Origin: Oerskovia paurometabola
GTDB lineage: Bacteria > Actinomycetota > Actinomycetes > Actinomycetales > Cellulomonadaceae
Length of the DNA stretch: 64,000 bases
NCBI RefSeq assembly: GCF_016907365.1
Contig: NZ_JAFBBV010000001.1
Location: 3,100,001-3,164,000 of the forward strand
Direction of reading: 5' to 3'
Shown here piece after piece: positions 1 to 64,000 of this stretch; position 1 is the stretch's first letter, and each line of letters opens with the position of its first letter. The position numbers and the translations under genes are program-made. The notes below the pieces were generated by a model. That model was not told the origin of the DNA. It searched no databases and worked only from the letters and a program-made list of their open reading frames with translations.

Positions 1-994
1 CGGCGGACGGGACGACCACCTCCGTCGCGGGCGCGACGGTCCCGGCCCGAGCGGCGCCGTCGGGCAGCGGCGCCCGGTGCTCCGCCGCGACCGCGACCAC
101 GACCTGTGTGAGGAGCGCCGTGACGAACCCCGCGAGCACGAACCCGGCCACCTGCACGACCGTGAGCGTCGCCCCCGCGACGACGGGCGCGAGGCCCGGG
201 GTGTGGAGGTCCGCGACCCGCGTGGGGACCAGCGCGAGCGTCACGACCCCCGCGGCGACCACGAGCACCGCGAGACCCACGACGGCGAAGACGCCGAGGA
301 GGCGCGGCCACGACCGCCGGGTCGCGCGCCAGCTCTCGCCCATGGCCCCGGCGACGGACACGTCCGAGGTCAGCAGGATCGCGAGCGTCAGCACCAGGCG
401 CAGGTTGAGGAACAGGACTCCCGCGAGGAACGCGAGGTAGACGTACAGGCCACCCTCGAACTTGAGGAGCTCCCCCACGACGAAGTCCGGGATCGCGATG
501 CCCCGCACGAGGAACGCCGCCATGCCGAACCCGCCCACCGGGACGAGCACGAAGAAGTACCCGACGAACAGCACGAGCTGAGGCCCGAGGAGCCGGCGGC
601 TCGCGCGGGCGAGGTCGTGCGCGACGGCGCGCGCCGAGACCGGCTCCCCCGCCCGTACGCGCACGCCGATCGCGAGGAAGGCCCCCTGCTGGACGAGGAC
701 CACGACCGAGGCGACCAGAGCCAGCAGCACCAGCAGGAGCACCGCGCCCGGGCTCGACAGGACCCGCACCACGTCGAGGTGCGTGAACGAGGGGACGCCC
801 GCGACCGCCAGCGCCTGGTCGAACAGCCACACCAGGAGCGGGACGACGACCAGGCCCGTGACGACCTGGAGGAGGACGACGGTCAGGAGGTAGGTGGGCA
901 GGTGCGTGCGGACCGTGCGGGCCGCGGGGAGCACCAGGCTGGACCTCGCTCCGTCGTCGAGGGGGCGCACGGCGGGTCGGGCGGCGGAGGGCAC
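1..994 (-). CDS. Glycerophosphodiester phosphodiesterase, N-terminal membrane domain (partial)
   Basis: The reading frame runs off the left edge of the window, so only about 331 N-terminal residues are visible. They form a polytopic membrane domain with about six hydrophobic segments (roughly residues 34-60, 84-105, 139-165, 186-210, 232-262 and 280-305), including a FLNLRLVLTLAIL stretch. This pattern resembles the GPDPase_memb domain that precedes a catalytic GDPD domain in Gram-positive glycerophosphodiester phosphodiesterases; the catalytic part would lie outside the window. The GTG at 994 is the first start codon after an in-frame TAG at 1006-1004, which fixes the start. The family call is from recognition only; it could be another multi-pass protein. 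Confidence 0.6.
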   Translation of the reverse strand, partial: MPSAARPAVRPLDDGARSSLVLPAARTVRTHLPTYLLTVVLLQVVTGLVVVPLLVWLFDQALAVAGVPSFTHLDVVRVLSSPGAVLLLVLLALVASVVVLVQQGAFLAIGVRVRAGEPVSARAVAHDLARASRRLLGPQLVLFVGYFFVLVPVGGFGMAAFLVRGIAIPDFVVGELLKFEGGLYVYLAFLAGVLFLNLRLVLTLAILLTSDVSVAGAMGESWRATRRSWPRLLGVFAVVGLAVLVVAAGVVTLALVPTRVADLHTPGLAPVVAGATLTVVQVAGFVLAGFVTALLTQVVVAVAAEHRAPLPDGAARAGTVAPATEVVVPSA

Positions 995-1065
995 GAGCGC
1001 AGCCTACGGGCGTGGCGCGCGGGGCCGGTGGGTGCGGTGCCCCCGAGAGCCCGCCGGGCGAGACT

Positions 1066-1947
1066 TCACCCGGTCGCCGGGTACGTGATGCGGGTGGTCG
1101 GGAGGTGCTCCGCCGCACCCCCGCCGGCCGGGGCGTCCTGCGCCCGGACACCCGCACGGCCGCCCTCCCCCAACCCCACGACGAGCTCGGTCACGAACGT
1201 GAGCACGATCAGCGGGAGCAGGAGCGGCAACGCGACGAGACCGGTCCCGACCGCGCCGAGCATGCTGCCGACCGCCGCAGGCACCCAGCGCTCGGCACCG
1301 CCCTGGCGACTCTCGACCCCGGCCCACGTCGCCTGGGCGAGCAGCACGACCAGCGCGACCGCGGTCACGACCAGTGCACCCACGAGCCAGGGCCCGGCCG
1401 TCCCCCCGGTCAGCGCGCCCGCGACCACCAGGCCGAGCGCGACGAGCCCGGCGACGACCGCGAGCAGGAACACGACCGCGACCGGCAGGCTCCCGAAGAT
1501 CCGGACCGCAGCCCACATGAGCCACCGCCGGACCGGGCCCGTGCCGGTCTCGCGCAGGGTCTCCCGGAAGAGACGGTCGGCATCGCGTCGCGCGGCCCGC
1601 CGACCGCTCGGCGGTACGTCGGAGTCCGCGAGCGCCCGCGACGTCGCATCGTGCAGGATCGCGGGCAGCGTCTGACGCCCGTAGCTCGCGATCACGCCCC
1701 ACAGCGGCATGGGCACCGACGCGAGGTCGGTCACGAGGCCCGCCGGGACGGTCTGCTCGATCGACGCCCTGCGCCACACAGGGCCGGTCGGGCTCTGCTC
1801 GTCGGCGCGACGAGAGGTGTACCCGAACGGGGTGAGGACCTCGAACCAGACCTTCCACCGACCGGACACCGGCAGCTGGCGCAGGTCGACCGTCGCGGCG
1901 GGGACCCAACGGTCCCGGTCCCCGGGCAGCGGCGCGACGAACGGCAC
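1066..1947 (-). CDS. DUF1353 domain protein with C-terminal membrane segments
   Basis: 293 residues from a GTG start at 1947, with a purine-rich site (gaggcggg) just upstream. The N-terminal half holds the DUF1353 signature: the VPAGLVTDLASVP motif followed by a downstream ILHD. The C-terminal half has about three hydrophobic helices (LPVAVVFLLAVVAGLVAL and following), so the protein is probably membrane-anchored. A longer frame extends to 2223, but that part overlaps the 5'-nucleotidase gene and has shadow-type Arg/Gly-rich composition, so I reject it. The start lies 12 bases beyond the stop of the upstream nucleotidase, which suggests cotranscription. DUF1353 proteins have no settled function; related ones occur in phages and in membrane-stress contexts. 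Confidence 0.75.
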   Translation of the reverse strand: MPFVAPLPGDRDRWVPAATVDLRQLPVSGRWKVWFEVLTPFGYTSRRADEQSPTGPVWRRASIEQTVPAGLVTDLASVPMPLWGVIASYGRQTLPAILHDATSRALADSDVPPSGRRAARRDADRLFRETLRETGTGPVRRWLMWAAVRIFGSLPVAVVFLLAVVAGLVALGLVVAGALTGGTAGPWLVGALVVTAVALVVLLAQATWAGVESRQGGAERWVPAAVGSMLGAVGTGLVALPLLLPLIVLTFVTELVVGLGEGGRAGVRAQDAPAGGGAAEHLPTTRITYPATG

Positions 1948-1958
1948 GGCGACCCGCC

Positions 1959-3074
1959 TCAGCCGGCCGGGGCAGGAACCGGGGCCGGCGCGGGCGCGGG
2001 CGCGGGAGCTCCGCCGTCGGGGCCCGGCTCGACCGGAACGGCCGCCACCGGCACCTCCTCGTTCGTCACGCCGTACGGCACCAGGACGCTCGCGACCTCG
2101 CGCGCCACCGGGTCGAGGTGCCCGCGCTGGTCGTCGAAGAAGATGTGCGGGCGCAGGACCCGCAGCACGCGCCCCTTGTCGGCGCCGCCCATGAAGAACG
2201 CGTCGTTGACCGTGACGCCCCACGAGCGCAGCGTGTTCACGGCCCGCTCGTGCGAGGGCGCGCTGCGCGCCGTGACGATCGAGACGCGCACCCGGGGGCG
2301 GTACGTCGGGTCCTCGACCACCCGCTCCTCCTCGCGGCGCTGGATCGTGCTCAGCGCCCGCAGGAAGGGCAGGATCGGCCCCGCGTGGTGCTCGGTGACC
2401 TTGCGCGCGCTCTCGTACCGGTGGAACTGCTCGAGACCGTCCGACTGGAAGATGCGCTCGGCGCTGTCGTCGGCGAGCACGCCGTCGAAGTCGAAGGCCA
2501 CGCGCAGGGCGCCGTCGTCGGCCGCGCCGTCCGAGTCCTCGCCCGGGCTCTCACCCGAGGCGACGGGCACACCGGGCGTGCGCTCCGCCGTCGGGCCCGC
2601 TGCGGCGACGTGCCCGACGGCGGCGCTCCCCAGGACCTGCCCGGCCGGGTGACCCAGCAGGGTCGCCGTCCGGACGTCGCGCGCGTCCCCCGACAGGAAG
2701 AGCGAGATGTTGAGCGCCGGGATGTACGCGTACGGCGCGAGGCCCTGCGTGAAGATCGACCGGCTGATCGGCAACCCGTGCGCCGCGACCGAGCTCATGA
2801 CGCGCAGGCCCGTCGTCGGGTCGTTCTTCGACAGGACGAAGACCTCGACGAGCGGGTCCTGCGCGCTGGGCGACAGGTCGTTGAGGCTCAGGAGGCGCTG
2901 GACGAACTCGAACGCGACCCCGGGGCGCAGCGTCCGGTCCAGGTGCTCGTCCTGGTACGCGCGGTACGCGTCGATCCCCTGCTCGTCGAAGACGCGCTGC
3001 GAGTCGGACAGGTCGAACAAGGCGCTCGAGGAGACACCGACGACGAGCCGGTGATCGAGGTCGTAGGGCGGCAC
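1959..3074 (-). CDS. Cytosolic 5'-nucleotidase (cN-I type)
   Basis: 371 residues, GTG start at 3074 with a strong GAAGGAG site. The family hydrolyses nucleoside 5'-monophosphates (AMP-preferring cN-I in animals). The N-terminal half (VVGVSSSALFDL, then FVLSKNDPTTGLRVMSS) and the central AFDFDGVLADDSAE motif, with two Asp of a HAD-like core at about residue 193-205, match the 5-nucleotidase family (PF06189). Near residues 310-325 is a FFDDQRGHLDP segment. The last 25 residues are an Ala-Pro repeat (APAPAPAPVPAPAG), a probable disordered tail. Cytoplasmic; likely nucleotide salvage or turnover. Confidence 0.85.
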   Translation of the reverse strand: MPPYDLDHRLVVGVSSSALFDLSDSQRVFDEQGIDAYRAYQDEHLDRTLRPGVAFEFVQRLLSLNDLSPSAQDPLVEVFVLSKNDPTTGLRVMSSVAAHGLPISRSIFTQGLAPYAYIPALNISLFLSGDARDVRTATLLGHPAGQVLGSAAVGHVAAAGPTAERTPGVPVASGESPGEDSDGAADDGALRVAFDFDGVLADDSAERIFQSDGLEQFHRYESARKVTEHHAGPILPFLRALSTIQRREEERVVEDPTYRPRVRVSIVTARSAPSHERAVNTLRSWGVTVNDAFFMGGADKGRVLRVLRPHIFFDDQRGHLDPVAREVASVLVPYGVTNEEVPVAAVPVEPGPDGGAPAPAPAPAPVPAPAG

Positions 3075-3123
3075 GGGGCTCCTTCGTCGGGACTGGCGGG
3101 TTCGTCGGGAACGGCTCGGCGCC

Positions 3124-3651
3124 TCAGGACTGGTCGGTCGAGCGGCGGACCTGGTCCTGCGGGTGGCGGCGACGGTACCGCACGACGCACTCCTTGCACA
3201 TGGGCATGGTCGGCAGGCGCGCGGACTCGCGCGGCGTCATCTCGCCGATCACCTTGGCGCCGCACAGAGCCCGGTCCGGGTGCACGATGTGCCCCCACTC
3301 CGACTCCCAGCGGTACCCGAACCGGTACGGCGGACGGACCTGGAACTCGCGCACCTGCGGCGCCGAGCGCAACGCCTTGGCCTTGTCGATACCGTCCTCG
3401 CCCCCCGTGCCGTACCCCAGGGGCTGGCGCTGGCACACGTGCCGGACCCGGAACGGCATCGTCGCCTTGTACGCGAGCTGCGTACCCGGCACCGCCCCCC
3501 GGTTCGACGTCAGGAACCAGCGCACCTCGTCCCCCGCGTGCACGCTGCGGACCTCGTCGAGCGCGAAGGCCCGACGGCGTCCGTCATAGCACGGCAGCCA
3601 CTGCACGTCGCCGCCGCACTGCTCGCAGCGGCCGATGCGGACCTCGCTCAT
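3124..3651 (-). CDS. Hypothetical Cys-rich protein
   Basis: 175 residues from ATG 3651. I do not recognise a named family. An N-terminal CEQCGG pair (about residues 9-13) and a C-terminal CKEC pair (about residues 154-157), plus a single Cys in HVCQRQ and one in ALCGAK, suggest one or two zinc-binding sites. The middle is rich in Arg and Tyr (VRPPYRFGYRWESEWGHIVHPDRALC). A longer minus-strand frame to 4788 exists but is antisense to the alpha/beta hydrolase gene, so the real gene begins at the MSEVRIGRCEQC start. Stand-alone gene, 50 bases from the nucleotidase. Possibly nucleic-acid binding, but this is a guess from the Cys and Arg content. Confidence 0.6.
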   Translation of the reverse strand: MSEVRIGRCEQCGGDVQWLPCYDGRRRAFALDEVRSVHAGDEVRWFLTSNRGAVPGTQLAYKATMPFRVRHVCQRQPLGYGTGGEDGIDKAKALRSAPQVREFQVRPPYRFGYRWESEWGHIVHPDRALCGAKVIGEMTPRESARLPTMPMCKECVVRYRRRHPQDQVRRSTDQS

Positions 3652-3912
3652 GCGGGGTCCGCCGACGCGTCGTCGGTGGGTGCCACCGGTGCTGCTGGCA
3701 CGTGGACGGGCAACAGGGACCTCCGACAGGTAGGGGGCGGGAACGGCCGAAGCCACTGTACGTGCCGTGACCCACGCAGTGGTCTCGGCCCAGAACGCCC
3801 CGCCGGAACCACCGGGCCTGCCGAGATGCTGCCCTGAGACGCGACCAGCGCACCCAGCAAGCGGATCACCGCACCGGTGGCCCCACCGGACCCGCAGTGC
3901 CACGATCGGCTC

Positions 3913-4740
3913 ATGGCCGCGAACACCGCCGGATGGACCGAGGACACGGCGGAGATCGACGGGCACCGCGTGTTCTACCGGCGCAGTCCCGAGGTCCCCG
4001 ACGCCCTGCCGATCGTCCACGTGCACGGCTTCGGGATCTCCGGCTCGTCCCTCCTGCCCACGGCCGAGGTCTTGGCCGCACGGGCCACGAACCTCGTCCC
4101 CGACCTGCCGGGGCACGGCCGGAGCGAACGGTGGGACTACACCCTCGGCATCCCTGGGCTCGCGCACGCCCTGATCCGCATCCTCGACGCCCTGGGACTC
4201 GAGAAGGTCGTGCTGGTGGGCAACTCGATGGGCTGCCCGGTCAGCCTCGAGATCGCGCACAGCGCGCCGGAACGGGTGGACCGCTTGGTGCTCGTGTCGC
4301 CCGCCGGGGGCCGCCACAACCAGGGGCTCGCACGCGCCGTCGGCCAGCTCGCGCTCGACGGTCCCCGCGAGAGCCCGAGGATGGCACGGCTCGCGGTCCC
4401 GGACTACCTGCGGTTCGGGCCCGTCAACACGTTCAACCTGTTCAGCGAGCTCACCCGCTTCCCCTCGCTGGAGCGCATCATCACCTCGACGGTGCCGACG
4501 CTCGCCGTCGTCGGGAGCAGAGACCCGCTCATGCCACCACCTGCCCGGGTCCGGGAGGTCGGCCGACTGGCGGGGGACCTGACCACGGTCGCCCTCATCG
4601 AGGGCGCCGCGCACGCGATCAACTTCAGCCATCCCGGCGAGCTCGCGCACGTGATCGGGTCCTGGCTGGACGGGGTAGAGATCGTCGACGACCCGGACTC
4701 CCCCGGCCTGACGCGCGTCCTGCAGCTGCCGCGCAGCTAG
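3913..4740 (+). CDS. Alpha/beta hydrolase
   Basis: 275 residues using ATG 3913; an in-frame ATG at 3877 would add 12 residues but no ribosome site favours it. It is a canonical alpha/beta hydrolase fold: HVHGFG oxyanion-hole loop, VGNSMGCPV nucleophile elbow (Ser of GxSxG), acid in VGSRDPLMP and His in GAAHAINFSHP. The size and motif order are those of small lactonase/esterase/C-C hydrolase members; the substrate cannot be read from sequence. It is transcribed away from the Cys-rich protein gene and converges on the lipase-like gene at 4798. Confidence 0.8.
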   Translation: MAANTAGWTEDTAEIDGHRVFYRRSPEVPDALPIVHVHGFGISGSSLLPTAEVLAARATNLVPDLPGHGRSERWDYTLGIPGLAHALIRILDALGLEKVVLVGNSMGCPVSLEIAHSAPERVDRLVLVSPAGGRHNQGLARAVGQLALDGPRESPRMARLAVPDYLRFGPVNTFNLFSELTRFPSLERIITSTVPTLAVVGSRDPLMPPPARVREVGRLAGDLTTVALIEGAAHAINFSHPGELAHVIGSWLDGVEIVDDPDSPGLTRVLQLPRS

Positions 4741-4797
4741 CCAGGCTGACACCGTCGGCACGTCGACGTCGACGTCGGCGGCCAGCACATCAGGACG

Positions 4798-5520
4798 TCA
4801 GGTCGGACGCGGTCCGACGATCTGCTCGACCAGGAGCGCGTGGAGTCGTGGGTCGGCGAGCGGCCGGAAGTGCCCGGGGGTGTCGAGGACGACGTCGTGC
4901 GCGCCGTCGAGCGTGCTGCCGGCGGGGATGTGCGGGTCCCAGCGGCTGTGCACCGAGGTGATGCGTGCGTTGACGGCGCGCTCGGCCGCCAGGGCCACGA
5001 TCGTCGCGTCGCTCGGGATGAACGCCCGGACGGCCGGCGCGACGAACCAGCGCGCGTAGACGGAGCCCGCGAACGGCGTGTTGATCGCGATCATCGACGC
5101 GATCCGGCCCGGGCTCTCGCGCACCATGGCGAGCTTGCCGATGAGCCCGCCCTTGCTGTGCGCGACGACGACGACGTCGTGCAGGTCCTGCTCCCGGAGG
5201 TACCGCGCGAGGAGGACGGCTCCGTCCGCGACGGGGCGCCGGTTGTCCCGGAGCTCTGGGAGGACGTGGACTGCGACCCCGTGGTCGTGCAGCAGGGTGG
5301 CCAGCGGCAGGAGGAAGTGCCAGGACTCGTACACCCCGGGCACGAGGACGACGGGTGGCCCGACAGGCCGGTCGGGGTGGCGGAGGTCGTCGGGACCCAC
5401 CCGGGACACGAGACCGGTCGCCTGCCAGCGCAGCACGCAGGCGTAGTCGCGGACGCGCCACCAGGTCCGTCGCAGGCTCAGCCCCAGACGCGGGCCCACG
5501 TCCCGGATCCCGTCGCGCAT
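4798..5520 (-). CDS. Alpha/beta hydrolase, lipase/esterase-like
   Basis: 240 residues from ATG 5520. The VVLVPGVYES oxyanion loop, VVVAHSKGGLIGKLAM nucleophile elbow (AHSKGG) and late GHFRPLADPRLH histidine fit the PGAP1/triacylglycerol-lipase-like group. No signal peptide, so cytoplasmic. The start is preceded by a spaced 12-bp repeat array (5546-5601) rather than by another gene, so the promoter probably lies in that array region. It converges on the hydrolase ending at 4740. Substrate unknown. Confidence 0.75.
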   Translation of the reverse strand: MRDGIRDVGPRLGLSLRRTWWRVRDYACVLRWQATGLVSRVGPDDLRHPDRPVGPPVVLVPGVYESWHFLLPLATLLHDHGVAVHVLPELRDNRRPVADGAVLLARYLREQDLHDVVVVAHSKGGLIGKLAMVRESPGRIASMIAINTPFAGSVYARWFVAPAVRAFIPSDATIVALAAERAVNARITSVHSRWDPHIPAGSTLDGAHDVVLDTPGHFRPLADPRLHALLVEQIVGPRPT

Positions 5521-5545
5521 GGCTCCCCTGTCGTCGTCACGTGCG

Positions 5546-5601
5546 GTCGCCGTCGGCGTCGGTTGCGGTCACCCTCGGCATCCGTCAGGGTCGCCCTCGG
5601 C
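5546..5601. repeat. Phased 12-bp repeat array, three units, 22-nt period
   Basis: Units GTCGCCGTCGGC (5546), GTCACCCTCGGC (5568) and GTCGCCCTCGGC (5590) are spaced exactly 22 nt, with unrelated 10-nt spacers. The array lies 26-80 bases upstream of the lipase-like start at 5520. The same core recurs at 28598-28631 and 61924-61998. Confidence 0.75.
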
Positions 5602-5624
5602 GGTCCCCACCCGATCCTGACGCG

Positions 5625-6014
5625 TCAGGCGCCGAAGCGCGCGTTCGTCGGCACGATCTGCTTGCCGAGCGGCAGCAGCGAGATCGGGATCATCTTGAGG
5701 TTCGCGATGCCCAGCGGGATGCCGATGATCGAGACGAACAGCGGGATCGAGGTGACCACGTGCCCGATCGCGAGCCAGATCCCCGCGACGATCACCCAGA
5801 TCACGTTGCCGATCGTGGAGAACGCCCCGGCCGTGGGCTTGTCGACGACCGTGCGCCCGAAGGGCCACAGCGCGTAGCCCGCAATGCGGAAGCTCGCGAT
5901 CCCGAACGGGATGGTGACGATGAGGACGCAGCAGACGATCCCCGCCACGACGTACCCGATCGCGAGCCACAGGCCCGCGAAGATCAGCCAGATGACGTTC
6001 AGGATCGTGTTCAT
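5625..6014 (-). CDS. YccF family membrane protein
   Basis: 129 residues, ATG 6014, preceded by GGGGGAG at a good distance. The protein is two copies of one motif: NVIWLIFAGLWLAIGY ... IPFGIASFRI at the N-terminus and NVIWVIVAGIWLAIGH ... IPLGIANLKM at the C-terminus, which is the YccF domain (PF03733) internal duplication. It is an integral membrane protein with about four helices. Function unknown in this family. The nearest same-strand gene downstream is the lipase-like gene, across a 104-base gap holding the repeat array. Confidence 0.85.
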   Translation of the reverse strand: MNTILNVIWLIFAGLWLAIGYVVAGIVCCVLIVTIPFGIASFRIAGYALWPFGRTVVDKPTAGAFSTIGNVIWVIVAGIWLAIGHVVTSIPLFVSIIGIPLGIANLKMIPISLLPLGKQIVPTNARFGA

Positions 6015-6151
6015 GCCCCGATTCTCCCCCACGGTCGACGCCGCAGCCCAACCCGGTCCCCCGCCGGCCGGCCGTGCGCCGCTGGTGCGCGACGCCGTCG
6101 GGCAGCGGACGCCGCGGCCCGGGCGACGGGCCCCGAAACTAGACTGCTCCC

Positions 6152-6901
6152 GTGCCTTCCCCCCACGACGCCCCCCTCGACACGCTCCGCACCGTCGCCG
6201 ACCGCTACGCCGCGGTCCACGCCCGCATCGACGCGGCGGCGCTCGCCGCCGGCCGGGCACCCGACGAGGTGCAGCTGCTCGTGGCGACCAAGACGCAAGG
6301 CCCCGCGGCGGTGCGCGCGGTCGTCGCCGCGGGCGCGACGCTGATCGGCGAGAACCGCGTCCAGGAGCTCGTCGCCAAGGCACCCGACCTCGCCGACCTG
6401 GTCGCGGACGGCTCGGTGCGGGTCCACATGATCGGGCACCTGCAGCGCAACAAGGTCAACCAGGTCCTCGCGACGGCCACGGGTGTCGAGTCGGTCGACT
6501 CGCTCGCGCTCGCGGAGGCGCTCGCGAGCCGCTGCGCGCGCGAGGGCCGCACGCTCGACGTCATGGTCCAGGTCAACGTGTCGGGAGAGGCGTCCAAGGC
6601 GGGGGTGGGGCCCGACGACGCCGCGCTCCTCTCCCGTCAGGTCGCCGCCCTGGAGGGTCTTCGCCTCACGGGGTTCATGACGATCGGGGCGAACTCTCCC
6701 GACACCGCGCTGGTGCGCGCCGGGTTCGAGCGGCTGCGCCGGATACGTGACGAGGTGCTCGCGAGCGGCGCCCCGGGGACGGGAGAGGCGCGCGAGCTGT
6801 CGATGGGTATGAGCGGAGACCTCGAGGCGGCGATCGCCGAGGGAGCGACGATCGTGCGCGTGGGGACCGCGGTGTTCGGGGCGCGCCCCCCGGTCGGCTG
6901 A
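6152..6901 (+). CDS. yggS: YggS family PLP homeostasis protein
   Basis: 249 residues from GTG 6152. It binds pyridoxal phosphate on the Lys of the VATKTQG motif (about residue 48) and has the family landmarks GENRVQE (about residue 70), HMIGHLQRNK (about 92), NVSGEASKAG and the late LSMGMSGDLEAAI and VRVGTAVFGAR phosphate-binding loops. YggS/PLPBP is a single-domain alanine-racemase-fold protein that buffers PLP in the cytoplasm. In many actinobacteria it lies in the ftsZ region; here it is isolated from division genes. Confidence 0.93.
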   Translation: MPSPHDAPLDTLRTVADRYAAVHARIDAAALAAGRAPDEVQLLVATKTQGPAAVRAVVAAGATLIGENRVQELVAKAPDLADLVADGSVRVHMIGHLQRNKVNQVLATATGVESVDSLALAEALASRCAREGRTLDVMVQVNVSGEASKAGVGPDDAALLSRQVAALEGLRLTGFMTIGANSPDTALVRAGFERLRRIRDEVLASGAPGTGEARELSMGMSGDLEAAIAEGATIVRVGTAVFGARPPVG

Positions 6902-7022
6902 GGCGCGCCTGCCCGCCCGTCGGGCACCGCGCCGGCGGAAGGTGGCGGGCCGCCATACTCGTCGTGCTCGAGCCCGGCCCTTTCGCCCGCGACGGGGCAC
7001 GCGACCCCACGAACGGAGCACG

Positions 7023-7409
7023 ATGCTTCCCCCTCTCGACATCCCGACCTCCGCCCACCCCGTCACGGCCCGGGACATCGCCTACGCGACCGTGGCTCGG
7101 GAGGGGTTCCAGGTGAGTCCGATCGGCGAGTACTCGGCTGTCGGCCAGCGGGGGTCGTCGTTGATCACCTCGACCTTCGGTTACCTCACGGACCGGGCCA
7201 GCCAGCTCGTACGTGTCCAGATCAACACGTTCGCGCTGGGCGACGCCGGGGCGGTCGTACGGGTGTCTCGTGTGCGCGCCGACATCGTCTCTATCGAGCT
7301 CGGCGTCTCACCCGCCGACAGAATCGTGGCCGAGCTGCAGTCGCTGGTCGCAGCGGCGCTGCCCGCTCCGGCGGCGCCTGTTTCGGGCGCCGGCACGAGC
7401 GACCGGTAG
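7023..7409 (+). CDS. Hypothetical protein, 128 aa
   Basis: ATG 7023 with GGAG a few bases upstream; 128 residues. No family recognised with confidence. The central part alternates beta-like segments (SSLITSTFGYLTD, LVRVQINTFALGDAGAVVRVSRVRADIVSIELG) and ends with a helical VAELQSLVAAALPAP tail, so a small soluble alpha/beta protein is likely. It follows yggS on the same strand at 121 bases and converges on murQ. Confidence 0.55.
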   Translation: MLPPLDIPTSAHPVTARDIAYATVAREGFQVSPIGEYSAVGQRGSSLITSTFGYLTDRASQLVRVQINTFALGDAGAVVRVSRVRADIVSIELGVSPADRIVAELQSLVAAALPAPAAPVSGAGTSDR

Positions 7410-7415
7410 GGACGC

Positions 7416-7449
7416 CGCGCGGTGGCCGCGACGCTCGGCCCACCGCGCG
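7416..7449. terminator. Bidirectional terminator between the 128-aa gene and murQ
   Basis: A 10-bp perfect stem (7416-7425 with 7440-7449) and 14-nt loop lie between convergent genes. No strong T-run on either strand, as is usual in this GC-rich genome. Confidence 0.5.
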
Positions 7450-7450
7450 C

Positions 7451-8425
7451 TCAGGCCCCCAGCAGCTCGAGCGCGCGACGCACGCCGGGCGCCCCGGCCC
7501 CGCGCAACGCCTCGCGGGCCTCGTCGACGCCGACGCCCGCGAGCAGCATCACGAGCGCGACGTGGATCTCGCCGCCCGCCCGTGCGAGGACTTGCTCGCA
7601 CTCGTCGGTGTCGAGGCCCGTGGCCTGCACGAGCATGCGCACGATGCGGGCGCGGAGCTTCTGGTTGGTCGGGCGGACGTCGATCATGAGGTTCGAGTAC
7701 GTCTTGCCGAGCCGGATCATGGTCGCGGTCGAGAAGGTGTTGAGCACGAGCTTCTGCGCGGTGGCGGCCTTCATGCGGGTCGAGCCCGTGACGACCTCGG
7801 GGCCCGTGTCGAGGAGGATCGCGACGTCGACGCGCGAGGCCAGGCGTGCCTGGGGGTTGGCGCTCACGAGCACGGTCGCGGCGCCTCGCTCGGCGGCGAC
7901 GTCGAACGCACCGCCCACGTAGGGGGTGCGGCCGCTGGCCGCGAGGCCCACGACCAGGTCCCCGGCCCGGACCTCGTCGGCGTCGCGCCGTCCGAGCTCG
8001 ACGTCGTCCTCGGCTCCCTCGACCGCGAGCATCATGGCGCCGGCCCCACCGGCGAGGTGCGCCTCGAACCACTCGTCCCCCACGCCGTAGGTGGGCAGGA
8101 GCTCGACCGCGTCGAGGACGCCGAGGCGTCCTGACGTGCCGGACCCGAAGTAGTGGACCTTGCCCCCGCCGCGCAGCGCCGCCACCGCCAGGTCGACGGC
8201 CGCGGTGATGTGGTCCGACTGGGCGCGCACGGCGTCGGCGACTCCCGCGTCCTCGTCGGTGATGCGGCGCACGACCTCGGCCGTGGGCAGCAGGTCGATG
8301 TCCGTGGTGCGCGGGTTGCGCTCCTCGGTCGGCGACGCGAGACGGAGCACCTCCTGCCAGTCCTCGGCGGCGGAGGCCTGCCCGGCCGAGAGTTCCGCGC
8401 GGCTGGCGGGGCGGGTGTCGGTCAT
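7451..8425 (-). CDS. murQ: N-acetylmuramic acid 6-phosphate etherase
   Basis: 324 residues, ATG 8425 with a GAAGGGAA site. It cleaves the lactyl ether of MurNAc-6-phosphate to give GlcNAc-6-phosphate and D-lactate in the cytoplasm. A SIS domain is clear: YFGSGTSGRLGVLDA (about residues 92-106), VEGAEDD (about 135), VVGLAASGRTPYV and EVVTGSTRMKAATAQK. The length is typical of MurQ. Its ATG overlaps the anmK stop by 4 nt, so it is translationally coupled as the last gene of the importer-nagZ-anmK-murQ operon. The D-lactate released has an obvious consumer in the D-lactate dehydrogenase gene of the facing operon. Confidence 0.96.
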   Translation of the reverse strand: MTDTRPASRAELSAGQASAAEDWQEVLRLASPTEERNPRTTDIDLLPTAEVVRRITDEDAGVADAVRAQSDHITAAVDLAVAALRGGGKVHYFGSGTSGRLGVLDAVELLPTYGVGDEWFEAHLAGGAGAMMLAVEGAEDDVELGRRDADEVRAGDLVVGLAASGRTPYVGGAFDVAAERGAATVLVSANPQARLASRVDVAILLDTGPEVVTGSTRMKAATAQKLVLNTFSTATMIRLGKTYSNLMIDVRPTNQKLRARIVRMLVQATGLDTDECEQVLARAGGEIHVALVMLLAGVGVDEAREALRGAGAPGVRRALELLGA

Positions 8426-9732
8426 CGGTGTGTTCCCTTCGGCATCGGGGCGAGCCCGAACGGGGTGTTGGCCAGCACGAGCCGGCGGATGGGCCCGGTG
8501 AACGCGGGCCAGACGAGCGGGGTGGGTGGGGTGAGCGAGCCGAGGACCGCGGCGCGGCGCGCCCCGGTCGAGCGGCGGCGCTGGACTCCCTTGGCGGTGC
8601 CGGCGACCCCGTGCGCCGACAGGAAGCCGAGGAGCGCGAAGAGGTACGCCTCCTTGGCGTCGATGGGCATCCCGAGCTGGTCGGCCGTGAGGAGCTCGCA
8701 GCCGCCTGGCAGGTAGGCGCGGAGCCGCGCGAGCAGCGTCGGGTTGTGCGCGCCGCCGCCCGAGACGACGACGCGACGCACCTCGCGCTGGGGTGCCGAG
8801 GCGGTGTCGCCTGCGCTGCGTCGGTCGGTGGGGATCGACTGGGCCACGGTGAGCAGCCCTTCCGCGATGGTGACCGCGGTGAGCTCGGTGAGGGTCGCGA
8901 CGAGGTCGGGGCCCGTGAGGTCGGGGCGCACGGACGCGAGCTTGCGCGGCACGTAGGTCGCGTCGAACAGCTCGCGGCCGGTCGACTTGGGGGCCTTGGC
9001 CGCGAAGTAGGGGTCGTCGAGCAGGGCGCGCAGCGCGGCCTGGTCGACGGTCCCGGCGGCGCCCAGGGCGCCGTCGCGGTCGAACGGTTCGCCCGTGAGC
9101 TCGCGGGCCGCCAGGTCGATGAGGCAGTTGCCGGGTCCGGTGTCCCACCCGGTCACGGGCGCCTCGACCTCGCCGACGAGGGTGACGTTAGCGATCCCGC
9201 CGATGTTGAGCGCTGCGCTCAGCCCGGCCGGCGCGCCGTCGGGCGACTGCGGGTCGCGGCCGAGCCACAGGGCGTCGAGGACGCTCACGAGGGGCGCGCC
9301 CTGGCCGCCTGCGGCGATGTCGGCGACGCGGAAGTCGCTGATGACGGGTCGCTTGGTGCGCTCGGCGATCCAGGCGGCGTTGCCAAGCTGGAGGCTGCCG
9401 TGCGCGCGGGCGCCGACGACCCAGTGGTAGAGCGTCTGCCCGTGCGAGGCGACGAGGTCGACGTCGCCACCGGCGACGTCGTCGATGGCCTGGCGTCCGG
9501 CGCGGCCGAACTCCTGCCCGATGAGCGTGTCGAGCTGCGTGACCTCGCCCATGTCGACGGCGGCGGGCGGCAGCGCCTTGAGGATGCGTTCGCGCAGCGC
9601 GGCGGGCCACTCGTACTCGGTGTGCCCGAGGGGGCGCATGCGCAGGACCCCGTCGGGGCCGAGATGGAAGTCGGCGGCGGCCGCGTCGATCGCGTCGACC
9701 GACGTGCCGGAGGACAGGCCGAGGACGATCAT
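8422..9732 (-). CDS. anmK: Anhydro-N-acetylmuramic acid kinase
   Basis: 436 residues from ATG 9732. The enzyme opens and phosphorylates 1,6-anhydroMurNAc to MurNAc-6-phosphate for MurQ. Diagnostic motifs: GLSSGTSVDAID at residues 5-16 (ATP/substrate site), ASHGQTLYH, GGQGAPL, LNIGGIANVT, DTGPGNCLID and VSGGGAHNPTLL. It is about 65 residues longer than E. coli AnmK, with extra sequence near the C-terminus (GVQRRRSTGARRAAVLGS). Its ATG overlaps the nagZ stop and its stop overlaps the murQ start, each by 4 nt. Confidence 0.95.
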   Translation of the reverse strand: MIVLGLSSGTSVDAIDAAAADFHLGPDGVLRMRPLGHTEYEWPAALRERILKALPPAAVDMGEVTQLDTLIGQEFGRAGRQAIDDVAGGDVDLVASHGQTLYHWVVGARAHGSLQLGNAAWIAERTKRPVISDFRVADIAAGGQGAPLVSVLDALWLGRDPQSPDGAPAGLSAALNIGGIANVTLVGEVEAPVTGWDTGPGNCLIDLAARELTGEPFDRDGALGAAGTVDQAALRALLDDPYFAAKAPKSTGRELFDATYVPRKLASVRPDLTGPDLVATLTELTAVTIAEGLLTVAQSIPTDRRSAGDTASAPQREVRRVVVSGGGAHNPTLLARLRAYLPGGCELLTADQLGMPIDAKEAYLFALLGFLSAHGVAGTAKGVQRRRSTGARRAAVLGSLTPPTPLVWPAFTGPIRRLVLANTPFGLAPMPKGTHR

Positions 9733-11291
9733 CGGGTCACCTCCGAGGTGAGCGCGGTCAGCTGCCCGACGGCGGCGCGCGCGTTCGCGCGTCCGGTGCC
9801 GCAGGCGACGACCACGGTGGTCTGGTCCCCGAACCAGGCGGGGACGGCGTCGGGGAAGCCGGTGTGGACCGCGACGAGGTCGGGCCGGGCGGCGCGCAGG
9901 GCGTCGAGCATGCCTGCCTCGCGGCTGCCCGGGACGGGCTCGCGCGTGACGACGACCAGCGGGCGGGTCGGGCCGTCCGCCTGCCGTGCCGAGACCGCGG
10001 CGAGCGCGTCCTCCCACCCGGCCTGGTCGGAGAAGGCGTGGAGGGTCGTGTCAGGGAAGGCCCCGAGGATCGCGGTCTGGACGTGCTGGGCGGTGCGCCC
10101 GGCGGCGTGGTCGAACCGCTGGCGCAGGTCGACGACCTCGGGCGCGGGGCCGGACGGGTCGAGGTGCGTGGCGGGACCGTGGACGTGCACGGCACGCTCG
10201 GCGGCCTCCTGCCCGACGACGGCGAGCGCCTCGAGCGCGGCCGTCGCCTCCACGGGACCGCAGGTCGTGCCGGCAGCAGCCTGGAGCTCGCGCACCCGGC
10301 GGACCGTGCGTGCGGTGCGGGCTGCGGACTCACGGAGGCGCTCGACCGTGACCCTGCCCTCCTCGACCGCGGCGAGGAGCGCGGTCTGCGCCTGACGGAA
10401 CAGCGCCTCGTCGTCGCGACCGACCGTCGTGCCCAGGCACAGCAGGTCCGCGCCGCCCTCGATCGCCTGGACCGCGACCTCGCCGATCCCGTCGCCGCCC
10501 GTGACCGCGCCCATGTCGAGGGCGTCGGTGATGATGGGGCCGTCGAAGCCGAGCTCGCGCGCCACGAGGGCGGCAGCGGGCTCGAGCGACACGGGTCGAG
10601 GACCGATCGCGGGCACCAGCAGGTGCGCGGTCATGATCGAGTCGAGGTCGACGTCGGGCTCGAAGGCCCGCACGAACGGCGGCAGGTCGCGCTCACGGAT
10701 CGTGGCGAGCGAGTCGTCGACCACGGGCAGCGACAGGTGCGAGTCCACGTCGGTCGCGCCGTGCCCCGGGAAGTGCTTGCCGCACGCCCCGACTCCCGCG
10801 CGGTGCAGTCCCTGGACGAACGCGGCGCCGTGCCGGGACGCGAGCGCAGGCGTCGCGCCGAACGCACGGACGCCCACGACGGGGTTCTCCGTCCGGGAGT
10901 TGACGTCGAGCACGGGCGCGAGGTCGAGGTCGACGCCGGTCGCGGCGAGCAGCCGCCCGAGCGCGAGCGCGACCCGCTCGGTCAGGTCCTCGTCGTCGAT
11001 CGTCCCGAGGGCCGCCGCCCCCGGGATGCTCGACCCGGTCGCGGCCTCGAGCCGGCTGACGTCCCCGCCCTCCTCGTCGATCGCGATCAGCAGGTCGGGC
11101 GACACCTCGTGGAGGTGGGCCGAGAGCCGGGCGGTCGTGGCGACGTCGGGCGTGTTGTACGCGAAGTAGATGACTCCCGCGAGCCCCTCCTCGCAGGCCT
11201 CGAGGAGCCAGCCCGGGGCGTCGGTCCCCGTGAAACCGGGGAGCAGGACGCCGTTGACGGCGCGCAGCGCGTCGTGGTGCACGGTGGTCAT
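9729..11291 (-). CDS. nagZ: Beta-N-acetylglucosaminidase, GH3 (NagZ-like)
   Basis: 520 residues, ATG 11291. A glycoside hydrolase family 3 N-terminal barrel with IDEEGGDVSR (about residue 71), the KHFPGHG catalytic loop at 172-178 and the nucleophile Asp in IITDALDMG (Asp256). The remaining 200 residues form the GH3 C-terminal alpha/beta sandwich, as in longer Gram-positive NagZ proteins. No signal peptide is visible, so it should act in the cytoplasm on imported GlcNAc-MurNAc or GlcNAc-anhydroMurNAc, unlike secreted B. subtilis NagZ. Coupled by 4-nt overlaps to the permease before it and anmK after it. Confidence 0.92.
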   Translation of the reverse strand: MTTVHHDALRAVNGVLLPGFTGTDAPGWLLEACEEGLAGVIYFAYNTPDVATTARLSAHLHEVSPDLLIAIDEEGGDVSRLEAATGSSIPGAAALGTIDDEDLTERVALALGRLLAATGVDLDLAPVLDVNSRTENPVVGVRAFGATPALASRHGAAFVQGLHRAGVGACGKHFPGHGATDVDSHLSLPVVDDSLATIRERDLPPFVRAFEPDVDLDSIMTAHLLVPAIGPRPVSLEPAAALVARELGFDGPIITDALDMGAVTGGDGIGEVAVQAIEGGADLLCLGTTVGRDDEALFRQAQTALLAAVEEGRVTVERLRESAARTARTVRRVRELQAAAGTTCGPVEATAALEALAVVGQEAAERAVHVHGPATHLDPSGPAPEVVDLRQRFDHAAGRTAQHVQTAILGAFPDTTLHAFSDQAGWEDALAAVSARQADGPTRPLVVVTREPVPGSREAGMLDALRAARPDLVAVHTGFPDAVPAWFGDQTTVVVACGTGRANARAAVGQLTALTSEVTR

Positions 11292-12241
11292 CCCTTCACC
11301 GACCCAGCGGTCAGGCCGGAGGACAGGTTGCGCTGCACGAGGACGAAGAAGACGATCACGGGCAGCGTGATGAGGGTCGAGGCGGCCATGACGGCGCCCC
11401 AGTCGGTCGTGTTCTCGCCGAAGAACTTCTGCAGGCCGATCGGCACGGTGTACTTGGCCGACTGCTGGAGGAAGGTCAGGGCGAAGATGAACTCGTTCCA
11501 GGCGGTGATGAACGAGAAGACGCTCGTGGCGACGACGCCGGGGGCGACGAGCGGCAGCAGGATCTTCCAGAACATGCGGCCCCACGAGGCGCCGTCGAGG
11601 TACGCGGCCTCCTCGAGCTCGACCGGGACCGCCGCGACGAACCCGCGCAGCATCCAGATCGCGAACGACAGCGAGAAGGCGATGTAGACGATCGTCAGAC
11701 CCAGGAGCGAGTTGAGCATGCCGAGGGTGCGCATCTGGAGGAACAGCGGGATGACGAGCGCCTCGAGGGGCACCATCTGCACCATGAGGACGAGCACGAG
11801 GATCGACTTGCGGAAGCGGAACCTGAACCGGCTCACCGCGACGGCCGCGAGCAGCGCGAGCACCGACGAGAACACGACCGCGCCGATCGCGACGACGATC
11901 GAGTTGCGCAGGTAGTTGCCGAACCCTCCGTCGTCGATCACGGTCACGAAGTTGTCCCACGTGACGCCTGCGGGCAGGAGCCGTGCGCCACGGGTCGCGG
12001 CCTCGGGGTCGATCGCCGAGGAGAACATCCAGTACGCCGGGAACAGCGCGAAGGCGAGCAGCGCGACGATGCCCACGACCTTGCCCGCGGTGGGCAGCGG
12101 GCGCTTGCGTGCCTTGACCCGCAGGACCTGCGGGGGGCGCGGGGCGTTTCCGTCGATCGATGCGGCCGCCGTGCGACCCGTGCGACCCGCGCGGTCGGCC
12201 GTGGGCGGGGTGCTGGACGGGGTACCGGTCAGGGCGCTCAC
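11288..12241 (-). CDS. ABC sugar importer permease (MalG-like)
   Basis: 317 residues; GTG 12241 overlaps the stop of the partner permease (GTGA). Six transmembrane helices follow a 45-residue cytoplasmic tail rich in Thr/Ala/Arg. The EAA loop that docks the ATPase reads EEAAYLDGASWGRMFWKILLPLVAP. Typical of CUT1 oligosaccharide importers. With the binding protein and second permease it should bring in a wall-derived amino sugar or disaccharide, judged only from the following nagZ-anmK-murQ genes. No ATPase gene is nearby; a shared MsiK-type ATPase is the usual solution in actinobacteria. Confidence 0.88.
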   Translation of the reverse strand: MSALTGTPSSTPPTADRAGRTGRTAAASIDGNAPRPPQVLRVKARKRPLPTAGKVVGIVALLAFALFPAYWMFSSAIDPEAATRGARLLPAGVTWDNFVTVIDDGGFGNYLRNSIVVAIGAVVFSSVLALLAAVAVSRFRFRFRKSILVLVLMVQMVPLEALVIPLFLQMRTLGMLNSLLGLTIVYIAFSLSFAIWMLRGFVAAVPVELEEAAYLDGASWGRMFWKILLPLVAPGVVATSVFSFITAWNEFIFALTFLQQSAKYTVPIGLQKFFGENTTDWGAVMAASTLITLPVIVFFVLVQRNLSSGLTAGSVKG

Positions 12242-13254
12242 AGCTCCTCCTCCTTGAACAGGGTGCGCATGTACACGACGGTGATCCCGAGCAGGATCAG
12301 GGTGAGCAGCACGGCGATCGCCGAGCCCATCCCGTACTTGCCCTGCGCGAAGGACTGGATGTACGACCACACGCCGAGGTTGAAGACCTCCTTGTTGCCG
12401 CCGTTGCCGCCGGGCATCAGGTAGATCTGCGTGAAGACCTTGAAGTCCCAGATGGTCGACAGGATCGTGACGACCGCGAAGACGGGGCGCAGGATCGGTG
12501 CGGTGATGGTCCAGAACCGGCGCCAGGGCGTGGCGCCGTCCATCATCGCGGCCTCGTGCAGCTCCTTGGGGATCGTCAGCAGGCCCGCGAGGACCGTGAT
12601 CGCCACGAAGGGGAACCCGTGGTGCACGACGTTGAGGGTCGCGATCGCGTAGAAGCTCAGGCGCTCGGTGAACCAGTTCGTGGTCGCCGGGTCGATGAGA
12701 CCGACCGAGTCGAGCACCGAGGAGACCAGGCCGTTGAGGGGGTCGAAGATCCAGATCCACACGTACGTGCCGGTGATGGCGGGTACCGCCCAGGCGACCA
12801 TGATGGCCGTCGAGCAGATGGTGCGCCAGAACGTGCCGAGGTTGTTGAGGAACAGCGCGACGGCCGTGCCCAGGACCACCGTGAGGACGACGCACGCGAC
12901 CGCGAAGCCGATCGTGTTGGGCAGGACGACGGTCCACAGGAACGAGTCGCCGAAGATCGCGGCGTAGTTGTCGAAACCGATGTAGTTCGACTCGCCCGAG
13001 GCGATCTGCCGCAGGCCGTAGTCCTGCAGCGAGATCATCACGACGCGTGCCAGAGGCCACAGGAGCAGGACGCCGAGGACGCCGAGCGCGGGGGCCAGGA
13101 GCAGCCACGGGCGCAGCGGCGACTTGTGGCCGAGCACACCGTGCATGCCACGTCGGCCGGCGCTGCGGCGCGGGCTGGAGGAAGGGGCCGGGGCCGGAGC
13201 CCGGCGCGTCAGCTGGTCGGCCGACGCGCCGGGAACCGAGTGCAGATCTGCCAT
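12238..13254 (-). CDS. ABC sugar importer permease (MalF-like)
   Basis: 338 residues from ATG 13254. A basic, Pro-rich N-terminal 45 residues precede six transmembrane helices starting at RPWLLLAPALGVLGVLLLW. The EAA motif is HEAAMMDGATPWRRFWTITAPILRP. CUT1 family, pairing with the permease encoded immediately downstream. It starts 8 bases after the stop of the solute-binding lipoprotein gene. The substrate is inferred from context only. Confidence 0.88.
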   Translation of the reverse strand: MADLHSVPGASADQLTRRAPAPAPSSSPRRSAGRRGMHGVLGHKSPLRPWLLLAPALGVLGVLLLWPLARVVMISLQDYGLRQIASGESNYIGFDNYAAIFGDSFLWTVVLPNTIGFAVACVVLTVVLGTAVALFLNNLGTFWRTICSTAIMVAWAVPAITGTYVWIWIFDPLNGLVSSVLDSVGLIDPATTNWFTERLSFYAIATLNVVHHGFPFVAITVLAGLLTIPKELHEAAMMDGATPWRRFWTITAPILRPVFAVVTILSTIWDFKVFTQIYLMPGGNGGNKEVFNLGVWSYIQSFAQGKYGMGSAIAVLLTLILLGITVVYMRTLFKEEEL

Positions 13255-13261
13255 GGGCTCG

Positions 13262-14569
13262 TCAGGACCCGAAGGTCTCGTTCATGTCGGCGGCCGCGGT
13301 GTCGGCGGCCTCCTGCACCGTGGCGCTGCCCGAGAGGATCGACTGCAGCATCGTCTCGACCGTCTTCTTGCCCTGGATCTGGCCGTAGAGCGGCGTCACC
13401 GGGACCGAGGCGCCGGCCTCGACCATCTGCTGGGCGAACGGCGCGACGAGCGGGTCGTTCTCCTCGATGACCTTCTCCAGGAGCGAGGTCTGGCCGGGGA
13501 AGTAGCCGGACTGGTTGCCCCACTCCTGCGCGAACTTGCCGGTCGTCATCATCTCGACGAACTCCCACGCGAGGTCCTGCTTCTCGCTGGCCGCGAAGAC
13601 GCCCAGGTGCGAACCGCCGAGGAACGAGTCCGACAGGCCGTCGGTCTCACCCGGGATGGGGAACGCGCCGATCTTGTCGGCCATGTCCGGGACGTCCGTG
13701 AGGATCTTGCCCGGCGTCCAGCTGCCGGAGATCATCATGCCGACGTTGCCCTGCTCGAAGTTCGACAGGAGGTCGGTCTCCTTCCAGGTCGTCGCGGCCG
13801 CGGTCGACAGACCCGCGTCGGTCGCGAGGCCCGTGTAGAACTCGAGGCCCTTGACGGAGTCTGCGGAGTTGATCTCGGACTTCCAGGTGTCGCCGTCCTT
13901 GACGGCCAGGTCGCCGCCCGCACCCCAGATGAAGGGCATGGCGCCGTACTGGGAGTCACCGGCGATCGGGAAGGGGATGAGGCCGGGGTTGGCGGCCTTG
14001 AGCGTCTCGGCCGCGGCCTGGAGCTCTGCCCACGTCGTCGGGACCGCGATGCCGGCCGCGTCGAAGAGGTCCTTGCGGTAGATGACCGAGCGCACGCCGG
14101 CGTACCAGGGCATGCCGTACTGCGCGCCGTCGAGCGTCGCGGACTCGACGAGACCGGGCACGAGGTCCTCCTCGAGGCCCGCGTCCTTGATCCTGTCGGT
14201 CAGGTCGGACAGCGCGCCGACGTCGGCGAACTCACCGGTCCAGGTGGTGCCGAGCTCGGCGACGTCCGGCGTGGTGTTGCCCGCGATGGAGGTCGTGAAC
14301 TTGTCGTGGGCGCTGGCCCAGGGCTGGAACTCGATCTGGAGGTCGGCGCCCGTCTCTTCCTTGAACGCGGTGGTGACCTCGTCGAAGAAGGCGTCCCCGT
14401 CGGGGTTGGTGCCTTCCATGATCCAGACGGTGAGGGTCTCGCCGGTGTGGTCGGCGGAGGCTGCGTCCCCCGTGGCCTCGCCGCCGCCGTTGTCCCCACC
14501 GCCACATGCGGTGAGGCCGAGCGCCAGGAGGAGGGTGCCCGTGACGGCCACCGTGCTGCGTCGCTGCAT
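13262..14569 (-). CDS. Extracellular sugar-binding lipoprotein of ABC importer
   Basis: 435 residues, ATG 14569 after GAAAGGAAG. A lipoprotein signal peptide ends in the lipobox LTAC (Cys22), followed by a Gly/Asp-rich linker. The mature part is a family 1 solute-binding protein (LTVWIMEGTNPDGDAFFDEVTTAFKEE at its start; EWGNQSGYFPG and VTPLYGQIQGKKTVETML near the end). It is tethered outside the membrane and delivers ligand to the two permeases downstream. First gene of the six-gene operon; its 240-base upstream region has candidate operators. The ligand is probably a MurNAc- or GlcNAc-containing saccharide, inferred from the catabolic genes. Confidence 0.9.
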   Translation of the reverse strand: MQRRSTVAVTGTLLLALGLTACGGGDNGGGEATGDAASADHTGETLTVWIMEGTNPDGDAFFDEVTTAFKEETGADLQIEFQPWASAHDKFTTSIAGNTTPDVAELGTTWTGEFADVGALSDLTDRIKDAGLEEDLVPGLVESATLDGAQYGMPWYAGVRSVIYRKDLFDAAGIAVPTTWAELQAAAETLKAANPGLIPFPIAGDSQYGAMPFIWGAGGDLAVKDGDTWKSEINSADSVKGLEFYTGLATDAGLSTAAATTWKETDLLSNFEQGNVGMMISGSWTPGKILTDVPDMADKIGAFPIPGETDGLSDSFLGGSHLGVFAASEKQDLAWEFVEMMTTGKFAQEWGNQSGYFPGQTSLLEKVIEENDPLVAPFAQQMVEAGASVPVTPLYGQIQGKKTVETMLQSILSGSATVQEAADTAAADMNETFGS

Positions 14570-14671
14570 GCCGTGACTTCCTTTCTGGTCGGCTGCCGCG
14601 TCGCGGCCAGCCGTTCGTCCCTGCGGACCTGATCGTTCGTGGGGGCGTCGGATCGTCGACGCCCTTCGACT

Positions 14672-14717
14672 CTGAAACAAACTTACATCAGGTTGGGTGT
14701 TCGTGAAGATTACCGCC
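14672..14717. promoter_or_regulatory. Candidate operators upstream of the importer operon
   Basis: Between the divergent-facing neighbours, 14672-14691 is an imperfect palindrome with matching ends (CTGA...TCAG, containing TGAAAC), and 14702-14717 reads CGTGAAGATTACCGCC, similar to CGTGAAACTTCATGCC just before the kinase gene at 16084-16099. The MurR/RpiR regulator encoded at 17270 is the natural candidate. Inference from similarity of two sites only. Confidence 0.35.
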
Positions 14718-14810
14718 AACCACGGACAGAGGGAAGCCGGTCGCGAAGTTGTGACCTGTTGGTAACCTCGGCGACCCGGCACCACCCTCCGCCGCCCAGC
14801 GGCTACCGCG

Positions 14811-15860
14811 TCACGGCACGCGCGCGGTCCACTCCTCGGTCCCGAACTTCGTGCGCACGAGCTCCTCGGCCTGCGCGCGCTCGTCGGACGTCACCGCGCC
14901 CTCGACCGTGCGGTAGCGCGACCGGAAGTGCGCCTTGAAGGCCTCGATGACCTCCTCGCGCGCCATGCCGGTCTGCGAGCGCACCGGGTCGACGCGCTTG
15001 TTGGCGCTCTTGGTGCCCTTGTCGCTCATCTTCTCGCGGCCGATGCGCAGGACCTCGAGCATCTTGTCGGCGTCGATGTCGTACGCCATGGTCACGTGGT
15101 GCAACACCGCTCCCCCGCGCAGGCGCTTCTGCGCGGCGCCCGCGATCTTGCCGGCCGGGGACGCGATGTCGTTGAGCGGCTTGTAGGTGGCGTGCACGCC
15201 GACGTCGGCGAGCGCCCCCAGCACCCAGTCGTCGAGGAACGCGTACGAGCGCTCGAAGCTCAGGCCTTCGACGAGCGAGGCCGGGACGGTCAACGAGTAC
15301 GTGATGGTGTTGCCGGGCTCGACGAACATCGCCCCGCCGCCCGAGATCCGGCGCACCACGGTGATGCCGTGCTTCGCGGCCCCCTCGGGGTCGACCTCGT
15401 TCTTGAGCGACTGGAAGGACCCGATGATGACGGCGGGCGCCCCCCACTCCCAGATGCGCAGTGTGGGGCCACGCCGGCCGGCGTCGAGCTCCTCGGTGAG
15501 GACCTGGTCGAGCGCGAGGTGCATCGCGGGCTGCTCGGGCCCCTCGTGGATGATCTCGAAGACGTGGTCGTCCCAGCCGGTCGCGTGACCGAGCGCGCGA
15601 CGCACGGCGATCGCGACGGCCTCGGGCGAGAACCCGACCATGGTGATGTCGTCGGTCAGCACGGCCTCGATCGCACGCGTCAGGTCTGCGACGGTCGACG
15701 TCTCGGGCAGCCCGGTCAGGGCGGCGTTGATGTCGTCGAGCGCGTCGTCGGGCTCGAGGAAGAAGTCTCCGCTCAGCGCGACGCGGGACAGCCTCCCTTC
15801 GTCGGTCTCGACGTCGACCGCCACGAGCTTGCCACCGGGAACCTTGTACTCGCCTCTCAT
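14811..15860 (-). CDS. Lipoate-protein ligase family protein, accessory domain first
   Basis: 349 residues from ATG 15860. The first about 95 residues (EYKVPGGKLVAVDVE, ALSGDFFLEPDDALDDIN, MVGFSPEAVAIAV) look like the accessory domain that is C-terminal in E. coli LplA. The catalytic biotin/lipoate ligase domain follows: MHLALDQVL, WEWGAPAVIIGSFQS, VVRRISGGGAMFVEPGNTITYS and SPAGKIAGAAQKR with the likely lipoyl-AMP-contacting Lys. It probably transfers lipoate or octanoate to 2-oxoacid dehydrogenase E2 or GcvH. It lies alone between the two salvage operons, and its product has no obvious link to them. Confidence 0.8.
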   Translation of the reverse strand: MRGEYKVPGGKLVAVDVETDEGRLSRVALSGDFFLEPDDALDDINAALTGLPETSTVADLTRAIEAVLTDDITMVGFSPEAVAIAVRRALGHATGWDDHVFEIIHEGPEQPAMHLALDQVLTEELDAGRRGPTLRIWEWGAPAVIIGSFQSLKNEVDPEGAAKHGITVVRRISGGGAMFVEPGNTITYSLTVPASLVEGLSFERSYAFLDDWVLGALADVGVHATYKPLNDIASPAGKIAGAAQKRLRGGAVLHHVTMAYDIDADKMLEVLRIGREKMSDKGTKSANKRVDPVRSQTGMAREEVIEAFKAHFRSRYRTVEGAVTSDERAQAEELVRTKFGTEEWTARVP

Positions 15861-16083
15861 GGGCTCCACGGTACGTGCCGCGGGGCGCGACCCGGCGCTC
15901 CACGAGTCGCCCGGGCGCCGGGACACCTGGTGACCTGGCCCACAGGGAGGAGTAGCCTCCAAGCAGCAGGCCGCCGGCCGAGGGCCGAGGGCCGGGTCGA
16001 CGGGCCGGCCAAGGGCACCGCAGGACCTCCGTGCGCGAGGCCGGGTGAACCCGTTGGCACTTTTCTCCGCCCCGTGGCGCCAC

Positions 16084-16109
16084 CGTGAAACTTCATGCCA
16101 CAATGAGGC
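16084..16109 (+). promoter_or_regulatory. Promoter/operator region of the kinase-murR-dld operon
   Basis: TGAAACTTCA (16086-16095) is a short inverted repeat directly before ACAATG, only some 15 bases from the GTG start. A repressor bound here would cover the promoter. Likely target of the RpiR-type regulator in the same operon; shares CGTGAA--TT----CC with the site at 14702. Confidence 0.35.
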
Positions 16110-17273
16110 GTGACCAGCGCGCAGGACCACGACCCCGCCCTCCCGGAGGCCCGTGCAGACGCCCGGACGGCGCCGACGGGCCCCTCCCGCTGGATCGTCG
16201 CGATCGACGTCGGCGGGAGCGGCAGCCGCCTCCTCGCGGCCAGGCTCGGTGACGACACCGCAGCCGACGTCGGCCCCGACGCGCACCGCACGAGCCTCAC
16301 CGGACGCCCGGTCGCGATCGGCCCCGGCGGCAGCGACGTCGCCGAGGTCGTGCACGACCTCGGCGCGGCGTTCGTCGCCGCCTGGGCCGAGGCCCACGGC
16401 GAGCCCCCCGTGGTCGCGGCCGCCGCGGTCGGCGCGACGGGCGTCGCGACCCTCGTCCCGGACCCGACCGTCGTGCACGACGCGCTCCGCGCGAGCCTCG
16501 GCGCCGAGCGCACCGCGGTCGCCGCCGACGCCGTGACCGCCCACCTCGGAGCGCTCGGCGGCCGTGCCGGGGCGGTCGTCGCGGTCGGCACGGGCACGAT
16601 CGCCCTGGGCACGGACCTCGCGGGCACCTGGCGGCGCGTCGACGGCTGGGGACACCTCCTCGGCGACCTCGGCTCGGCGTCGTGGATCGGCGCGCACGGG
16701 CTGCGGGCGGCGCTCGGCGCGCACGACGGGCGCTCCACGGGTGGCTCGCGCCCGCTGCTCGCGGCCGCCACGACGCGGTTCGGCCCCGCCCCGACCTGGC
16801 CCGCACAGCTCTACACCCGCCCCGATCGCGCCCAGGTCCTCGGGTCGTTCACTCCCGACGTCGCGGCAGCCGCCGCCGCGGGCGACCCGGCGTCCGTGCA
16901 GATCCTCACCGAGGCCGGCCGGCACCTGGCCGAGTCGCTCGCGGCAGCCCTCGTTCCCGGGCTGCCGCCGCTCGCCGCGGCCACGGGCGGGGTGCTCAAC
17001 GCCGGTCCCGCCCTGACGGGCGCGCTCGCGCGCCGCTTCGCCGCGCTGCGTCCCGACGCCGAGCTCGTCCCTTCCGCGGGCACCCCGCTCGACGGCGCGC
17101 TGCACCTGGCCCGGCTGCTGGCCGAGGGCCCCGGCAGCACCGGTGCGATCGTCGCGCACGAACCGTGGCTGAGCCTCGCGGGCCACCCCCCGGAACCCGC
17201 ATCCGCCCCTGGCCCCCGAACCGACAGCCGCACCGCCGGCCACCCCGCACCGATCACAGGAGATCCGACATGA
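16110..17273 (+). CDS. BadF/BadG-family amino sugar kinase (MurK/NagK-like)
   Basis: 387 residues from GTG 16110. The BadF/BadG/BcrA/BcrD ATPase fold is shown by the phosphate-1 loop AIDVGGSGSR (31-40), AVGATG (about residues 108-113), VVAVGTGTIALG with WGHLLGDLGSASWIG, and ATGGVLNAGPAL near the end. In Clostridium, MurK of this family phosphorylates MurNAc and GlcNAc. That activity is needed here because uptake is by an ABC importer, which unlike a PTS delivers unphosphorylated sugar. It would yield MurNAc-6-P for MurQ or GlcNAc-6-P. Its stop overlaps the regulator start by 4 nt. Confidence 0.82.
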   Translation: MTSAQDHDPALPEARADARTAPTGPSRWIVAIDVGGSGSRLLAARLGDDTAADVGPDAHRTSLTGRPVAIGPGGSDVAEVVHDLGAAFVAAWAEAHGEPPVVAAAAVGATGVATLVPDPTVVHDALRASLGAERTAVAADAVTAHLGALGGRAGAVVAVGTGTIALGTDLAGTWRRVDGWGHLLGDLGSASWIGAHGLRAALGAHDGRSTGGSRPLLAAATTRFGPAPTWPAQLYTRPDRAQVLGSFTPDVAAAAAAGDPASVQILTEAGRHLAESLAAALVPGLPPLAAATGGVLNAGPALTGALARRFAALRPDAELVPSAGTPLDGALHLARLLAEGPGSTGAIVAHEPWLSLAGHPPEPASAPGPRTDSRTAGHPAPITGDPT

Positions 17274-18157
17274 CAGGCGATGGACTCGTCCGCATCCGGC
17301 AGGCCCTGCCGACCCTCCGCCCGGCCGAGGCCCGGATCGCGGAGGCCGTGCTCGCGGACCCGACCGCCGTCGTCGGGTCCACGATCAACGAGCTCGCCGC
17401 GCGGGCAGGCGCCTCGCAGGCGACGGTCGTGCGGTTCTGCCGGGCGATCGGCTACGCGGGCTACCCCGAGTTCCGGATCGACCTCGCCCAGGCCACGTCG
17501 CGCCGCGAGATCGAGCTCGAGCGCTCGAACGTCGCGCACGGCGAGATCAACGAGACCGACACGGCCGAGGACGTCGTCGCGAAGATCGCGTTCCACGAGG
17601 CGCGGACGATTGAGGAGACCGCGCGCATGCTCGACCTCGGCGCGCTCGAGCAGGTCGCCGCGGCGGTCGCGGCCGCGCCCAGGGTCGACGTGTTCGGCGT
17701 CGGGTCGAGCCAGCTCACCGGGCAGGACCTCGCGCAGAAGCTGCAGCGCATCGGGCTCGTGTGCTTCGCCGCGCCGGACCCGCACCTCCAGCTCCAGTCC
17801 GCGGCACTCCTGCGCCCGGGCGCGGTCGCGATCGGGATCTCCCACAGCGGGCAGACGGTCGAGACGAACCACGCGCTCGCCATCGCGCAGGCGCGCGGCG
17901 CGACGACCGTCGCGATCACCAACTTCCCCGAGTCCCCCCTGGGGCAGGAGGCCGGCATCGTCCTAGGTACCACGGCGCGCGAGACGCAGTTCCGCTCGGG
18001 TGCCCTGTCGAGCCGCATCGCGCAGCTCGCGGTCGTCGACTTCCTGTTCGTGCGCGTCGCCCAGCGCCTGTACGAGCAGACCAGCGCCAACCTCAAGGCG
18101 ACCTACGACGCGGTCCAGCCCCACCGGCTCGACGGGGAGCGCAAGGCCCGAGCATGA
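17270..18157 (+). CDS. murR: RpiR/MurR-family transcriptional regulator
   Basis: 295 residues, ATG 17270 with AGGAG upstream. An N-terminal RpiR helix-turn-helix (ELAARAGASQATVVRFCRAIGYAGYPEFRIDLA, about residues 41-73) is followed by a SIS sugar-phosphate-binding domain (VDVFGVGSSQLTGQDLAQKL and AIGISHSGQTVETN, about residues 142-205). The family usually senses MurNAc-6-P or GlcNAc-6-P. Encoded between the kinase and D-lactate dehydrogenase genes, coupled to both by 4-nt overlaps, so it probably controls its own operon and the importer operon. Confidence 0.85.
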   Translation: MTGDGLVRIRQALPTLRPAEARIAEAVLADPTAVVGSTINELAARAGASQATVVRFCRAIGYAGYPEFRIDLAQATSRREIELERSNVAHGEINETDTAEDVVAKIAFHEARTIEETARMLDLGALEQVAAAVAAAPRVDVFGVGSSQLTGQDLAQKLQRIGLVCFAAPDPHLQLQSAALLRPGAVAIGISHSGQTVETNHALAIAQARGATTVAITNFPESPLGQEAGIVLGTTARETQFRSGALSSRIAQLAVVDFLFVRVAQRLYEQTSANLKATYDAVQPHRLDGERKARA

Positions 18158-21021
18158 GCGTCTCCGCCGCGACGACGCGGGCCCTCGAGATCCGGACCGA
18201 CCTCCTGACCCGGGTCGCCCAGGCGCACGACGCCTCGCACTACCTGCTGCGCCCCGAGGCGGTGGCCCGCGCCCACGACGTGCCCGACGTCGTCGCCGCC
18301 TTCGCCGAGGCCCGTCGCCGGGGGCTCCCGGTCACGTTCCGCTCGGGCGGGACGAGCCTGTCGGGACAGGCCTCGGGCGCGGGCCTGCTCCTCGACACGC
18401 GCACGCGCTTCACGCGCGTCGACGTGCTCGACGACGGCGCCCGCGTGCGCTGCCAGCCCGGCGTGACGCTGCGCTCGGTCAACGGGCGGCTCCTGCGTCA
18501 CGGGCGGCGGCTCGGCCCCGACCCGGCGAGCGAGATCGCGTGCACGATCGGTGGGGTCGTCGCCAACAACTCCTCGGGCATGGCCTGCGGGACGGTCGAC
18601 ACCGCGTACCGCACGATCGAGTCGATGACCCTGGTCCTGCCCAGCGGGACCGTGCTCGACACGGGCGCCCCGGACGCGGACGAGCGGCTGCGGGTCCTCG
18701 AGCCCGCGCTGCACCGTGGCCTGGCCGAGCTGCGCGACCGGGTGCGCGCGAGCGCGTCGATGCGCGCCACGATCGCGCACCAGTACTCCATGAAGAACAC
18801 CATGGGCTACGGCGTCAACGCGTTCGTGGACCACGACTCCCCCGCCAAGATCCTCGAGCACCTGGTCGTCGGGTCGGAGGGGACGCTCGCGTTCGTGGCG
18901 GACGTGACCTTCCGGACCGTGCCGCTGCTGCCCGCCGCCTCGACCACCCTCCTGGTCTTCGACGCGCTCGAGCACGCGACCGACGCCCTGGCGACCATCA
19001 CCGACTCGGGTGCGCGGGCGATCGAGCTCCTCGACGCGGCCTCGCTCCGCGTCGCCGCCGCCGACCCGCTCGCCGACGCGTCGATGCGGGCCTTCGCGGC
19101 CGCGACGACCCAGACGGCCCTGCTCGTCGAGTACCAGGCCACCACCGCCGACGGCCTCGAACCGTTCGAGGAGGCCGCGCGCCGTGTCATCGGCGACCTC
19201 GCCCTCGTGACGCCTGCCGAGCTCACGCGCGACCCCGCGGCTCGCGGGCGCCTGTGGCGTGTGCGCAAGGGCCTGTACACCGCGGTGGCCGGCGCCCGCG
19301 CGCCGGGCAGCACGGCCTTGCTGGAGGACCTGGTCGTCCCGGTCCCCGACCTCACCGCGACGGTCGGTGACCTGGGCGGGCTCTTCGAGCGGCACGGCTA
19401 CGACGACGCCGTGACGTTCGGGCACGCCAAGGACGGCAACCTGCACTTCATGATCACCCCGCGCCTGTCCGACGACGGCGAGCTCGACCGGTTCGCGGCC
19501 TTCACCGAGGACATGGTGACCCTGGTGCTCGACCGCGGCGGCTCGCTCAAGGCCGAGCACGGCACGGGCCGCATCATGGCGCCGTTCGTCCGGCGGCAGT
19601 TCGGGGACGACCTCTACGCCGTGATGCGCGAGGTCAAGGCGCTGTGCGACCCGACCGGACTGCTCAACCCGGGCGTCCTCCTCACGGACGACGACGAGGC
19701 GCACCTGGCGGACCTCAAGCTCGTGCCGCCCGTCGGGACGTCCGCGGCAGGAGACCTGGCCGAGGTCGTCGACCGGTGCGTCGAGTGCGGCTACTGCGAA
19801 CCCGCGTGCCCCTCACGGACGGTCACGACGACCCCGCGCCAGCGCATCGCCCTGCTGCGCGAGATGGTCACGGCTCCCCCGTCCGAGCGCGCGGAGCTCG
19901 AGCGCGCCTACGAGTACTCGGCCGTCGACACGTGCGCCGTGGACTCGCTGTGCGTGACCGCGTGCCCGGTCGGGATCGACACGGGCAAGGTCATGAAGGT
20001 CCGCCGAGCACAACGGCACGGTGCCGTCGTCCAGCACGCAGGGCGGGTCGCGGCCGAGCACTGGGGCGGCGCGGTCACGGGCCTGCGCGGGGCGCTCGGC
20101 GTCGTCGACCACCTGCCCACCCCGCTCGTGACCGCGGCCTCGAAGGTCGGGCGCTCGGTGCTGGGTGCGGACGTCGTGCCGCTCGTCGGGGCGGACCTGC
20201 CCGGGCCTGGACCGCGTCGCGTGGCGTCGGCCGGGGCCGTCACCGACGCGTCCGTCGTCTTCTTCCAGTCCTGCATGGGCTCGCTCTTCTCCCCCGCCGA
20301 GGCCTCTCCCAGCCCGGGCGGCGTGGGCCCGGCGTTCCTCGCGCTGTGCGAGCGCGCCGGGATCACGGTCGCGATCCCTGAGGGGATCGAGGGCCTGTGC
20401 TGCGGCACGCCCTGGGTCTCCAAGGGTCTGACCGACGGCGCCGCAGCGATGGCCGAGCGGACCTTCGACGCGCTCTGGGCCGCGACCGACGGCGGCCGCC
20501 TGCCGGTCGTCTCGGACGCGTCGAGTTGCACGCACGGCCTCGAAGGGGTCGGGTCCCACCTGGCCGGCGAGGCGCGCGAGCGGTTCGAGCGGCTGCGCGT
20601 CGTGGACGCCGTGACGTTCGTGCGCAGCGACGTCCTGCCCGCGCTCGAGGCGAGCGGTCGCTCCCCCCGGGCCGTGGGAACCACGCTGGGCTCGCTCGTC
20701 CTGCACCCGACGTGCTCGTCGATCCACCTGGGGGTCGTCGGCGACCTCGAGGCGGTCGCGTGCGCGGTGGCCGACGACGTCGTGCTCCCCCTCGACGCGG
20801 GATGCTGCGGGTTCGCCGGCGACCGCGGCATGCTCCACCCCGAGCTCACGGCGGCGGCGACGCGCGCCGAGGCCGCCGAGGTCGCGGCCCACGCTCGCGA
20901 GCACGGCCGTGCGGACGCGTACGCGTCGAGCAACCGGACGTGCGAGATGGGCCTGAGCCGGGCGACGGGGCAGGACTACGTGCACGTCGTCGAGCTGCTC
21001 GAGGCGGCCACCCGTCCCTGA
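18154..21021 (+). CDS. FAD/Fe-S D-lactate dehydrogenase
   Basis: 955 residues, ATG 18154. The N-terminal half is a PCMH-type FAD domain (FRSGGTSLSGQASG at about 64, IGGVVANNSSGMACG at about 130) and the cytochrome-type D-lactate dehydrogenase C-terminal domain (HAKDGNLHFMI, KAEHGTGRIMAPF). Two 4Fe-4S motifs follow: CVECGYCEPACP at about residue 541 and CAVDSLCVTACPVG at about 593. The last 300 residues carry CCG-type Cys motifs (GLCCGTPW, GCCGFAGDRG). Such fusions oxidise D-lactate to pyruvate and pass electrons to quinone at the membrane. Next to a murQ system, it should burn the D-lactate released by the etherase. Confidence 0.88.
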   Translation: MSVSAATTRALEIRTDLLTRVAQAHDASHYLLRPEAVARAHDVPDVVAAFAEARRRGLPVTFRSGGTSLSGQASGAGLLLDTRTRFTRVDVLDDGARVRCQPGVTLRSVNGRLLRHGRRLGPDPASEIACTIGGVVANNSSGMACGTVDTAYRTIESMTLVLPSGTVLDTGAPDADERLRVLEPALHRGLAELRDRVRASASMRATIAHQYSMKNTMGYGVNAFVDHDSPAKILEHLVVGSEGTLAFVADVTFRTVPLLPAASTTLLVFDALEHATDALATITDSGARAIELLDAASLRVAAADPLADASMRAFAAATTQTALLVEYQATTADGLEPFEEAARRVIGDLALVTPAELTRDPAARGRLWRVRKGLYTAVAGARAPGSTALLEDLVVPVPDLTATVGDLGGLFERHGYDDAVTFGHAKDGNLHFMITPRLSDDGELDRFAAFTEDMVTLVLDRGGSLKAEHGTGRIMAPFVRRQFGDDLYAVMREVKALCDPTGLLNPGVLLTDDDEAHLADLKLVPPVGTSAAGDLAEVVDRCVECGYCEPACPSRTVTTTPRQRIALLREMVTAPPSERAELERAYEYSAVDTCAVDSLCVTACPVGIDTGKVMKVRRAQRHGAVVQHAGRVAAEHWGGAVTGLRGALGVVDHLPTPLVTAASKVGRSVLGADVVPLVGADLPGPGPRRVASAGAVTDASVVFFQSCMGSLFSPAEASPSPGGVGPAFLALCERAGITVAIPEGIEGLCCGTPWVSKGLTDGAAAMAERTFDALWAATDGGRLPVVSDASSCTHGLEGVGSHLAGEARERFERLRVVDAVTFVRSDVLPALEASGRSPRAVGTTLGSLVLHPTCSSIHLGVVGDLEAVACAVADDVVLPLDAGCCGFAGDRGMLHPELTAAATRAEAAEVAAHAREHGRADAYASSNRTCEMGLSRATGQDYVHVVELLEAATRP

Positions 21022-21048
21022 CGGGTCCCGCACCCCGACGTGTCGGAA

Positions 21049-21074
21049 GGAGCGTGACCCGGAGGTCACGCTCC
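21049..21074. terminator. Bidirectional terminator between dld and cimA
   Basis: An 11-bp perfect stem (21049-21059 with 21064-21074) closed by a 4-nt loop lies between two convergent genes. Confidence 0.7.
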
Positions 21075-21110
21075 TCTGGCACGTCAGCGCCCGGCGGAAG
21101 GGGCGCAGGC

Positions 21111-22775
21111 TCAGCGCGGCTGCACGTCCGCGTGGATCAGCCCGTAGATCGCGGAGTCCGTCAGCGCCTCCCAGGCCGCCTCGATGAGGTTCGGCCCGAC
21201 GCCCACCGTCGACCAGGACGTCGCCCCGTCGGTCATCTCGATGAGGACGCGCGTGATGGCGTCCGTGCCCTGCTCGGTATCGAGGATGCGGACCTTGAAG
21301 TCGATCAGCTCGAACGCCTCGATCTCCGGGTACACACGCCGCAGCGCGAGCCGCAGCGCATGGTCGAGAGCGTTCACGGGCCCGTTGCCCTCACCCGTCT
21401 TGACGATGCGCTTGCCGCCGGCGTGCAGCTTGACGGTCGCCTCCGCCGTCGCCTCGGTGCCACGTCCCCCGGCCCGTTCGACGATCGTGCGCCAGCTCTC
21501 GACCCGGAAGAACTGCGGCCGCTCGCCCGCGATCTCCTCGCGCAGCAGCAGCTCGAACGAGGCGTCGGCCGCGTCGTAGGTGTACCCGCGGGCCTCGGCC
21601 TCCTTGACCCGGTGCGTCACGCGCGAGAGGACGTCGCCCTGGTCCGACAGGTCGAAGCCCATCTCGCGGCCCTTGAGCTCGATCGAGGCGCGGCCCGCCA
21701 TGTCCGAGATGAGCATGCGCATGTCGTTGCCGACGAGCGTGGGCTCGATGTGCTGGTAGAGGTCCGGGTCGACCTTGATCGCCGAGGCGTGCAGCCCGGC
21801 CTTGTGCGCGAACGCGCTCGCCCCGACGTACGGCTGGCGCGCGTACGGGGAGATGTTGGTGATCTCGCTGATGGCGTGCGCGATGCGCGTGGTCTCCTGC
21901 AGGCCGCCGTCGACGAGAAGGCTCCGGCCGTGCTTGAGCTCGAGGTTCGCGACGACCGTGATGAGGTCGGCGTTCCCCGTGCGCTCGCCGTAGCCGTTGA
22001 CGGTCCCCTGGACGTGCGCGGCGCCCGCGGCCACGGCCGCGAGCGAGTTCGCGACCGCGCAGCCCGAGTCGTTGTGCGCGTGCATCCCGAGCAGCGGGTC
22101 GCCGGCACCGGCGTGCAGCCCGTGCGGGATCCCGACGGCGTCGCGCAGCTCCGTGACGATCTCACCTACCCACTCGGGCAGCATGCCGCCGTTGGTGTCG
22201 CAGAGCGCGACGACCTCGGCCCCTGCCGCGAACGCGGCCTCGACCGCCGCACGCGAGTAGGCGGGGTCGAACCGGTAGCCGTCGAAGAAGTGCTCGGCGT
22301 CCAGGACGACGCGGCGCCCCTCGGCCACGAGGAACGTGACGGTGTCGGTGATCATGGCGAGGTTCTCGGCGCCCGTGGTCCGCAGCGCACGCTCGGCGTG
22401 GCGGAGGTCGGACTTGGCGACGAGCGTGACCACGGGCGCCTGCGATGCGACGAGCGCCCGGACCTGCTGGTCGTCGGCGGCCCTGATCCCGGCCTTGCGG
22501 GTCGCGCCGAACGCGGCCAGCACCGCGTTCTTGAGCGTGAGCTCCTTCGCGGCGCGCGCGAAGAAGTCGGTGTCCTTGGGGATGGCCCCGGGCCAGCCGC
22601 CCTCGATGAACCCGACGCCCAGCTCGTCCAGGAGCGGGGCGATCGCCAGCTTGTCGGCGACCGAGAGGTTCATGCCCTCCTGCTGCGCGCCGTCGCGCAG
22701 GGTCGTGTCGTAGACGTGGAAGGTCGAGGATGCGCTCGCTGTGGCAGGAGCTACGGGGTTCACCTGGGAAGTCAT
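21111..22775 (-). CDS. cimA: (R)-citramalate synthase
   Basis: 554 residues, ATG 22775. It belongs to the DRE-TIM family: VYDTTLRDGAQQEGMNLSV near the start, VALCDTNGGMLPEWV, the metal-binding GMHAHNDSGCAVANSL and GTVNGYGERTGNADL. The C-terminal third is the LeuA-type allosteric domain (FELIDFKVRILDTEQGTDAITRVLIEM). The DGAQQEG motif and GGWPGAIPKD point to the citramalate (pyruvate plus acetyl-CoA) rather than the isopropylmalate branch, giving 2-oxobutyrate for isoleucine without threonine. It is preceded by a leader-peptide attenuator (22960-23065), so it should respond to branched-chain amino acids. Confidence 0.88.
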   Translation of the reverse strand: MTSQVNPVAPATASASSTFHVYDTTLRDGAQQEGMNLSVADKLAIAPLLDELGVGFIEGGWPGAIPKDTDFFARAAKELTLKNAVLAAFGATRKAGIRAADDQQVRALVASQAPVVTLVAKSDLRHAERALRTTGAENLAMITDTVTFLVAEGRRVVLDAEHFFDGYRFDPAYSRAAVEAAFAAGAEVVALCDTNGGMLPEWVGEIVTELRDAVGIPHGLHAGAGDPLLGMHAHNDSGCAVANSLAAVAAGAAHVQGTVNGYGERTGNADLITVVANLELKHGRSLLVDGGLQETTRIAHAISEITNISPYARQPYVGASAFAHKAGLHASAIKVDPDLYQHIEPTLVGNDMRMLISDMAGRASIELKGREMGFDLSDQGDVLSRVTHRVKEAEARGYTYDAADASFELLLREEIAGERPQFFRVESWRTIVERAGGRGTEATAEATVKLHAGGKRIVKTGEGNGPVNALDHALRLALRRVYPEIEAFELIDFKVRILDTEQGTDAITRVLIEMTDGATSWSTVGVGPNLIEAAWEALTDSAIYGLIHADVQPR

Positions 22776-22959
22776 CGTGCCGCTCTCTGGGGAGAATCTC
22801 GGGGTCCAGCGGTGCCGCCTGGGCGAGACCACTCTAGGTGGATCGGGCGGGACGCTTCCGCGCACCACCGGTTCCTCCTCGGTCCCACGCGCCGGGCGGT
22901 CGCTCTCGTGAAGCTCGTGCCCGGCGCTTCGAAGCCCGACGGGGGTGGTGTCAGGCAAC

Positions 22960-22989
22960 AAAAAAACCCCCCGAGGGTGCGGGAGGTTT
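22960..22989 (-). terminator. Attenuator terminator upstream of cimA
   Basis: On the minus strand, a 9-bp stem (22989-22981 with 22972-22964, one G-U pair, 8-nt loop) runs directly into a U-run (seven T's at 22966-22960, three of them in the stem). It lies between the leader peptide stop at 23017 and the cimA start at 22775, so it is inside the 5' untranslated leader, not at a gene end. A classical intrinsic terminator with a T-run is rare in this genome, which supports a regulatory role. Confidence 0.8.
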
Positions 22990-23016
22990 GCGCGTCCGGT
23001 GTGATGGCCGGGCGCG

Positions 23017-23052
23017 CTACTCGATAATGAGGTGGGAGACGAGGTGTGTCAC
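23017..23052 (-). CDS. cimA leader peptide (branched-chain attenuator)
   Basis: A tiny frame ends LVSHLIIE-stop. From GTG 23052 it is 11 codons (VTHLVSHLIIE); an ATG at 23061 would give 14. Six of the last nine residues are Leu, Val or Ile. A weak promoter (TTCCAT at 23083-23088, 17-nt spacer, CAGCAT at 23060-23065) would start transcription at about the GTG, giving a leaderless message. Ribosome stalling at the LVSHLII codons would decide whether the hairpin 28 nt downstream forms. Inferred from arrangement; the peptide itself has no homologue I can name. Confidence 0.6.
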   Translation of the reverse strand: MTHLVSHLIIE

Positions 23053-23160
23053 AGGACACATGCTGCCACAGCAGACGCCAGGATGGAACGGTGTCCACGG
23101 ACTGAGCATGCCACCCAGCGAGCGCCCGGAACGACAGCCTGCAACGACAGGAGACGCATC

Positions 23161-23742
23161 ATGAGCGACCCGAACTTCCCGCCCCGCGGCAACGTCCCGC
23201 CGCCCGGATCCCCCGGCTACCACCCCCAGGCGGTCCCGCCCGCGATCCCGCCCACGGTGCCGCCCGACCCGCACGTCGACTTCCCGGCGCCCCACGAGCC
23301 CGTCAATCCCGCAGACCCACGCCTCGCGGTCGAGGTCGGCAGGTTCTGGGCCGGGGCCGCCGCCACGGCCCTGGTCGCCGCGCTCATCGGCCTCGTCGCC
23401 GTGATCATCCTCGAACGGATCTTCTCGTTCACGCTCGTCCCCCCGCCGGACATCTTCTCGACCGGCTCGCACCAGGCTGCGTTCGCGATCGACGGCGCGA
23501 TCCTGGCTCTGCTCGCGGCCGGGCTGCTGCACGTGCTGATCCTCACGACCCCGCGCCCACGGGCGTTCTTCGGCTGGATCATGGCGCTCGTGATCGTCGT
23601 CATCACGGCCCTGCCGTTCGCGTGGACCACGGACACGACGTCAGCCGTGCTGTCGGGGCTCGTGAACCTGCTGATCGGGGTCGCGGTCTGGTCGCTGCTC
23701 GCGGGAGTCGCGGGCCGCACGATCGTGCGCCGACCGGCCTGA
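23161..23742 (+). CDS. DUF6069-like membrane protein
   Basis: 193 residues, ATG 23161 after AGGAG. The first 55 residues are Pro-rich and probably disordered in the cytoplasm; four hydrophobic helices follow (about residues 62-85, 100-125, 132-150, 160-180). This resembles small actinobacterial four-helix DUF6069 proteins of unknown function. Divergent from the cimA leader; convergent with ilvE through a 20-bp inverted repeat terminator. Confidence 0.6.
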   Translation: MSDPNFPPRGNVPPPGSPGYHPQAVPPAIPPTVPPDPHVDFPAPHEPVNPADPRLAVEVGRFWAGAAATALVAALIGLVAVIILERIFSFTLVPPPDIFSTGSHQAAFAIDGAILALLAAGLLHVLILTTPRPRAFFGWIMALVIVVITALPFAWTTDTTSAVLSGLVNLLIGVAVWSLLAGVAGRTIVRRPA

Positions 23743-23757
23743 GCAGGCCGAGACGCT

Positions 23758-23812
23758 GAGTGCGGAGCAGCTGTCGCAGATCGAGTCGATCGGCGACAGC
23801 TGCTCCGCACTC
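23758..23812. terminator. Long inverted repeat between DUF6069 gene and ilvE
   Basis: A 20-bp perfect inverted repeat (23758-23777 with 23793-23812) around a 15-nt loop that can itself pair (ATCGA/TCGAT). It serves as a bidirectional terminator for convergent genes but is longer than the others in the window. Confidence 0.7.
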
Positions 23813-23833
23813 AAGGGTCGGTGAACGGGCGGA

Positions 23834-24964
23834 TCAGGCCAGGCGCGTCATCCAGCCGTGGCGGTCCGCCGCCCGGCCGTTCTGGATGTCGGTGAGCTCA
23901 CCGCGGATCGCGAGAGTCAGCTCCCCCGCGCCGCCGTCGGCGATCGTGTGGTCGAAGTTCGAGCCGCCCAGGCGGCCGATCGGCGTGACGACCGCGGCCG
24001 TGCCGCACGCGAACACCTCGGTCACCGCTCCGGACCGGATGTCGGCGAGGAGCTCCTCGAGCGGGATGCGCCGCTCCGTGACCTCGTGGCCGCGGTCGTT
24101 GAGGAGCTGGATGATCGACGAACGCGTCACGCCCTCGAGGATCGACCCCGTGAGCTCGGGCGTCTCGACCGACCCGTCGGCCTTGACGACGAACACGTTC
24201 ATGCCGCCGAGCTCCTCGAGGAACGTGCCCGTCGACGAGTCGAGGAAGCAGACCTGCTCGAAGCCCTTCTCCTGCGCGAGGGTCTGCGGCAGCAGGCTCG
24301 ACGCGTAGTTGCCGCCGCACTTGGCGTCCCCCGTGCCACCGGCGCCGGCACGGCTGAACTCGCGGTCGACCCAGATCGACACGGGCTTGACGCCGCCCGA
24401 GAAGTACGGGCCCACGGGCGAGGCGATCACGAGGTACTCGGCCTCGAGCGAGGCACGCACACCGAGGAACGACTCCGAGGCGTACATGAACGGACGCAGG
24501 TACAGGCTCGCCTCCTCGCCGCTCGGGACCCACTCGATGTCCGTGCGCACGAGCGCCGTGATCGAGCCGATGAAGTCGTCGACCGAGAGCGCCGGCAGCG
24601 CCAGACGGTGGGCCGACCGGGCGAACCGGGCCGCGTTGGCCTCCGGCCGGAACGTCCACACGGACCCGTCCTGGTGCCGGTACGCCTTGAGTCCCTCGAA
24701 GATCTCCTGGGCGTAGTGCAGCACCGCGGTCGCGGGGTCGAGCTGGAGGGGGCCGTACTTCTCGATGCGGCGGTCGATCCAGCCGTCGGTCGAGTTCCAG
24801 CTGATCCGGGCCATGTGGTCCGAGAACACGGTGCCGAACTTCGGGGCGGAGATCGCGGCCGCCCTGGCCTCGGGGGAGGTCGGGGTGTCCGAGGTGCGGA
24901 TGTCGAAGAGCGCGACGAGATCCTCGGCCGAGGAAGCGGGCTGCGCTGTGAGGGGGGAAGTCAT
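23834..24964 (-). CDS. ilvE: Branched-chain amino acid aminotransferase
   Basis: 376 residues from ATG 24964. A class IV PLP aminotransferase; the last step of Val, Leu and Ile synthesis. The catalytic Lys lies in GDAKCGGNYASSL. Other landmarks: LHYAQEIFEGLKAYR, FRPEANAARFARSA, FLEELGGMNVFVV and EVFACGTAAVVTPIG. Length and motifs match the BCAT type with an N-terminal extension found in actinobacteria. Same strand as leuB but separated by a strong hairpin, so probably its own transcript. Confidence 0.95.
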   Translation of the reverse strand: MTSPLTAQPASSAEDLVALFDIRTSDTPTSPEARAAAISAPKFGTVFSDHMARISWNSTDGWIDRRIEKYGPLQLDPATAVLHYAQEIFEGLKAYRHQDGSVWTFRPEANAARFARSAHRLALPALSVDDFIGSITALVRTDIEWVPSGEEASLYLRPFMYASESFLGVRASLEAEYLVIASPVGPYFSGGVKPVSIWVDREFSRAGAGGTGDAKCGGNYASSLLPQTLAQEKGFEQVCFLDSSTGTFLEELGGMNVFVVKADGSVETPELTGSILEGVTRSSIIQLLNDRGHEVTERRIPLEELLADIRSGAVTEVFACGTAAVVTPIGRLGGSNFDHTIADGGAGELTLAIRGELTDIQNGRAADRHGWMTRLA

Positions 24965-25105
24965 GTCATGGGCCTTTCACCTGGCGACCCGGGTGGGTTC
25001 CTCGCCTAGTTTTCCATGACCGAGCGCCGTTCGGCGCCCGCAGGGCGGGCGAGAACTCCCGGGCCTTCGACGAGGACGTGGGAGCGGTGAGGACGGCAGA
25101 GGGTG

Positions 25106-25149
25106 CGCGCCGCCGTCGGGACCCTGAGCGGGAGCCCGACGGCGGCGCG
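25106..25149 (-). terminator. Terminator downstream of leuB
   Basis: A 15-bp perfect GC stem (25106-25120 with 25135-25149) and 14-nt loop, 21 bases past the leuB stop and upstream of ilvE on the same strand. Confidence 0.65.
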
Positions 25150-25170
25150 ACGGCAGGTCGGAAGGACCGA

Positions 25171-26214
25171 TCAGCCGGCGACGCGGGCGGCGAGCTCGCG
25201 CCCCACCTCGGCCGTCGACCGTACTCGGGTCCCCCGCTCGGCGAGGTCCCCGGCGACCGCGGCCTCGACGCGCTGCGACTCCTCGGCGAGGCCGAGGTGG
25301 TCGAGCAGCATGGCGACGGACAGGACCGTGGCGGTGGGGTCCGCCTTGCCCTGGCCCGCGATGTCGGGGGCCGAGCCGTGCACCGGCTCGAACATGGAGG
25401 GGGCCGTGCGGTCGGGGTTGATGTTGGCCGAGGCCGCGAGGCCGATGCCGCCGGTGATCGCGGCGGCCTGGTCCGTCAGGATGTCGCCGAACAGGTTGTC
25501 GGTGACGATGACGTCGAATCGCGACGGGTTCGTCGTGAGGAAGATCGTGGCGGCGTCCACGTGCAGGTAGTCCGTGGTGACGTCCGGGAACTCGGCGTTG
25601 ACGGCCTCGACCGTGCGGCGCCACAGGTGACCGGCGTGGACCAGGACGTTGTGCTTGTGCACGAGCGTCAGGTGCTTGCGGGGGCGCGCCTGGGCGCGGG
25701 CGAACGCGTCACGCACGACGCGCTCGACGCCGAAGGCCGTGTTCACGGAGACCTCGGTCGCGATCTCGTGGGGCGTGCCGACGCGCAGCGCCCCGCCGTT
25801 GCCGACGTAGGGCCCCTCGGTGCCCTCGCGGACGACGACGAAGTCGATCTCGCCCGGGTCCGCCAGCGGGGACGTCACACCGGGGTAGAGCTTGCCGGGG
25901 CGCAGGTTCACGTAGTGGTCCAGCGCGAAGCGCAGCTTGAGGAGGAGCCCGCGCTCGAGGACGCCCGACGGGACCGTCGGGTCGCCGATCGCACCGAGAA
26001 GGATCGCGTCGTGCGTGCGGATCGCGGCGAGGTCCTCGTCGGTGAGGGTCTCGCCGGTCGCGTGCCAGCGGCGCGCGCCGAGATCGAAGGGCGTCGTGGA
26101 GACCTTGACGTCCGAGCCTGAGAGCGCCGCCTCGAGGACCGCGAGGCCCTGCTCGACGACCTCGATACCGATGCCGTCTCCGGCGACCACTGCCAAGTCG
26201 ATGTTGCGCGTCAT
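25171..26214 (-). CDS. leuB: 3-isopropylmalate dehydrogenase
   Basis: 347 residues, ATG 26214. It oxidatively decarboxylates 3-isopropylmalate (and methylmalate in the citramalate route). Motifs: [15 protein letters not shown] at the N-terminus, [66 protein letters not shown] and [20 protein letters not shown]. The actinobacterial LeuB type. Divergent from the ROK regulator with 256 bases between them; the ROK palindrome at 26427 is nearer to the regulator than to leuB. Confidence 0.95.
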
Positions 26215-26426
26215 GCCCCGAACGCTACGCCCCGGGCCAGCCCTCGGGACGCCCATCTCACGCCTTGAGCGAGTCCGAGGGAGAGAATCGCACGATCCCG
26301 CGGATCGAGCGCCGCCGCCTCGCCTGGTCGCGCTCCCATGGCAAACTCGACCGACTGCGCGACGCTCGATGGTGTAAAGGACGCGCCGCGCCTGTCGACT
26401 TGCGCAATCCGCCAGAGTACGCAACT

Positions 26427-26445
26427 CTTAGGAAACTTTCCTAAG
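26427..26445. promoter_or_regulatory. Perfect palindromic operator for the ROK regulator
   Basis: CTTAGGAAACTTTCCTAAG is a perfect 9-1-9 palindrome, 25 bases before the ROK gene start. Its AT-rich core stands out in this GC-rich DNA and matches the TTAGGAAA/TTTCCTAA type known for actinobacterial ROK repressors. Autoregulation is the simplest reading. Confidence 0.8.
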
Positions 26446-26470
26446 ATGCTGGCAGAGAGGCCACCACGCC

Positions 26471-27736
26471 GTGTCCCGCACGCACGTCCCGGGGACCCCC
26501 GGGTTGCTCCGCACGATCAACGACCGCGCCGCGCTCGAGCTGCTGCTCGACACCGGCCCCATGACCCGGTCGCAGATCGGAGACCTCACCGGCGTCTCCC
26601 GTCCGACATCCTCCCAGATCGTGGCACGCCTGGAGTCCGCGGGTCTCATCGAGCCCACGGGGGCCGTCCAGGGAGCCCGCGGCCCGCAGGCGGTCACGTA
26701 CGCGGCGCGCACCGACGTCGTCGTCGGGCTGGCGCTCGACGTCCTTCCCGGAGGGGTGCAGGCCCGCATCGTCGACGCCCACGGCACCGTCCTCGGCGGC
26801 GCCGAGGTCCCCACCTCGGACGACCGCACGGCCGTGAGCGACGTCCGCGCGGCGTGGGACGCCGCCTGTGCCGACGCACGGGTTCCCGTCGAACGGGTGG
26901 GCGCGGTCGTCGTCGGGGTGCAGGCCGCGGCCGACCCGACGACCGGAGACCTCTGGCTCGTCGGCGACCTGCCGGGATGGCCTCGCCTCGCCGTCCGATC
27001 CCTCCTCGAGGAGGAGTTCGGCGTCCCCGTCCACATCGAGAACGACGTCAACCTCGCGACGATCGCCGAGCACGACGCAGGCCGGTGCGACGACGCGAGC
27101 TTCTCGCTGCTCTGGATCGGCGGAGGCATCGGCCTCGGGACGCTCATCGACGGGCGGCTCCACCACGGCGCGACGGGCGCCGCCGGTGAGCTCGGCTATC
27201 TCCCCGTGCCCGTGACCGTCCGCGAGTACGACGACCACTCGGTCAACCTCCAGGACCTCGTCGGTGGCCGGCGGTTCGAGGAGCTCGCCGAGCGGCACGG
27301 TGTGCCCGGCGACGGCTACACCGACTACCTCGCGGCCATGATCGCCGACCCGGACAGCCCCGCGGTCGTCGCGCTCGTCGAGGACTTCGGACGCCGCCTC
27401 GCCGCTGTCGTCCAGCCGGTCGTCGCGGTCGTCGAACCCCACGTCGTCGTGCTCAGCGGCCCGACGTGCATCGCGGGCGGTCAACGCCTCGCCGACGTGA
27501 CACGCAGCCACCTCACGGACACCGAGCAGGGCGTGGCGTCGATCGTCCCGACCCTGGCCCCCTCGGACCCCGTCCTGCGCGGCGCACAGGCGGTCGTCGC
27601 GGCCGACGTGCGCACCCTCCTGCTCGACCGCGTCTCGACCCACCTCACGGACCAGGGCACTCATGGCGTGCCGGTCCAGACGGTGCGCGCGGCCGCGGCA
27701 CACCTCGGCGCCCCGGCGCCCACACACTCGGGGTAG
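26471..27736 (+). CDS. ROK family transcriptional regulator
   Basis: 421 residues from GTG 26471, with GAGAGG upstream. An N-terminal winged helix-turn-helix (MTRSQIGDLTGVSRPTSSQIVARLESAGLIEPTG, about residues 31-64) precedes the ROK sugar-kinase-like domain. That domain carries HIENDVNLATIAEH, WIGGGIGLGTLIDGRLHHGATGAAGELGYLPV and LSGPTCIAGG, but the CxCGxxGC zinc motif common after GELG is missing, replaced by VTVREYDDHSVNLQDLV. Such proteins repress sugar-uptake operons and are relieved by a sugar. No transporter adjoins it, so the targets are elsewhere in the genome. Confidence 0.88.
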   Translation: MSRTHVPGTPGLLRTINDRAALELLLDTGPMTRSQIGDLTGVSRPTSSQIVARLESAGLIEPTGAVQGARGPQAVTYAARTDVVVGLALDVLPGGVQARIVDAHGTVLGGAEVPTSDDRTAVSDVRAAWDAACADARVPVERVGAVVVGVQAAADPTTGDLWLVGDLPGWPRLAVRSLLEEEFGVPVHIENDVNLATIAEHDAGRCDDASFSLLWIGGGIGLGTLIDGRLHHGATGAAGELGYLPVPVTVREYDDHSVNLQDLVGGRRFEELAERHGVPGDGYTDYLAAMIADPDSPAVVALVEDFGRRLAAVVQPVVAVVEPHVVVLSGPTCIAGGQRLADVTRSHLTDTEQGVASIVPTLAPSDPVLRGAQAVVAADVRTLLLDRVSTHLTDQGTHGVPVQTVRAAAAHLGAPAPTHSG

Positions 27737-27903
27737 TTCCTCTCACTGCCCCGACGGGCGGTGGTCGCGGCCTGGGACGGCGACCACCGCTCACCCCTCG
27801 GCCGTCGAGCACGGCGCCCGACGACGTCGCTCCGGAGCACCTCACCCGTGAGGGGCTCCGGGCACGCCGCCCCCGGGCGAGTCGGACGGCGCCGCGCCGC
27901 GGC

Positions 27904-28509
27904 TCACCGCTGGCGCGGGAACCGCAGCTCGAACCGTTCGCAGACCACGGGCATGTCCTCGCGGAACTCGTGGTCCACCAGGACCCGTGTGAAGTACCTC
28001 TTGTGACCGGCGCGCCAGGACTCGAGCGTCCGGTCGTCCTCGCCCTCGGCCGCCGCGAAGTCCGCCGAGACCTGGTCGAACGGGACGACCTCGACCGACG
28101 TCGTGCGGATGAGGGCCCGCGGGTGCCCGTCGCCGTCGAGGATGATCGAGAGCTCGCCGACCTGCGGCAGCGGCACGTCGTCGCCGTACTCCCAGTGCGA
28201 CGACGACGTCGCGGTCTTGTCGCCCGACAGCACCGCCGCGAGCAGTCCGTCGGCGAGCGCGGGGTTGTCCCCGAAGGACCACGCGGGCGGTGGCACGGTC
28301 GCCGAGATCCCGAAGCCGGTCACGACGCCCACCTTGCCCTCCCCCGCACGGACGCGTGCGGTCTCCCAGAACTCGAGGATCTCCTCGCCGCGCGGATCGT
28401 CCTCGCCCGGGGCGGGGTTCTCGACCGGGGGAACGCCCGGCGCTGCCTGAGGCACCCGCTCGGTGCCCTCGCTCGTGCTGTCCGGTCCGCGATCGTCGTG
28501 GTGGCTCAT
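27904..28509 (-). CDS. ASCH domain protein
   Basis: 201 residues, ATG 28509. The first about 45 residues are Pro/Asp/Glu-rich and likely disordered; the rest is an ASCH fold: SFGDNPALADGLLAAVLSGDKTATSSSHWEY, VGELSIILDGDGHPRALIRTTSVEVVPFDQV and ESWRAGHKRYFTR. ASCH/PUA-like domains bind RNA, and some bacterial members (YqfB) are amidohydrolases. It is a single gene downstream of ilvC by 335 bases; two 12-bp repeat units lie 89-122 bases upstream of its start. Confidence 0.82.
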   Translation of the reverse strand: MSHHDDRGPDSTSEGTERVPQAAPGVPPVENPAPGEDDPRGEEILEFWETARVRAGEGKVGVVTGFGISATVPPPAWSFGDNPALADGLLAAVLSGDKTATSSSHWEYGDDVPLPQVGELSIILDGDGHPRALIRTTSVEVVPFDQVSADFAAAEGEDDRTLESWRAGHKRYFTRVLVDHEFREDMPVVCERFELRFPRQR

Positions 28510-28844
28510 ACGTCCATGGTGGACCACGGACCCCCGAAGTGCCCGTCTTGTCGTGCTTTGACCGACGGGGTGTCGGCGATTCCACCCTGTCCCCACGGTC
28601 ACCGTCGGCGGGTGCGGCCGTCACCCTCGGCAGCAGCACCCACCCGACGCGACACGAGCGCCCGGGGAGGCTCCGCCGTCGGGCATCGGAGCAGCACGCG
28701 GGCGAGCCGGACGCACAGAGGCGGGCGGCGCCTGCCTCGCGATCGTGGTCGGGTCTGGCGGGAGGCCGCCAGGCCGGACGGAAGATCGCGCGGTAGGTGC
28801 CGCCCGCCTCGAAGGTGAGTCACTCACCCGCCGAACGGCGAGGG
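28510..28844. other. Intergenic region ASCH-ilvC
   Basis: No convincing gene. It holds the two-unit repeat array (28598-28631) and a perfect 7-bp inverted repeat with 1-nt centre at 28814-28828 just past the ilvC stop, which may help terminate ilvBNC. Confidence 0.5.
28598..28631. repeat. Phased 12-bp repeat array, two units, 22-nt period
   Basis: GTCACCGTCGGC (28598-28609) and GTCACCCTCGGC (28620-28631) repeat with the same 22-nt period as the array at 5546. Spacers are unrelated in sequence. Upstream of the ASCH gene. Confidence 0.7.
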
Positions 28845-29963
<1,119 letters not shown>

Positions 29964-30488
29964 TCAGGCGGACCGGTGAGCGCGGTCGAGCGCCCGGTCG
30001 GTGATGGAGCGGGCGCCACGGCCGACGGCCACGGTGCCGGACTTGACGATCTCACGGACGCCGTAGGGGTCGAGCGCGCCCAGGAGGGCGCTCAGCTTCT
30101 CCGGGGTGCCCGTGGCCTCGATCGTCACGGCGTCGGGGACGACGTCGACGACCTTGGCGCGGAACAGCTCGACGACCTCGAGGACGCCCGTGCGGTTCGC
30201 GCCGTCGGCGCGGACCTTGACGAGCAGGAGCTCGCGCTGGACCGAGGACGCCTGGTCGAGCTCGACGATCTTGATCACGTTGACGAGCTTGTTGAGCTGC
30301 TTGGTGACCTGCTCGAGCGGGTTCTGGTCGACGTCGACGACCACGGTGATGCGCGAGATCTCCTCGTGCTCCGTGGGCCCCACGGCGAGCGAGTGGATGT
30401 TGAACGCGCGGCGGGCGAACAGGCCCGCGACGCGCGTGAGCACGCCGGGCTTGTTCTCCACGAGCACGGAGAGGGTGTGTCGGGACAT
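29964..30488 (-). CDS. ilvN: Acetolactate synthase small (regulatory) subunit
   Basis: 174 residues, ATG 30488. An N-terminal ACT domain (HTLSVLVENKPGVLTRVAGLFARRAFNIHSLAVGPTE) binds valine for feedback inhibition, and the C-terminal ALS_ss_C domain is ELLLVKVRADGANRTGVLEVVELFRAKVVDV through GVREIVKSGTVAVGRG. Twenty bases downstream of ilvB, same transcript. Confidence 0.97.
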   Translation of the reverse strand: MSRHTLSVLVENKPGVLTRVAGLFARRAFNIHSLAVGPTEHEEISRITVVVDVDQNPLEQVTKQLNKLVNVIKIVELDQASSVQRELLLVKVRADGANRTGVLEVVELFRAKVVDVVPDAVTIEATGTPEKLSALLGALDPYGVREIVKSGTVAVGRGARSITDRALDRAHRSA

Positions 30489-30508
30489 GGTTGCGGCTCT
30501 CCCCGGTC

Positions 30509-32428
30509 TCAGTCTTCGCGGTCCCACGCGGGCGAGATGCCGCGTGCGTACTGGATGTTGTCGTTGCTCACGCCCGAGGCGACCATGGGCCACACCATCG
30601 CGTCGCGCGACACGTTGAAGTCGACGACGACGGGCCGGTCGTCGATCTCCATGGCGCGCTTGATCGCGGCGTCGACCTCGCTCTTGGACTCGACCCGGAT
30701 GCCCTCGCACCCGTACGCGTCGGCGAGCTTGACGAAGTCCGGCACGCGCTGCGTGCCGCGGCCCGTGTGCAGGTCCGTGTTGGAGTAGCGGGACTCGTAG
30801 AACAGGGTCTGCCACTGGCGGACCATGCCGAGCGAGGAGTTGTTGATCAGCGCGACCTTGATGGGGATCTCGTTGATCGTGCAGGTCGCGAGCTCCTGGT
30901 TGGTCATCTGGAAGCAGCCGTCGCCGTCGATCGCCCAGACGGTCTTGTCGGGCTGGCCGACCTTGGCGCCCATCGCGGCCGGGATCGAGTAGCCCATGGT
31001 GCCGAGGCCGCCCGAGTTGAGCCACGTCTTGGGGTGCTCGTAGCGGATGAACTGCGCGGCCCACATCTGGTGCTGGCCGACGCCCGCGACGTAGATCGAG
31101 TCGGGGCCGGAGATCTCGCCGAGGCGCTGGATGACGTGCTGCGGGGCGAGGTGACCGTCCTCGGGCTCGGAGTAGCCGAGGGGGTAGGTCTCGCGCCAGT
31201 CGTCGATCTGGCGCCACCAGGCGCCGAGGTCCGGCTGCCCCTTGGCGGCGTGCTCGCGCTCGAGCTCGGGCAGCAGGTCGGAGATGACCTCGCGCAGGTC
31301 GCCCACGATCGGGACGTCGACCTCGCGGTTCTTGCCGATCTCGGCGGGGTCGATGTCGGCGTGCACGATCGTGGCGTGCGGCGCGAAGCTCGAGAGCGTA
31401 CCCGTGACGCGGTCGTCGAAGCGGGCCCCGAGGGCCACCACGAGGTCGGCCTTCTGGAGCGCGGCGACCGCGGGGACCGTGCCGTGCATGCCGGGCATGC
31501 CGAGGTTCTGCGGGTGCGAGTCCGGCAGCGCACCGCGGGCCATGAGCGTGGTCACGGCGGGAGCGCCCGACAGGTCGACGAGCTTGCGCAGCTCGGCCGA
31601 GGCGTTCGCGCGGATCGCGCCGCCCCCCACGTACAGCACGGGGCGCTTGGCGGTCGCGAGCAGGCGGGCGGCCTCGCGGATCTGCTTGGAGTGCGGCTTG
31701 GTCACCGGGTGGTAGCCGGGCAGCTGCAGCTCCTGCGGCCACGAGAACGTGGTGCGTGCCTGCATCGCGGACTTGGCGATGTCGACGAGGACGGGCCCGG
31801 GGCGCCCGGTCTGGGCGATGTGGAAGGCCTCGGCGATGACGCGCGGGATCTCGTCGGGGTCGGTGACGAGGAAGTTGTGCTTGGTGATCGGCAGGGTGAT
31901 GCCGACGATGTCCGCCTCCTGGAAGGCGTCGGTCCCGATGAGGGACGCGCCGACCTGGCCCGTGATGGCCACGAGCGGGATCGAGTCCATGTTGGCGTCG
32001 GCGATGGGCGTGACGAGGTTCGTCGCGCCGGGGCCGGACGTCGCCATGGTCACGCCGACGCGACCGGTCGCGTGGGCGTAGCCCGAGGCCGCGTGGCCGC
32101 CACCCTGCTCGTGGCGCACGAGGATGTGGCGGAGCTTCTTGGAGTCCATGAGCGGGTCGTACGTCGGCAGGATCGCACCGCCGGGGATGCCGAAGACGAC
32201 GTCCACACCGGCTTCCTCGAGCGAGCGGACGATCGACTGCGCGCCCGTCACCTCCTCTGGCCCGACGACGAGGCTCGGGGTGCGCTCGCCGGTGACCGAG
32301 GCGCGTGCTCGGCTCTCGGGGCGGGCGGCGAGGCTCGCGGGGGACGGGGCTGGCTTCGGCGCCACGGCCTCGCCGGCGGGCGCGGGGGCGCTCGGCGTCG
32401 GCGGGGCCGGGTGGGGACCCTGGACCAT
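30509..32428 (-). CDS. ilvB: Acetolactate synthase large (catalytic) subunit
   Basis: 639 residues, ATG 32428 preceded by CAGGAGATACCG. ThDP- and FAD-dependent. An Ala/Pro-rich N-terminal 50 residues precede the family core: [26 protein letters not shown], the ThDP Glu in [19 protein letters not shown], and the metal-binding [15 protein letters not shown] with [13 protein letters not shown]. The first committed enzyme for Val/Leu and, with 2-oxobutyrate from CimA, for Ile. Expression is likely set by the leader attenuator at 32610-32760. Confidence 0.97.
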
Positions 32429-32609
32429 CGGTATCTCCTGTTTCTCGGTGGCGACTGGCTGCCACCGGCTGGATCGAGCTCACCGTGGTGGTGCTGGTAC
32501 TTCTGGTGCTCTCCGTGCTGTTCTGCCGCGGGGTGGTGCGGTCCGGTGACCGGCTCCGGAGCGGGGTGTGCCCGGAGGGGGTGGTCATGACGGTCGTGGT
32601 CGTGACATG

Positions 32610-32648
32610 AAAAAACCCCTCGTACCCGGTGAGGGCTCTTCGAGGGGT
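32610..32648 (-). terminator. Attenuator terminator upstream of ilvB
   Basis: Minus strand: an 8-bp stem (32648-32641 with 32622-32615) with an 18-nt loop, followed by a T-run (32615-32610). It lies 32 nt after the leader peptide stop and 182 nt before ilvB, so it interrupts the leader and not a gene end. Confidence 0.8.
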
Positions 32649-32679
32649 GAGCGCGCTGACGAGACCTGGTTGCTTGGCC

Positions 32680-32724
32680 TCAGCCGGCGCGCTCAGGAAG
32701 TACTACGAGAAGGATCGTCTGCAC
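32680..32724 (-). CDS. ilvB leader peptide (branched-chain attenuator)
   Basis: The frame reads TILLVVLPERAG-stop, with six consecutive Ile/Leu/Val codons. A GTG at 32724 gives 14 codons; GTG 32733 or ATG 32760 give 17 or 26. I favour 32724 because a promoter-like pair (TGACAT 32754-32759, 16-nt spacer, TAGTGT 32732-32737) would start RNA at about that base, making it leaderless. Ile, Leu and Val are exactly the products of the operon. Strong by arrangement, although the start is uncertain. Confidence 0.72.
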   Translation of the reverse strand: MQTILLVVLPERAG

Positions 32725-32761
32725 GTTGTGCACACTACGCCCTCGATCCGGCGATGTCATG

Positions 32762-32804
32762 CGTCGAGCCGGACGTCTCAGGGAATGGGACGTCCGGCTC
32801 GACG
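32762..32804. repeat. 16-bp perfect inverted repeat between ilvB leader and yqeY-like gene
   Basis: 32762-32777 pairs with 32789-32804 around an 11-nt loop. It sits between divergent transcription units, so it is not at a gene end; it adjoins the candidate -35 of the ilvB leader promoter and may be an operator or part of a longer leader RNA. Confidence 0.6.
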
Positions 32805-32919
32805 ACGGTGGTCCGGCCGGGTGCGCAGGACACCGAGGACGGGGGCTGTCCGAGTCCCTGCCCCGTGCTGCCGGGCAATGCAGTAGGGCCGGAGCCGTGG
32901 GACCAGGCACCATGGACCC

Positions 32920-33384
32920 ATGACCACCACGATCGAGCGAATGACAGCCGACCTCACCACCGCCATGAAGGCCCGCGACGAGTTCGCCAAGAACACCCTG
33001 CGCCAGGTCATCGGCGCCGTCCGCACCGCGGAGAAGTCCGGCTCGACCGCGCGCGAGATGACCGACGCCGAGGTGCAGACCGTCCTGGCCGCCGAGGTCA
33101 AGAAGCGTCGCGAGAGCGCGCAGATCTACACCGACGCCGGCGCGACCGAGCGCGCCGACAACGAGACCCACGAGGCCGACTTCATCGAGAAGTACCTGCC
33201 CGCGAGCCTCACGCCCGCCGAGCTCGACGCGCTCGTCGCCGCCGCGGTCGTCTCGACCGGCGCCTCGTCCATGAAGGACATGGGCACGGTCATGAAGACG
33301 GCCACGGCCGCCGCGGCCGGGATCGGCCGCGTCGACGGCAAGGCGCTCTCGCAGGCCGTCCGTCAGGCGCTCGGCGCCCTCTGA
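32920..33384 (+). CDS. GatB/YqeY domain protein
   Basis: 154 residues, ATG 32920. A stand-alone YqeY-type protein: MKARDEFAKNTLRQVIGAVRTAEKSG, VLAAEVKKRRESAQIYTDAGATERADNE, EADFIEKYLPASLTPAELDALV and the tail GTVMKTATAAAAGIGRVDGKALSQAVRQAL, equivalent to the tRNA-binding tail of GatB. Interestingly gatB itself is in the same window. Family role is not established; amidotransferase-like tRNA contact is inferred. Confidence 0.92.
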   Translation: MTTTIERMTADLTTAMKARDEFAKNTLRQVIGAVRTAEKSGSTAREMTDAEVQTVLAAEVKKRRESAQIYTDAGATERADNETHEADFIEKYLPASLTPAELDALVAAAVVSTGASSMKDMGTVMKTATAAAAGIGRVDGKALSQAVRQALGAL

Positions 33385-33411
33385 CCCGGCACGGGGCGAC
33401 CGGCCCGCACG

Positions 33412-34365
33412 TCACCAGTCCTCGGCCCCCGCGAGCGACGTCGCGCGGGGCTCGACCCCCAGGACCTCGCGCAGCACCGTCAGGTCGTAGGTGCGCTCGG
33501 CCGCGAGGTGGCTGATCGCGTACCGGGTCAGGCGCGGCGGCTCGGGCCGCCGCGCCCAGCGCGCGAACGCCTCGGCGCACGCGGCGAGCACCCACGCGGG
33601 GCGGGCCGGGATCCCGGCGAGCGTGACGCCGTCGTGCCCCCTGCGGCGCAGGAGCTCGACGACGACCTCGCCCAGGACCACGGGCTCGGCGTCCGCGACG
33701 TTGACCACGAGGGGCCGACCGTGCGGCAGGTCGACCGTCGCGGCCGCGAGCGCCGCCTCGACGAGCGTGTCCACGTGCGTGAGGGACTGCAACGCCGACC
33801 CGTCCCCGACGAGCACGAGCCGCCTGCCCCGGATCGCGCCCTCGATGCGCGGCAGGAGCGTCGTGTCCCCCGGGCCGTACACGGCGTGGGGGCGCAGCAC
33901 GACGACGGGTCCGCGCCCGGGCGTGCGGGCGTCGGTGACGAGGACCCGCTCGGCGGCGGCCTTGGTCGCGCCGTAGGCGTTGAGGTACCGCTGGACGGGT
34001 GCCTCGGTCTCGAGTCCGCGGACCGTGGGCGAGTACGGGTCGTAGACGCTGCCCGAGGACACGTGCACGAACCGCGCCGCCGGGAACGTGTCCCGCACGG
34101 CGCGCGTGCCCTCGACGTTGGTCGCCCACGCGACGTCGTGGCGTGCCCAGTCGGAGACCGCGGCCCCCGCGTGCACGACGACGTCCAGGGCGGGCGGTTC
34201 GGCGAGCGGCCCGACGGCGAGGTCCCACGTCCGGTGCTCGGCGCCCGGGACGCGCGCGTCGCGGCGCGAGAAGGTCCACACCCGGTGCCCGTCGGCCACC
34301 GCGCGTCGGGCGACCGCTCCCCCGACGAACCCCGACGCCCCGGTGACCCCGATCCGTCGGCTCAT
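33412..34365 (-). CDS. OleD-like NAD(P)-dependent 2-alkyl-3-oxoalkanoate reductase
   Basis: 317 residues, ATG 34365, overlapping the OleC-like gene stop by 4 nt. An extended short-chain dehydrogenase: Rossmann motif GVTGASGFVGGAVARR at the N-terminus, catalytic YGATK (Tyr-x-x-x-Lys, about residues 154-158), LRPHAVYGPGDTTLLPRI and VGDGSALQSLTHVDTLVEA. These last two blocks, with the C-terminal RLTRYAISHLAAERTYDL, resemble OleD (3-beta-HSD family) rather than sugar epimerases. Known OleD reduces the beta-keto acid from OleA to a beta-hydroxy acid. The last gene of the oleA-GT-P450-oleC-oleD operon. Confidence 0.75.
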   Translation of the reverse strand: MSRRIGVTGASGFVGGAVARRAVADGHRVWTFSRRDARVPGAEHRTWDLAVGPLAEPPALDVVVHAGAAVSDWARHDVAWATNVEGTRAVRDTFPAARFVHVSSGSVYDPYSPTVRGLETEAPVQRYLNAYGATKAAAERVLVTDARTPGRGPVVVLRPHAVYGPGDTTLLPRIEGAIRGRRLVLVGDGSALQSLTHVDTLVEAALAAATVDLPHGRPLVVNVADAEPVVLGEVVVELLRRRGHDGVTLAGIPARPAWVLAACAEAFARWARRPEPPRLTRYAISHLAAERTYDLTVLREVLGVEPRATSLAGAEDW

Positions 34366-36191
34366 GCGGTCCTCGCCCCGGTCGTCGCGAGGTGGCGAGC
34401 GGCGGCGCGGGAGAGCGCCGCACGGTCGGGCTTGCGGCTGCGCCCCGCGAGCGGCAGACGGTCGGCGTGCAGCACGAGGTCCGGGAGCGCGCCGTGGTCC
34501 AGCACGTCCGGCAGCGCGGACCGGACGCCTGCGAGCAGCGGGTGGTCGTCGGTCAGGACCGGGTCGCTCGTTCCCGGTCCCTCCTGCCCGACGGCGTCGC
34601 TCGCCCCCGGCGCGAGGGTCCCGGCGCGTGCGGCGGCGTGGTCCGAGGTGACGACGAGCACGACCTTCTCGTCGCCGTCCTCCTGCAGGACGCCCACGAG
34701 AGCCGCCTCGCCGACGCCGGGCAGCGCGGCGAGCCGCGGCTCGAACAGACCGGGGTAGATGTTGACCGTCCCGCGGATGATCATGTCTCGCGTGCGGCCC
34801 ACGAGCACGATCCGACCCTGGTCGTCGAGATGCGCGAGGTCGCCCGTGCGGTGCTCGGTCACGGGTGTCCGTCCGCCGTCGAGGTGGGCGAGGTACCCCG
34901 TCATGAGGGACGGCCCGCGCAGGACGAGCTCGCCGACCGTGGGGCCGCCCGGCGTGGGAGCGTCGCCGGCGGGATCGAGAGAGTCGGCCGTCACGGCCGA
35001 CGCGTCGACCCAGGCCTCGACGCCCGGCAGCGGACGCCCGACCAGGTCGCCGTCCCCGGCGTGCGCGAGCTTGTCGCTCGCCTCGACCACCGCGACGGGC
35101 AGGATCTCGGTCATGCCGTAGACCCCGATCCACCGCGTGCCGGGCAGCAGCCGGCAGGCACGGTCGAGGATCGACCGGGTCACGGGCGCGCCTCCGACGA
35201 GCCCGACCCGCGGGCCCTGCGCGGGAGCCCGGCCGGACTCGACGGCGTCGAGCAGGAGCGTGAGGTCCGCCGGCACGAGGTAGGTCCCGGCCTGCCCGGC
35301 CGCGTGCCGGGCGAACGCCACGACGTCCTGCGCGGGGGTTCCCGGCGGGATGGACCAGGTCCCGCCCGCGAGCAGGGCCGGGATGCCCAGGAGCATCTGG
35401 TCGGTGTGCACGACGTCGCCCGGCGCGAGCTCGAAGGCCCCGCCCAGCAGCGCACAGCCCGCGCCGAGCGAGCCCGCGGAGTGGACGACGGCCTTCGGGT
35501 CCGACGTCGTGCCCGACGTGAAGACCACGAGCGCCTCGGCGCCGAGCGGCAGACCCGTCACGGGCGACGGGCCGACCGTCTGCCCAGCGCCCCCGTCGGC
35601 CCCCGAGGCGAGCGCGCGAGCCGACAGCGACCGACGAGGCACCCCGGGCAGCCACGGGCCGGACCGGACGTGCCGCAGCGGCAGGCTCGCGTAGTCGGGC
35701 AGCAGGAGGCCGCGCGAGCGGGCCAGGCGCCGCAGCGGACCGCGCGAGATCGCGTAGAGCAACGACTCGGTCATGGCCCAGCGGGGCCGCGCGGCGGCGA
35801 CGCGCGCGGCGAAGAGCTCAGGCGTCGAGCCCGGGTCGACGAACACGATCACGGCTCCGAGCCGCACGACCGCGAGCACCAGCACGATCCCCTCGGGGCG
35901 GGGACGCACCGAGAACAGCACGCGGTCCCCCGGTCGCACGCCCTCGTGGTGCAGTGCGTCGGCCGTGGCCTCGACGCGGCGGGACAGCTCGCGGTACGTG
36001 ACCTCCTCGCGGACCCGGTCGGGCGTCTCGCGGTCCGCCCGCGGCACGGTCGCCCGGACCGCGCTCTCCGTGCCCCGGCGTGCACCGCGCGGCGGGCGCG
36101 CCCACCAGCGCAGCGCCACCTCGTCGCCGCGCGCTCCCCGTGCGTGGCGGCCGATGGTCGCGAGCAGGTGCTCCGTCGTCGGGCCGGTCAT
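34362..36191 (-). CDS. OleC-like AMP-dependent ligase (beta-lactone synthetase)
   Basis: 609 residues, ATG 36191. An ANL-superfamily adenylating enzyme: ATP loop VVFTSGTTSDPKAVV (223-236), GVYGMTEILPVAV (357-368), RTGDLAHLDDQGRIVLVGRTRDMIIRGTVNIYP, and a C-terminal catalytic Lys in LAGRSRKPDRAALSR. The YGxTExLPV signature and GGAPVTRSILDRACRLLP match OleC, which closes beta-hydroxy acids into beta-lactones, better than acyl-CoA ligases. Unlike micrococcal OleBC it carries no fused alpha/beta hydrolase (OleB) domain, and none is encoded nearby. Coupled to P450 upstream and OleD downstream by 4-nt overlaps. Confidence 0.72.
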   Translation of the reverse strand: MTGPTTEHLLATIGRHARGARGDEVALRWWARPPRGARRGTESAVRATVPRADRETPDRVREEVTYRELSRRVEATADALHHEGVRPGDRVLFSVRPRPEGIVLVLAVVRLGAVIVFVDPGSTPELFAARVAAARPRWAMTESLLYAISRGPLRRLARSRGLLLPDYASLPLRHVRSGPWLPGVPRRSLSARALASGADGGAGQTVGPSPVTGLPLGAEALVVFTSGTTSDPKAVVHSAGSLGAGCALLGGAFELAPGDVVHTDQMLLGIPALLAGGTWSIPPGTPAQDVVAFARHAAGQAGTYLVPADLTLLLDAVESGRAPAQGPRVGLVGGAPVTRSILDRACRLLPGTRWIGVYGMTEILPVAVVEASDKLAHAGDGDLVGRPLPGVEAWVDASAVTADSLDPAGDAPTPGGPTVGELVLRGPSLMTGYLAHLDGGRTPVTEHRTGDLAHLDDQGRIVLVGRTRDMIIRGTVNIYPGLFEPRLAALPGVGEAALVGVLQEDGDEKVVLVVTSDHAAARAGTLAPGASDAVGQEGPGTSDPVLTDDHPLLAGVRSALPDVLDHGALPDLVLHADRLPLAGRSRKPDRAALSRAAARHLATTGARTA

Positions 36192-37468
36192 CGCGTGTCC
36201 CGCCCGGGACGCGTGGCCGTCCCGCGGCTGTGGTCGACCGCGACCCGCAGGCGCCGGTAGGACGGGATGAGGACGCCCCGCGCGACCTCCCGCCCCACGA
36301 CCCGCAACGTGCGCCCCGCGGCCACGACCGGGTGCAGCGCGTCGAGGACGGCACCCACCTGCGCCATCGCGAGCGGCATGCCCAGGCAGAAGTGCGGACC
36401 CGCGCCGAACCACAGGTTGCGCAGCGCCGGGTCGGCGTCGCGGGCAGGGTCGAACGGTCCGCCCGCCCGGCAGCACGTGACGGTCGCGACGACCACCCGC
36501 TCCCCCGCCCGCACCGGGACAGCCCCCACGCGGTGCGCCGAGCGCACGGACCGGAGCATCGCGGGAGTCGGGACCGTGACGCGCAGCGCCTCCTCGACCA
36601 CGCGCCCGCGCAGCGCGTCGTCGGGTCCGGCGAGCAGCAGACGATCAACCCATCCGGTGTCGACCGCGAGCGCGACCAGGCGCGGCGTGAACGACTGGAT
36701 GGTCTCGGTGCCCGTCATGACGAACGCCCCGACAGCGCCCAGCGCCTCGCGCTCGCTCAGGCCGAGGCCGCGCATGCGCCCCGGGACCGTCGTCGGGTCG
36801 CCGTCGCGGTACGCCGCACGCGCCGGCTCGCTCAAGGCCCCGAGCACCTCGCGGGCGTGACGCACCTGGGAGGGCGTGAGGCTGCGCCGGTGCAGTCTCA
36901 CGAGGCCCACGACGGACTGTGCCGCGACCATGGCGTCGCGCACCGCCGCGTCGGTGGGGGGCAGCCCCGTCATGCGGCAGATGACCGTGCCCGCGAGCGC
37001 CCCGACCTCGCTCACCAGGTCCACGGTCTCGCCCTCGAGCAGGCGGGGGGCCAGCGTCCCGAGCGAAGCCCCGGCCTCGGTCGCGGTGAGCTGCGCGACC
37101 GAGCGCGGGGTGAACAGCCCCGACAGCGCGCGCCGCAGCGTCGCGTGGTCCTCGCCCTCCATGTTGAGCAGGACCGACGGCCCCAGCACGGGCGTCCACA
37201 GGTCCGACGGCGCCCCCGGGCCGACCTTGGAGAAGTGCTCGGTGTCGAGCAGGACCTCGCGGGCCGTCGCGGCGTCGTTCACCACGACCCCGAGCCCTGG
37301 CACCCGCACGACCGGGCCGCGCCGCGCGAGCGCGCGGAACGCCGGGTAGACGAGCGGGTGGGCACCGCGCTGGACGCGCTCCTCCCAGCGGTGCGCGTCG
37401 CGCACGGCGTCGCCGCCCGGGGCCGGGTGCGGCCGGGCGCGCGGCGCTCGGGGCGGGGTGACCGTCAT
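36188..37468 (-). CDS. Cytochrome P450
   Basis: 426 residues, ATG 37468. Heme-thiolate loop FGAGPHFCLGMPLAMAQ with Cys361; I-helix oxygen motif FVMTGTETIQSF; ExxR in EEALRVTVPTPAMLRSVR (the second basic partner shifts, so the motif is EALR). Early substrate/heme segments LLDTEHFSKVGPG and GEDHATLRRALSGLFTPR are typical of bacterial class I P450s, which need separate ferredoxin partners; none is encoded nearby. Stop overlaps the OleC-like start; start overlaps the glycosyltransferase stop. Likely a tailoring hydroxylase of the lipid product. Confidence 0.88.
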   Translation of the reverse strand: MTVTPPRAPRARPHPAPGGDAVRDAHRWEERVQRGAHPLVYPAFRALARRGPVVRVPGLGVVVNDAATAREVLLDTEHFSKVGPGAPSDLWTPVLGPSVLLNMEGEDHATLRRALSGLFTPRSVAQLTATEAGASLGTLAPRLLEGETVDLVSEVGALAGTVICRMTGLPPTDAAVRDAMVAAQSVVGLVRLHRRSLTPSQVRHAREVLGALSEPARAAYRDGDPTTVPGRMRGLGLSEREALGAVGAFVMTGTETIQSFTPRLVALAVDTGWVDRLLLAGPDDALRGRVVEEALRVTVPTPAMLRSVRSAHRVGAVPVRAGERVVVATVTCCRAGGPFDPARDADPALRNLWFGAGPHFCLGMPLAMAQVGAVLDALHPVVAAGRTLRVVGREVARGVLIPSYRRLRVAVDHSRGTATRPGRDTR

Positions 37469-38286
37469 CGGATGTCCACGACCTCGGGCCTGTAGCGGTG
37501 GTCGGCGTACCAGCCCAGGGTCCGCACGAGCCCCCAGGCGTGCGCGCGCCGCGTCGAGGCCCGCACCACGACCTCGGGGTGCGCCCCGTATGCCGACGTC
37601 AGGCGACGTACGGCGTTGACCAGGGCGCGGTCCTCGTGCAGGTCCTCGATCGCGGTGCGGGGGAAGCCGCCCGCACGCTCGTACAGGTCCGCGGTGATCG
37701 CCATGTTGCACCCGGGGGCCATGACGTACGGGCCCAGGTAGGACGGGTCCTGGTTGCCGGGGCGGAACCTCCCGAACGTGCTCGCGATGCTCACGGCCCC
37801 CGACAGGATCGCCTGGCGCACACGGGACACCGGCAGGTCGTCGGTGCGCGCGACGATGCGCCCGGCCACGAGGTCGTGCCCGACGGCGAACGCCTCCTTC
37901 ACGCGGACCGTCCAGTCCGGCGGGGGCACGCAGTCCGCGTCGGTGCGCGCGAGGTGGGTCGCGCCCGCGGCGATCGCCGCGCGCATCCCCGTGTCCGCCG
38001 CGGCGCCCGTGCCCTTCTGGTCCTCGGTCACGAGCCGCCAGCGCGGCTCGTCCCAGTCCGCGACGGTCGCCCGCACGAGGTCCGGGGTGCCGTCGGTCGA
38101 GCCGTTGTCCACCACGACCAGGTCGAAGTCGCGGTCCTCCTGGACCCGCAGCGCACGCAGCGTCGCGAGGATGCCGTGCTCGCGCGCCTCGTTCAGGGCC
38201 GGGACGACGACCGCGAGACGGACCGGGGGCGGCGGCGTCCGCTGCCCGGGGGCCGTACCCGGCCCTGCGGGGCCCGCCGGGGTCAC
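37465..38286 (-). CDS. Family 2 glycosyltransferase
   Basis: 273 residues using GTG 38286, which overlaps the OleA-like stop (GTGA). GT-A fold signals: LAVVVPALNEAREHGILATLRAL, DLVVVDNGSTDGTPDLV, ARTDADCVPPPDW (the DxD region) and a later EDLHEDRALVNAV acceptor-site motif. No transmembrane segment is evident, so it is probably cytosolic or peripheral. Within the ole-like operon it may add a sugar to the P450-oxidised lipid. The donor and acceptor cannot be read. Confidence 0.8.
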   Translation of the reverse strand: MTPAGPAGPGTAPGQRTPPPPVRLAVVVPALNEAREHGILATLRALRVQEDRDFDLVVVDNGSTDGTPDLVRATVADWDEPRWRLVTEDQKGTGAAADTGMRAAIAAGATHLARTDADCVPPPDWTVRVKEAFAVGHDLVAGRIVARTDDLPVSRVRQAILSGAVSIASTFGRFRPGNQDPSYLGPYVMAPGCNMAITADLYERAGGFPRTAIEDLHEDRALVNAVRRLTSAYGAHPEVVVRASTRRAHAWGLVRTLGWYADHRYRPEVVDIR

Positions 38287-39443
38287 AGCCGCACCGCCAT
38301 GGCACCGATGCTGATGCCGCCTGCCAGGCCGACGAGCAGCACCACGTCCCCCGGCCCCACGCGACCGCTCTGCCACGCGGTCGCGAGCTGGAGCGGCAGC
38401 GTCGCCGACGCGACGTTCCCGTGCTCGGCGACCGTCACGATCGTGCGCCCCTCGGGCAGGCCCAGGGCCTCGTGGACGTCCGCCAGGTACGCGACCGCGA
38501 CCTGGTGCACCGCGACCAGGGCCACGTCGTCCCACGTCAGTCCCGCGCGGTCGAGCGCCTCCAGGATCACGCCCGGCCCCAGCGCCAGGAACGCGTCGCG
38601 CAGCCGCGACCCGTCGATCTCGAAGTACGTGCGGTCGAGGTCCCGGGGGAAGGCCGTCCCCCCGCCCGGGAGCATGCCGACGTCCCAGTGCGTGGACTCG
38701 GCGCCGAACGCGCTCGCGAGGATTCCCGCCGGGGGCGCGTCGTCGCTCGCGCCGTCGCCGCTCGTGCCGACCACCGGCTGGGGGGCGCGTCGCACCAGGA
38801 CCGCCGCTCCGGCGTCGGACATGGTGTAGCCCGGCGCGGACAGCAGGTACGTCGCCCGGTCCGGGACGTCCCACCGGACCGCGCGCGACGGCGCCTCGCC
38901 GCACGCGATGAGGACCGTCCCGTACCGGCCCGTGGCGACGAGCGCCTCGGCGACCTCGATCGCGTTGAGGACCGAGTTGCACGCGTTCTTGACGTCCATG
39001 ACCGGGGCGCGCACGCCCAGCCTGGCCGCGACGATGTGGCTCGTCGCCGGCTCGACCATGTCCTGGCTGGCCGAGGCGAAGATCAGCAGGTCGACGTCCC
39101 GGGCGTCGAGCCCCTGGGCGGCGAGGAGCTTGGCCGCGGCGGCGGCCGCGAGGTCCGAGGCGTTCCAGTCGTCGGGCAGGACGTGGACCTGCTGGACCCC
39201 GGTCAGGCGCGAGACCATGGGCAGGCGCGGCACGGCACCGGGAGCGCTCGTGCGGGCCAGGTCCCGCTCGGCGTCGGCGACCCGCACGGTGCGCTCGGGC
39301 AGGTGGACGCCCACCCCCGCGATCACGGCGGCAGGAGCCTGGCCCCGGACCGGGGCGAGCGTCGCGCGGGTCCCCGAAGGGTGCGCTGGAGGGCGGGCGA
39401 TGATCGGCACCCGCGACAGCGTAGCCACGAACTCGAGCCCCAC
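38283..39443 (-). CDS. OleA-like thiolase / ketoacyl synthase III
   Basis: 386 residues from GTG 39443; GTG 39410 is an alternative and neither has a clear ribosome site. Thiolase fold with Cys155 (DVKNACNSVLN), His313 (VAVHQVA) and Asn343 (AEHGNVASATLP). Glu131 in DMVEPATSHIVAARLGV aligns with the OleA glutamate that, in the family, comes from the partner subunit and separates OleA from FabH. OleA condenses two acyl-CoAs head to head into a 2-alkyl-3-keto acid. First gene of the operon; the divergent P450 starts 129 bases away, so a shared promoter region is likely. Confidence 0.75.
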   Translation of the reverse strand: MGLEFVATLSRVPIIARPPAHPSGTRATLAPVRGQAPAAVIAGVGVHLPERTVRVADAERDLARTSAPGAVPRLPMVSRLTGVQQVHVLPDDWNASDLAAAAAAKLLAAQGLDARDVDLLIFASASQDMVEPATSHIVAARLGVRAPVMDVKNACNSVLNAIEVAEALVATGRYGTVLIACGEAPSRAVRWDVPDRATYLLSAPGYTMSDAGAAVLVRRAPQPVVGTSGDGASDDAPPAGILASAFGAESTHWDVGMLPGGGTAFPRDLDRTYFEIDGSRLRDAFLALGPGVILEALDRAGLTWDDVALVAVHQVAVAYLADVHEALGLPEGRTIVTVAEHGNVASATLPLQLATAWQSGRVGPGDVVLLVGLAGGISIGAMAVRL

Positions 39444-39571
39444 CGAGGTTGTCCACGGGTGAGAGTCGGTGCCCGTCCGTCCTCACGCCGTCGTCCGCCC
39501 TCGTCCGTCCTCGTCCACAGGACGACCCCGGACGACCACGACCGGCCGCCGGATGCGCCAGACTGTCCGTC

Positions 39572-40867
39572 GTGCTCCCCACGACCCGCCACGAGGTGGA
39601 CCTCCTGCGCCGCGCCCGCCCCGGCATGGCCGCCGTGCTGCTCGGCGGCCATCTCTCGCGTCGCCTGCCCGGACCACCCCTGCGCAAGGTACCCGGCCTG
39701 GGCTGGGTCACGGCCGACCCCGTGGTCGCCCGCACCGTCCTGGGCGACCACCGGTCGTTCACGATCGTGGGCGAGGGCGGGGTCGGGCACCTGTGGGCGC
39801 AGATCCTGGGCGACTGGGTGCTCGACCTGTTCGACGGCCCGGGGCACCACGACCTGCGCTCGCGGTCGCGCGAGCTGTTCACCGAGGGCAGCTCGGCCGA
39901 GCTCGTCGAGGGCGCGTGGTCCGGTCCTCTCGCCACGGCCCGTGAGGCGCTGCGGTCGGGCGGGACGGTCGACGTCGCCCGCCTGGCGCGAGTGCTCGTG
40001 GGCCGCATGATGATCTCGCTCCTGGGCGTGCCGGGGCCGGACGTCAGCGACGACGGCGACCCGTCACGAGGGTCTCGGCGGGCGCCAGGTACCTGGCCCG
40101 CCGACGACGACGCCCTGGCGGTCTTCGAGACCGGCGAGCGTCTCGCGACGATCGCCCTGGGGAGCGCAGGGTCGACGCACCTGTCCCCCGCCCAGGTCGC
40201 CGCGGCCCGCGAGATCGTCGCCGAGCTCACCCGAGGCGTCCCGGCGGGCTGGCGCGACGCGCCCGCCGACACTCTGCTCGGCCGCTGCCGGGAGCTGGGG
40301 CTCGGCCTCGAGGAGACGACGGGGCTCGCGTGCCTCCTCATGGTCGCGGGCACGGAGACCTCGGCCTCCGCCATGGCACGGACGACCGCCCTGCTCGTCG
40401 ACACGGGCGAGCAGCACCGCCTGCTGGACCGGATGCGCGCGGACGCCGACCGGACGGCGGCGGGAGAGGTCCGCGCCCCGGGCGAGCCCGACGCCGTCGA
40501 GAACGCCGTACGCGAGGGGCTGCGTGTCACGAGCCCCGCCTCGGTCATCGGCCGGGGAGTCGCGGCCGACGTCGAGGTCGCAGGTCGCCACCTCGCCGAG
40601 GGCGAGCGCATCATGATGCTCGTGTGGAGCGCGAACATCGGTGCCGGACCGTTCCGTGCCGACCGTCCCTACGTCCGCGAGAGCCGTCAGCTCTGGTTCG
40701 GTGCGGGGCGTCACCTGTGCCTCGGGGCGGCGCTGGCCCGCGCGGAGATCAGCGCGCTCCTGCACACGCTCTGGGACGACGGCGCACCGCTGCGGGTCGT
40801 GTCGCGCAGCGCGCAGCGCGGGGTGCTGATCCCGGGCTACCGGACGCTGGTCGTGGCGCGCGCCTGA
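39572..40867 (+). CDS. Cytochrome P450 (second, divergent)
   Basis: 431 residues from GTG 39572; upstream in-frame codons back to 39449 lie in the shared promoter gap and are rejected. Heme loop FGAGRHLCLGAALARAEI with Cys383; I-helix MVAGTETSASAMART near residue 258; ENAVREGLRVTSPASVIGRGV carries ExxR. It is paralogous to the P450 at 36188 in layout (similar C-terminal GVLIPGYRTLVV versus GVLIPSYRRLRV), suggesting an old duplication within the cluster. Probably a second oxidation step on the same product. Confidence 0.87.
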   Translation: MLPTTRHEVDLLRRARPGMAAVLLGGHLSRRLPGPPLRKVPGLGWVTADPVVARTVLGDHRSFTIVGEGGVGHLWAQILGDWVLDLFDGPGHHDLRSRSRELFTEGSSAELVEGAWSGPLATAREALRSGGTVDVARLARVLVGRMMISLLGVPGPDVSDDGDPSRGSRRAPGTWPADDDALAVFETGERLATIALGSAGSTHLSPAQVAAAREIVAELTRGVPAGWRDAPADTLLGRCRELGLGLEETTGLACLLMVAGTETSASAMARTTALLVDTGEQHRLLDRMRADADRTAAGEVRAPGEPDAVENAVREGLRVTSPASVIGRGVAADVEVAGRHLAEGERIMMLVWSANIGAGPFRADRPYVRESRQLWFGAGRHLCLGAALARAEISALLHTLWDDGAPLRVVSRSAQRGVLIPGYRTLVVARA

Positions 40868-40955
40868 GGCCCCGCAGCGTGTCGGCACGAGCGCGGCCTC
40901 GGCGTCACCCTCGTCCGACAGGTTGCTCGGTCGTGAGACCTTGCCGGTCACGGGC

Positions 40956-41618
40956 TCAGTCGCGCGCCTGCCACGTGCAGATGCAGGCCTCGTTGCCCTC
41001 GACGTCCGCGAGCACCCAGAAGGCCGGTGCCCGGGAGTCGGAGACGAGGTGGCCGCCCGCCGCGATGGCCGCCGTGACACGGGCTTCGGCCTGGTCGTGC
41101 GGGACGGAGACGTCGAGGTGGATACGGTTGCGCTGGGGGCGCGGCGCATCCATCTGCTGGAACCAGACCGGCGGGCCGTACCCCGCAGGGTCCGTGAGGC
41201 CCAGGCCCTCGTCCTCGGGCGGCGCCTCGGCGTAGCCGAGCACCGCGCGCCAGAACGGCCGGACGGCGGGCCGGTCGAGGGCGTCGACCGCGATCTCGAC
41301 CTCGAGCAGCCCGTCGGTCTCGGCCGGGTGCTCGAGCTCCTTGGCCACGAGGGAGATCCGGCGGGCCAGGGTCACGTCGCGCCGGCTCAGCCCGCCCACG
41401 TCGTGCGAGGAGACCCGCACCGTGACGGTCGCGTAGCGCAGGTCGACGTCGGGGTGGTGGTTCATGCCCTCGGCCAGCTCGCCGATCGCGTCGACGAGCT
41501 CGACCCCGGCCGTGAACGAACCCGTGCGGAAGCGGGTCTGCGCGGTGCCCAGGACGACGCGCCAGTCCTCCACCCCGTCGCTGTCGTGGAACTGTCGGGC
41601 GGTGATCGCGTCGCTCAT
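40956..41618 (-). CDS. Fusion of pterin-carbinolamine dehydratase-like and glyoxalase-like domains
   Basis: 220 residues, ATG 41618 with GGAG upstream. Residues 1-100 resemble pterin-4a-carbinolamine dehydratase: WRVVLGTAQTRFRTGSF, the metal-free active-site MNHHPDVDLRYATVTV and LSRRDVTLARRIS. Residues 108-220 form a glyoxalase/VOC half: LLEVEIAVDALDRPAVRPFWRAVLGY, WFQQMDAP, NRIHLDVSVPHDQAEARV and AFWVLADVEGNEACICTW. No aromatic hydroxylase gene is nearby, so a role in tetrahydrobiopterin recycling is not evident. It may be a two-domain detoxification or pterin-related protein found in actinobacteria. Confidence 0.8.
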   Translation of the reverse strand: MSDAITARQFHDSDGVEDWRVVLGTAQTRFRTGSFTAGVELVDAIGELAEGMNHHPDVDLRYATVTVRVSSHDVGGLSRRDVTLARRISLVAKELEHPAETDGLLEVEIAVDALDRPAVRPFWRAVLGYAEAPPEDEGLGLTDPAGYGPPVWFQQMDAPRPQRNRIHLDVSVPHDQAEARVTAAIAAGGHLVSDSRAPAFWVLADVEGNEACICTWQARD

Positions 41619-41786
41619 GGCTGCTGCTCCGGTGCGGTTCGGCGCGGACGGTGGGCGTTCCTCGTCCACTATCCCGCAGCCCGGACCACGCCGCCAGCAC
41701 TCGCGACCGCGGGGGCCGAGCACGGGGTCGCGGTCGTTCCGACCGGCAGAGCGGCCCCCACCCCGTGCTCGACCGCGCGCAGCGCC

Positions 41787-43487
41787 CTACTCGAGGATCG
41801 CCCCGCGCGAGGCCGACTGGACGAGCTTGGCGTACTTGGCGAGCACTCCCCGCGTGAACGTCGGGGCGAGGGGCTCCCACCCGTCCTTGCGGGCCTCGAG
41901 CTCGGCCGGGTCGACCAGCAGGTCGAGCGTCTTGCGGGCGACGTCGAGGCGGATACGGTCGCCGTCGCGCACGAACGCGATGGGCCCGGCGTCGACGGCC
42001 TCGGGGGCCACGTGCCCCACGCACAGCCCGGTCGTCCCGCCCGAGAAGCGGCCGTCGGTCAGGAGCAGCACGGTCTTGCCGAGCCCCGCGCCCTTGATGG
42101 CTCCCGTGATCGCGAGCATCTCGCGCATGCCCGGCCCTCCCTTGGGCCCCTCGTACCGGATGACGACGACGTCGCCGTCCGTGATGGTCCCGTCCTCGAG
42201 GGCGTCGAGCGCCGCACGCTCGCGCTCGAACACGCGGGCCGTGCCCTCGAACACGTCGGAGTCGAAGCCGGCCGACTTGACCACGGCTCCCTCGGGCGCG
42301 AGCGAGCCACCGAGGATCGTGATGCCTCCCGTGCGGTGGATGGGGTTGTCGAGGGCCCGCAGGATCTTGCCGTCGGGGTCGGGGGGCGCCAGGTCCGCGA
42401 GGTTCTCACTCACCGTCCGTCCCGTGACCGTGAGCGCGTCGCCGTGGATCAGCCCCGCGTCGAGCAGCGCCTTCATCACCACGGGCACGCCGCCGATGCG
42501 GTCGACGTCGTTCATGACGTACCGGCCGAAGGGCTTGAGGTCACCCAGGTGCGGGACCTTCGCGGCGACCCGGTCGAAGTCGGCGAGGGTCAGCTCGACC
42601 TCGGCCTCGTGCGCGATCGCGAGCAGGTGGAGCACCGCGTTGGTCGAGCCACCGAACGCCATGACGACCGCGATCGCGTTCTCGAACGCCTTCTTGGTCA
42701 TGATGTCGCGCGCCGTGATGCCGCGGCGCAGCAGCTCGACGACGGCCTCGCCCGAGCGGTGCGCGAAGTTGTCGCGGCGGCGGTCCGCCGAGGGCGGGGC
42801 GGCTGAGCCGGGGAGCGACATGCCCATGGCCTCGGCGACCGACGCCATGGTGTTCGCGGTGTACATGCCCCCGCACGCGCCCTCGCCCGGGCAGATCGCG
42901 CGCTCGATGCGGTCGAGGTCCTCCCGGCTCATGAGCCCGCGCGAGCACGCACCGACGGCCTCGAACGCGTCGATGAGCGTGACGTCCTTCTCGGTGCCGT
43001 CGGAGAGCTTGACCCAGCCCGGCATGATCGAGCCCGCGTAGAGGAACACGCTCGCGAGGTCGAGGCGGGCGGCTGCCATGAGCATGCCCGGGAGCGACTT
43101 GTCGCACCCGGCGAGCAGCACCGACCCGTCGAGACGCTCGGCCTGCATGACGGTCTCGACCGAGTCCGCGATGACGTCGCGCGACACGAGCGAGAAGTGC
43201 ATGCCCTCGTGACCCATCGAGATGCCGTCGGACACCGAGATGGTGCCGAACTGCAGCGGGTACCCGCCGCCCGCGTGCACACCTTCCTTGGCTCCCTGCG
43301 CGAGCCGGTCGAGCGACAGGTTGCACGGCGTGATCTCGTTCCACGAGCTCGCGATGCCGATCTGGGGCTTGACCCAGTCCTCGTCTCCCATGCCGACGGC
43401 GCGGAGCATGCCGCGCGAGGCCGTGGCCTCGATGCCGTCGGTCACGGTGCGGGAACGGGGCTTGATGTCGATGTCGTCGCTGGCCAT
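41787..43487 (-). CDS. ilvD: Dihydroxy-acid dehydratase (first paralogue)
   Basis: 566 residues, ATG 43487. It dehydrates dihydroxy-isovalerate/methylvalerate. Cluster and substrate motifs: [71 protein letters not shown] and [21 protein letters not shown]. The 566-residue form with NEITPCN and GACGGMYT is the type usual in actinobacteria. A second, different IlvD is encoded upstream on the same strand, separated by a strong terminator. Confidence 0.93.
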
Positions 43488-43654
43488 ACCCGAGTATCTC
43501 CTCACGGGGGGGCGGCGGGCCACAAGGCACGGCAGTCATGGCGCCGTCGGGGGCCACGTGGGTCGTCACGGAGCAGTCCGAGGAACAGTGCTGACGCGCG
43601 TCCGGCCCTGACCGCGCGCCTCGGGTCCGCCCCGGCCCGCACCGCCCCGCGCAC

Positions 43655-43695
43655 GACGACGGGCCCGCACCCAGCAGGGGTGCGGGCCCGTCGTC
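43655..43695 (-). terminator. Terminator downstream of the second ilvD
   Basis: An 18-bp perfect GC stem (43655-43672 with 43678-43695) with a 5-nt loop, 15 bases past the ilvD stop at 43710 and before the next ilvD. Confidence 0.75.
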
Positions 43696-43709
43696 CTACC
43701 GGGGTCGGG

Positions 43710-45572
43710 TCAGCGCCGCTTGAGGAGCGACACGTCGCGCACGGCCCCGCGGTCCGCCGAGGTCGCCATCGCGGCGTAGGCCTGGAGCGCCGGGGACACG
43801 TAGCGGTCGCGGTCGACCGGCTGCCACGGGTTCTCGCGCGCCTCCATCTTGGCGCGGCGCTCGGCGAGGACTTCGTCGGCGACGTTGAGGCGGATGAGGC
43901 GCGTGTCGACGTCGATCTCGATCTCGTCGCCGTCCTCGACCAGGCCGATCACGCCGCCGGCCGCGGCCTCGGGAGACACGTGCCCCACCGAGATGCCGCT
44001 CGAACCACCGGAGAACCGCCCGTCGGTGATGAGCGCGGTCACCTTGCCGAGGCCGCGGCCCTTGATGAACGAGGTCGGGTAGAGCATCTCCTGCATCCCG
44101 GGTCCGCCTGCGGGACCCTCGTACCGCACGACGACGACGTGGCCGGGCTGGACCTGCTTGGTGAGGATCTTCTCGACGGCCTCGTCCTGCGACTCGCAGA
44201 CCAGCGCCGTGCCGACGAAGTGGAACACGTCGGGGTCGACGCCCGCGGTCTTGAAGACCGCGCCGTCCTCGGCGAGGTTGCCGCGCAGCACGGCCAGGCC
44301 ACCCTCGACCGTGTAGGCGTTGGCGAGGTCGCGGATGCACCCGTTCTCGGCGTCGGTGTCGAGGGTCTCCCACCGGTTCGACGTGGAGAACGCCTGCGTC
44401 GTGCGCACCCCGCCGGGGGCCGCGTGGAACAGCTCGACGGCCCGTTCGGTGGCCTGGCCACCACGGATGTCCCAGTCGTCGAGCCACGCGCGCAGGGTCG
44501 GGGTGTGCACCGAGGTCACGTCGTGGTCCAGGAGCCCGGCACGGTCGAGCTCGCCCAGCAGGGCCGGGATGCCGCCCGCGCGGTGGACGTCCTCCATGTG
44601 GAAGCTCGGGTGGTTGGGCGCGACCTTGGACAGGCACGGGACCTGGCGGCTGATGCGCTCGATGTCGGTCAGGTCGAAGTCGACCTCGCCCTCCTGGGCG
44701 GCGGCGAGGATGTGCAGGACCGTGTTGGTCGAGCCGCCCATGGCGACGTCGAGCGTCATGGCGTTGGCGAAAGCGGCCTTGGTCGCGATGCTGCGCGGCG
44801 CGGCCGAGTCGTCCTCGTCGTCGTAGTAGCGGCGCGCGAGGTCGACGATGGTGCGGCCGGCCTCGAGGAACAGCTCACGGCGTGCGGAGTGCGTCGCGAG
44901 CGTCGAGCCGTTGCCGGGCAGCGAGAGCCCCAGGGCCTCGGTCAGGCAGTTCATCGAGTTGGCGGTGAACATGCCCGAGCACGAGCCGCACGTCGGGCAG
45001 GCGTTCTCCTCGACCTGGGCGAGGGCCGCGTCGCTCACGTTGTCGTCGGCGGCGTAGTTGATCGCGTTGACGAGGTTGAGGGGGGTCTTGACGATGCCGT
45101 CGGCCACGACGGCCTTGCCTGCCTCCATGGGGCCGCCCGAGACGAAGATGACCGGGATGTTGAGGCGCAGCGCGGCGTTGAGCATGCCGGGCGTGATCTT
45201 GTCGCAGTTGGAGATGCACACGAGCGCGTCGGCGCAGTGCGCGTTGACCATGTACTCGACCGAGTCGGCGATGAGGTCGCGGCTGGGCAGCGAGTAGAGC
45301 ATGCCCGCGTGGCCCATCGCGATGCCGTCGTCGACCGCGATGGTGTTGAACTCCTTGGAGACGCCGCCGGCCTCGCGGATCGCCGACGCGACGAGGTCGC
45401 CCATGTCCTTGAGGTGGACGTGGCCGGGTACGAACTGCGTGTACGAGTTCGCGATCGCGATGATCGGCTTGCCGAAGTCCTCCGAGCCCATGCCGGTGGC
45501 GCGCCAGAGCGCGCGGGCACCGGACATGTTGCGGCCGTGGGTGGACGTCCGAGAGCGCAGGGGGCGACTCAT
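43710..45572 (-). CDS. ilvD: Dihydroxy-acid dehydratase (second paralogue, E. coli type)
   Basis: 620 residues, ATG 45572 after GAAGGAG. Motifs: [98 protein letters not shown] and [25 protein letters not shown]. The [11 protein letters not shown] and [10 protein letters not shown] forms and the longer length are those of the enterobacterial enzyme, distinct from the neighbour at 41787, with which it is only distantly similar. Possibly acquired or specialised for another sugar-acid substrate. Confidence 0.92.
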
Positions 45573-45980
45573 GGCGGTTCAGCTCCTTCACGTGGTGCTG
45601 CGGCCTGGGAGGTGACCGCCCGGACACACTACGCCCGCGTCGGGGAGACGTCGTCGGTCGTCCGGCTCGTGGTCCACGGAGGGGCAGCGCTCCCACCGGG
45701 ACCGGGATGTGCGATCCCCCTACGTAGCACCACCCATACGGGAAAACCCGTCAATCTGCCCAAAAGGTTGCAGCCGACTTCACCCGGGTGGGAGGTTGGC
45801 AGGGCTGCCCCGGTAGTGCACCGCACGCCGTCCACCCGCCGTCGCGTGCCGTCGCTCCGACGGTCGTGCCGGACCGCGGCCCTCGCAGCCAGACCTCCTC
45901 ACCATCCTCCGGCGACCCCGGTGCCTCCGGCGCCCCGCGCCCCACCGGAACAGCCCCATCGACCAGGGAGACCCGACCAC
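45573..45980. other. Divergent intergenic region ilvD-doxX
   Basis: About 400 bases with no credible gene. The middle has an AT-richer patch with an ACGGG-AAAA-CCCGT inverted repeat (45738-45751). It probably holds the promoters of both genes. Confidence 0.5.
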
Positions 45981-46586
45981 ATGAGCCAGGCCACCGCCGC
46001 GACGAACCGGAGCGCCCGCTCCACCGCGACCGACCCCGACCCGTCCGACACCGACGCCCTGACGACCACCTCGGCAGCACGCGCCGGGGACGAGCGCGTC
46101 GTGACGAGCCCCGCCGCGCGCGGTGCCCTCGCGGTCCTGCGCGTCGCGATCTCGTTCGTCTTCCTGTGGCCCGTGCTCGACAAGACGCTGGGCCTGGGCT
46201 ACGCGACGCCGTCCGAGCGGGCCTGGCTCAACGGCGGCTCGCCGACCACGGGCTACCTGTCCTCGCTCGAGGGCCCGCTGTCCGGGCCCTTCGTCGAGAT
46301 GGCGGGCCCGGCCACCGACTGGCTCTTCATGCTGGGTATGGGTCTGACCGGTCTCGCCCTGCTGCTGGGTGTGGGGACGCGGATCGCCGCGGTCTCGGGC
46401 ACGCTCCTCATGGCGCTGCTGTGGGTCACGACGTGGCCCGTGGCCGCGGGCTCGAACAACCCGGTCGTCGACGACCACGTCGTGACGGCTCTCGTCGTGA
46501 TCGTCGTGGCTGCGACCCGCGCGGGCGAGACGTTCGGCCTGGGCCGGGTCGCGGCGCGAGTGGGCGTGCCGGCCTGGATGCGCTGA
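45981..46586 (+). CDS. DoxX-like membrane protein
   Basis: 201 residues, ATG 45981 after GGGAG. A 45-residue Thr/Ala/Asp-rich cytoplasmic stretch precedes four hydrophobic segments: LAVLRVAISFVFLWPVLDKTLGL, WLFMLGMGLTGLALLLGVG, AAVSGTLLMALLWVTTWPVA and HVVTALVVIVVAATRAG. This is the DoxX/TQO-small layout; the NNPVVDDHVVTALVV region is typical of actinobacterial members. Function is not established. Converges on the peptide transporter. Confidence 0.82.
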   Translation: MSQATAATNRSARSTATDPDPSDTDALTTTSAARAGDERVVTSPAARGALAVLRVAISFVFLWPVLDKTLGLGYATPSERAWLNGGSPTTGYLSSLEGPLSGPFVEMAGPATDWLFMLGMGLTGLALLLGVGTRIAAVSGTLLMALLWVTTWPVAAGSNNPVVDDHVVTALVVIVVAATRAGETFGLGRVAARVGVPAWMR

Positions 46587-46604
46587 GCCCCTGCCCGACG
46601 GCGG

Positions 46605-46640
46605 AGCGCGCCCGGGTGCGTCGGTGCACCCGGGCGCGCT
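46605..46640. terminator. Bidirectional terminator between doxX and POT transporter
   Basis: A 15-bp perfect stem (46605-46619 with 46626-46640) and 6-nt loop between convergent genes. Confidence 0.7.
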
Positions 46641-46677
46641 GCGTCGTCGGGACGCGTGCGTCGCCGCAGGGCGAGCG

Positions 46678-48240
46678 TCACGCGACCGCCGCAGCCTCCT
46701 CCTGCTCGTCCGCGTGGCGGATGTGGCGCGTGACCCACGGGGCGATCGCGAACAGGATCAGCGCGAACACCATGGTGATGCCGCCCACGGCACCGAAGTA
46801 CGCGGTGTCCGAGGCGCCCTCGGTCACCTGCACGATCTGGGCCGTGATGGCCTGCCCCGCAGCCGGCGCGAGGAACCACAGCGCCATGGCCTGGCTCCGG
46901 AAGGCCCGGGGGGCGAGCAGGGTCGTCGCGGCGAGCCCCACGGGCGACAGGCACAGCTCGCCGAGCGTCTGGATGACGTACACGGACACGAGCACCCACG
47001 CGGGCGCCTTCTCGTCGGCGAAGATCGCCGACGCTCCCGCGAGCCACACGAACGACAGCGCCGCCAGGGTCAGGCCCATCGCGAACTTCACGGCCGTCGG
47101 CGGACGGTCCTTGGTCTTGACCCAGATCCACGCGAACACCGGCGCCAGGACCACGATCGAGAACGGGTTCACGGACTGGAAGAAGGCCGGCTCGATCGGG
47201 ACGCCGAAGAACGAGAGCTCGGTGCGGTTCTTCGCGAAGCTCGAGAGCGTCGTGGCCGCCTGCTCGAAGATCATGAAGAACAGCATCGCGGCGACGAACA
47301 GCGGGATGTAGGCGGTGAGGCGCGAGCGTTCGGGGGCCGTGACCTTGGGCGAGCGGAACATCACGATGAAGTAGGCGATGGGGGCCGCGAACGCGACGTA
47401 GGACAGCGTGTCGATGAACGTCGAGATCCCGAACGCCCCCGAGACCGCCCACGCGACGAGCGTCGCGACGACGAGCCCCGCGAGGATGACGAGCCCGATC
47501 CGCACGAGCTTGGGGTACTCCTCGGGGTGGATCGGGTTCGGCACCGAGTCGCCCGCGCCGCCCAGGTACTTGCGCCCCGCGACGAAGAACACGAGGGCGA
47601 TGGCCATGCCGACCGCAGCGACCGCGAAGCCCGCGTGGTACCCCCACTGCCGGTTCACGAACCCGACGATGATCGGGGAGACGAGCGAGCCCAGGTTGAT
47701 GCCCATGTAGAAGATCGAGAAGGCCGAGTCGCGGCGCGGGTCGTTGCGCGCGTACAGCTCGCCCACCATGGACGACACGTTGGGCTTGAGCAGACCGGTG
47801 CCGAGCGCGACGAGCGCGATGCCCAGCATCGAGAAGCCGGCCCCCGGGATCGTCAGCGAGACGTGCCCCGCCGCGATGACGATGCCGCCGTACAGGACCG
47901 AGCGCCGCGAGCCGATGACCCGGTCCGCGAGCCAGCCGCCGACGACCGACAGCAGGTACACGCCCGTGCCGTAGATCGAGACCAGGGCGAGTCCCGTGAC
48001 CTCGTCGAGCGCGAGGCCACCGTTCGCGATGGAGTCCGTCAGGTAGAAGAGGAGGATGGCCCGCATCCCGTAGTAGCTGAACCGTTCCCACAGCTCGGTG
48101 GTGAACAGGGTCATCAGCCCGATCGGGTGCCCGAAGAAGGCGTGGTCGCGCGGGATCCGCCCCGCTGCGGCGGCCGTCTCGGCCTCGAGCCGGGGATCCG
48201 GGAGGTCGGGCTGGACGGGCCTCTCGTCGTTACCGCTCAT
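46678..48240 (-). CDS. POT family proton-dependent peptide transporter
   Basis: 520 residues, ATG 48240. Twelve to fourteen transmembrane helices. The POT/PTR2 motifs are present: TELWERFSYYGMRAILLFYL (ExxER proton motif) near residue 50, GGWLADRVIGSRRSVLYGG, FSIFYMGINLGSLVSPII and the late FEQAATTLSSFA. It imports di- and tripeptides with protons. Single gene; no peptidase nearby. The C-terminal RHADEQEEAAAVA is cytoplasmic. Confidence 0.93.
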   Translation of the reverse strand: MSGNDERPVQPDLPDPRLEAETAAAAGRIPRDHAFFGHPIGLMTLFTTELWERFSYYGMRAILLFYLTDSIANGGLALDEVTGLALVSIYGTGVYLLSVVGGWLADRVIGSRRSVLYGGIVIAAGHVSLTIPGAGFSMLGIALVALGTGLLKPNVSSMVGELYARNDPRRDSAFSIFYMGINLGSLVSPIIVGFVNRQWGYHAGFAVAAVGMAIALVFFVAGRKYLGGAGDSVPNPIHPEEYPKLVRIGLVILAGLVVATLVAWAVSGAFGISTFIDTLSYVAFAAPIAYFIVMFRSPKVTAPERSRLTAYIPLFVAAMLFFMIFEQAATTLSSFAKNRTELSFFGVPIEPAFFQSVNPFSIVVLAPVFAWIWVKTKDRPPTAVKFAMGLTLAALSFVWLAGASAIFADEKAPAWVLVSVYVIQTLGELCLSPVGLAATTLLAPRAFRSQAMALWFLAPAAGQAITAQIVQVTEGASDTAYFGAVGGITMVFALILFAIAPWVTRHIRHADEQEEAAAVA

Positions 48241-48337
48241 GGATCGATGCTGCCACCGGCCGTGCCCACCGGCGACTGCTGGGTGCCCGACGAGATGCAT
48301 CTGCGCGGGGCCGTGGGACACCGGCTAGCGTGGGCGG

Positions 48338-49795
48338 ATGCCCTCCCCCGCACCGACCGTCCTGTGGTTCCGTCGCGACCTGCGCCTGGCCGACAACCCG
48401 GCCCTCGGCGAGGCCGTGGGCGAGGCGCGCGCGGAGGGGAGCGACGTCGTCGGGCTGTACGTGCTGGACCCCGTCCTCTGGGCGAGCGCCGGACCCGTGC
48501 GGCAGGCGTACCTGGCCCGCAGCCTGCGTGCGCTGCACACCGCGACGGGCGGTCGGCTCGTGGTGCGCCACGGCGACCCGCGCGCGGTCGTGCCTGCGGT
48601 CTGCGCCGAGGTCGGCGCCCGGAGCGTCCACGCCGCGGCGAGCTACGAGCCCTACGGTCGCCGCCGCGACGACGAGGTCGAGGAGGCGCTCGCAGCCACC
48701 GGCGTGCGGCTGCGTCGCACGGGGTCGCCCTACGCGGTCGCACCGGGCCGCGTCCGCACGCAGGGCGGGACGCCGTTCCAGGTCTTCACGCCGTTCCGCA
48801 CGGCGTGGCTCGAGCACGGGTGGCGCGCGCCCGCTCCCCTGCCCGACGACGTCGCGTGGGCCGCGCTCGCGTCCGACGGTCTCCCGGACGCCCCCGAGCC
48901 GGGGGCGCGGCTGCCCGAGGCGGGCGAGGCCGCGGCCCTCGACCGCTGGCACGCGTTCCTGGCCGACGGCCTCGCGGACTACCCGACGGACCGCGACCGC
49001 CCGGACCTCGCCGGGACCTCGTACCTGTCCCCCGCGCTCAAGTGGGGCGAGGTCCACCCGCGCACCCTGCTCGCCGACCTCGCCTCGGCCGTGCGCTCGG
49101 GTGCGGTGCCCGGCGAGGCCGCCGCGACCTACCGTTCCGAGCTCGCGTGGCGCGAGTTCCACGCCGACGTCCTGTTCCACCACCCGGGCGCCGCGAAGCG
49201 GTCGCTGCGCACGGTGGTCCCCGAGGACGCGTGGGTGACCGGCGCCGCCGAGGACGCGCTGCTCGACGTCTGGCGCGAGGGGCGCACGGGCTACCCCGTG
49301 GTCGACGCCGGGATGCGCCAGCTGCTCGGCACCGGGTGGATGCACAACCGCGTGCGCATGATCGTCGCGTCGTTCCTCGTCAAGGACCTGCACGTGCGCT
49401 GGCAGCGCGGCGCCGAGCACTTCATGGCGCACCTCGTCGACGGCGACGTGTCGCAGAACCAGCTCAACTGGCAGTGGGTCGCCGGGACCGGGCGCGACGC
49501 CGCGCCCTACTTCCGGATCTTCAACCCCGTCACGCAGGGCCAGAAGTTCGACCCCGACGGCGCGTACGTGCGCGAGTGGGTCCCCGAGCTGCGCGGCATC
49601 GCCGGCAAGGCCGTGCACGAGCCCTGGAAGCTGGCCGGTGCCGCGCCCGGGTATCCCGAGCGCGGCATCGCCGGCAAGGCCGTGCACGAGCCCTGGAAGC
49701 TGGCCGGTGCCGCGCCCGGGTATCCCGAGCGGGTCGTCGACCACGCGGTCGAGCGCAAGGTGTCGCTCGAGGACTTCGAGCGCGGCCGGGGATGA
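48338..49795 (+). CDS. phr: Deoxyribodipyrimidine photolyase with internal duplication
   Basis: 485 residues, ATG 48338. Light-driven repair of pyrimidine dimers using FAD and an antenna. N-terminal alpha/beta antenna domain starts VLWFRRDLRLADNPALGEAV; the FAD domain has TSYLSPALKWGEVHPRTLL, WREFHADVLFHHP, GMRQLLGTGWMHNRVRMIVASFLVKDL, DGDVSQNQLNWQWVAGTGRDAAPYFRIFNP. The C-terminal block GIAGKAVHEPWKLAG-AAPGYPER occurs twice in a row (residues about 418-463) owing to a 69-bp tandem duplication. In relatives this block occurs once, after which VDHAVER ends the protein. Activity may be affected. Confidence 0.94.
   Translation: MPSPAPTVLWFRRDLRLADNPALGEAVGEARAEGSDVVGLYVLDPVLWASAGPVRQAYLARSLRALHTATGGRLVVRHGDPRAVVPAVCAEVGARSVHAAASYEPYGRRRDDEVEEALAATGVRLRRTGSPYAVAPGRVRTQGGTPFQVFTPFRTAWLEHGWRAPAPLPDDVAWAALASDGLPDAPEPGARLPEAGEAAALDRWHAFLADGLADYPTDRDRPDLAGTSYLSPALKWGEVHPRTLLADLASAVRSGAVPGEAAATYRSELAWREFHADVLFHHPGAAKRSLRTVVPEDAWVTGAAEDALLDVWREGRTGYPVVDAGMRQLLGTGWMHNRVRMIVASFLVKDLHVRWQRGAEHFMAHLVDGDVSQNQLNWQWVAGTGRDAAPYFRIFNPVTQGQKFDPDGAYVREWVPELRGIAGKAVHEPWKLAGAAPGYPERGIAGKAVHEPWKLAGAAPGYPERVVDHAVERKVSLEDFERGRG
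49591..49731. repeat. Exact 69-bp tandem duplication in phr
   Basis: Copies start at 49591 and 49660; identity continues for 72 bases with no mismatch. In-frame, so it adds 23 residues. Identity at every third base suggests a very recent event. Confidence 0.95.
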
Positions 49796-49808
49796 GGCCT
49801 GGACATGG

Positions 49809-49844
49809 CAGGACGGGCGCGACCCGAAGGTCACGCCCGTCCTG
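49809..49844. terminator. Bidirectional terminator between phr and the acetyltransferase gene
   Basis: A 16-bp stem (49809-49824 with 49829-49844) with one C-A mismatch on the plus strand (a G-U pair on the minus strand) and a CGAA loop, between convergent genes. Confidence 0.7.
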
Positions 49845-49864
49845 ACAGACGGTGAGGAGGTTCC

Positions 49865-50437
49865 TCAGAGCCCCGCGCGGAACTCGTCCTCGAGGATGCT
49901 CATGACGACCGCGTCCGCCCAGCCGTCGCCGTCCCGGAACGCGTCCCGGAGCCGGCCCTCCTCGCGGAAGCCCAACGACTCGTAGAGCATGCGCGCCCGC
50001 GGGTTGATGCTGAGCACGTCGAGGCTCACCCGGTGCAGGTGCGGCCCCTCGGGGTGGTCGAACGCGAAGCGCAGCACCTCGAAGATCGCCTCGCGCCCGT
50101 ACCCGCGCCCGCGGTAGTTGGTGAGCAGGACCAGGCGGAGGTTGGCCGAGAGCGCGTGCTCGTCGATGTCGTTGAGGACGATCTCGCCGATCATCTCGTC
50201 GCTCACGAGCTGGCCGTCGCGCTGGGCCGCCGAGGTGATGGCCCAGTCGTAGCGGCCCTCACGGTCGCTGACCGTGGCCGCCCACTGGTCGATCTGCTCG
50301 CGCGTGAACTCCGCCGTGGTCCCCGTGAGCCGGTTCGACTCCGGGTCCTGCACGGACTCCCACATGCGCTCGGCGTCGCGAGCCTCGATGGGTCGCAGGC
50401 GCATCATCTCGCCGTAGAGCTCCGGTCCGCGCGTCAC
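49865..50437 (-). CDS. GNAT family N-acetyltransferase
   Basis: 190 residues, GTG 50437 with GGAGG upstream. A RimJ/RimL-like GNAT: MRLRPIEARDAERMWESV at the N-terminus, IGEIVLNDIDEHALSANLRLVLLTNYRGRGYGREAIFEVLRFAFDH (acetyl-CoA loop RGRGYG), VSLDVLSINPRARMLYESLGFREEGRLRDAF. It probably acetylates a protein N-terminus or a small amine. Thirty-two bases downstream of gatB on the same strand, so it may be read through from gatCAB. Confidence 0.87.
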   Translation of the reverse strand: MTRGPELYGEMMRLRPIEARDAERMWESVQDPESNRLTGTTAEFTREQIDQWAATVSDREGRYDWAITSAAQRDGQLVSDEMIGEIVLNDIDEHALSANLRLVLLTNYRGRGYGREAIFEVLRFAFDHPEGPHLHRVSLDVLSINPRARMLYESLGFREEGRLRDAFRDGDGWADAVVMSILEDEFRAGL

Positions 50438-50469
50438 GCGACCACCTCCGTCGTCCTCGGGTGCACGGA

Positions 50470-51978
50470 TCAGCCGATCCGCTCGATGACCAGCTCGCGG
50501 ACACGCCCGGCGTCGGCCTGGCCCTTGGTGGCCTTCATGACCGCACCGATGATCGCACCGATCGGCCCCATGTTGCCCGAGCGCACCTTCTCGACGATGT
50601 CGGGCTGCGCCGCGAGGGCTGCGTCGATCGCGGTGAGGAGCGCGCCGTCGTCCGACACGACCTCGAGGCCGCGTGCGACCACGACCGCCTCCGGGTCTCC
50701 CTCGCCCGCGAGGACGCCTTCGAGGACCTGGCGGGCCAGCTTGTCGTTGATGCGCCCCGAGTCCACGAGGGCCTGGAGCTGCGCGATCTGCGCGGGCGTG
50801 ACCGCGATCTCCGCGAGCTCGGTCTCGCTCGTCTTGGCGTACCGGGCGAGCTCGCCCATCCACCACTTGCGCGCGGCCGCGGGGCTCGCACCGGCCGCGA
50901 CGGTCGCCTCGATGAGGTCGAGCGCGCCCGCGTTCACGACGTCGCGCATCTCGGCGTCGGCGTAGCCCCACTCGCCCTGGAGACGGTTGCGGCGGGCCAC
51001 GGGCAGCTCGGGCAGCGTGGCGCGGATCTGCTCGACCCAGTCACGGCTCGGGGCGACCGGGACCAGGTCCGGCTCCGGGAAGTAGCGGTAGTCCTCGGCG
51101 TCGGACTTCACGCGACCCGCGGTCGTGATCGACGTGTCCTCGTGCCAGTGGCGCGTCTCCTGGATGACCGTGCCGCCCTCGTCGAGGACCGCGGCCTGGC
51201 GGGAGACCTCGTAGCGGACGGCGCGCTCGATCGAGCGGAACGAGTTCACGTTCTTGGTCTCGGTACGCGTACCGAGGGGCGACTCGGGGGTCGCGCGCAG
51301 CGACAGGTTCACGTCCGCGCGGACGTTGCCGCGCTCCATGCGCGCCTCCGAGACGTCGAGCGCACGGAAGATGTCGCGCAGCGTCTGGACGTACGCGCGA
51401 GCGACCTCCGGGGCGCGCTCGCCCGCACCCGTGATGGGGCGCGTGACGATCTCCACGAGCGGGATGCCCGCACGGTTGTAGTCGACGAGCGAGTACTCGG
51501 CGCCATGGATACGACCGGTCGAGCCACCCACGTGGGTGTTCTTGCCGGCGTCCTCCTCCATGTGCGCGCGCTCGATGTCGACACGGAAGATCGTGCCGTC
51601 CTCGAGCTCGACGTCCAGGTAGCCGTCGAACGCGATGGGCTCGTCGTACTGCGACGTCTGGAAGTTCTTCGGCACGTCCGGGTAGAAGTAGTTCTTCCGG
51701 GCGAAGCGGCACGACTCGGCGATCTGGCAGTTGAGCGCGAGCCCGATCTTGATCGCGTACTCGACGGCCTTGCCGTTGACCACGGGCAGCGCACCGGGCA
51801 GGCCGAGGCTCACCGGGGTCACCTGCGTGTTGGGCTCGCCGCCGAACTCGACCTCGGCCGCGCAGAACATCTTGGTCTTGGTGCCGAGCTCGACGTGCAC
51901 CTCGATCCCGATGACCGGGTCGTAGCGGCGGACGGCCTCGTCGTAGTCGACCAGGTCCACGGTTGCGTGTGCGCTCAT
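50470..51978 (-). CDS. gatB: Asp/Glu-tRNA amidotransferase subunit B
   Basis: 502 residues, ATG 51978 overlapping the gatA stop by 4 nt. It phosphorylates and amidates Glu-tRNA(Gln)/Asp-tRNA(Asn). Motifs: [76 protein letters not shown] and [13 protein letters not shown]. The C-terminal YqeY-like tail ([33 protein letters not shown]) binds tRNA. Last gene of gatCAB. Confidence 0.97.
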
Positions 51979-53495
51979 CGCGCGACCTCCAGCTCCGGGG
52001 CCTTGGCCAGCAGCGGCCCGCCCCACGTGTTCTCCAGGGCGGCCTCGAGGGCGGCACCCACGCGGTACAGACGGTCGTCGGCCTTGGCCGGCGCGAGGAT
52101 CTGGAAGCCGACGGGCAGGCCGTCGTCCGAGAGTCCGTTCGGCAGCGACATGCCGGGGACGCCCGCGAGGTTCGCGGGGATCGTCGCGACGTCGTTGAGG
52201 TACATCGCGAGCGGGTCGTCGAGCTTCTCGCCGAACTTGAAGGCCGTGGTCGGGGCCGTCGGGGAGACCAGGACGTCCGCCTGCGCGAACGCCGCGTCGA
52301 AGTCCCGCTGGATGAGCGTGCGGACCTTCTGCGCGCTGCCGTAGTAGGCGTCGTAGTAGCCCGCCGAGAGGGCGTACGTGCCCAGGATGATGCGGCGCTT
52401 GACCTCGTCCCCGAAGCCCTGGCCGCGGGTCGCGGACATGACACGCTCTGCGGTGACGGGGCCGTCCTCGGGCTCGACGCGCAGGCCGAAGCGCATGCCG
52501 TCGAACTTGGCGAGGTTGCTCGACGCCTCGCTCGGCATGATCAGGTAGTAGGCGCCGAGCGCGTACTTGAAGTGCGGGCACGAGACCTCGATGATCTCGG
52601 CGCCGAGCGAGCGCAGCAGGTCGAGCGACTCCGCGAAGCGCGCGCTCACGCCCTCCTGGTAGCCCTCGCCCGAGAGCTCGGAGACGACGCCGACGCGCAG
52701 GCCGCGCAGGTCGCCGATCGCACCCTGGCGGGCCGCGTCGACGAGCAGCGGGAGGTCCTCGTTGATCGAGGTCGAGTCGCGGGGGTCGTGGCCGCCGATG
52801 AGCTCGTGCAGGAGCGCCGAGTCGAGGACGGTGCGCGTGACGGGACCCGCCTGGTCGAGCGAGGACGCCATGGCGATGAGGCCGTAGCGGGAGACGCCGC
52901 CGTAGGTGGGCTTGACGCCGACCGTGCCGGTCACGGCGCCGGGCTGACGGATCGAGCCGCCCGTGTCGGTGCCGATCGCGAGGGGGGCCTCGTACGCGGC
53001 GACGGCCGCTGCCGAACCACCGCCCGAGCCGCCGGGGATGCGGTCGAGGTCCCAGGGGTTGTGCGTGTTCCCGTAGGCCGAGTGCTCGGTCGAGGAGCCC
53101 ATGGCGAACTCGTCCATGTTCGTCTTGCCGAGGATCGGCAGGCCCGCGGCACGGATGCGCTCGACGAGCGTCGCGTCGTACGGAGGGATCCAGCCGTCGA
53201 GGATCTTGGAACCGGCCGTCGTCGGGAGGCCCTTGGTGACGACGACGTCCTTGACGGCGATCGGCACGCCCGCGAGCGGGTGCAGGTCCTCGCCCGCGGC
53301 GCGGCGCGCGTCGACGTCACGAGCGGTCGCGAGGGCGTCCTCGGTGCTCACGTGCAGGAACGCGTGGACCGCGGGGTCGACGTCGCCGATGCGGTCGAGG
53401 TGCGCCTGCGTCGCCTCGACGCTGCTCACCTCGCCCGAGACCAGGTGCGCGGCGAGGTCCGCGGCGCTCAGCCGCGTCAGGTCGTTGCTCATCAT
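51975..53495 (-). CDS. gatA: Asp/Glu-tRNA amidotransferase subunit A
   Basis: 506 residues, ATG 53495. Amidase-signature glutaminase with the Ser-cisSer-Lys triad in [25 protein letters not shown] and [13 protein letters not shown]. It supplies ammonia to GatB through the complex tunnel. Start overlaps gatC stop, stop overlaps gatB start. Confidence 0.97.
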
Positions 53496-53788
53496 TCCTC
53501 CCCGAGGATCTGCGGGACGCTGAAGCGTCCGTCTTCGCTGGCCGGTGCTGCGGCGAGGACGTCCTCGACGGGCAGGGGCGGCACGGGGACGTCGTCACGG
53601 AAGACGTTGGTCAGCGGCAGCGGGTGGCTCGTGGCGGGGACGTCGGGAGTGGCGACCTCGCTCACCTGGGCGATCGCATCGACGATGACGTCGAGCTCGC
53701 CGGCGAGGCGGTCGAGCTCCTCGGGCCGGAGGTCGATGCGGGCCAGCACGGCGACGCGCGCGACCTCATCACGGGAGATGGTGGACAT
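53492..53788 (-). CDS. gatC: Asp/Glu-tRNA amidotransferase subunit C
   Basis: 98 residues, ATG 53788. The small chaperone-like belt subunit: [36 protein letters not shown] and NVFRDDVP with a C-terminal [11 protein letters not shown]. First gene of gatCAB; required to stabilise GatA-GatB. Confidence 0.96.
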
Positions 53789-53860
53789 GGGGGCCAGTCT
53801 AGTGCCCGACGACGGCGCTCACCGGGGCGTCCCGGCCCGCCGCGCGGCGGGTCCCGCGGG

Positions 53861-54529
53861 TCAGGTCCGCGACTCGTGCCGGCGGGGCTTGAGGCGGTCG
53901 GGCGCGTCGTGCGCCGAGGTCCACTCGCACGTGAACGACCCGCGATACCCGAAGAGGAACCCGAACCGGTCGTTCGTCACCTCGAGGTCGACCCGGAACA
54001 CCTCGTCGGTCTCGTCGTACCACTCGTGGAGGTGGGCGCGGCCGCTCAGCAGCAGAGGGAACCGGAACCCCAGGGGGCCTTCGTAGAATCGCTGCGCGCC
54101 GGACGTGAGGAGCAGGCCACCCCGGTCGTCGGCGCGCAGGTCGAGGTCGACCGCGAGATGCTGGTGCGTCCCCAGGTAGTCGACCACCGTGTCCCCCGCG
54201 AGGACCATGGTGGCGTCGAACCGGCGCCGACGACCGCGGATCACGTACTCCCGGACGAACGTCACGGTCTCCCGGCCGAGCGGGTCGCGGTACGGGTAGT
54301 TCTCGATCGTGAACGGCACGTCCAGACCCGTGTCGGGGACCAGGATGTTGCGGAGCCGACCGAGCTGGAGGAACGGCACGGTCCACCAGGGACCACGCCG
54401 GACCTCCGACATCACCCCGCGGCCGGTGCACGCCTCGCCGCTGTCGAGCCCGACCGCGAACCTGCGCTGCAGCATGGGGTGCAGACGGGCGAAGTCTGGG
54501 CCCATGGCCTTCTGGAACATGGACGTCAT
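53861..54529 (-). CDS. DUF4166 domain protein
   Basis: 222 residues, ATG 54529, overlapping the SRPBCC gene stop by 4 nt. It starts FQKAMGPDFARLHPMLQRRFAVGL and has NYPYRDPLGRETVTFVREYVI and RFYEGPLGFRFPLLLSGRAHLHEWYDE, typical of DUF4166. Members are often fused to or adjacent to SRPBCC or saccharopine-dehydrogenase-like proteins; function not established. Soluble beta-rich protein, likely a partner of the SRPBCC gene product. Confidence 0.82.
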   Translation of the reverse strand: MTSMFQKAMGPDFARLHPMLQRRFAVGLDSGEACTGRGVMSEVRRGPWWTVPFLQLGRLRNILVPDTGLDVPFTIENYPYRDPLGRETVTFVREYVIRGRRRRFDATMVLAGDTVVDYLGTHQHLAVDLDLRADDRGGLLLTSGAQRFYEGPLGFRFPLLLSGRAHLHEWYDETDEVFRVDLEVTNDRFGFLFGYRGSFTCEWTSAHDAPDRLKPRRHESRT

Positions 54530-55149
54530 GGGGTCCCTCTCGGCGCGGGGAGCGAGGCCAGGGCGGACGGCGCGTCGCGCAGGTGGTCGTCCCGTCGCCT
54601 GCCGTGGGCGGGCGCACGGCGGCAGCGGGCGGCACGAGGCCGCTCGGGACGCCAGAACCACAGGACGCTGACGAGCGGCCACCTCTCGGGCGACTCACCG
54701 CGCTCGGCCCAGACACGCAGGCGGTCGAAGCTCCACGCGGTGGCCCACCCGAGGACGGGTCGGGCGACGTGGTCCAGGAGCCTGCCCCAGCCTGGGGCGT
54801 AGTCGTAGCCCGTGATGAAACGGACGCCGTCGCCGTCCGGCACGTAGCGCCAGTAGCCACGCCCCGACCGGATGGGGGACCACAGGTCCGTCGTCGCGAA
54901 ACGCAGCGCGGAGGTGCGCGAACCGTCCCGGCCGCTCGTCTCGCCGATGCTCACGCCGTCCCCGGCCACGGTACGGAAGGGGACCCGCCGGGTATAGGTG
55001 AAACGCATGGCCCCGGCGTCGGTCGGGGAGGTCGGCACGATCTCCGAGAACCGGACGTCCCAGCGGACGTGCTGCACGGGGTCCTGCGTGAGCTCCCAGA
55101 CCGTGGCCAGAGGAGCAGCGATGCGCACCTCGACGTAGATCCCGGTCAT
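54526..55149 (-). CDS. SRPBCC family protein
   Basis: 207 residues, ATG 55149. The first 150 residues have the lipid-binding START/SRPBCC layout: VEVRIAAPLATVWELTQDPVQHVRWDVRFSEIVPTS, FTYTRRVPF, GYWRYVPDGDGVRFITGYDYAPGWGRLLD with VARPVLGWATAWSFDRLRVWAE. The C-terminus is Arg/Pro-rich and probably disordered. Pairs with the downstream DUF4166 gene. Ligand unknown. Confidence 0.78.
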   Translation of the reverse strand: MTGIYVEVRIAAPLATVWELTQDPVQHVRWDVRFSEIVPTSPTDAGAMRFTYTRRVPFRTVAGDGVSIGETSGRDGSRTSALRFATTDLWSPIRSGRGYWRYVPDGDGVRFITGYDYAPGWGRLLDHVARPVLGWATAWSFDRLRVWAERGESPERWPLVSVLWFWRPERPRAARCRRAPAHGRRRDDHLRDAPSALASLPAPRGTP

Positions 55150-55241
55150 GCGTGCAGGCTAACGGTCGAGCCGTCGTCGACGCCGCACGCCAGGGCGTGT
55201 CCGAGGGTGAGGCCGGTCGACGGGTGGTGTGTCCGGGTATG

Positions 55242-55275
55242 CCAAAGGCCCACCCCGTGAGGGGTGGGCCTTTGG
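55242..55275 (-). terminator. rrn operon terminator
   Basis: A 15-bp perfect stem (55242-55256 with 55261-55275) and GTGA loop, immediately 3' of the 5S gene. Confidence 0.85.
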
Positions 55276-55284
55276 TGAATGGTT

Positions 55285-55402
55285 GTCCGGCGGCGACCTA
55301 CTCTCCCACCCCGTCTCCAGGGCAGTACCATCGGCGCTGAGAGGCTTAGCTTCCGGGTTCGGAATGGGACCGGGCGTTTCCCTCTCGCTATGACCGCCGT
55401 AA
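55285..55402 (-). rRNA. rrf: 5S ribosomal RNA
   Basis: On the minus strand the sequence has the conserved GGCGGTCATAGCG start, CCCATTCCGAACCCGGAAG loop A/B region and GGAGAGTAGGTCGCCGCC 3' helix; ends pair (GGCGG with CCGCC). Ends are approximate to a few bases. Third gene of the rrn operon. Confidence 0.92.
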
Positions 55403-55493
55403 CTCTATGGAGATGTTCGGGGCCCCCGGTTACGTGGGGGTGTGCCCGTATCTCGGGAACCGCACAGTGGACGCGTAGCAATAAGTTTGTGTG

Positions 55494-60518
<5,025 letters not shown>

Positions 60519-61020
60519 AATGTTTGCTATCAACCCCGAAGGATTAACAACCATACGAAGCGGACCCGAAGGTCCATAATCATGGCTACAAACCGAAAAC
60601 ATGACGTTTTCAATTCATACCAAATAGAAGTCTCAACACGAACACACAACACACACCAAACGATGCGCGCCACACGCCCATGCAGGACAATTGGCATTAA
60701 CTATCAAGCACACTGTTGAGTTCTCAAGCAACCGACACGCACCGACTCCAACCCACCAGGGGCCTTCACTCGGGGCAACTTCTCTAACCTACCAGACTCA
60801 TTCCCGCGTCTCAACTTCGCCGTTCCTGGTGAAGGAGAGCCGCCTGAGCCGACCGCCCCGCACGACTCACACGGCACACAGAGGTGTCCTGAGAAGATCT
60901 GAGGGGTGGCCACCCGGGGGATCCAGCCACTTCGCGGCGGCTCCGAAGAGCTTCGCAGTGGTGTCTGTTCCTCCCTGCCGGGCTGACTTCGAGAACATTA
61001 CGCGGCGCTCCGCCGCTGCG
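60519..61020 (-). other. rrn leader and promoter region
   Basis: The leader carries GAGAACTCAACAGTGTGC processing sequence and a GGACC-TTCG-GGTCC hairpin near 60565-60580. Upstream of the promoter (60786-60814) I see only GC-rich sequence up to the pxpBC stop at 61021. Confidence 0.6.
60786..60814 (-). promoter_or_regulatory. rrn promoter
   Basis: Minus strand: TTGAGA (60814-60809), 17-nt spacer, TAGGTT (60791-60786). Both elements are close to consensus and correctly spaced, about 260 bases before the 16S start. Confidence 0.7.
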
Positions 61021-62697
61021 TCAACTCGCCTCCCGGAAGCGCAGCCGGTCCCCCGGTCGGAGCTGCGCCGCGACGTCGAGAGCCCCTGCCGAGACGACCC
61101 CGATCACCGGGTAGCCGCCCGTGACCGGGTGGTCGCGCAGGAACAGGACGGGTCGTCCGTCGGGAGGGACCTGGACCGCCCCGGCCACGAGGCCCTCGCT
61201 CGGCAGCTCGCCGTCCCGCCTGGCGATCGACGGACCCGACAGCCTGAGCCCGACCCGGTTGCTGGCGTCCGACACCTCGAACGTCCCGCCCAGGAGGTCG
61301 CGCCAGCCCGCGTCGTCGAACCACTCGCTCCGCACCCCGCGACGCACCACGAGCTCGACGACCCCGGTCACCGTGGTGCGGGACGGGACCAGGCCGACCA
61401 CGGGCAGACCCGTGGGTCGCGGCCCGATCACCAACCGGTCCCCCGCACTCAACGGCGCGGGCCCCAGGCCGGCGAGGACGTCGAACGACCGCGACCCGAG
61501 CACGGGCCTCACGTCGAACCCGCCGCGAACCCCCAGATACGTCCGCGTCCCCTGCGCGGCGAACCCGAGGCGCAGCGCGGATCCCCGGCGCACCTCGAGG
61601 AGGGCCTGCATGCCGACCGGCGTACCGTCGATCGTCGCGGGCGTCGGCGCACCCGCGAGCGCGATCGTCGCCCGCTCGTGGAACCTCAGGGCCAGCCCTC
61701 CGAGGGTCACCTCGAGCGCTGCGGCGGAGTCGTCGTTGGCGAGCAGGCGGTTCAGCAGGCGCAGCGCCCGTCTGTCGGCAGCACCCGACCTCCCGACGCC
61801 CGACGACGCCCAGCCCGGCCGCCCCTCGTCCTCCACGAGCGTCAGCGGCCCGGTCGCGAGAACCTCGACGCCACCTGCACGGTCACGCTCGGCAGGCCCT
61901 CGATCACTCCCGACGCGCATCTCGTCACCTGCGGCGGACTTCTGGTCGCCCTCGGCGGAGTGCGCGTCACCCTCGGCGAGAGGGCCGTCGCCCTCGGCAT
62001 CGCCCGGTAGTCGGTCGACCGCACGAAAACGCACCCGCGTCCCCGCAGTCAGCAACGCCGGCGGATCCCGGTCGACGTCGAACAGGTCGACGTCGGTGCG
62101 CCCCAGGAGCCGCCAGCCTCCGGGCGTAGCACGGGGGTACACGGCCGTGAGGTCGCCCGCGAGCGCGACCGACCCCGCGGGCACCCTGGTCCGCGGAGTC
62201 GGGAGCCGCGGTGCGGCGATCGTCGGGTCGACCTCGGTCAGGTACCCGAAGCCCGGCATGAAGCCCCCGAACGCGACCACGTACTCGCGTCCGCCGTGGC
62301 GCGCCACGACCTCGGCGACGGACAGCCCGGCCCACGCGGCGACGTCGGGCAGGTCCTCGCCGTCGTAGACGACCGGGATCTCCACGAGGCGCCCCTCCCC
62401 CTGGCTCGCCACCGTCGACCGCGACTCCCACGCCGCCCGCACCGCGGTCTCGGCGCCCGCGAGATCGGGCGCCTCGTCGTCGAGGACGACGAGCACGGTG
62501 CGTGCCGCAGGCACGACGTCCACGAGCCCCGGCACGTCCGTGGCGCGCAGTGCGGCCGCGAGCGCGTGCACGTCCTCGATCCCCGCGACGTCGACCATGA
62601 GGGCGTGGTCGCCGTAGACCTGGACGCGGGGCAGGTTCGGCGCACATGCCGCAGGTACGGTCGTGGTCGGCGGCCCGTCCCCGGGCGACACGGTCAC
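61021..62697 (-). CDS. 5-oxoprolinase subunits B and C fused (PxpB-PxpC)
   Basis: 558 residues, GTG 62697 overlapping the pxpA stop (GTGA). Residues about 20-225 are PxpB/KipI-like ([50 protein letters not shown]); residues about 285-558 are PxpC/KipA-like ([44 protein letters not shown] end). The ATP-dependent enzyme opens 5-oxoproline to glutamate with PxpA. A 55-residue linker between the halves is made of AEGD-type repeats encoded by the phased 21-nt array. A real fusion: the frame is unbroken. Confidence 0.88.
61924..61998. repeat. Phased 12-bp repeat array inside pxpBC linker, four units, 21-nt period
   Basis: GTCACCTGCGGC (61924), GTCGCCCTCGGC (61945), GTCACCCTCGGC (61966) and GTCGCCCTCGGC (61987) are spaced 21 nt. 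The minus strand reads Ala-Glu-Gly-Asp repeatedly. Same core as the intergenic arrays, but period 21, which keeps the reading frame. Confidence 0.8.
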
Positions 62698-63479
62698 CGT
62701 CCGATCGCCTGCACGACGACGCCGCTCGCCTCGAGCGCCCGACGCACCTCCGTGAGGAGCGCGACCGCACCAGGGGTGTCGGAGTGGACGCAGACCGAGT
62801 CGGCCGCGACCGTGACCTCGCTGCCGTCCGAGGCGACCACGACGCCCTCGGTCACGAGGCGCAGCGCACGCTCGGCGACCTCGACCGGGTCGTGCAGGAC
62901 CGCACCCGGCGTCCCGCGCGGCACGAGCGACCCGTCGGGCGCGTAGCCGCGGTCGGCGAAGACCTCGTGCACCACGGGCAGCCCCGCCTCGCGGGCGAGC
63001 CGCAGCACGGCCGAGCCGGCCATCCCGACGACCGGGAGCGTCGGGTCGTAGCCCACGACCGCGTCCACGACGGCGCGCGCCTGCTCCTCGTGCCGGACGA
63101 TCGCGTTGTAGAGCGCGCCGTGCGGCTTGACGTACCGGACCCGGTCCCCGGCCAGGCGCGCGAACGCGTCGAGGGCACCGAGCTGGTAGACGACGTCGGC
63201 ACTCAGCTCCGCCGGCGCCACGGCGAGGAAGCGCCGACCGAAGCCCGCGAGGTCGCGGTACGCGACGTGCGCACCGATGCTCACTCCCCGCTCGACGGCC
63301 GCGCGCGTCGTGGCGCGCATGATCGTCGGGTCCCCCGCGTGGAAACCGCACGCGACGTTCGCGCTGGTCACGAGGTCGAGCAGGGCGTCGTCGTCCGCGA
63401 GCGCCCACGGCCCGAACCCCTCGCCCAGGTCCGCGTTGAGGTCGATGCGGCGCGCGTCGGGCGCCGGGAGGTGCGTCAT
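62694..63479 (-). CDS. pxpA: 5-oxoprolinase subunit A (LamB/YcsF)
   Basis: 261 residues, ATG 63479. [40 protein letters not shown] at the N-terminus, [30 protein letters not shown] and [18 protein letters not shown] are the LamB/YcsF signatures. With PxpB-PxpC it hydrolyses 5-oxoproline. No NRAMP-like or other transporter gene adjoins the pair. Confidence 0.94.
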
Positions 63480-63540
63480 GTCCCCATCATCGCCGAGAGC
63501 ACGCGCGTCGGTCGTGACCCACGGGTCACGACCGGCTGTG

Positions 63541-63590
63541 CTGTCAGGTGCTGTCAGGTGCTGTCAGGTGCTGTCAGGTGCTGTCAGGTG
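63541..63590. repeat. Tandem 10-bp repeat, five copies
   Basis: CTGTCAGGTG repeated five times without error, followed by a decayed sixth (CTGCCGGGCA). Just upstream of pxpA and downstream of the DUF1059 gene on the minus strand. Confidence 0.95.
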
Positions 63591-63602
63591 CTGCCGGGCA
63601 CG

Positions 63603-63794
63603 TCAGGCCATCGACGGCTCGGCGTCGACCAGGTCGGCACGGATGTCCTCCCGCAGCTGGGCCGTGGGCTCGTGGCCGTGCTTGCTGATCATGTGGTCGT
63701 ACGCGGCGTCGAGGACTTCCTCCTCCTCGCCGGCGATCGTCAGCGTGCAGTTGATGACGCTGGGCGTGGTCCGACAGTCGACCATCTTCCTCAT
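63603..63794 (-). CDS. DUF1059 domain small protein
   Basis: 63 residues, ATG 63794 with a strong GGGAGGTGAG site. MVDCRTTPSVINCTLTIAGEEEEVLDAAYDHMISKHGHE matches the DUF1059 pattern (two Cys, acidic turn, HxxxxHGH). The family is widespread and uncharacterised; the Cys pair suggests metal or redox sensing. It precedes pxpA by about 120 bases, across the decamer repeat. Confidence 0.8.
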   Translation of the reverse strand: MRKMVDCRTTPSVINCTLTIAGEEEEVLDAAYDHMISKHGHEPTAQLREDIRADLVDAEPSMA

Positions 63795-63973
63795 GTGTTC
63801 TCACCTCCCCTCACGCGGACCCCGTCGTCGGGGCTCCGGCGGGGGCGGCGTCCGTGGGCTGGGCGGGCGACGTCTCCGGTCCTTCCACCGTCCTCCGCAC
63901 GGGGTGGGGTGTCAACGGCCCGACGGCGAGACGCCCCTCCCGCTCGTCGGTGCAGCCGGGTAGATTTCCGCGG

Positions 63974-64000
63974 GTGACCACCTCCCTGCGCCCCGCGACC
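63974..64000 (+). CDS. Possible gene start, truncated by window end
   Basis: GTG 63974 follows TAGATT (63961-63966) by seven bases, as in a leaderless actinobacterial gene. The nine visible codons (VTTSLRPAT) would fit the start of a GNAT acetyltransferase, but this is too little to call. Confidence 0.3.

Follow-up and report, generated by a model that had tools for sequence, protein, structure and literature searches.

Organization of the locus

The window is a stretch of 64,000 nucleotides of Oerskovia paurometabola DNA, corresponding to positions 3100001-3164000 of the genome searched in this work (4.33 Mb, single contig). The genes considered here and their immediate neighbours are the following:

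32920..33384, plus strand: YqeY-like protein, left flank, outside the pathway
33412..34365, minus strand: OleD-like NAD(P)-dependent reductase, 317 aa
34362..36191, minus strand: OleC-like adenylate-forming enzyme, 609 aa, with YGMTEILPV, a C-terminal R..K.DR motif and a CoA-ligase-like A8 hinge motif
36188..37468, minus strand: P450a, cytochrome P450, 426 aa, with the heme-ligand motif FGAGPHFCLG, seen by eye in the translation
37465..38286, minus strand: GT2 glycosyltransferase, 273 aa, GT-A fold, with a conserved DADC (residues 116-119) and E218/D219
38283..39443, minus strand: OleA-like thiolase, 386 aa, GTG start uncertain, catalytic Glu131, Cys155, His313 and Asn343
39449..40867, plus strand: P450b, cytochrome P450, divergent from OleA, start possibly near 39572
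40956..41618, minus strand: pterin-4a-carbinolamine dehydratase/glyoxalase-like protein, right flank, outside the pathway

An earlier, sequence-only reading had described five minus-strand genes (OleA-, GT2-, P450-, OleC- and OleD-like) with 4-nt overlaps, and direct reading of the sequence confirms an overlap of this length at every junction (GTGA once, ATGA three times). The same reading had a second P450 facing the operon; P450b is indeed the opposite-strand neighbour of OleA, but its orientation is divergent and "faces" is a loose term for it. The later start of P450b is suggested by the homologues from other genera, whose alignments begin at query residue 12-42. The enzyme classes of the six proteins were supplied by Pfam and NCBIfam, the Pfam matches being ACP_syn_III_C/thiolase, Glycos_transf_2, p450, AMP-binding, Epimerase and p450; none of the six reached a curated NCBIfam cut-off among the families listed. 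The structure model of GT2 (pLDDT 75.5) gave generic GT-A fold matches and no close solved relative. A promoter and terminator scan of 39200-39800 found nothing, and there was no Rfam match within 33000-41000.

On one side of the cassette lies what we take to be a tandem pair of ilvD-like dehydratase genes (41787-45572), and on the other flank presumably an acetolactate synthase gene (30509-32428); neighbours on the ilvD/ilvB side are found again at many Promicromonosporaceae loci. Elsewhere in the window there are genes fitting MurNAc/amino-sugar recycling at 7451-14551 (SIS domain, AnmK, GH3, two ABC permeases and a solute-binding protein), and a complete rRNA operon (5S, 23S, 16S) on the minus strand at 55285-60520, which accounts for the low-GC stretch of the window.

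Conservation and distribution of the cassette

Scanning 84,980 species genomes with OleA returned 208 relatives, and the best 79 named loci of the 208 were analysed. All five genes occur in collinear order in 68 of these best 79 loci (Promicromonosporaceae 23, Pseudonocardiaceae 13, Microbacteriaceae 11, Micrococcaceae 9, Cellulomonadaceae 7, and five others), and the closest named OleA relative is found in Oerskovia rustica (96% identical). The 11 non-collinear loci comprise four on contigs of at most 13 kb, three without recognisable OleD (L061, L066, L075), one without OleC (L082) and three variants (L129, L130, L132). One record, labelled Sphaerisporangium cinnabarinum ATCC 31213 (L060), has a Cellulosimicrobium-like cassette with Cellulosimicrobium-like neighbours, and its label is doubtful.

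In the GTDB family, window-type OleA is present in 49 out of 221 genomes at E<=1e-30, or in 48 when the distant match of G201 (35%, lying outside in the OleA tree) is set aside. P450b is present in 40 of the 221 genomes at E<=1e-50; all 40 are among the 48 with window-type OleA and none among the other 173, but since the genomes are related this is not a matter of 40 independent events. P450b is positioned divergently before OleA in 31 loci and convergently behind OleD in 12, so the linkage has survived rearrangement; it is not nearby in 31 of the 68 collinear loci. P450a adjoins OleA always, variant loci included. Two genomes (G006 and G171) have one in-frame stop each within the P450b match, which may be an alignment edge.

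An empty site was found in a congener (G003, locus L228), where 33388..40870 of the window is missing in one piece. Window positions 33387 and 40871 lie three bases apart there, the junction falling just past the yqeY stop codon and just past the P450b stop codon, so the six genes are absent as a unit. The six genes are also missing from G001 (L229), where the window alignments stop at 33398 and restart at 40950, and 188 bases at the site do not align. Both genomes have extra DNA, not present in the window, between the yqeY and ilvB-side homologues (about 2 kb in G003 and about 4 kb in G001). With 68 out of 79 loci collinear and the one-piece absence in G003, the grouping of these genes is more than chance.

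The OleC-like and OleD-like enzymes

For the OleD-like protein, the OleD model is the top match with 116 bits, the next unrelated model reaching 59 bits. In the OleD tree, 16 window-type, 4 variant and 12 canonical rows are separated from 3 other SDRs of the genome with 100/99 support, and the family tree thus upholds the earlier assignment to OleD.

The OleC-like enzyme is a less simple case. It scores 108 bits with NF045786 (cut-off 900) and 168 bits with PRK09274 (cut-off 478), the latter in a near-tie with a fatty-acid CoA ligase model (166 bits). The canonical OleC control L163 is under both cut-offs as well, but reaches 281 and 349 bits, respectively. Six window-type OleC proteins taken from other genera were scored as well, and none reached an OleC cut-off; five of the six matched some model at 1e-36 or better, the best or only model being PRK06187, which represents long-chain-fatty-acid-CoA ligases, in four and PRK09274 in one. 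The structure model (pLDDT 82.9) gives generic ANL matches, with amide synthetases and CoA ligases alike among the nearest folds.

In the tree, 16 window-type rows join 13 canonical rows with 98/93 support when set against 9 further adenylating enzymes from the genome; the stems are long, and the OleC-like enzymes form a clade of their own. The first tree had a misread or very long outgroup row; three odd outgroup rows (L187, L188 and L177) were then dropped, and this moved the join of the window-type clade from weak to 98/93. A second OleC-family match, on the minus strand of locus L103, was excluded. Twelve alignment columns are common to window-type and canonical OleC and not found in the other adenylating enzymes; they include the C-terminal Arg584 (R..K.DR) and YGMTExL, to which the YGMTEILPV of the OleC-like protein corresponds. 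The OleC assignment that had been made from this motif has evidence on both sides: motif and tree favour canonical OleC (against nine rows of one genome, on long stems), but the protein is below every OleC cut-off and four of its relatives favour PRK06187.

We have to consider that the OleC-like enzyme might be an ordinary acyl-activating ligase. The acid would then be passed to CoA, a sugar or another nucleophile, and the product would be a corynomycolate-like acid in the form of an oxidised glycolipid or an ester, with no beta-lactone. The A8 hinge motif (KDMIxRG..NxYP) points in this direction as it is CoA-ligase-like, kept in the OleC-like enzymes and lost in all displayed canonical OleC rows; so do the preference of four out of the five matched proteins for PRK06187 and the fact that the unrelated TIGR02304 family fills the slot in six relatives (see below). 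The join to canonical OleC in the tree and the twelve columns common to canonical OleC alone speak against it. We regard an ordinary ligase as a serious possibility, albeit not the one we would expect.

Replacement of OleC by a TIGR02304 enzyme

Six loci (L129, L130, L132, L168, L221 and L224, the last with its extension L230) carry a window-type OleA with the catalytic Glu and an adjacent P450a, and neither GT2 nor OleC is found in the 14 to 27 kb stretches read there. All six contain an adenylating enzyme related to F390 synthetase, five above the TIGR02304 cut-off and the one in L132 by BLAST alone (46%). Searching the six variant genomes in full for window-type OleC with an Arthrobacter query gave at most 101 bits and 32% identity, as opposed to 393 and 558 bits in the controls G018 and G391. 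Glycosyltransferases of GT21-like and EryCIII-like type are present instead in two of the loci (L168 and L224), and two others (L129 and L221) have an ATP-grasp/acyltransferase-like protein. Because an unrelated TIGR02304 enzyme stands where OleC is absent in six genomes, adenylation of the acid made by OleA and OleD looks like a fixed step; it seems that the pathway needs an adenylating partner and that two unrelated families supply it.

TIGR02304 proteins are rare in the order (16 out of 396), and a ketosynthase III and an OleD-like SDR are near them in 15 of 16 loci. What these clusters share with the window is the trio of ketosynthase III, OleD-like SDR and adenylating enzyme. The adenylating enzyme, however, is unrelated, and in 12 of the 15 linked ketosynthases the OleA Glu is replaced by Ile or Met, the other three being window-type OleA. 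We tentatively speculate that OleA condensation, OleD reduction, P450a oxidation and acid adenylation are the invariant steps and that the adenylating enzyme is interchangeable between the OleC-like and TIGR02304 families. TIGR02304 might then represent a second, unrecognised activator (perhaps lactoniser) of 2-alkyl-3-hydroxy acids, a view that we hold to be rather doubtful at present. The open-access literature searched contained no paper that pairs an F390 synthetase with a ketosynthase.

In four further loci (L222, L223, L226 and L227), TIGR02304 is accompanied by an OleD-like SDR, by glycosyltransferases of GT21-like and EryCIII-like type and by a FabH-like ketosynthase in which Met occupies the Glu position; they constitute another, apparently uncharacterised, lipid cluster.

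The OleA-like thiolase

The single-sequence comparisons of the OleA-like protein lean towards FabH: the FabH model PRK09352 scores 161 bits versus 132 for the OleA model PRK09258, the best PDB matches are FabH, and identity is just 22% to Xanthomonas campestris OleA (XcOleA) versus 28% to the FabH proteins of the same genome. The protein could thus be a FabH-like ketosynthase acting on malonyl-ACP or another extender, its resemblance to OleA being superficial. The tree argues otherwise, as 21 window-type and 12 canonical OleA rows fall on one side and the two FabH of the genome on the opposite side with 100/100 support (long branches were flagged); the window-type and canonical clades have support values of 98/96 and 99/96, respectively. 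In the alignment, the Glu that serves as Claisen base is present in 21 out of 21 window-type and 12 out of 12 canonical OleA sequences and in neither of the two FabH, and the fabH role in the genome is covered by two other genes. Tree placement and active-site Glu outweigh the single-sequence scores, so we rejected the FabH identity and consider it improbable.

The sequence-only reading had arrived at OleA from Glu131, Cys155, His313 and Asn343, and had proposed the family tree as a check. Both hold: the protein groups with canonical OleA and not with FabH, and all four residues align with Glu117, Cys143, His285 and Asn315 of XcOleA, which we take to be the catalytic residues of that enzyme (the columns were located by motif).

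In three genomes of 8-9 Mb (L164, L165, L166) an OleA that is 34-35% identical to that of the window adjoins an OleBC fusion, and by its sequence this OleA appears to bridge the two OleA types.

Absence of OleB and relation to olefin operons

The OleB domain of a canonical fusion (L163) was used to search the genome, with three oleBC-containing genomes as controls. The best score in the genome was 28 bits versus 319-327 bits in the controls; the claim that OleB is missing is thereby borne out genome-wide. Two cassette-bearing relatives gave 30 and 32 bits in the same search, and comparisons of OleB with OleB give at least 218 bits. When the genes predicted around the 79 loci were compared with thirteen OleB domains, no match at E<=1e-5 appeared; gene prediction was incomplete in some loci of lower GC content.

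Canonical OleA occurs at E<=1e-40 in 124 of 297 genomes sampled from the order; a few of the rows counted are of the window type, for example G391 and one match of G018. Two genomes, G018 and G146, contain a canonical oleA-oleBC-oleD operon plus a window-type OleA cassette. Since both hold the full olefin operon too, the cassette is a separate pathway in these relatives and not their olefin route, and the idea that it is an olefin operon that lost OleB was rejected. P450s that decarboxylate fatty acids are known and P450a is always next to OleA, variant loci included, but neither the genome nor the gene predictions around the 79 loci yield an OleB-like protein, and two relatives have complete oleABCD besides the cassette. 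On this evidence, an olefin pathway in which an unrecognised hydrolase or a decarboxylating P450 fills the role of OleB is very improbable.

Comparison with known systems

It is instructive to compare the cassette with the canonical oleA-oleBC-oleD operon of Micrococcales. OleA, OleC and OleD of the two systems are sister clades and the active-site residues of OleA are identical; the window differs in that it has no OleB and does have GT2 and P450, and its OleC is 30% identical with a different hinge motif. As far as the olefin pathway oleABCD is concerned, there is no OleB, either separate or fused to OleC, and OleC is outside the NCBIfam olefin beta-lactone synthetase models.

The gene set had been thought to be undescribed. 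This turned out to be incorrect because the same five domains without oleB have been reported in Actinoplanes atraurantiacus (Smith et al., mBio 2020; PMC7064751), as an OleA-GT-OleC-P450-OleD cluster in a genome that is described there as having no oleB. Compared by the published description, the two clusters are alike in the five enzyme classes, the absence of oleB and the predicted product class: a hydroxylated, glycosylated beta-lactone was proposed as the Actinoplanes product, as a prediction only. The order is different, as OleC precedes the P450 in the cluster as described, while P450a precedes OleC in the window, which also has a linked second P450. Actinoplanes OleA, the only OleA of such a cluster known to have been assayed, was available as limited purified protein; it hydrolysed p-nitrophenyl hexanoate and did not condense C8-C16 acyl-CoA (PMC7064751). 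With respect to the type 3 group of OleACD without OleB, as outlined in the same account, the window has OleA with Glu and Cys-His-Asn, OleC and OleD in the operon (placed by trees only, below the NCBIfam cut-offs), and no oleB. By description, OleA, OleC and OleD homologues without OleB are also common to the nocardiolactone and lipstatin clusters (PMC7064751).

Plasmid pKVP2 of Streptomyces viridifaciens carries the five-gene set in the published Actinoplanes order, with identities to the window of 43% (OleA), 44% (GT2), 35% (OleC) and 38% (OleD), and 34% for the P450 over 126 residues only; the plasmid search returned six records, all below 60% identity. A 2020 JBC paper reportedly deals with adenylate-forming enzymes and nocardiolactone.

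The present analysis adds to the published cluster a different gene order, a second P450 in linkage, the distribution of the cassette and the replacement by TIGR02304, the second-P450 link and the replacement being new as far as the open-access literature searched goes. Further additions are the separate OleC-like clade with its ligase-like hinge motif and the absence of the six genes from a congener of the Oerskovia group.

Proposed pathway and significance

We propose the following route. OleA would join two acyl-CoA chains by non-decarboxylative Claisen condensation, and OleD would reduce the resulting 2-alkyl-3-keto acid to a 2-alkyl-3-hydroxy acid, a skeleton found in corynomycolic acids too. 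P450a, aided by P450b in the lineage of the window, would oxidise the chains, and the cytosolic GT2 would attach a sugar. The OleC-like enzyme would adenylate the acid and most likely close a beta-lactone, which would persist because there is no OleB. Gene content, intact catalytic residues of OleA, family placement, linkage of the six genes and the absence of OleB are observations; each reaction, the sequence of steps, the substrates, the sugar and the lactone are what we infer.

A pathway for a tailored 2-alkyl-3-hydroxy acid, whether lactonised or not, is in our view probable. That the six genes make a tailored head-to-head fused fatty acid and close it to a beta-lactone is a narrower proposal, on which we are evenly divided; a beta-lactone end product is plausible. 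For the lactone pathway speak the position of OleA, OleC and OleD beside the canonical enzymes, the conserved Glu, collinearity, the P450b linkage, the absence in G003, the absence of OleB and the Actinoplanes precedent. Against it speak the inactivity of Actinoplanes OleA in condensation, the scores of the OleC-like enzyme below the cut-offs, its ligase-like A8 motif, the gaps in the full-length loci L061, L066, L075 and L082, and the absence of P450b near 31 of 68 collinear loci.

The exchange of OleC for TIGR02304 provides a direct handle on the OleC-like step, and on a family annotated merely as F390 synthetase-related, and the empty site in the congener is a natural null for comparative lipid analysis. 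If the proposal is true, the cassette would be a compact and widespread actinobacterial unit whose products form a so far undescribed family: fused fatty acids that are oxidised and glycosylated and might be beta-lactones, among which enzyme inhibitors are known.
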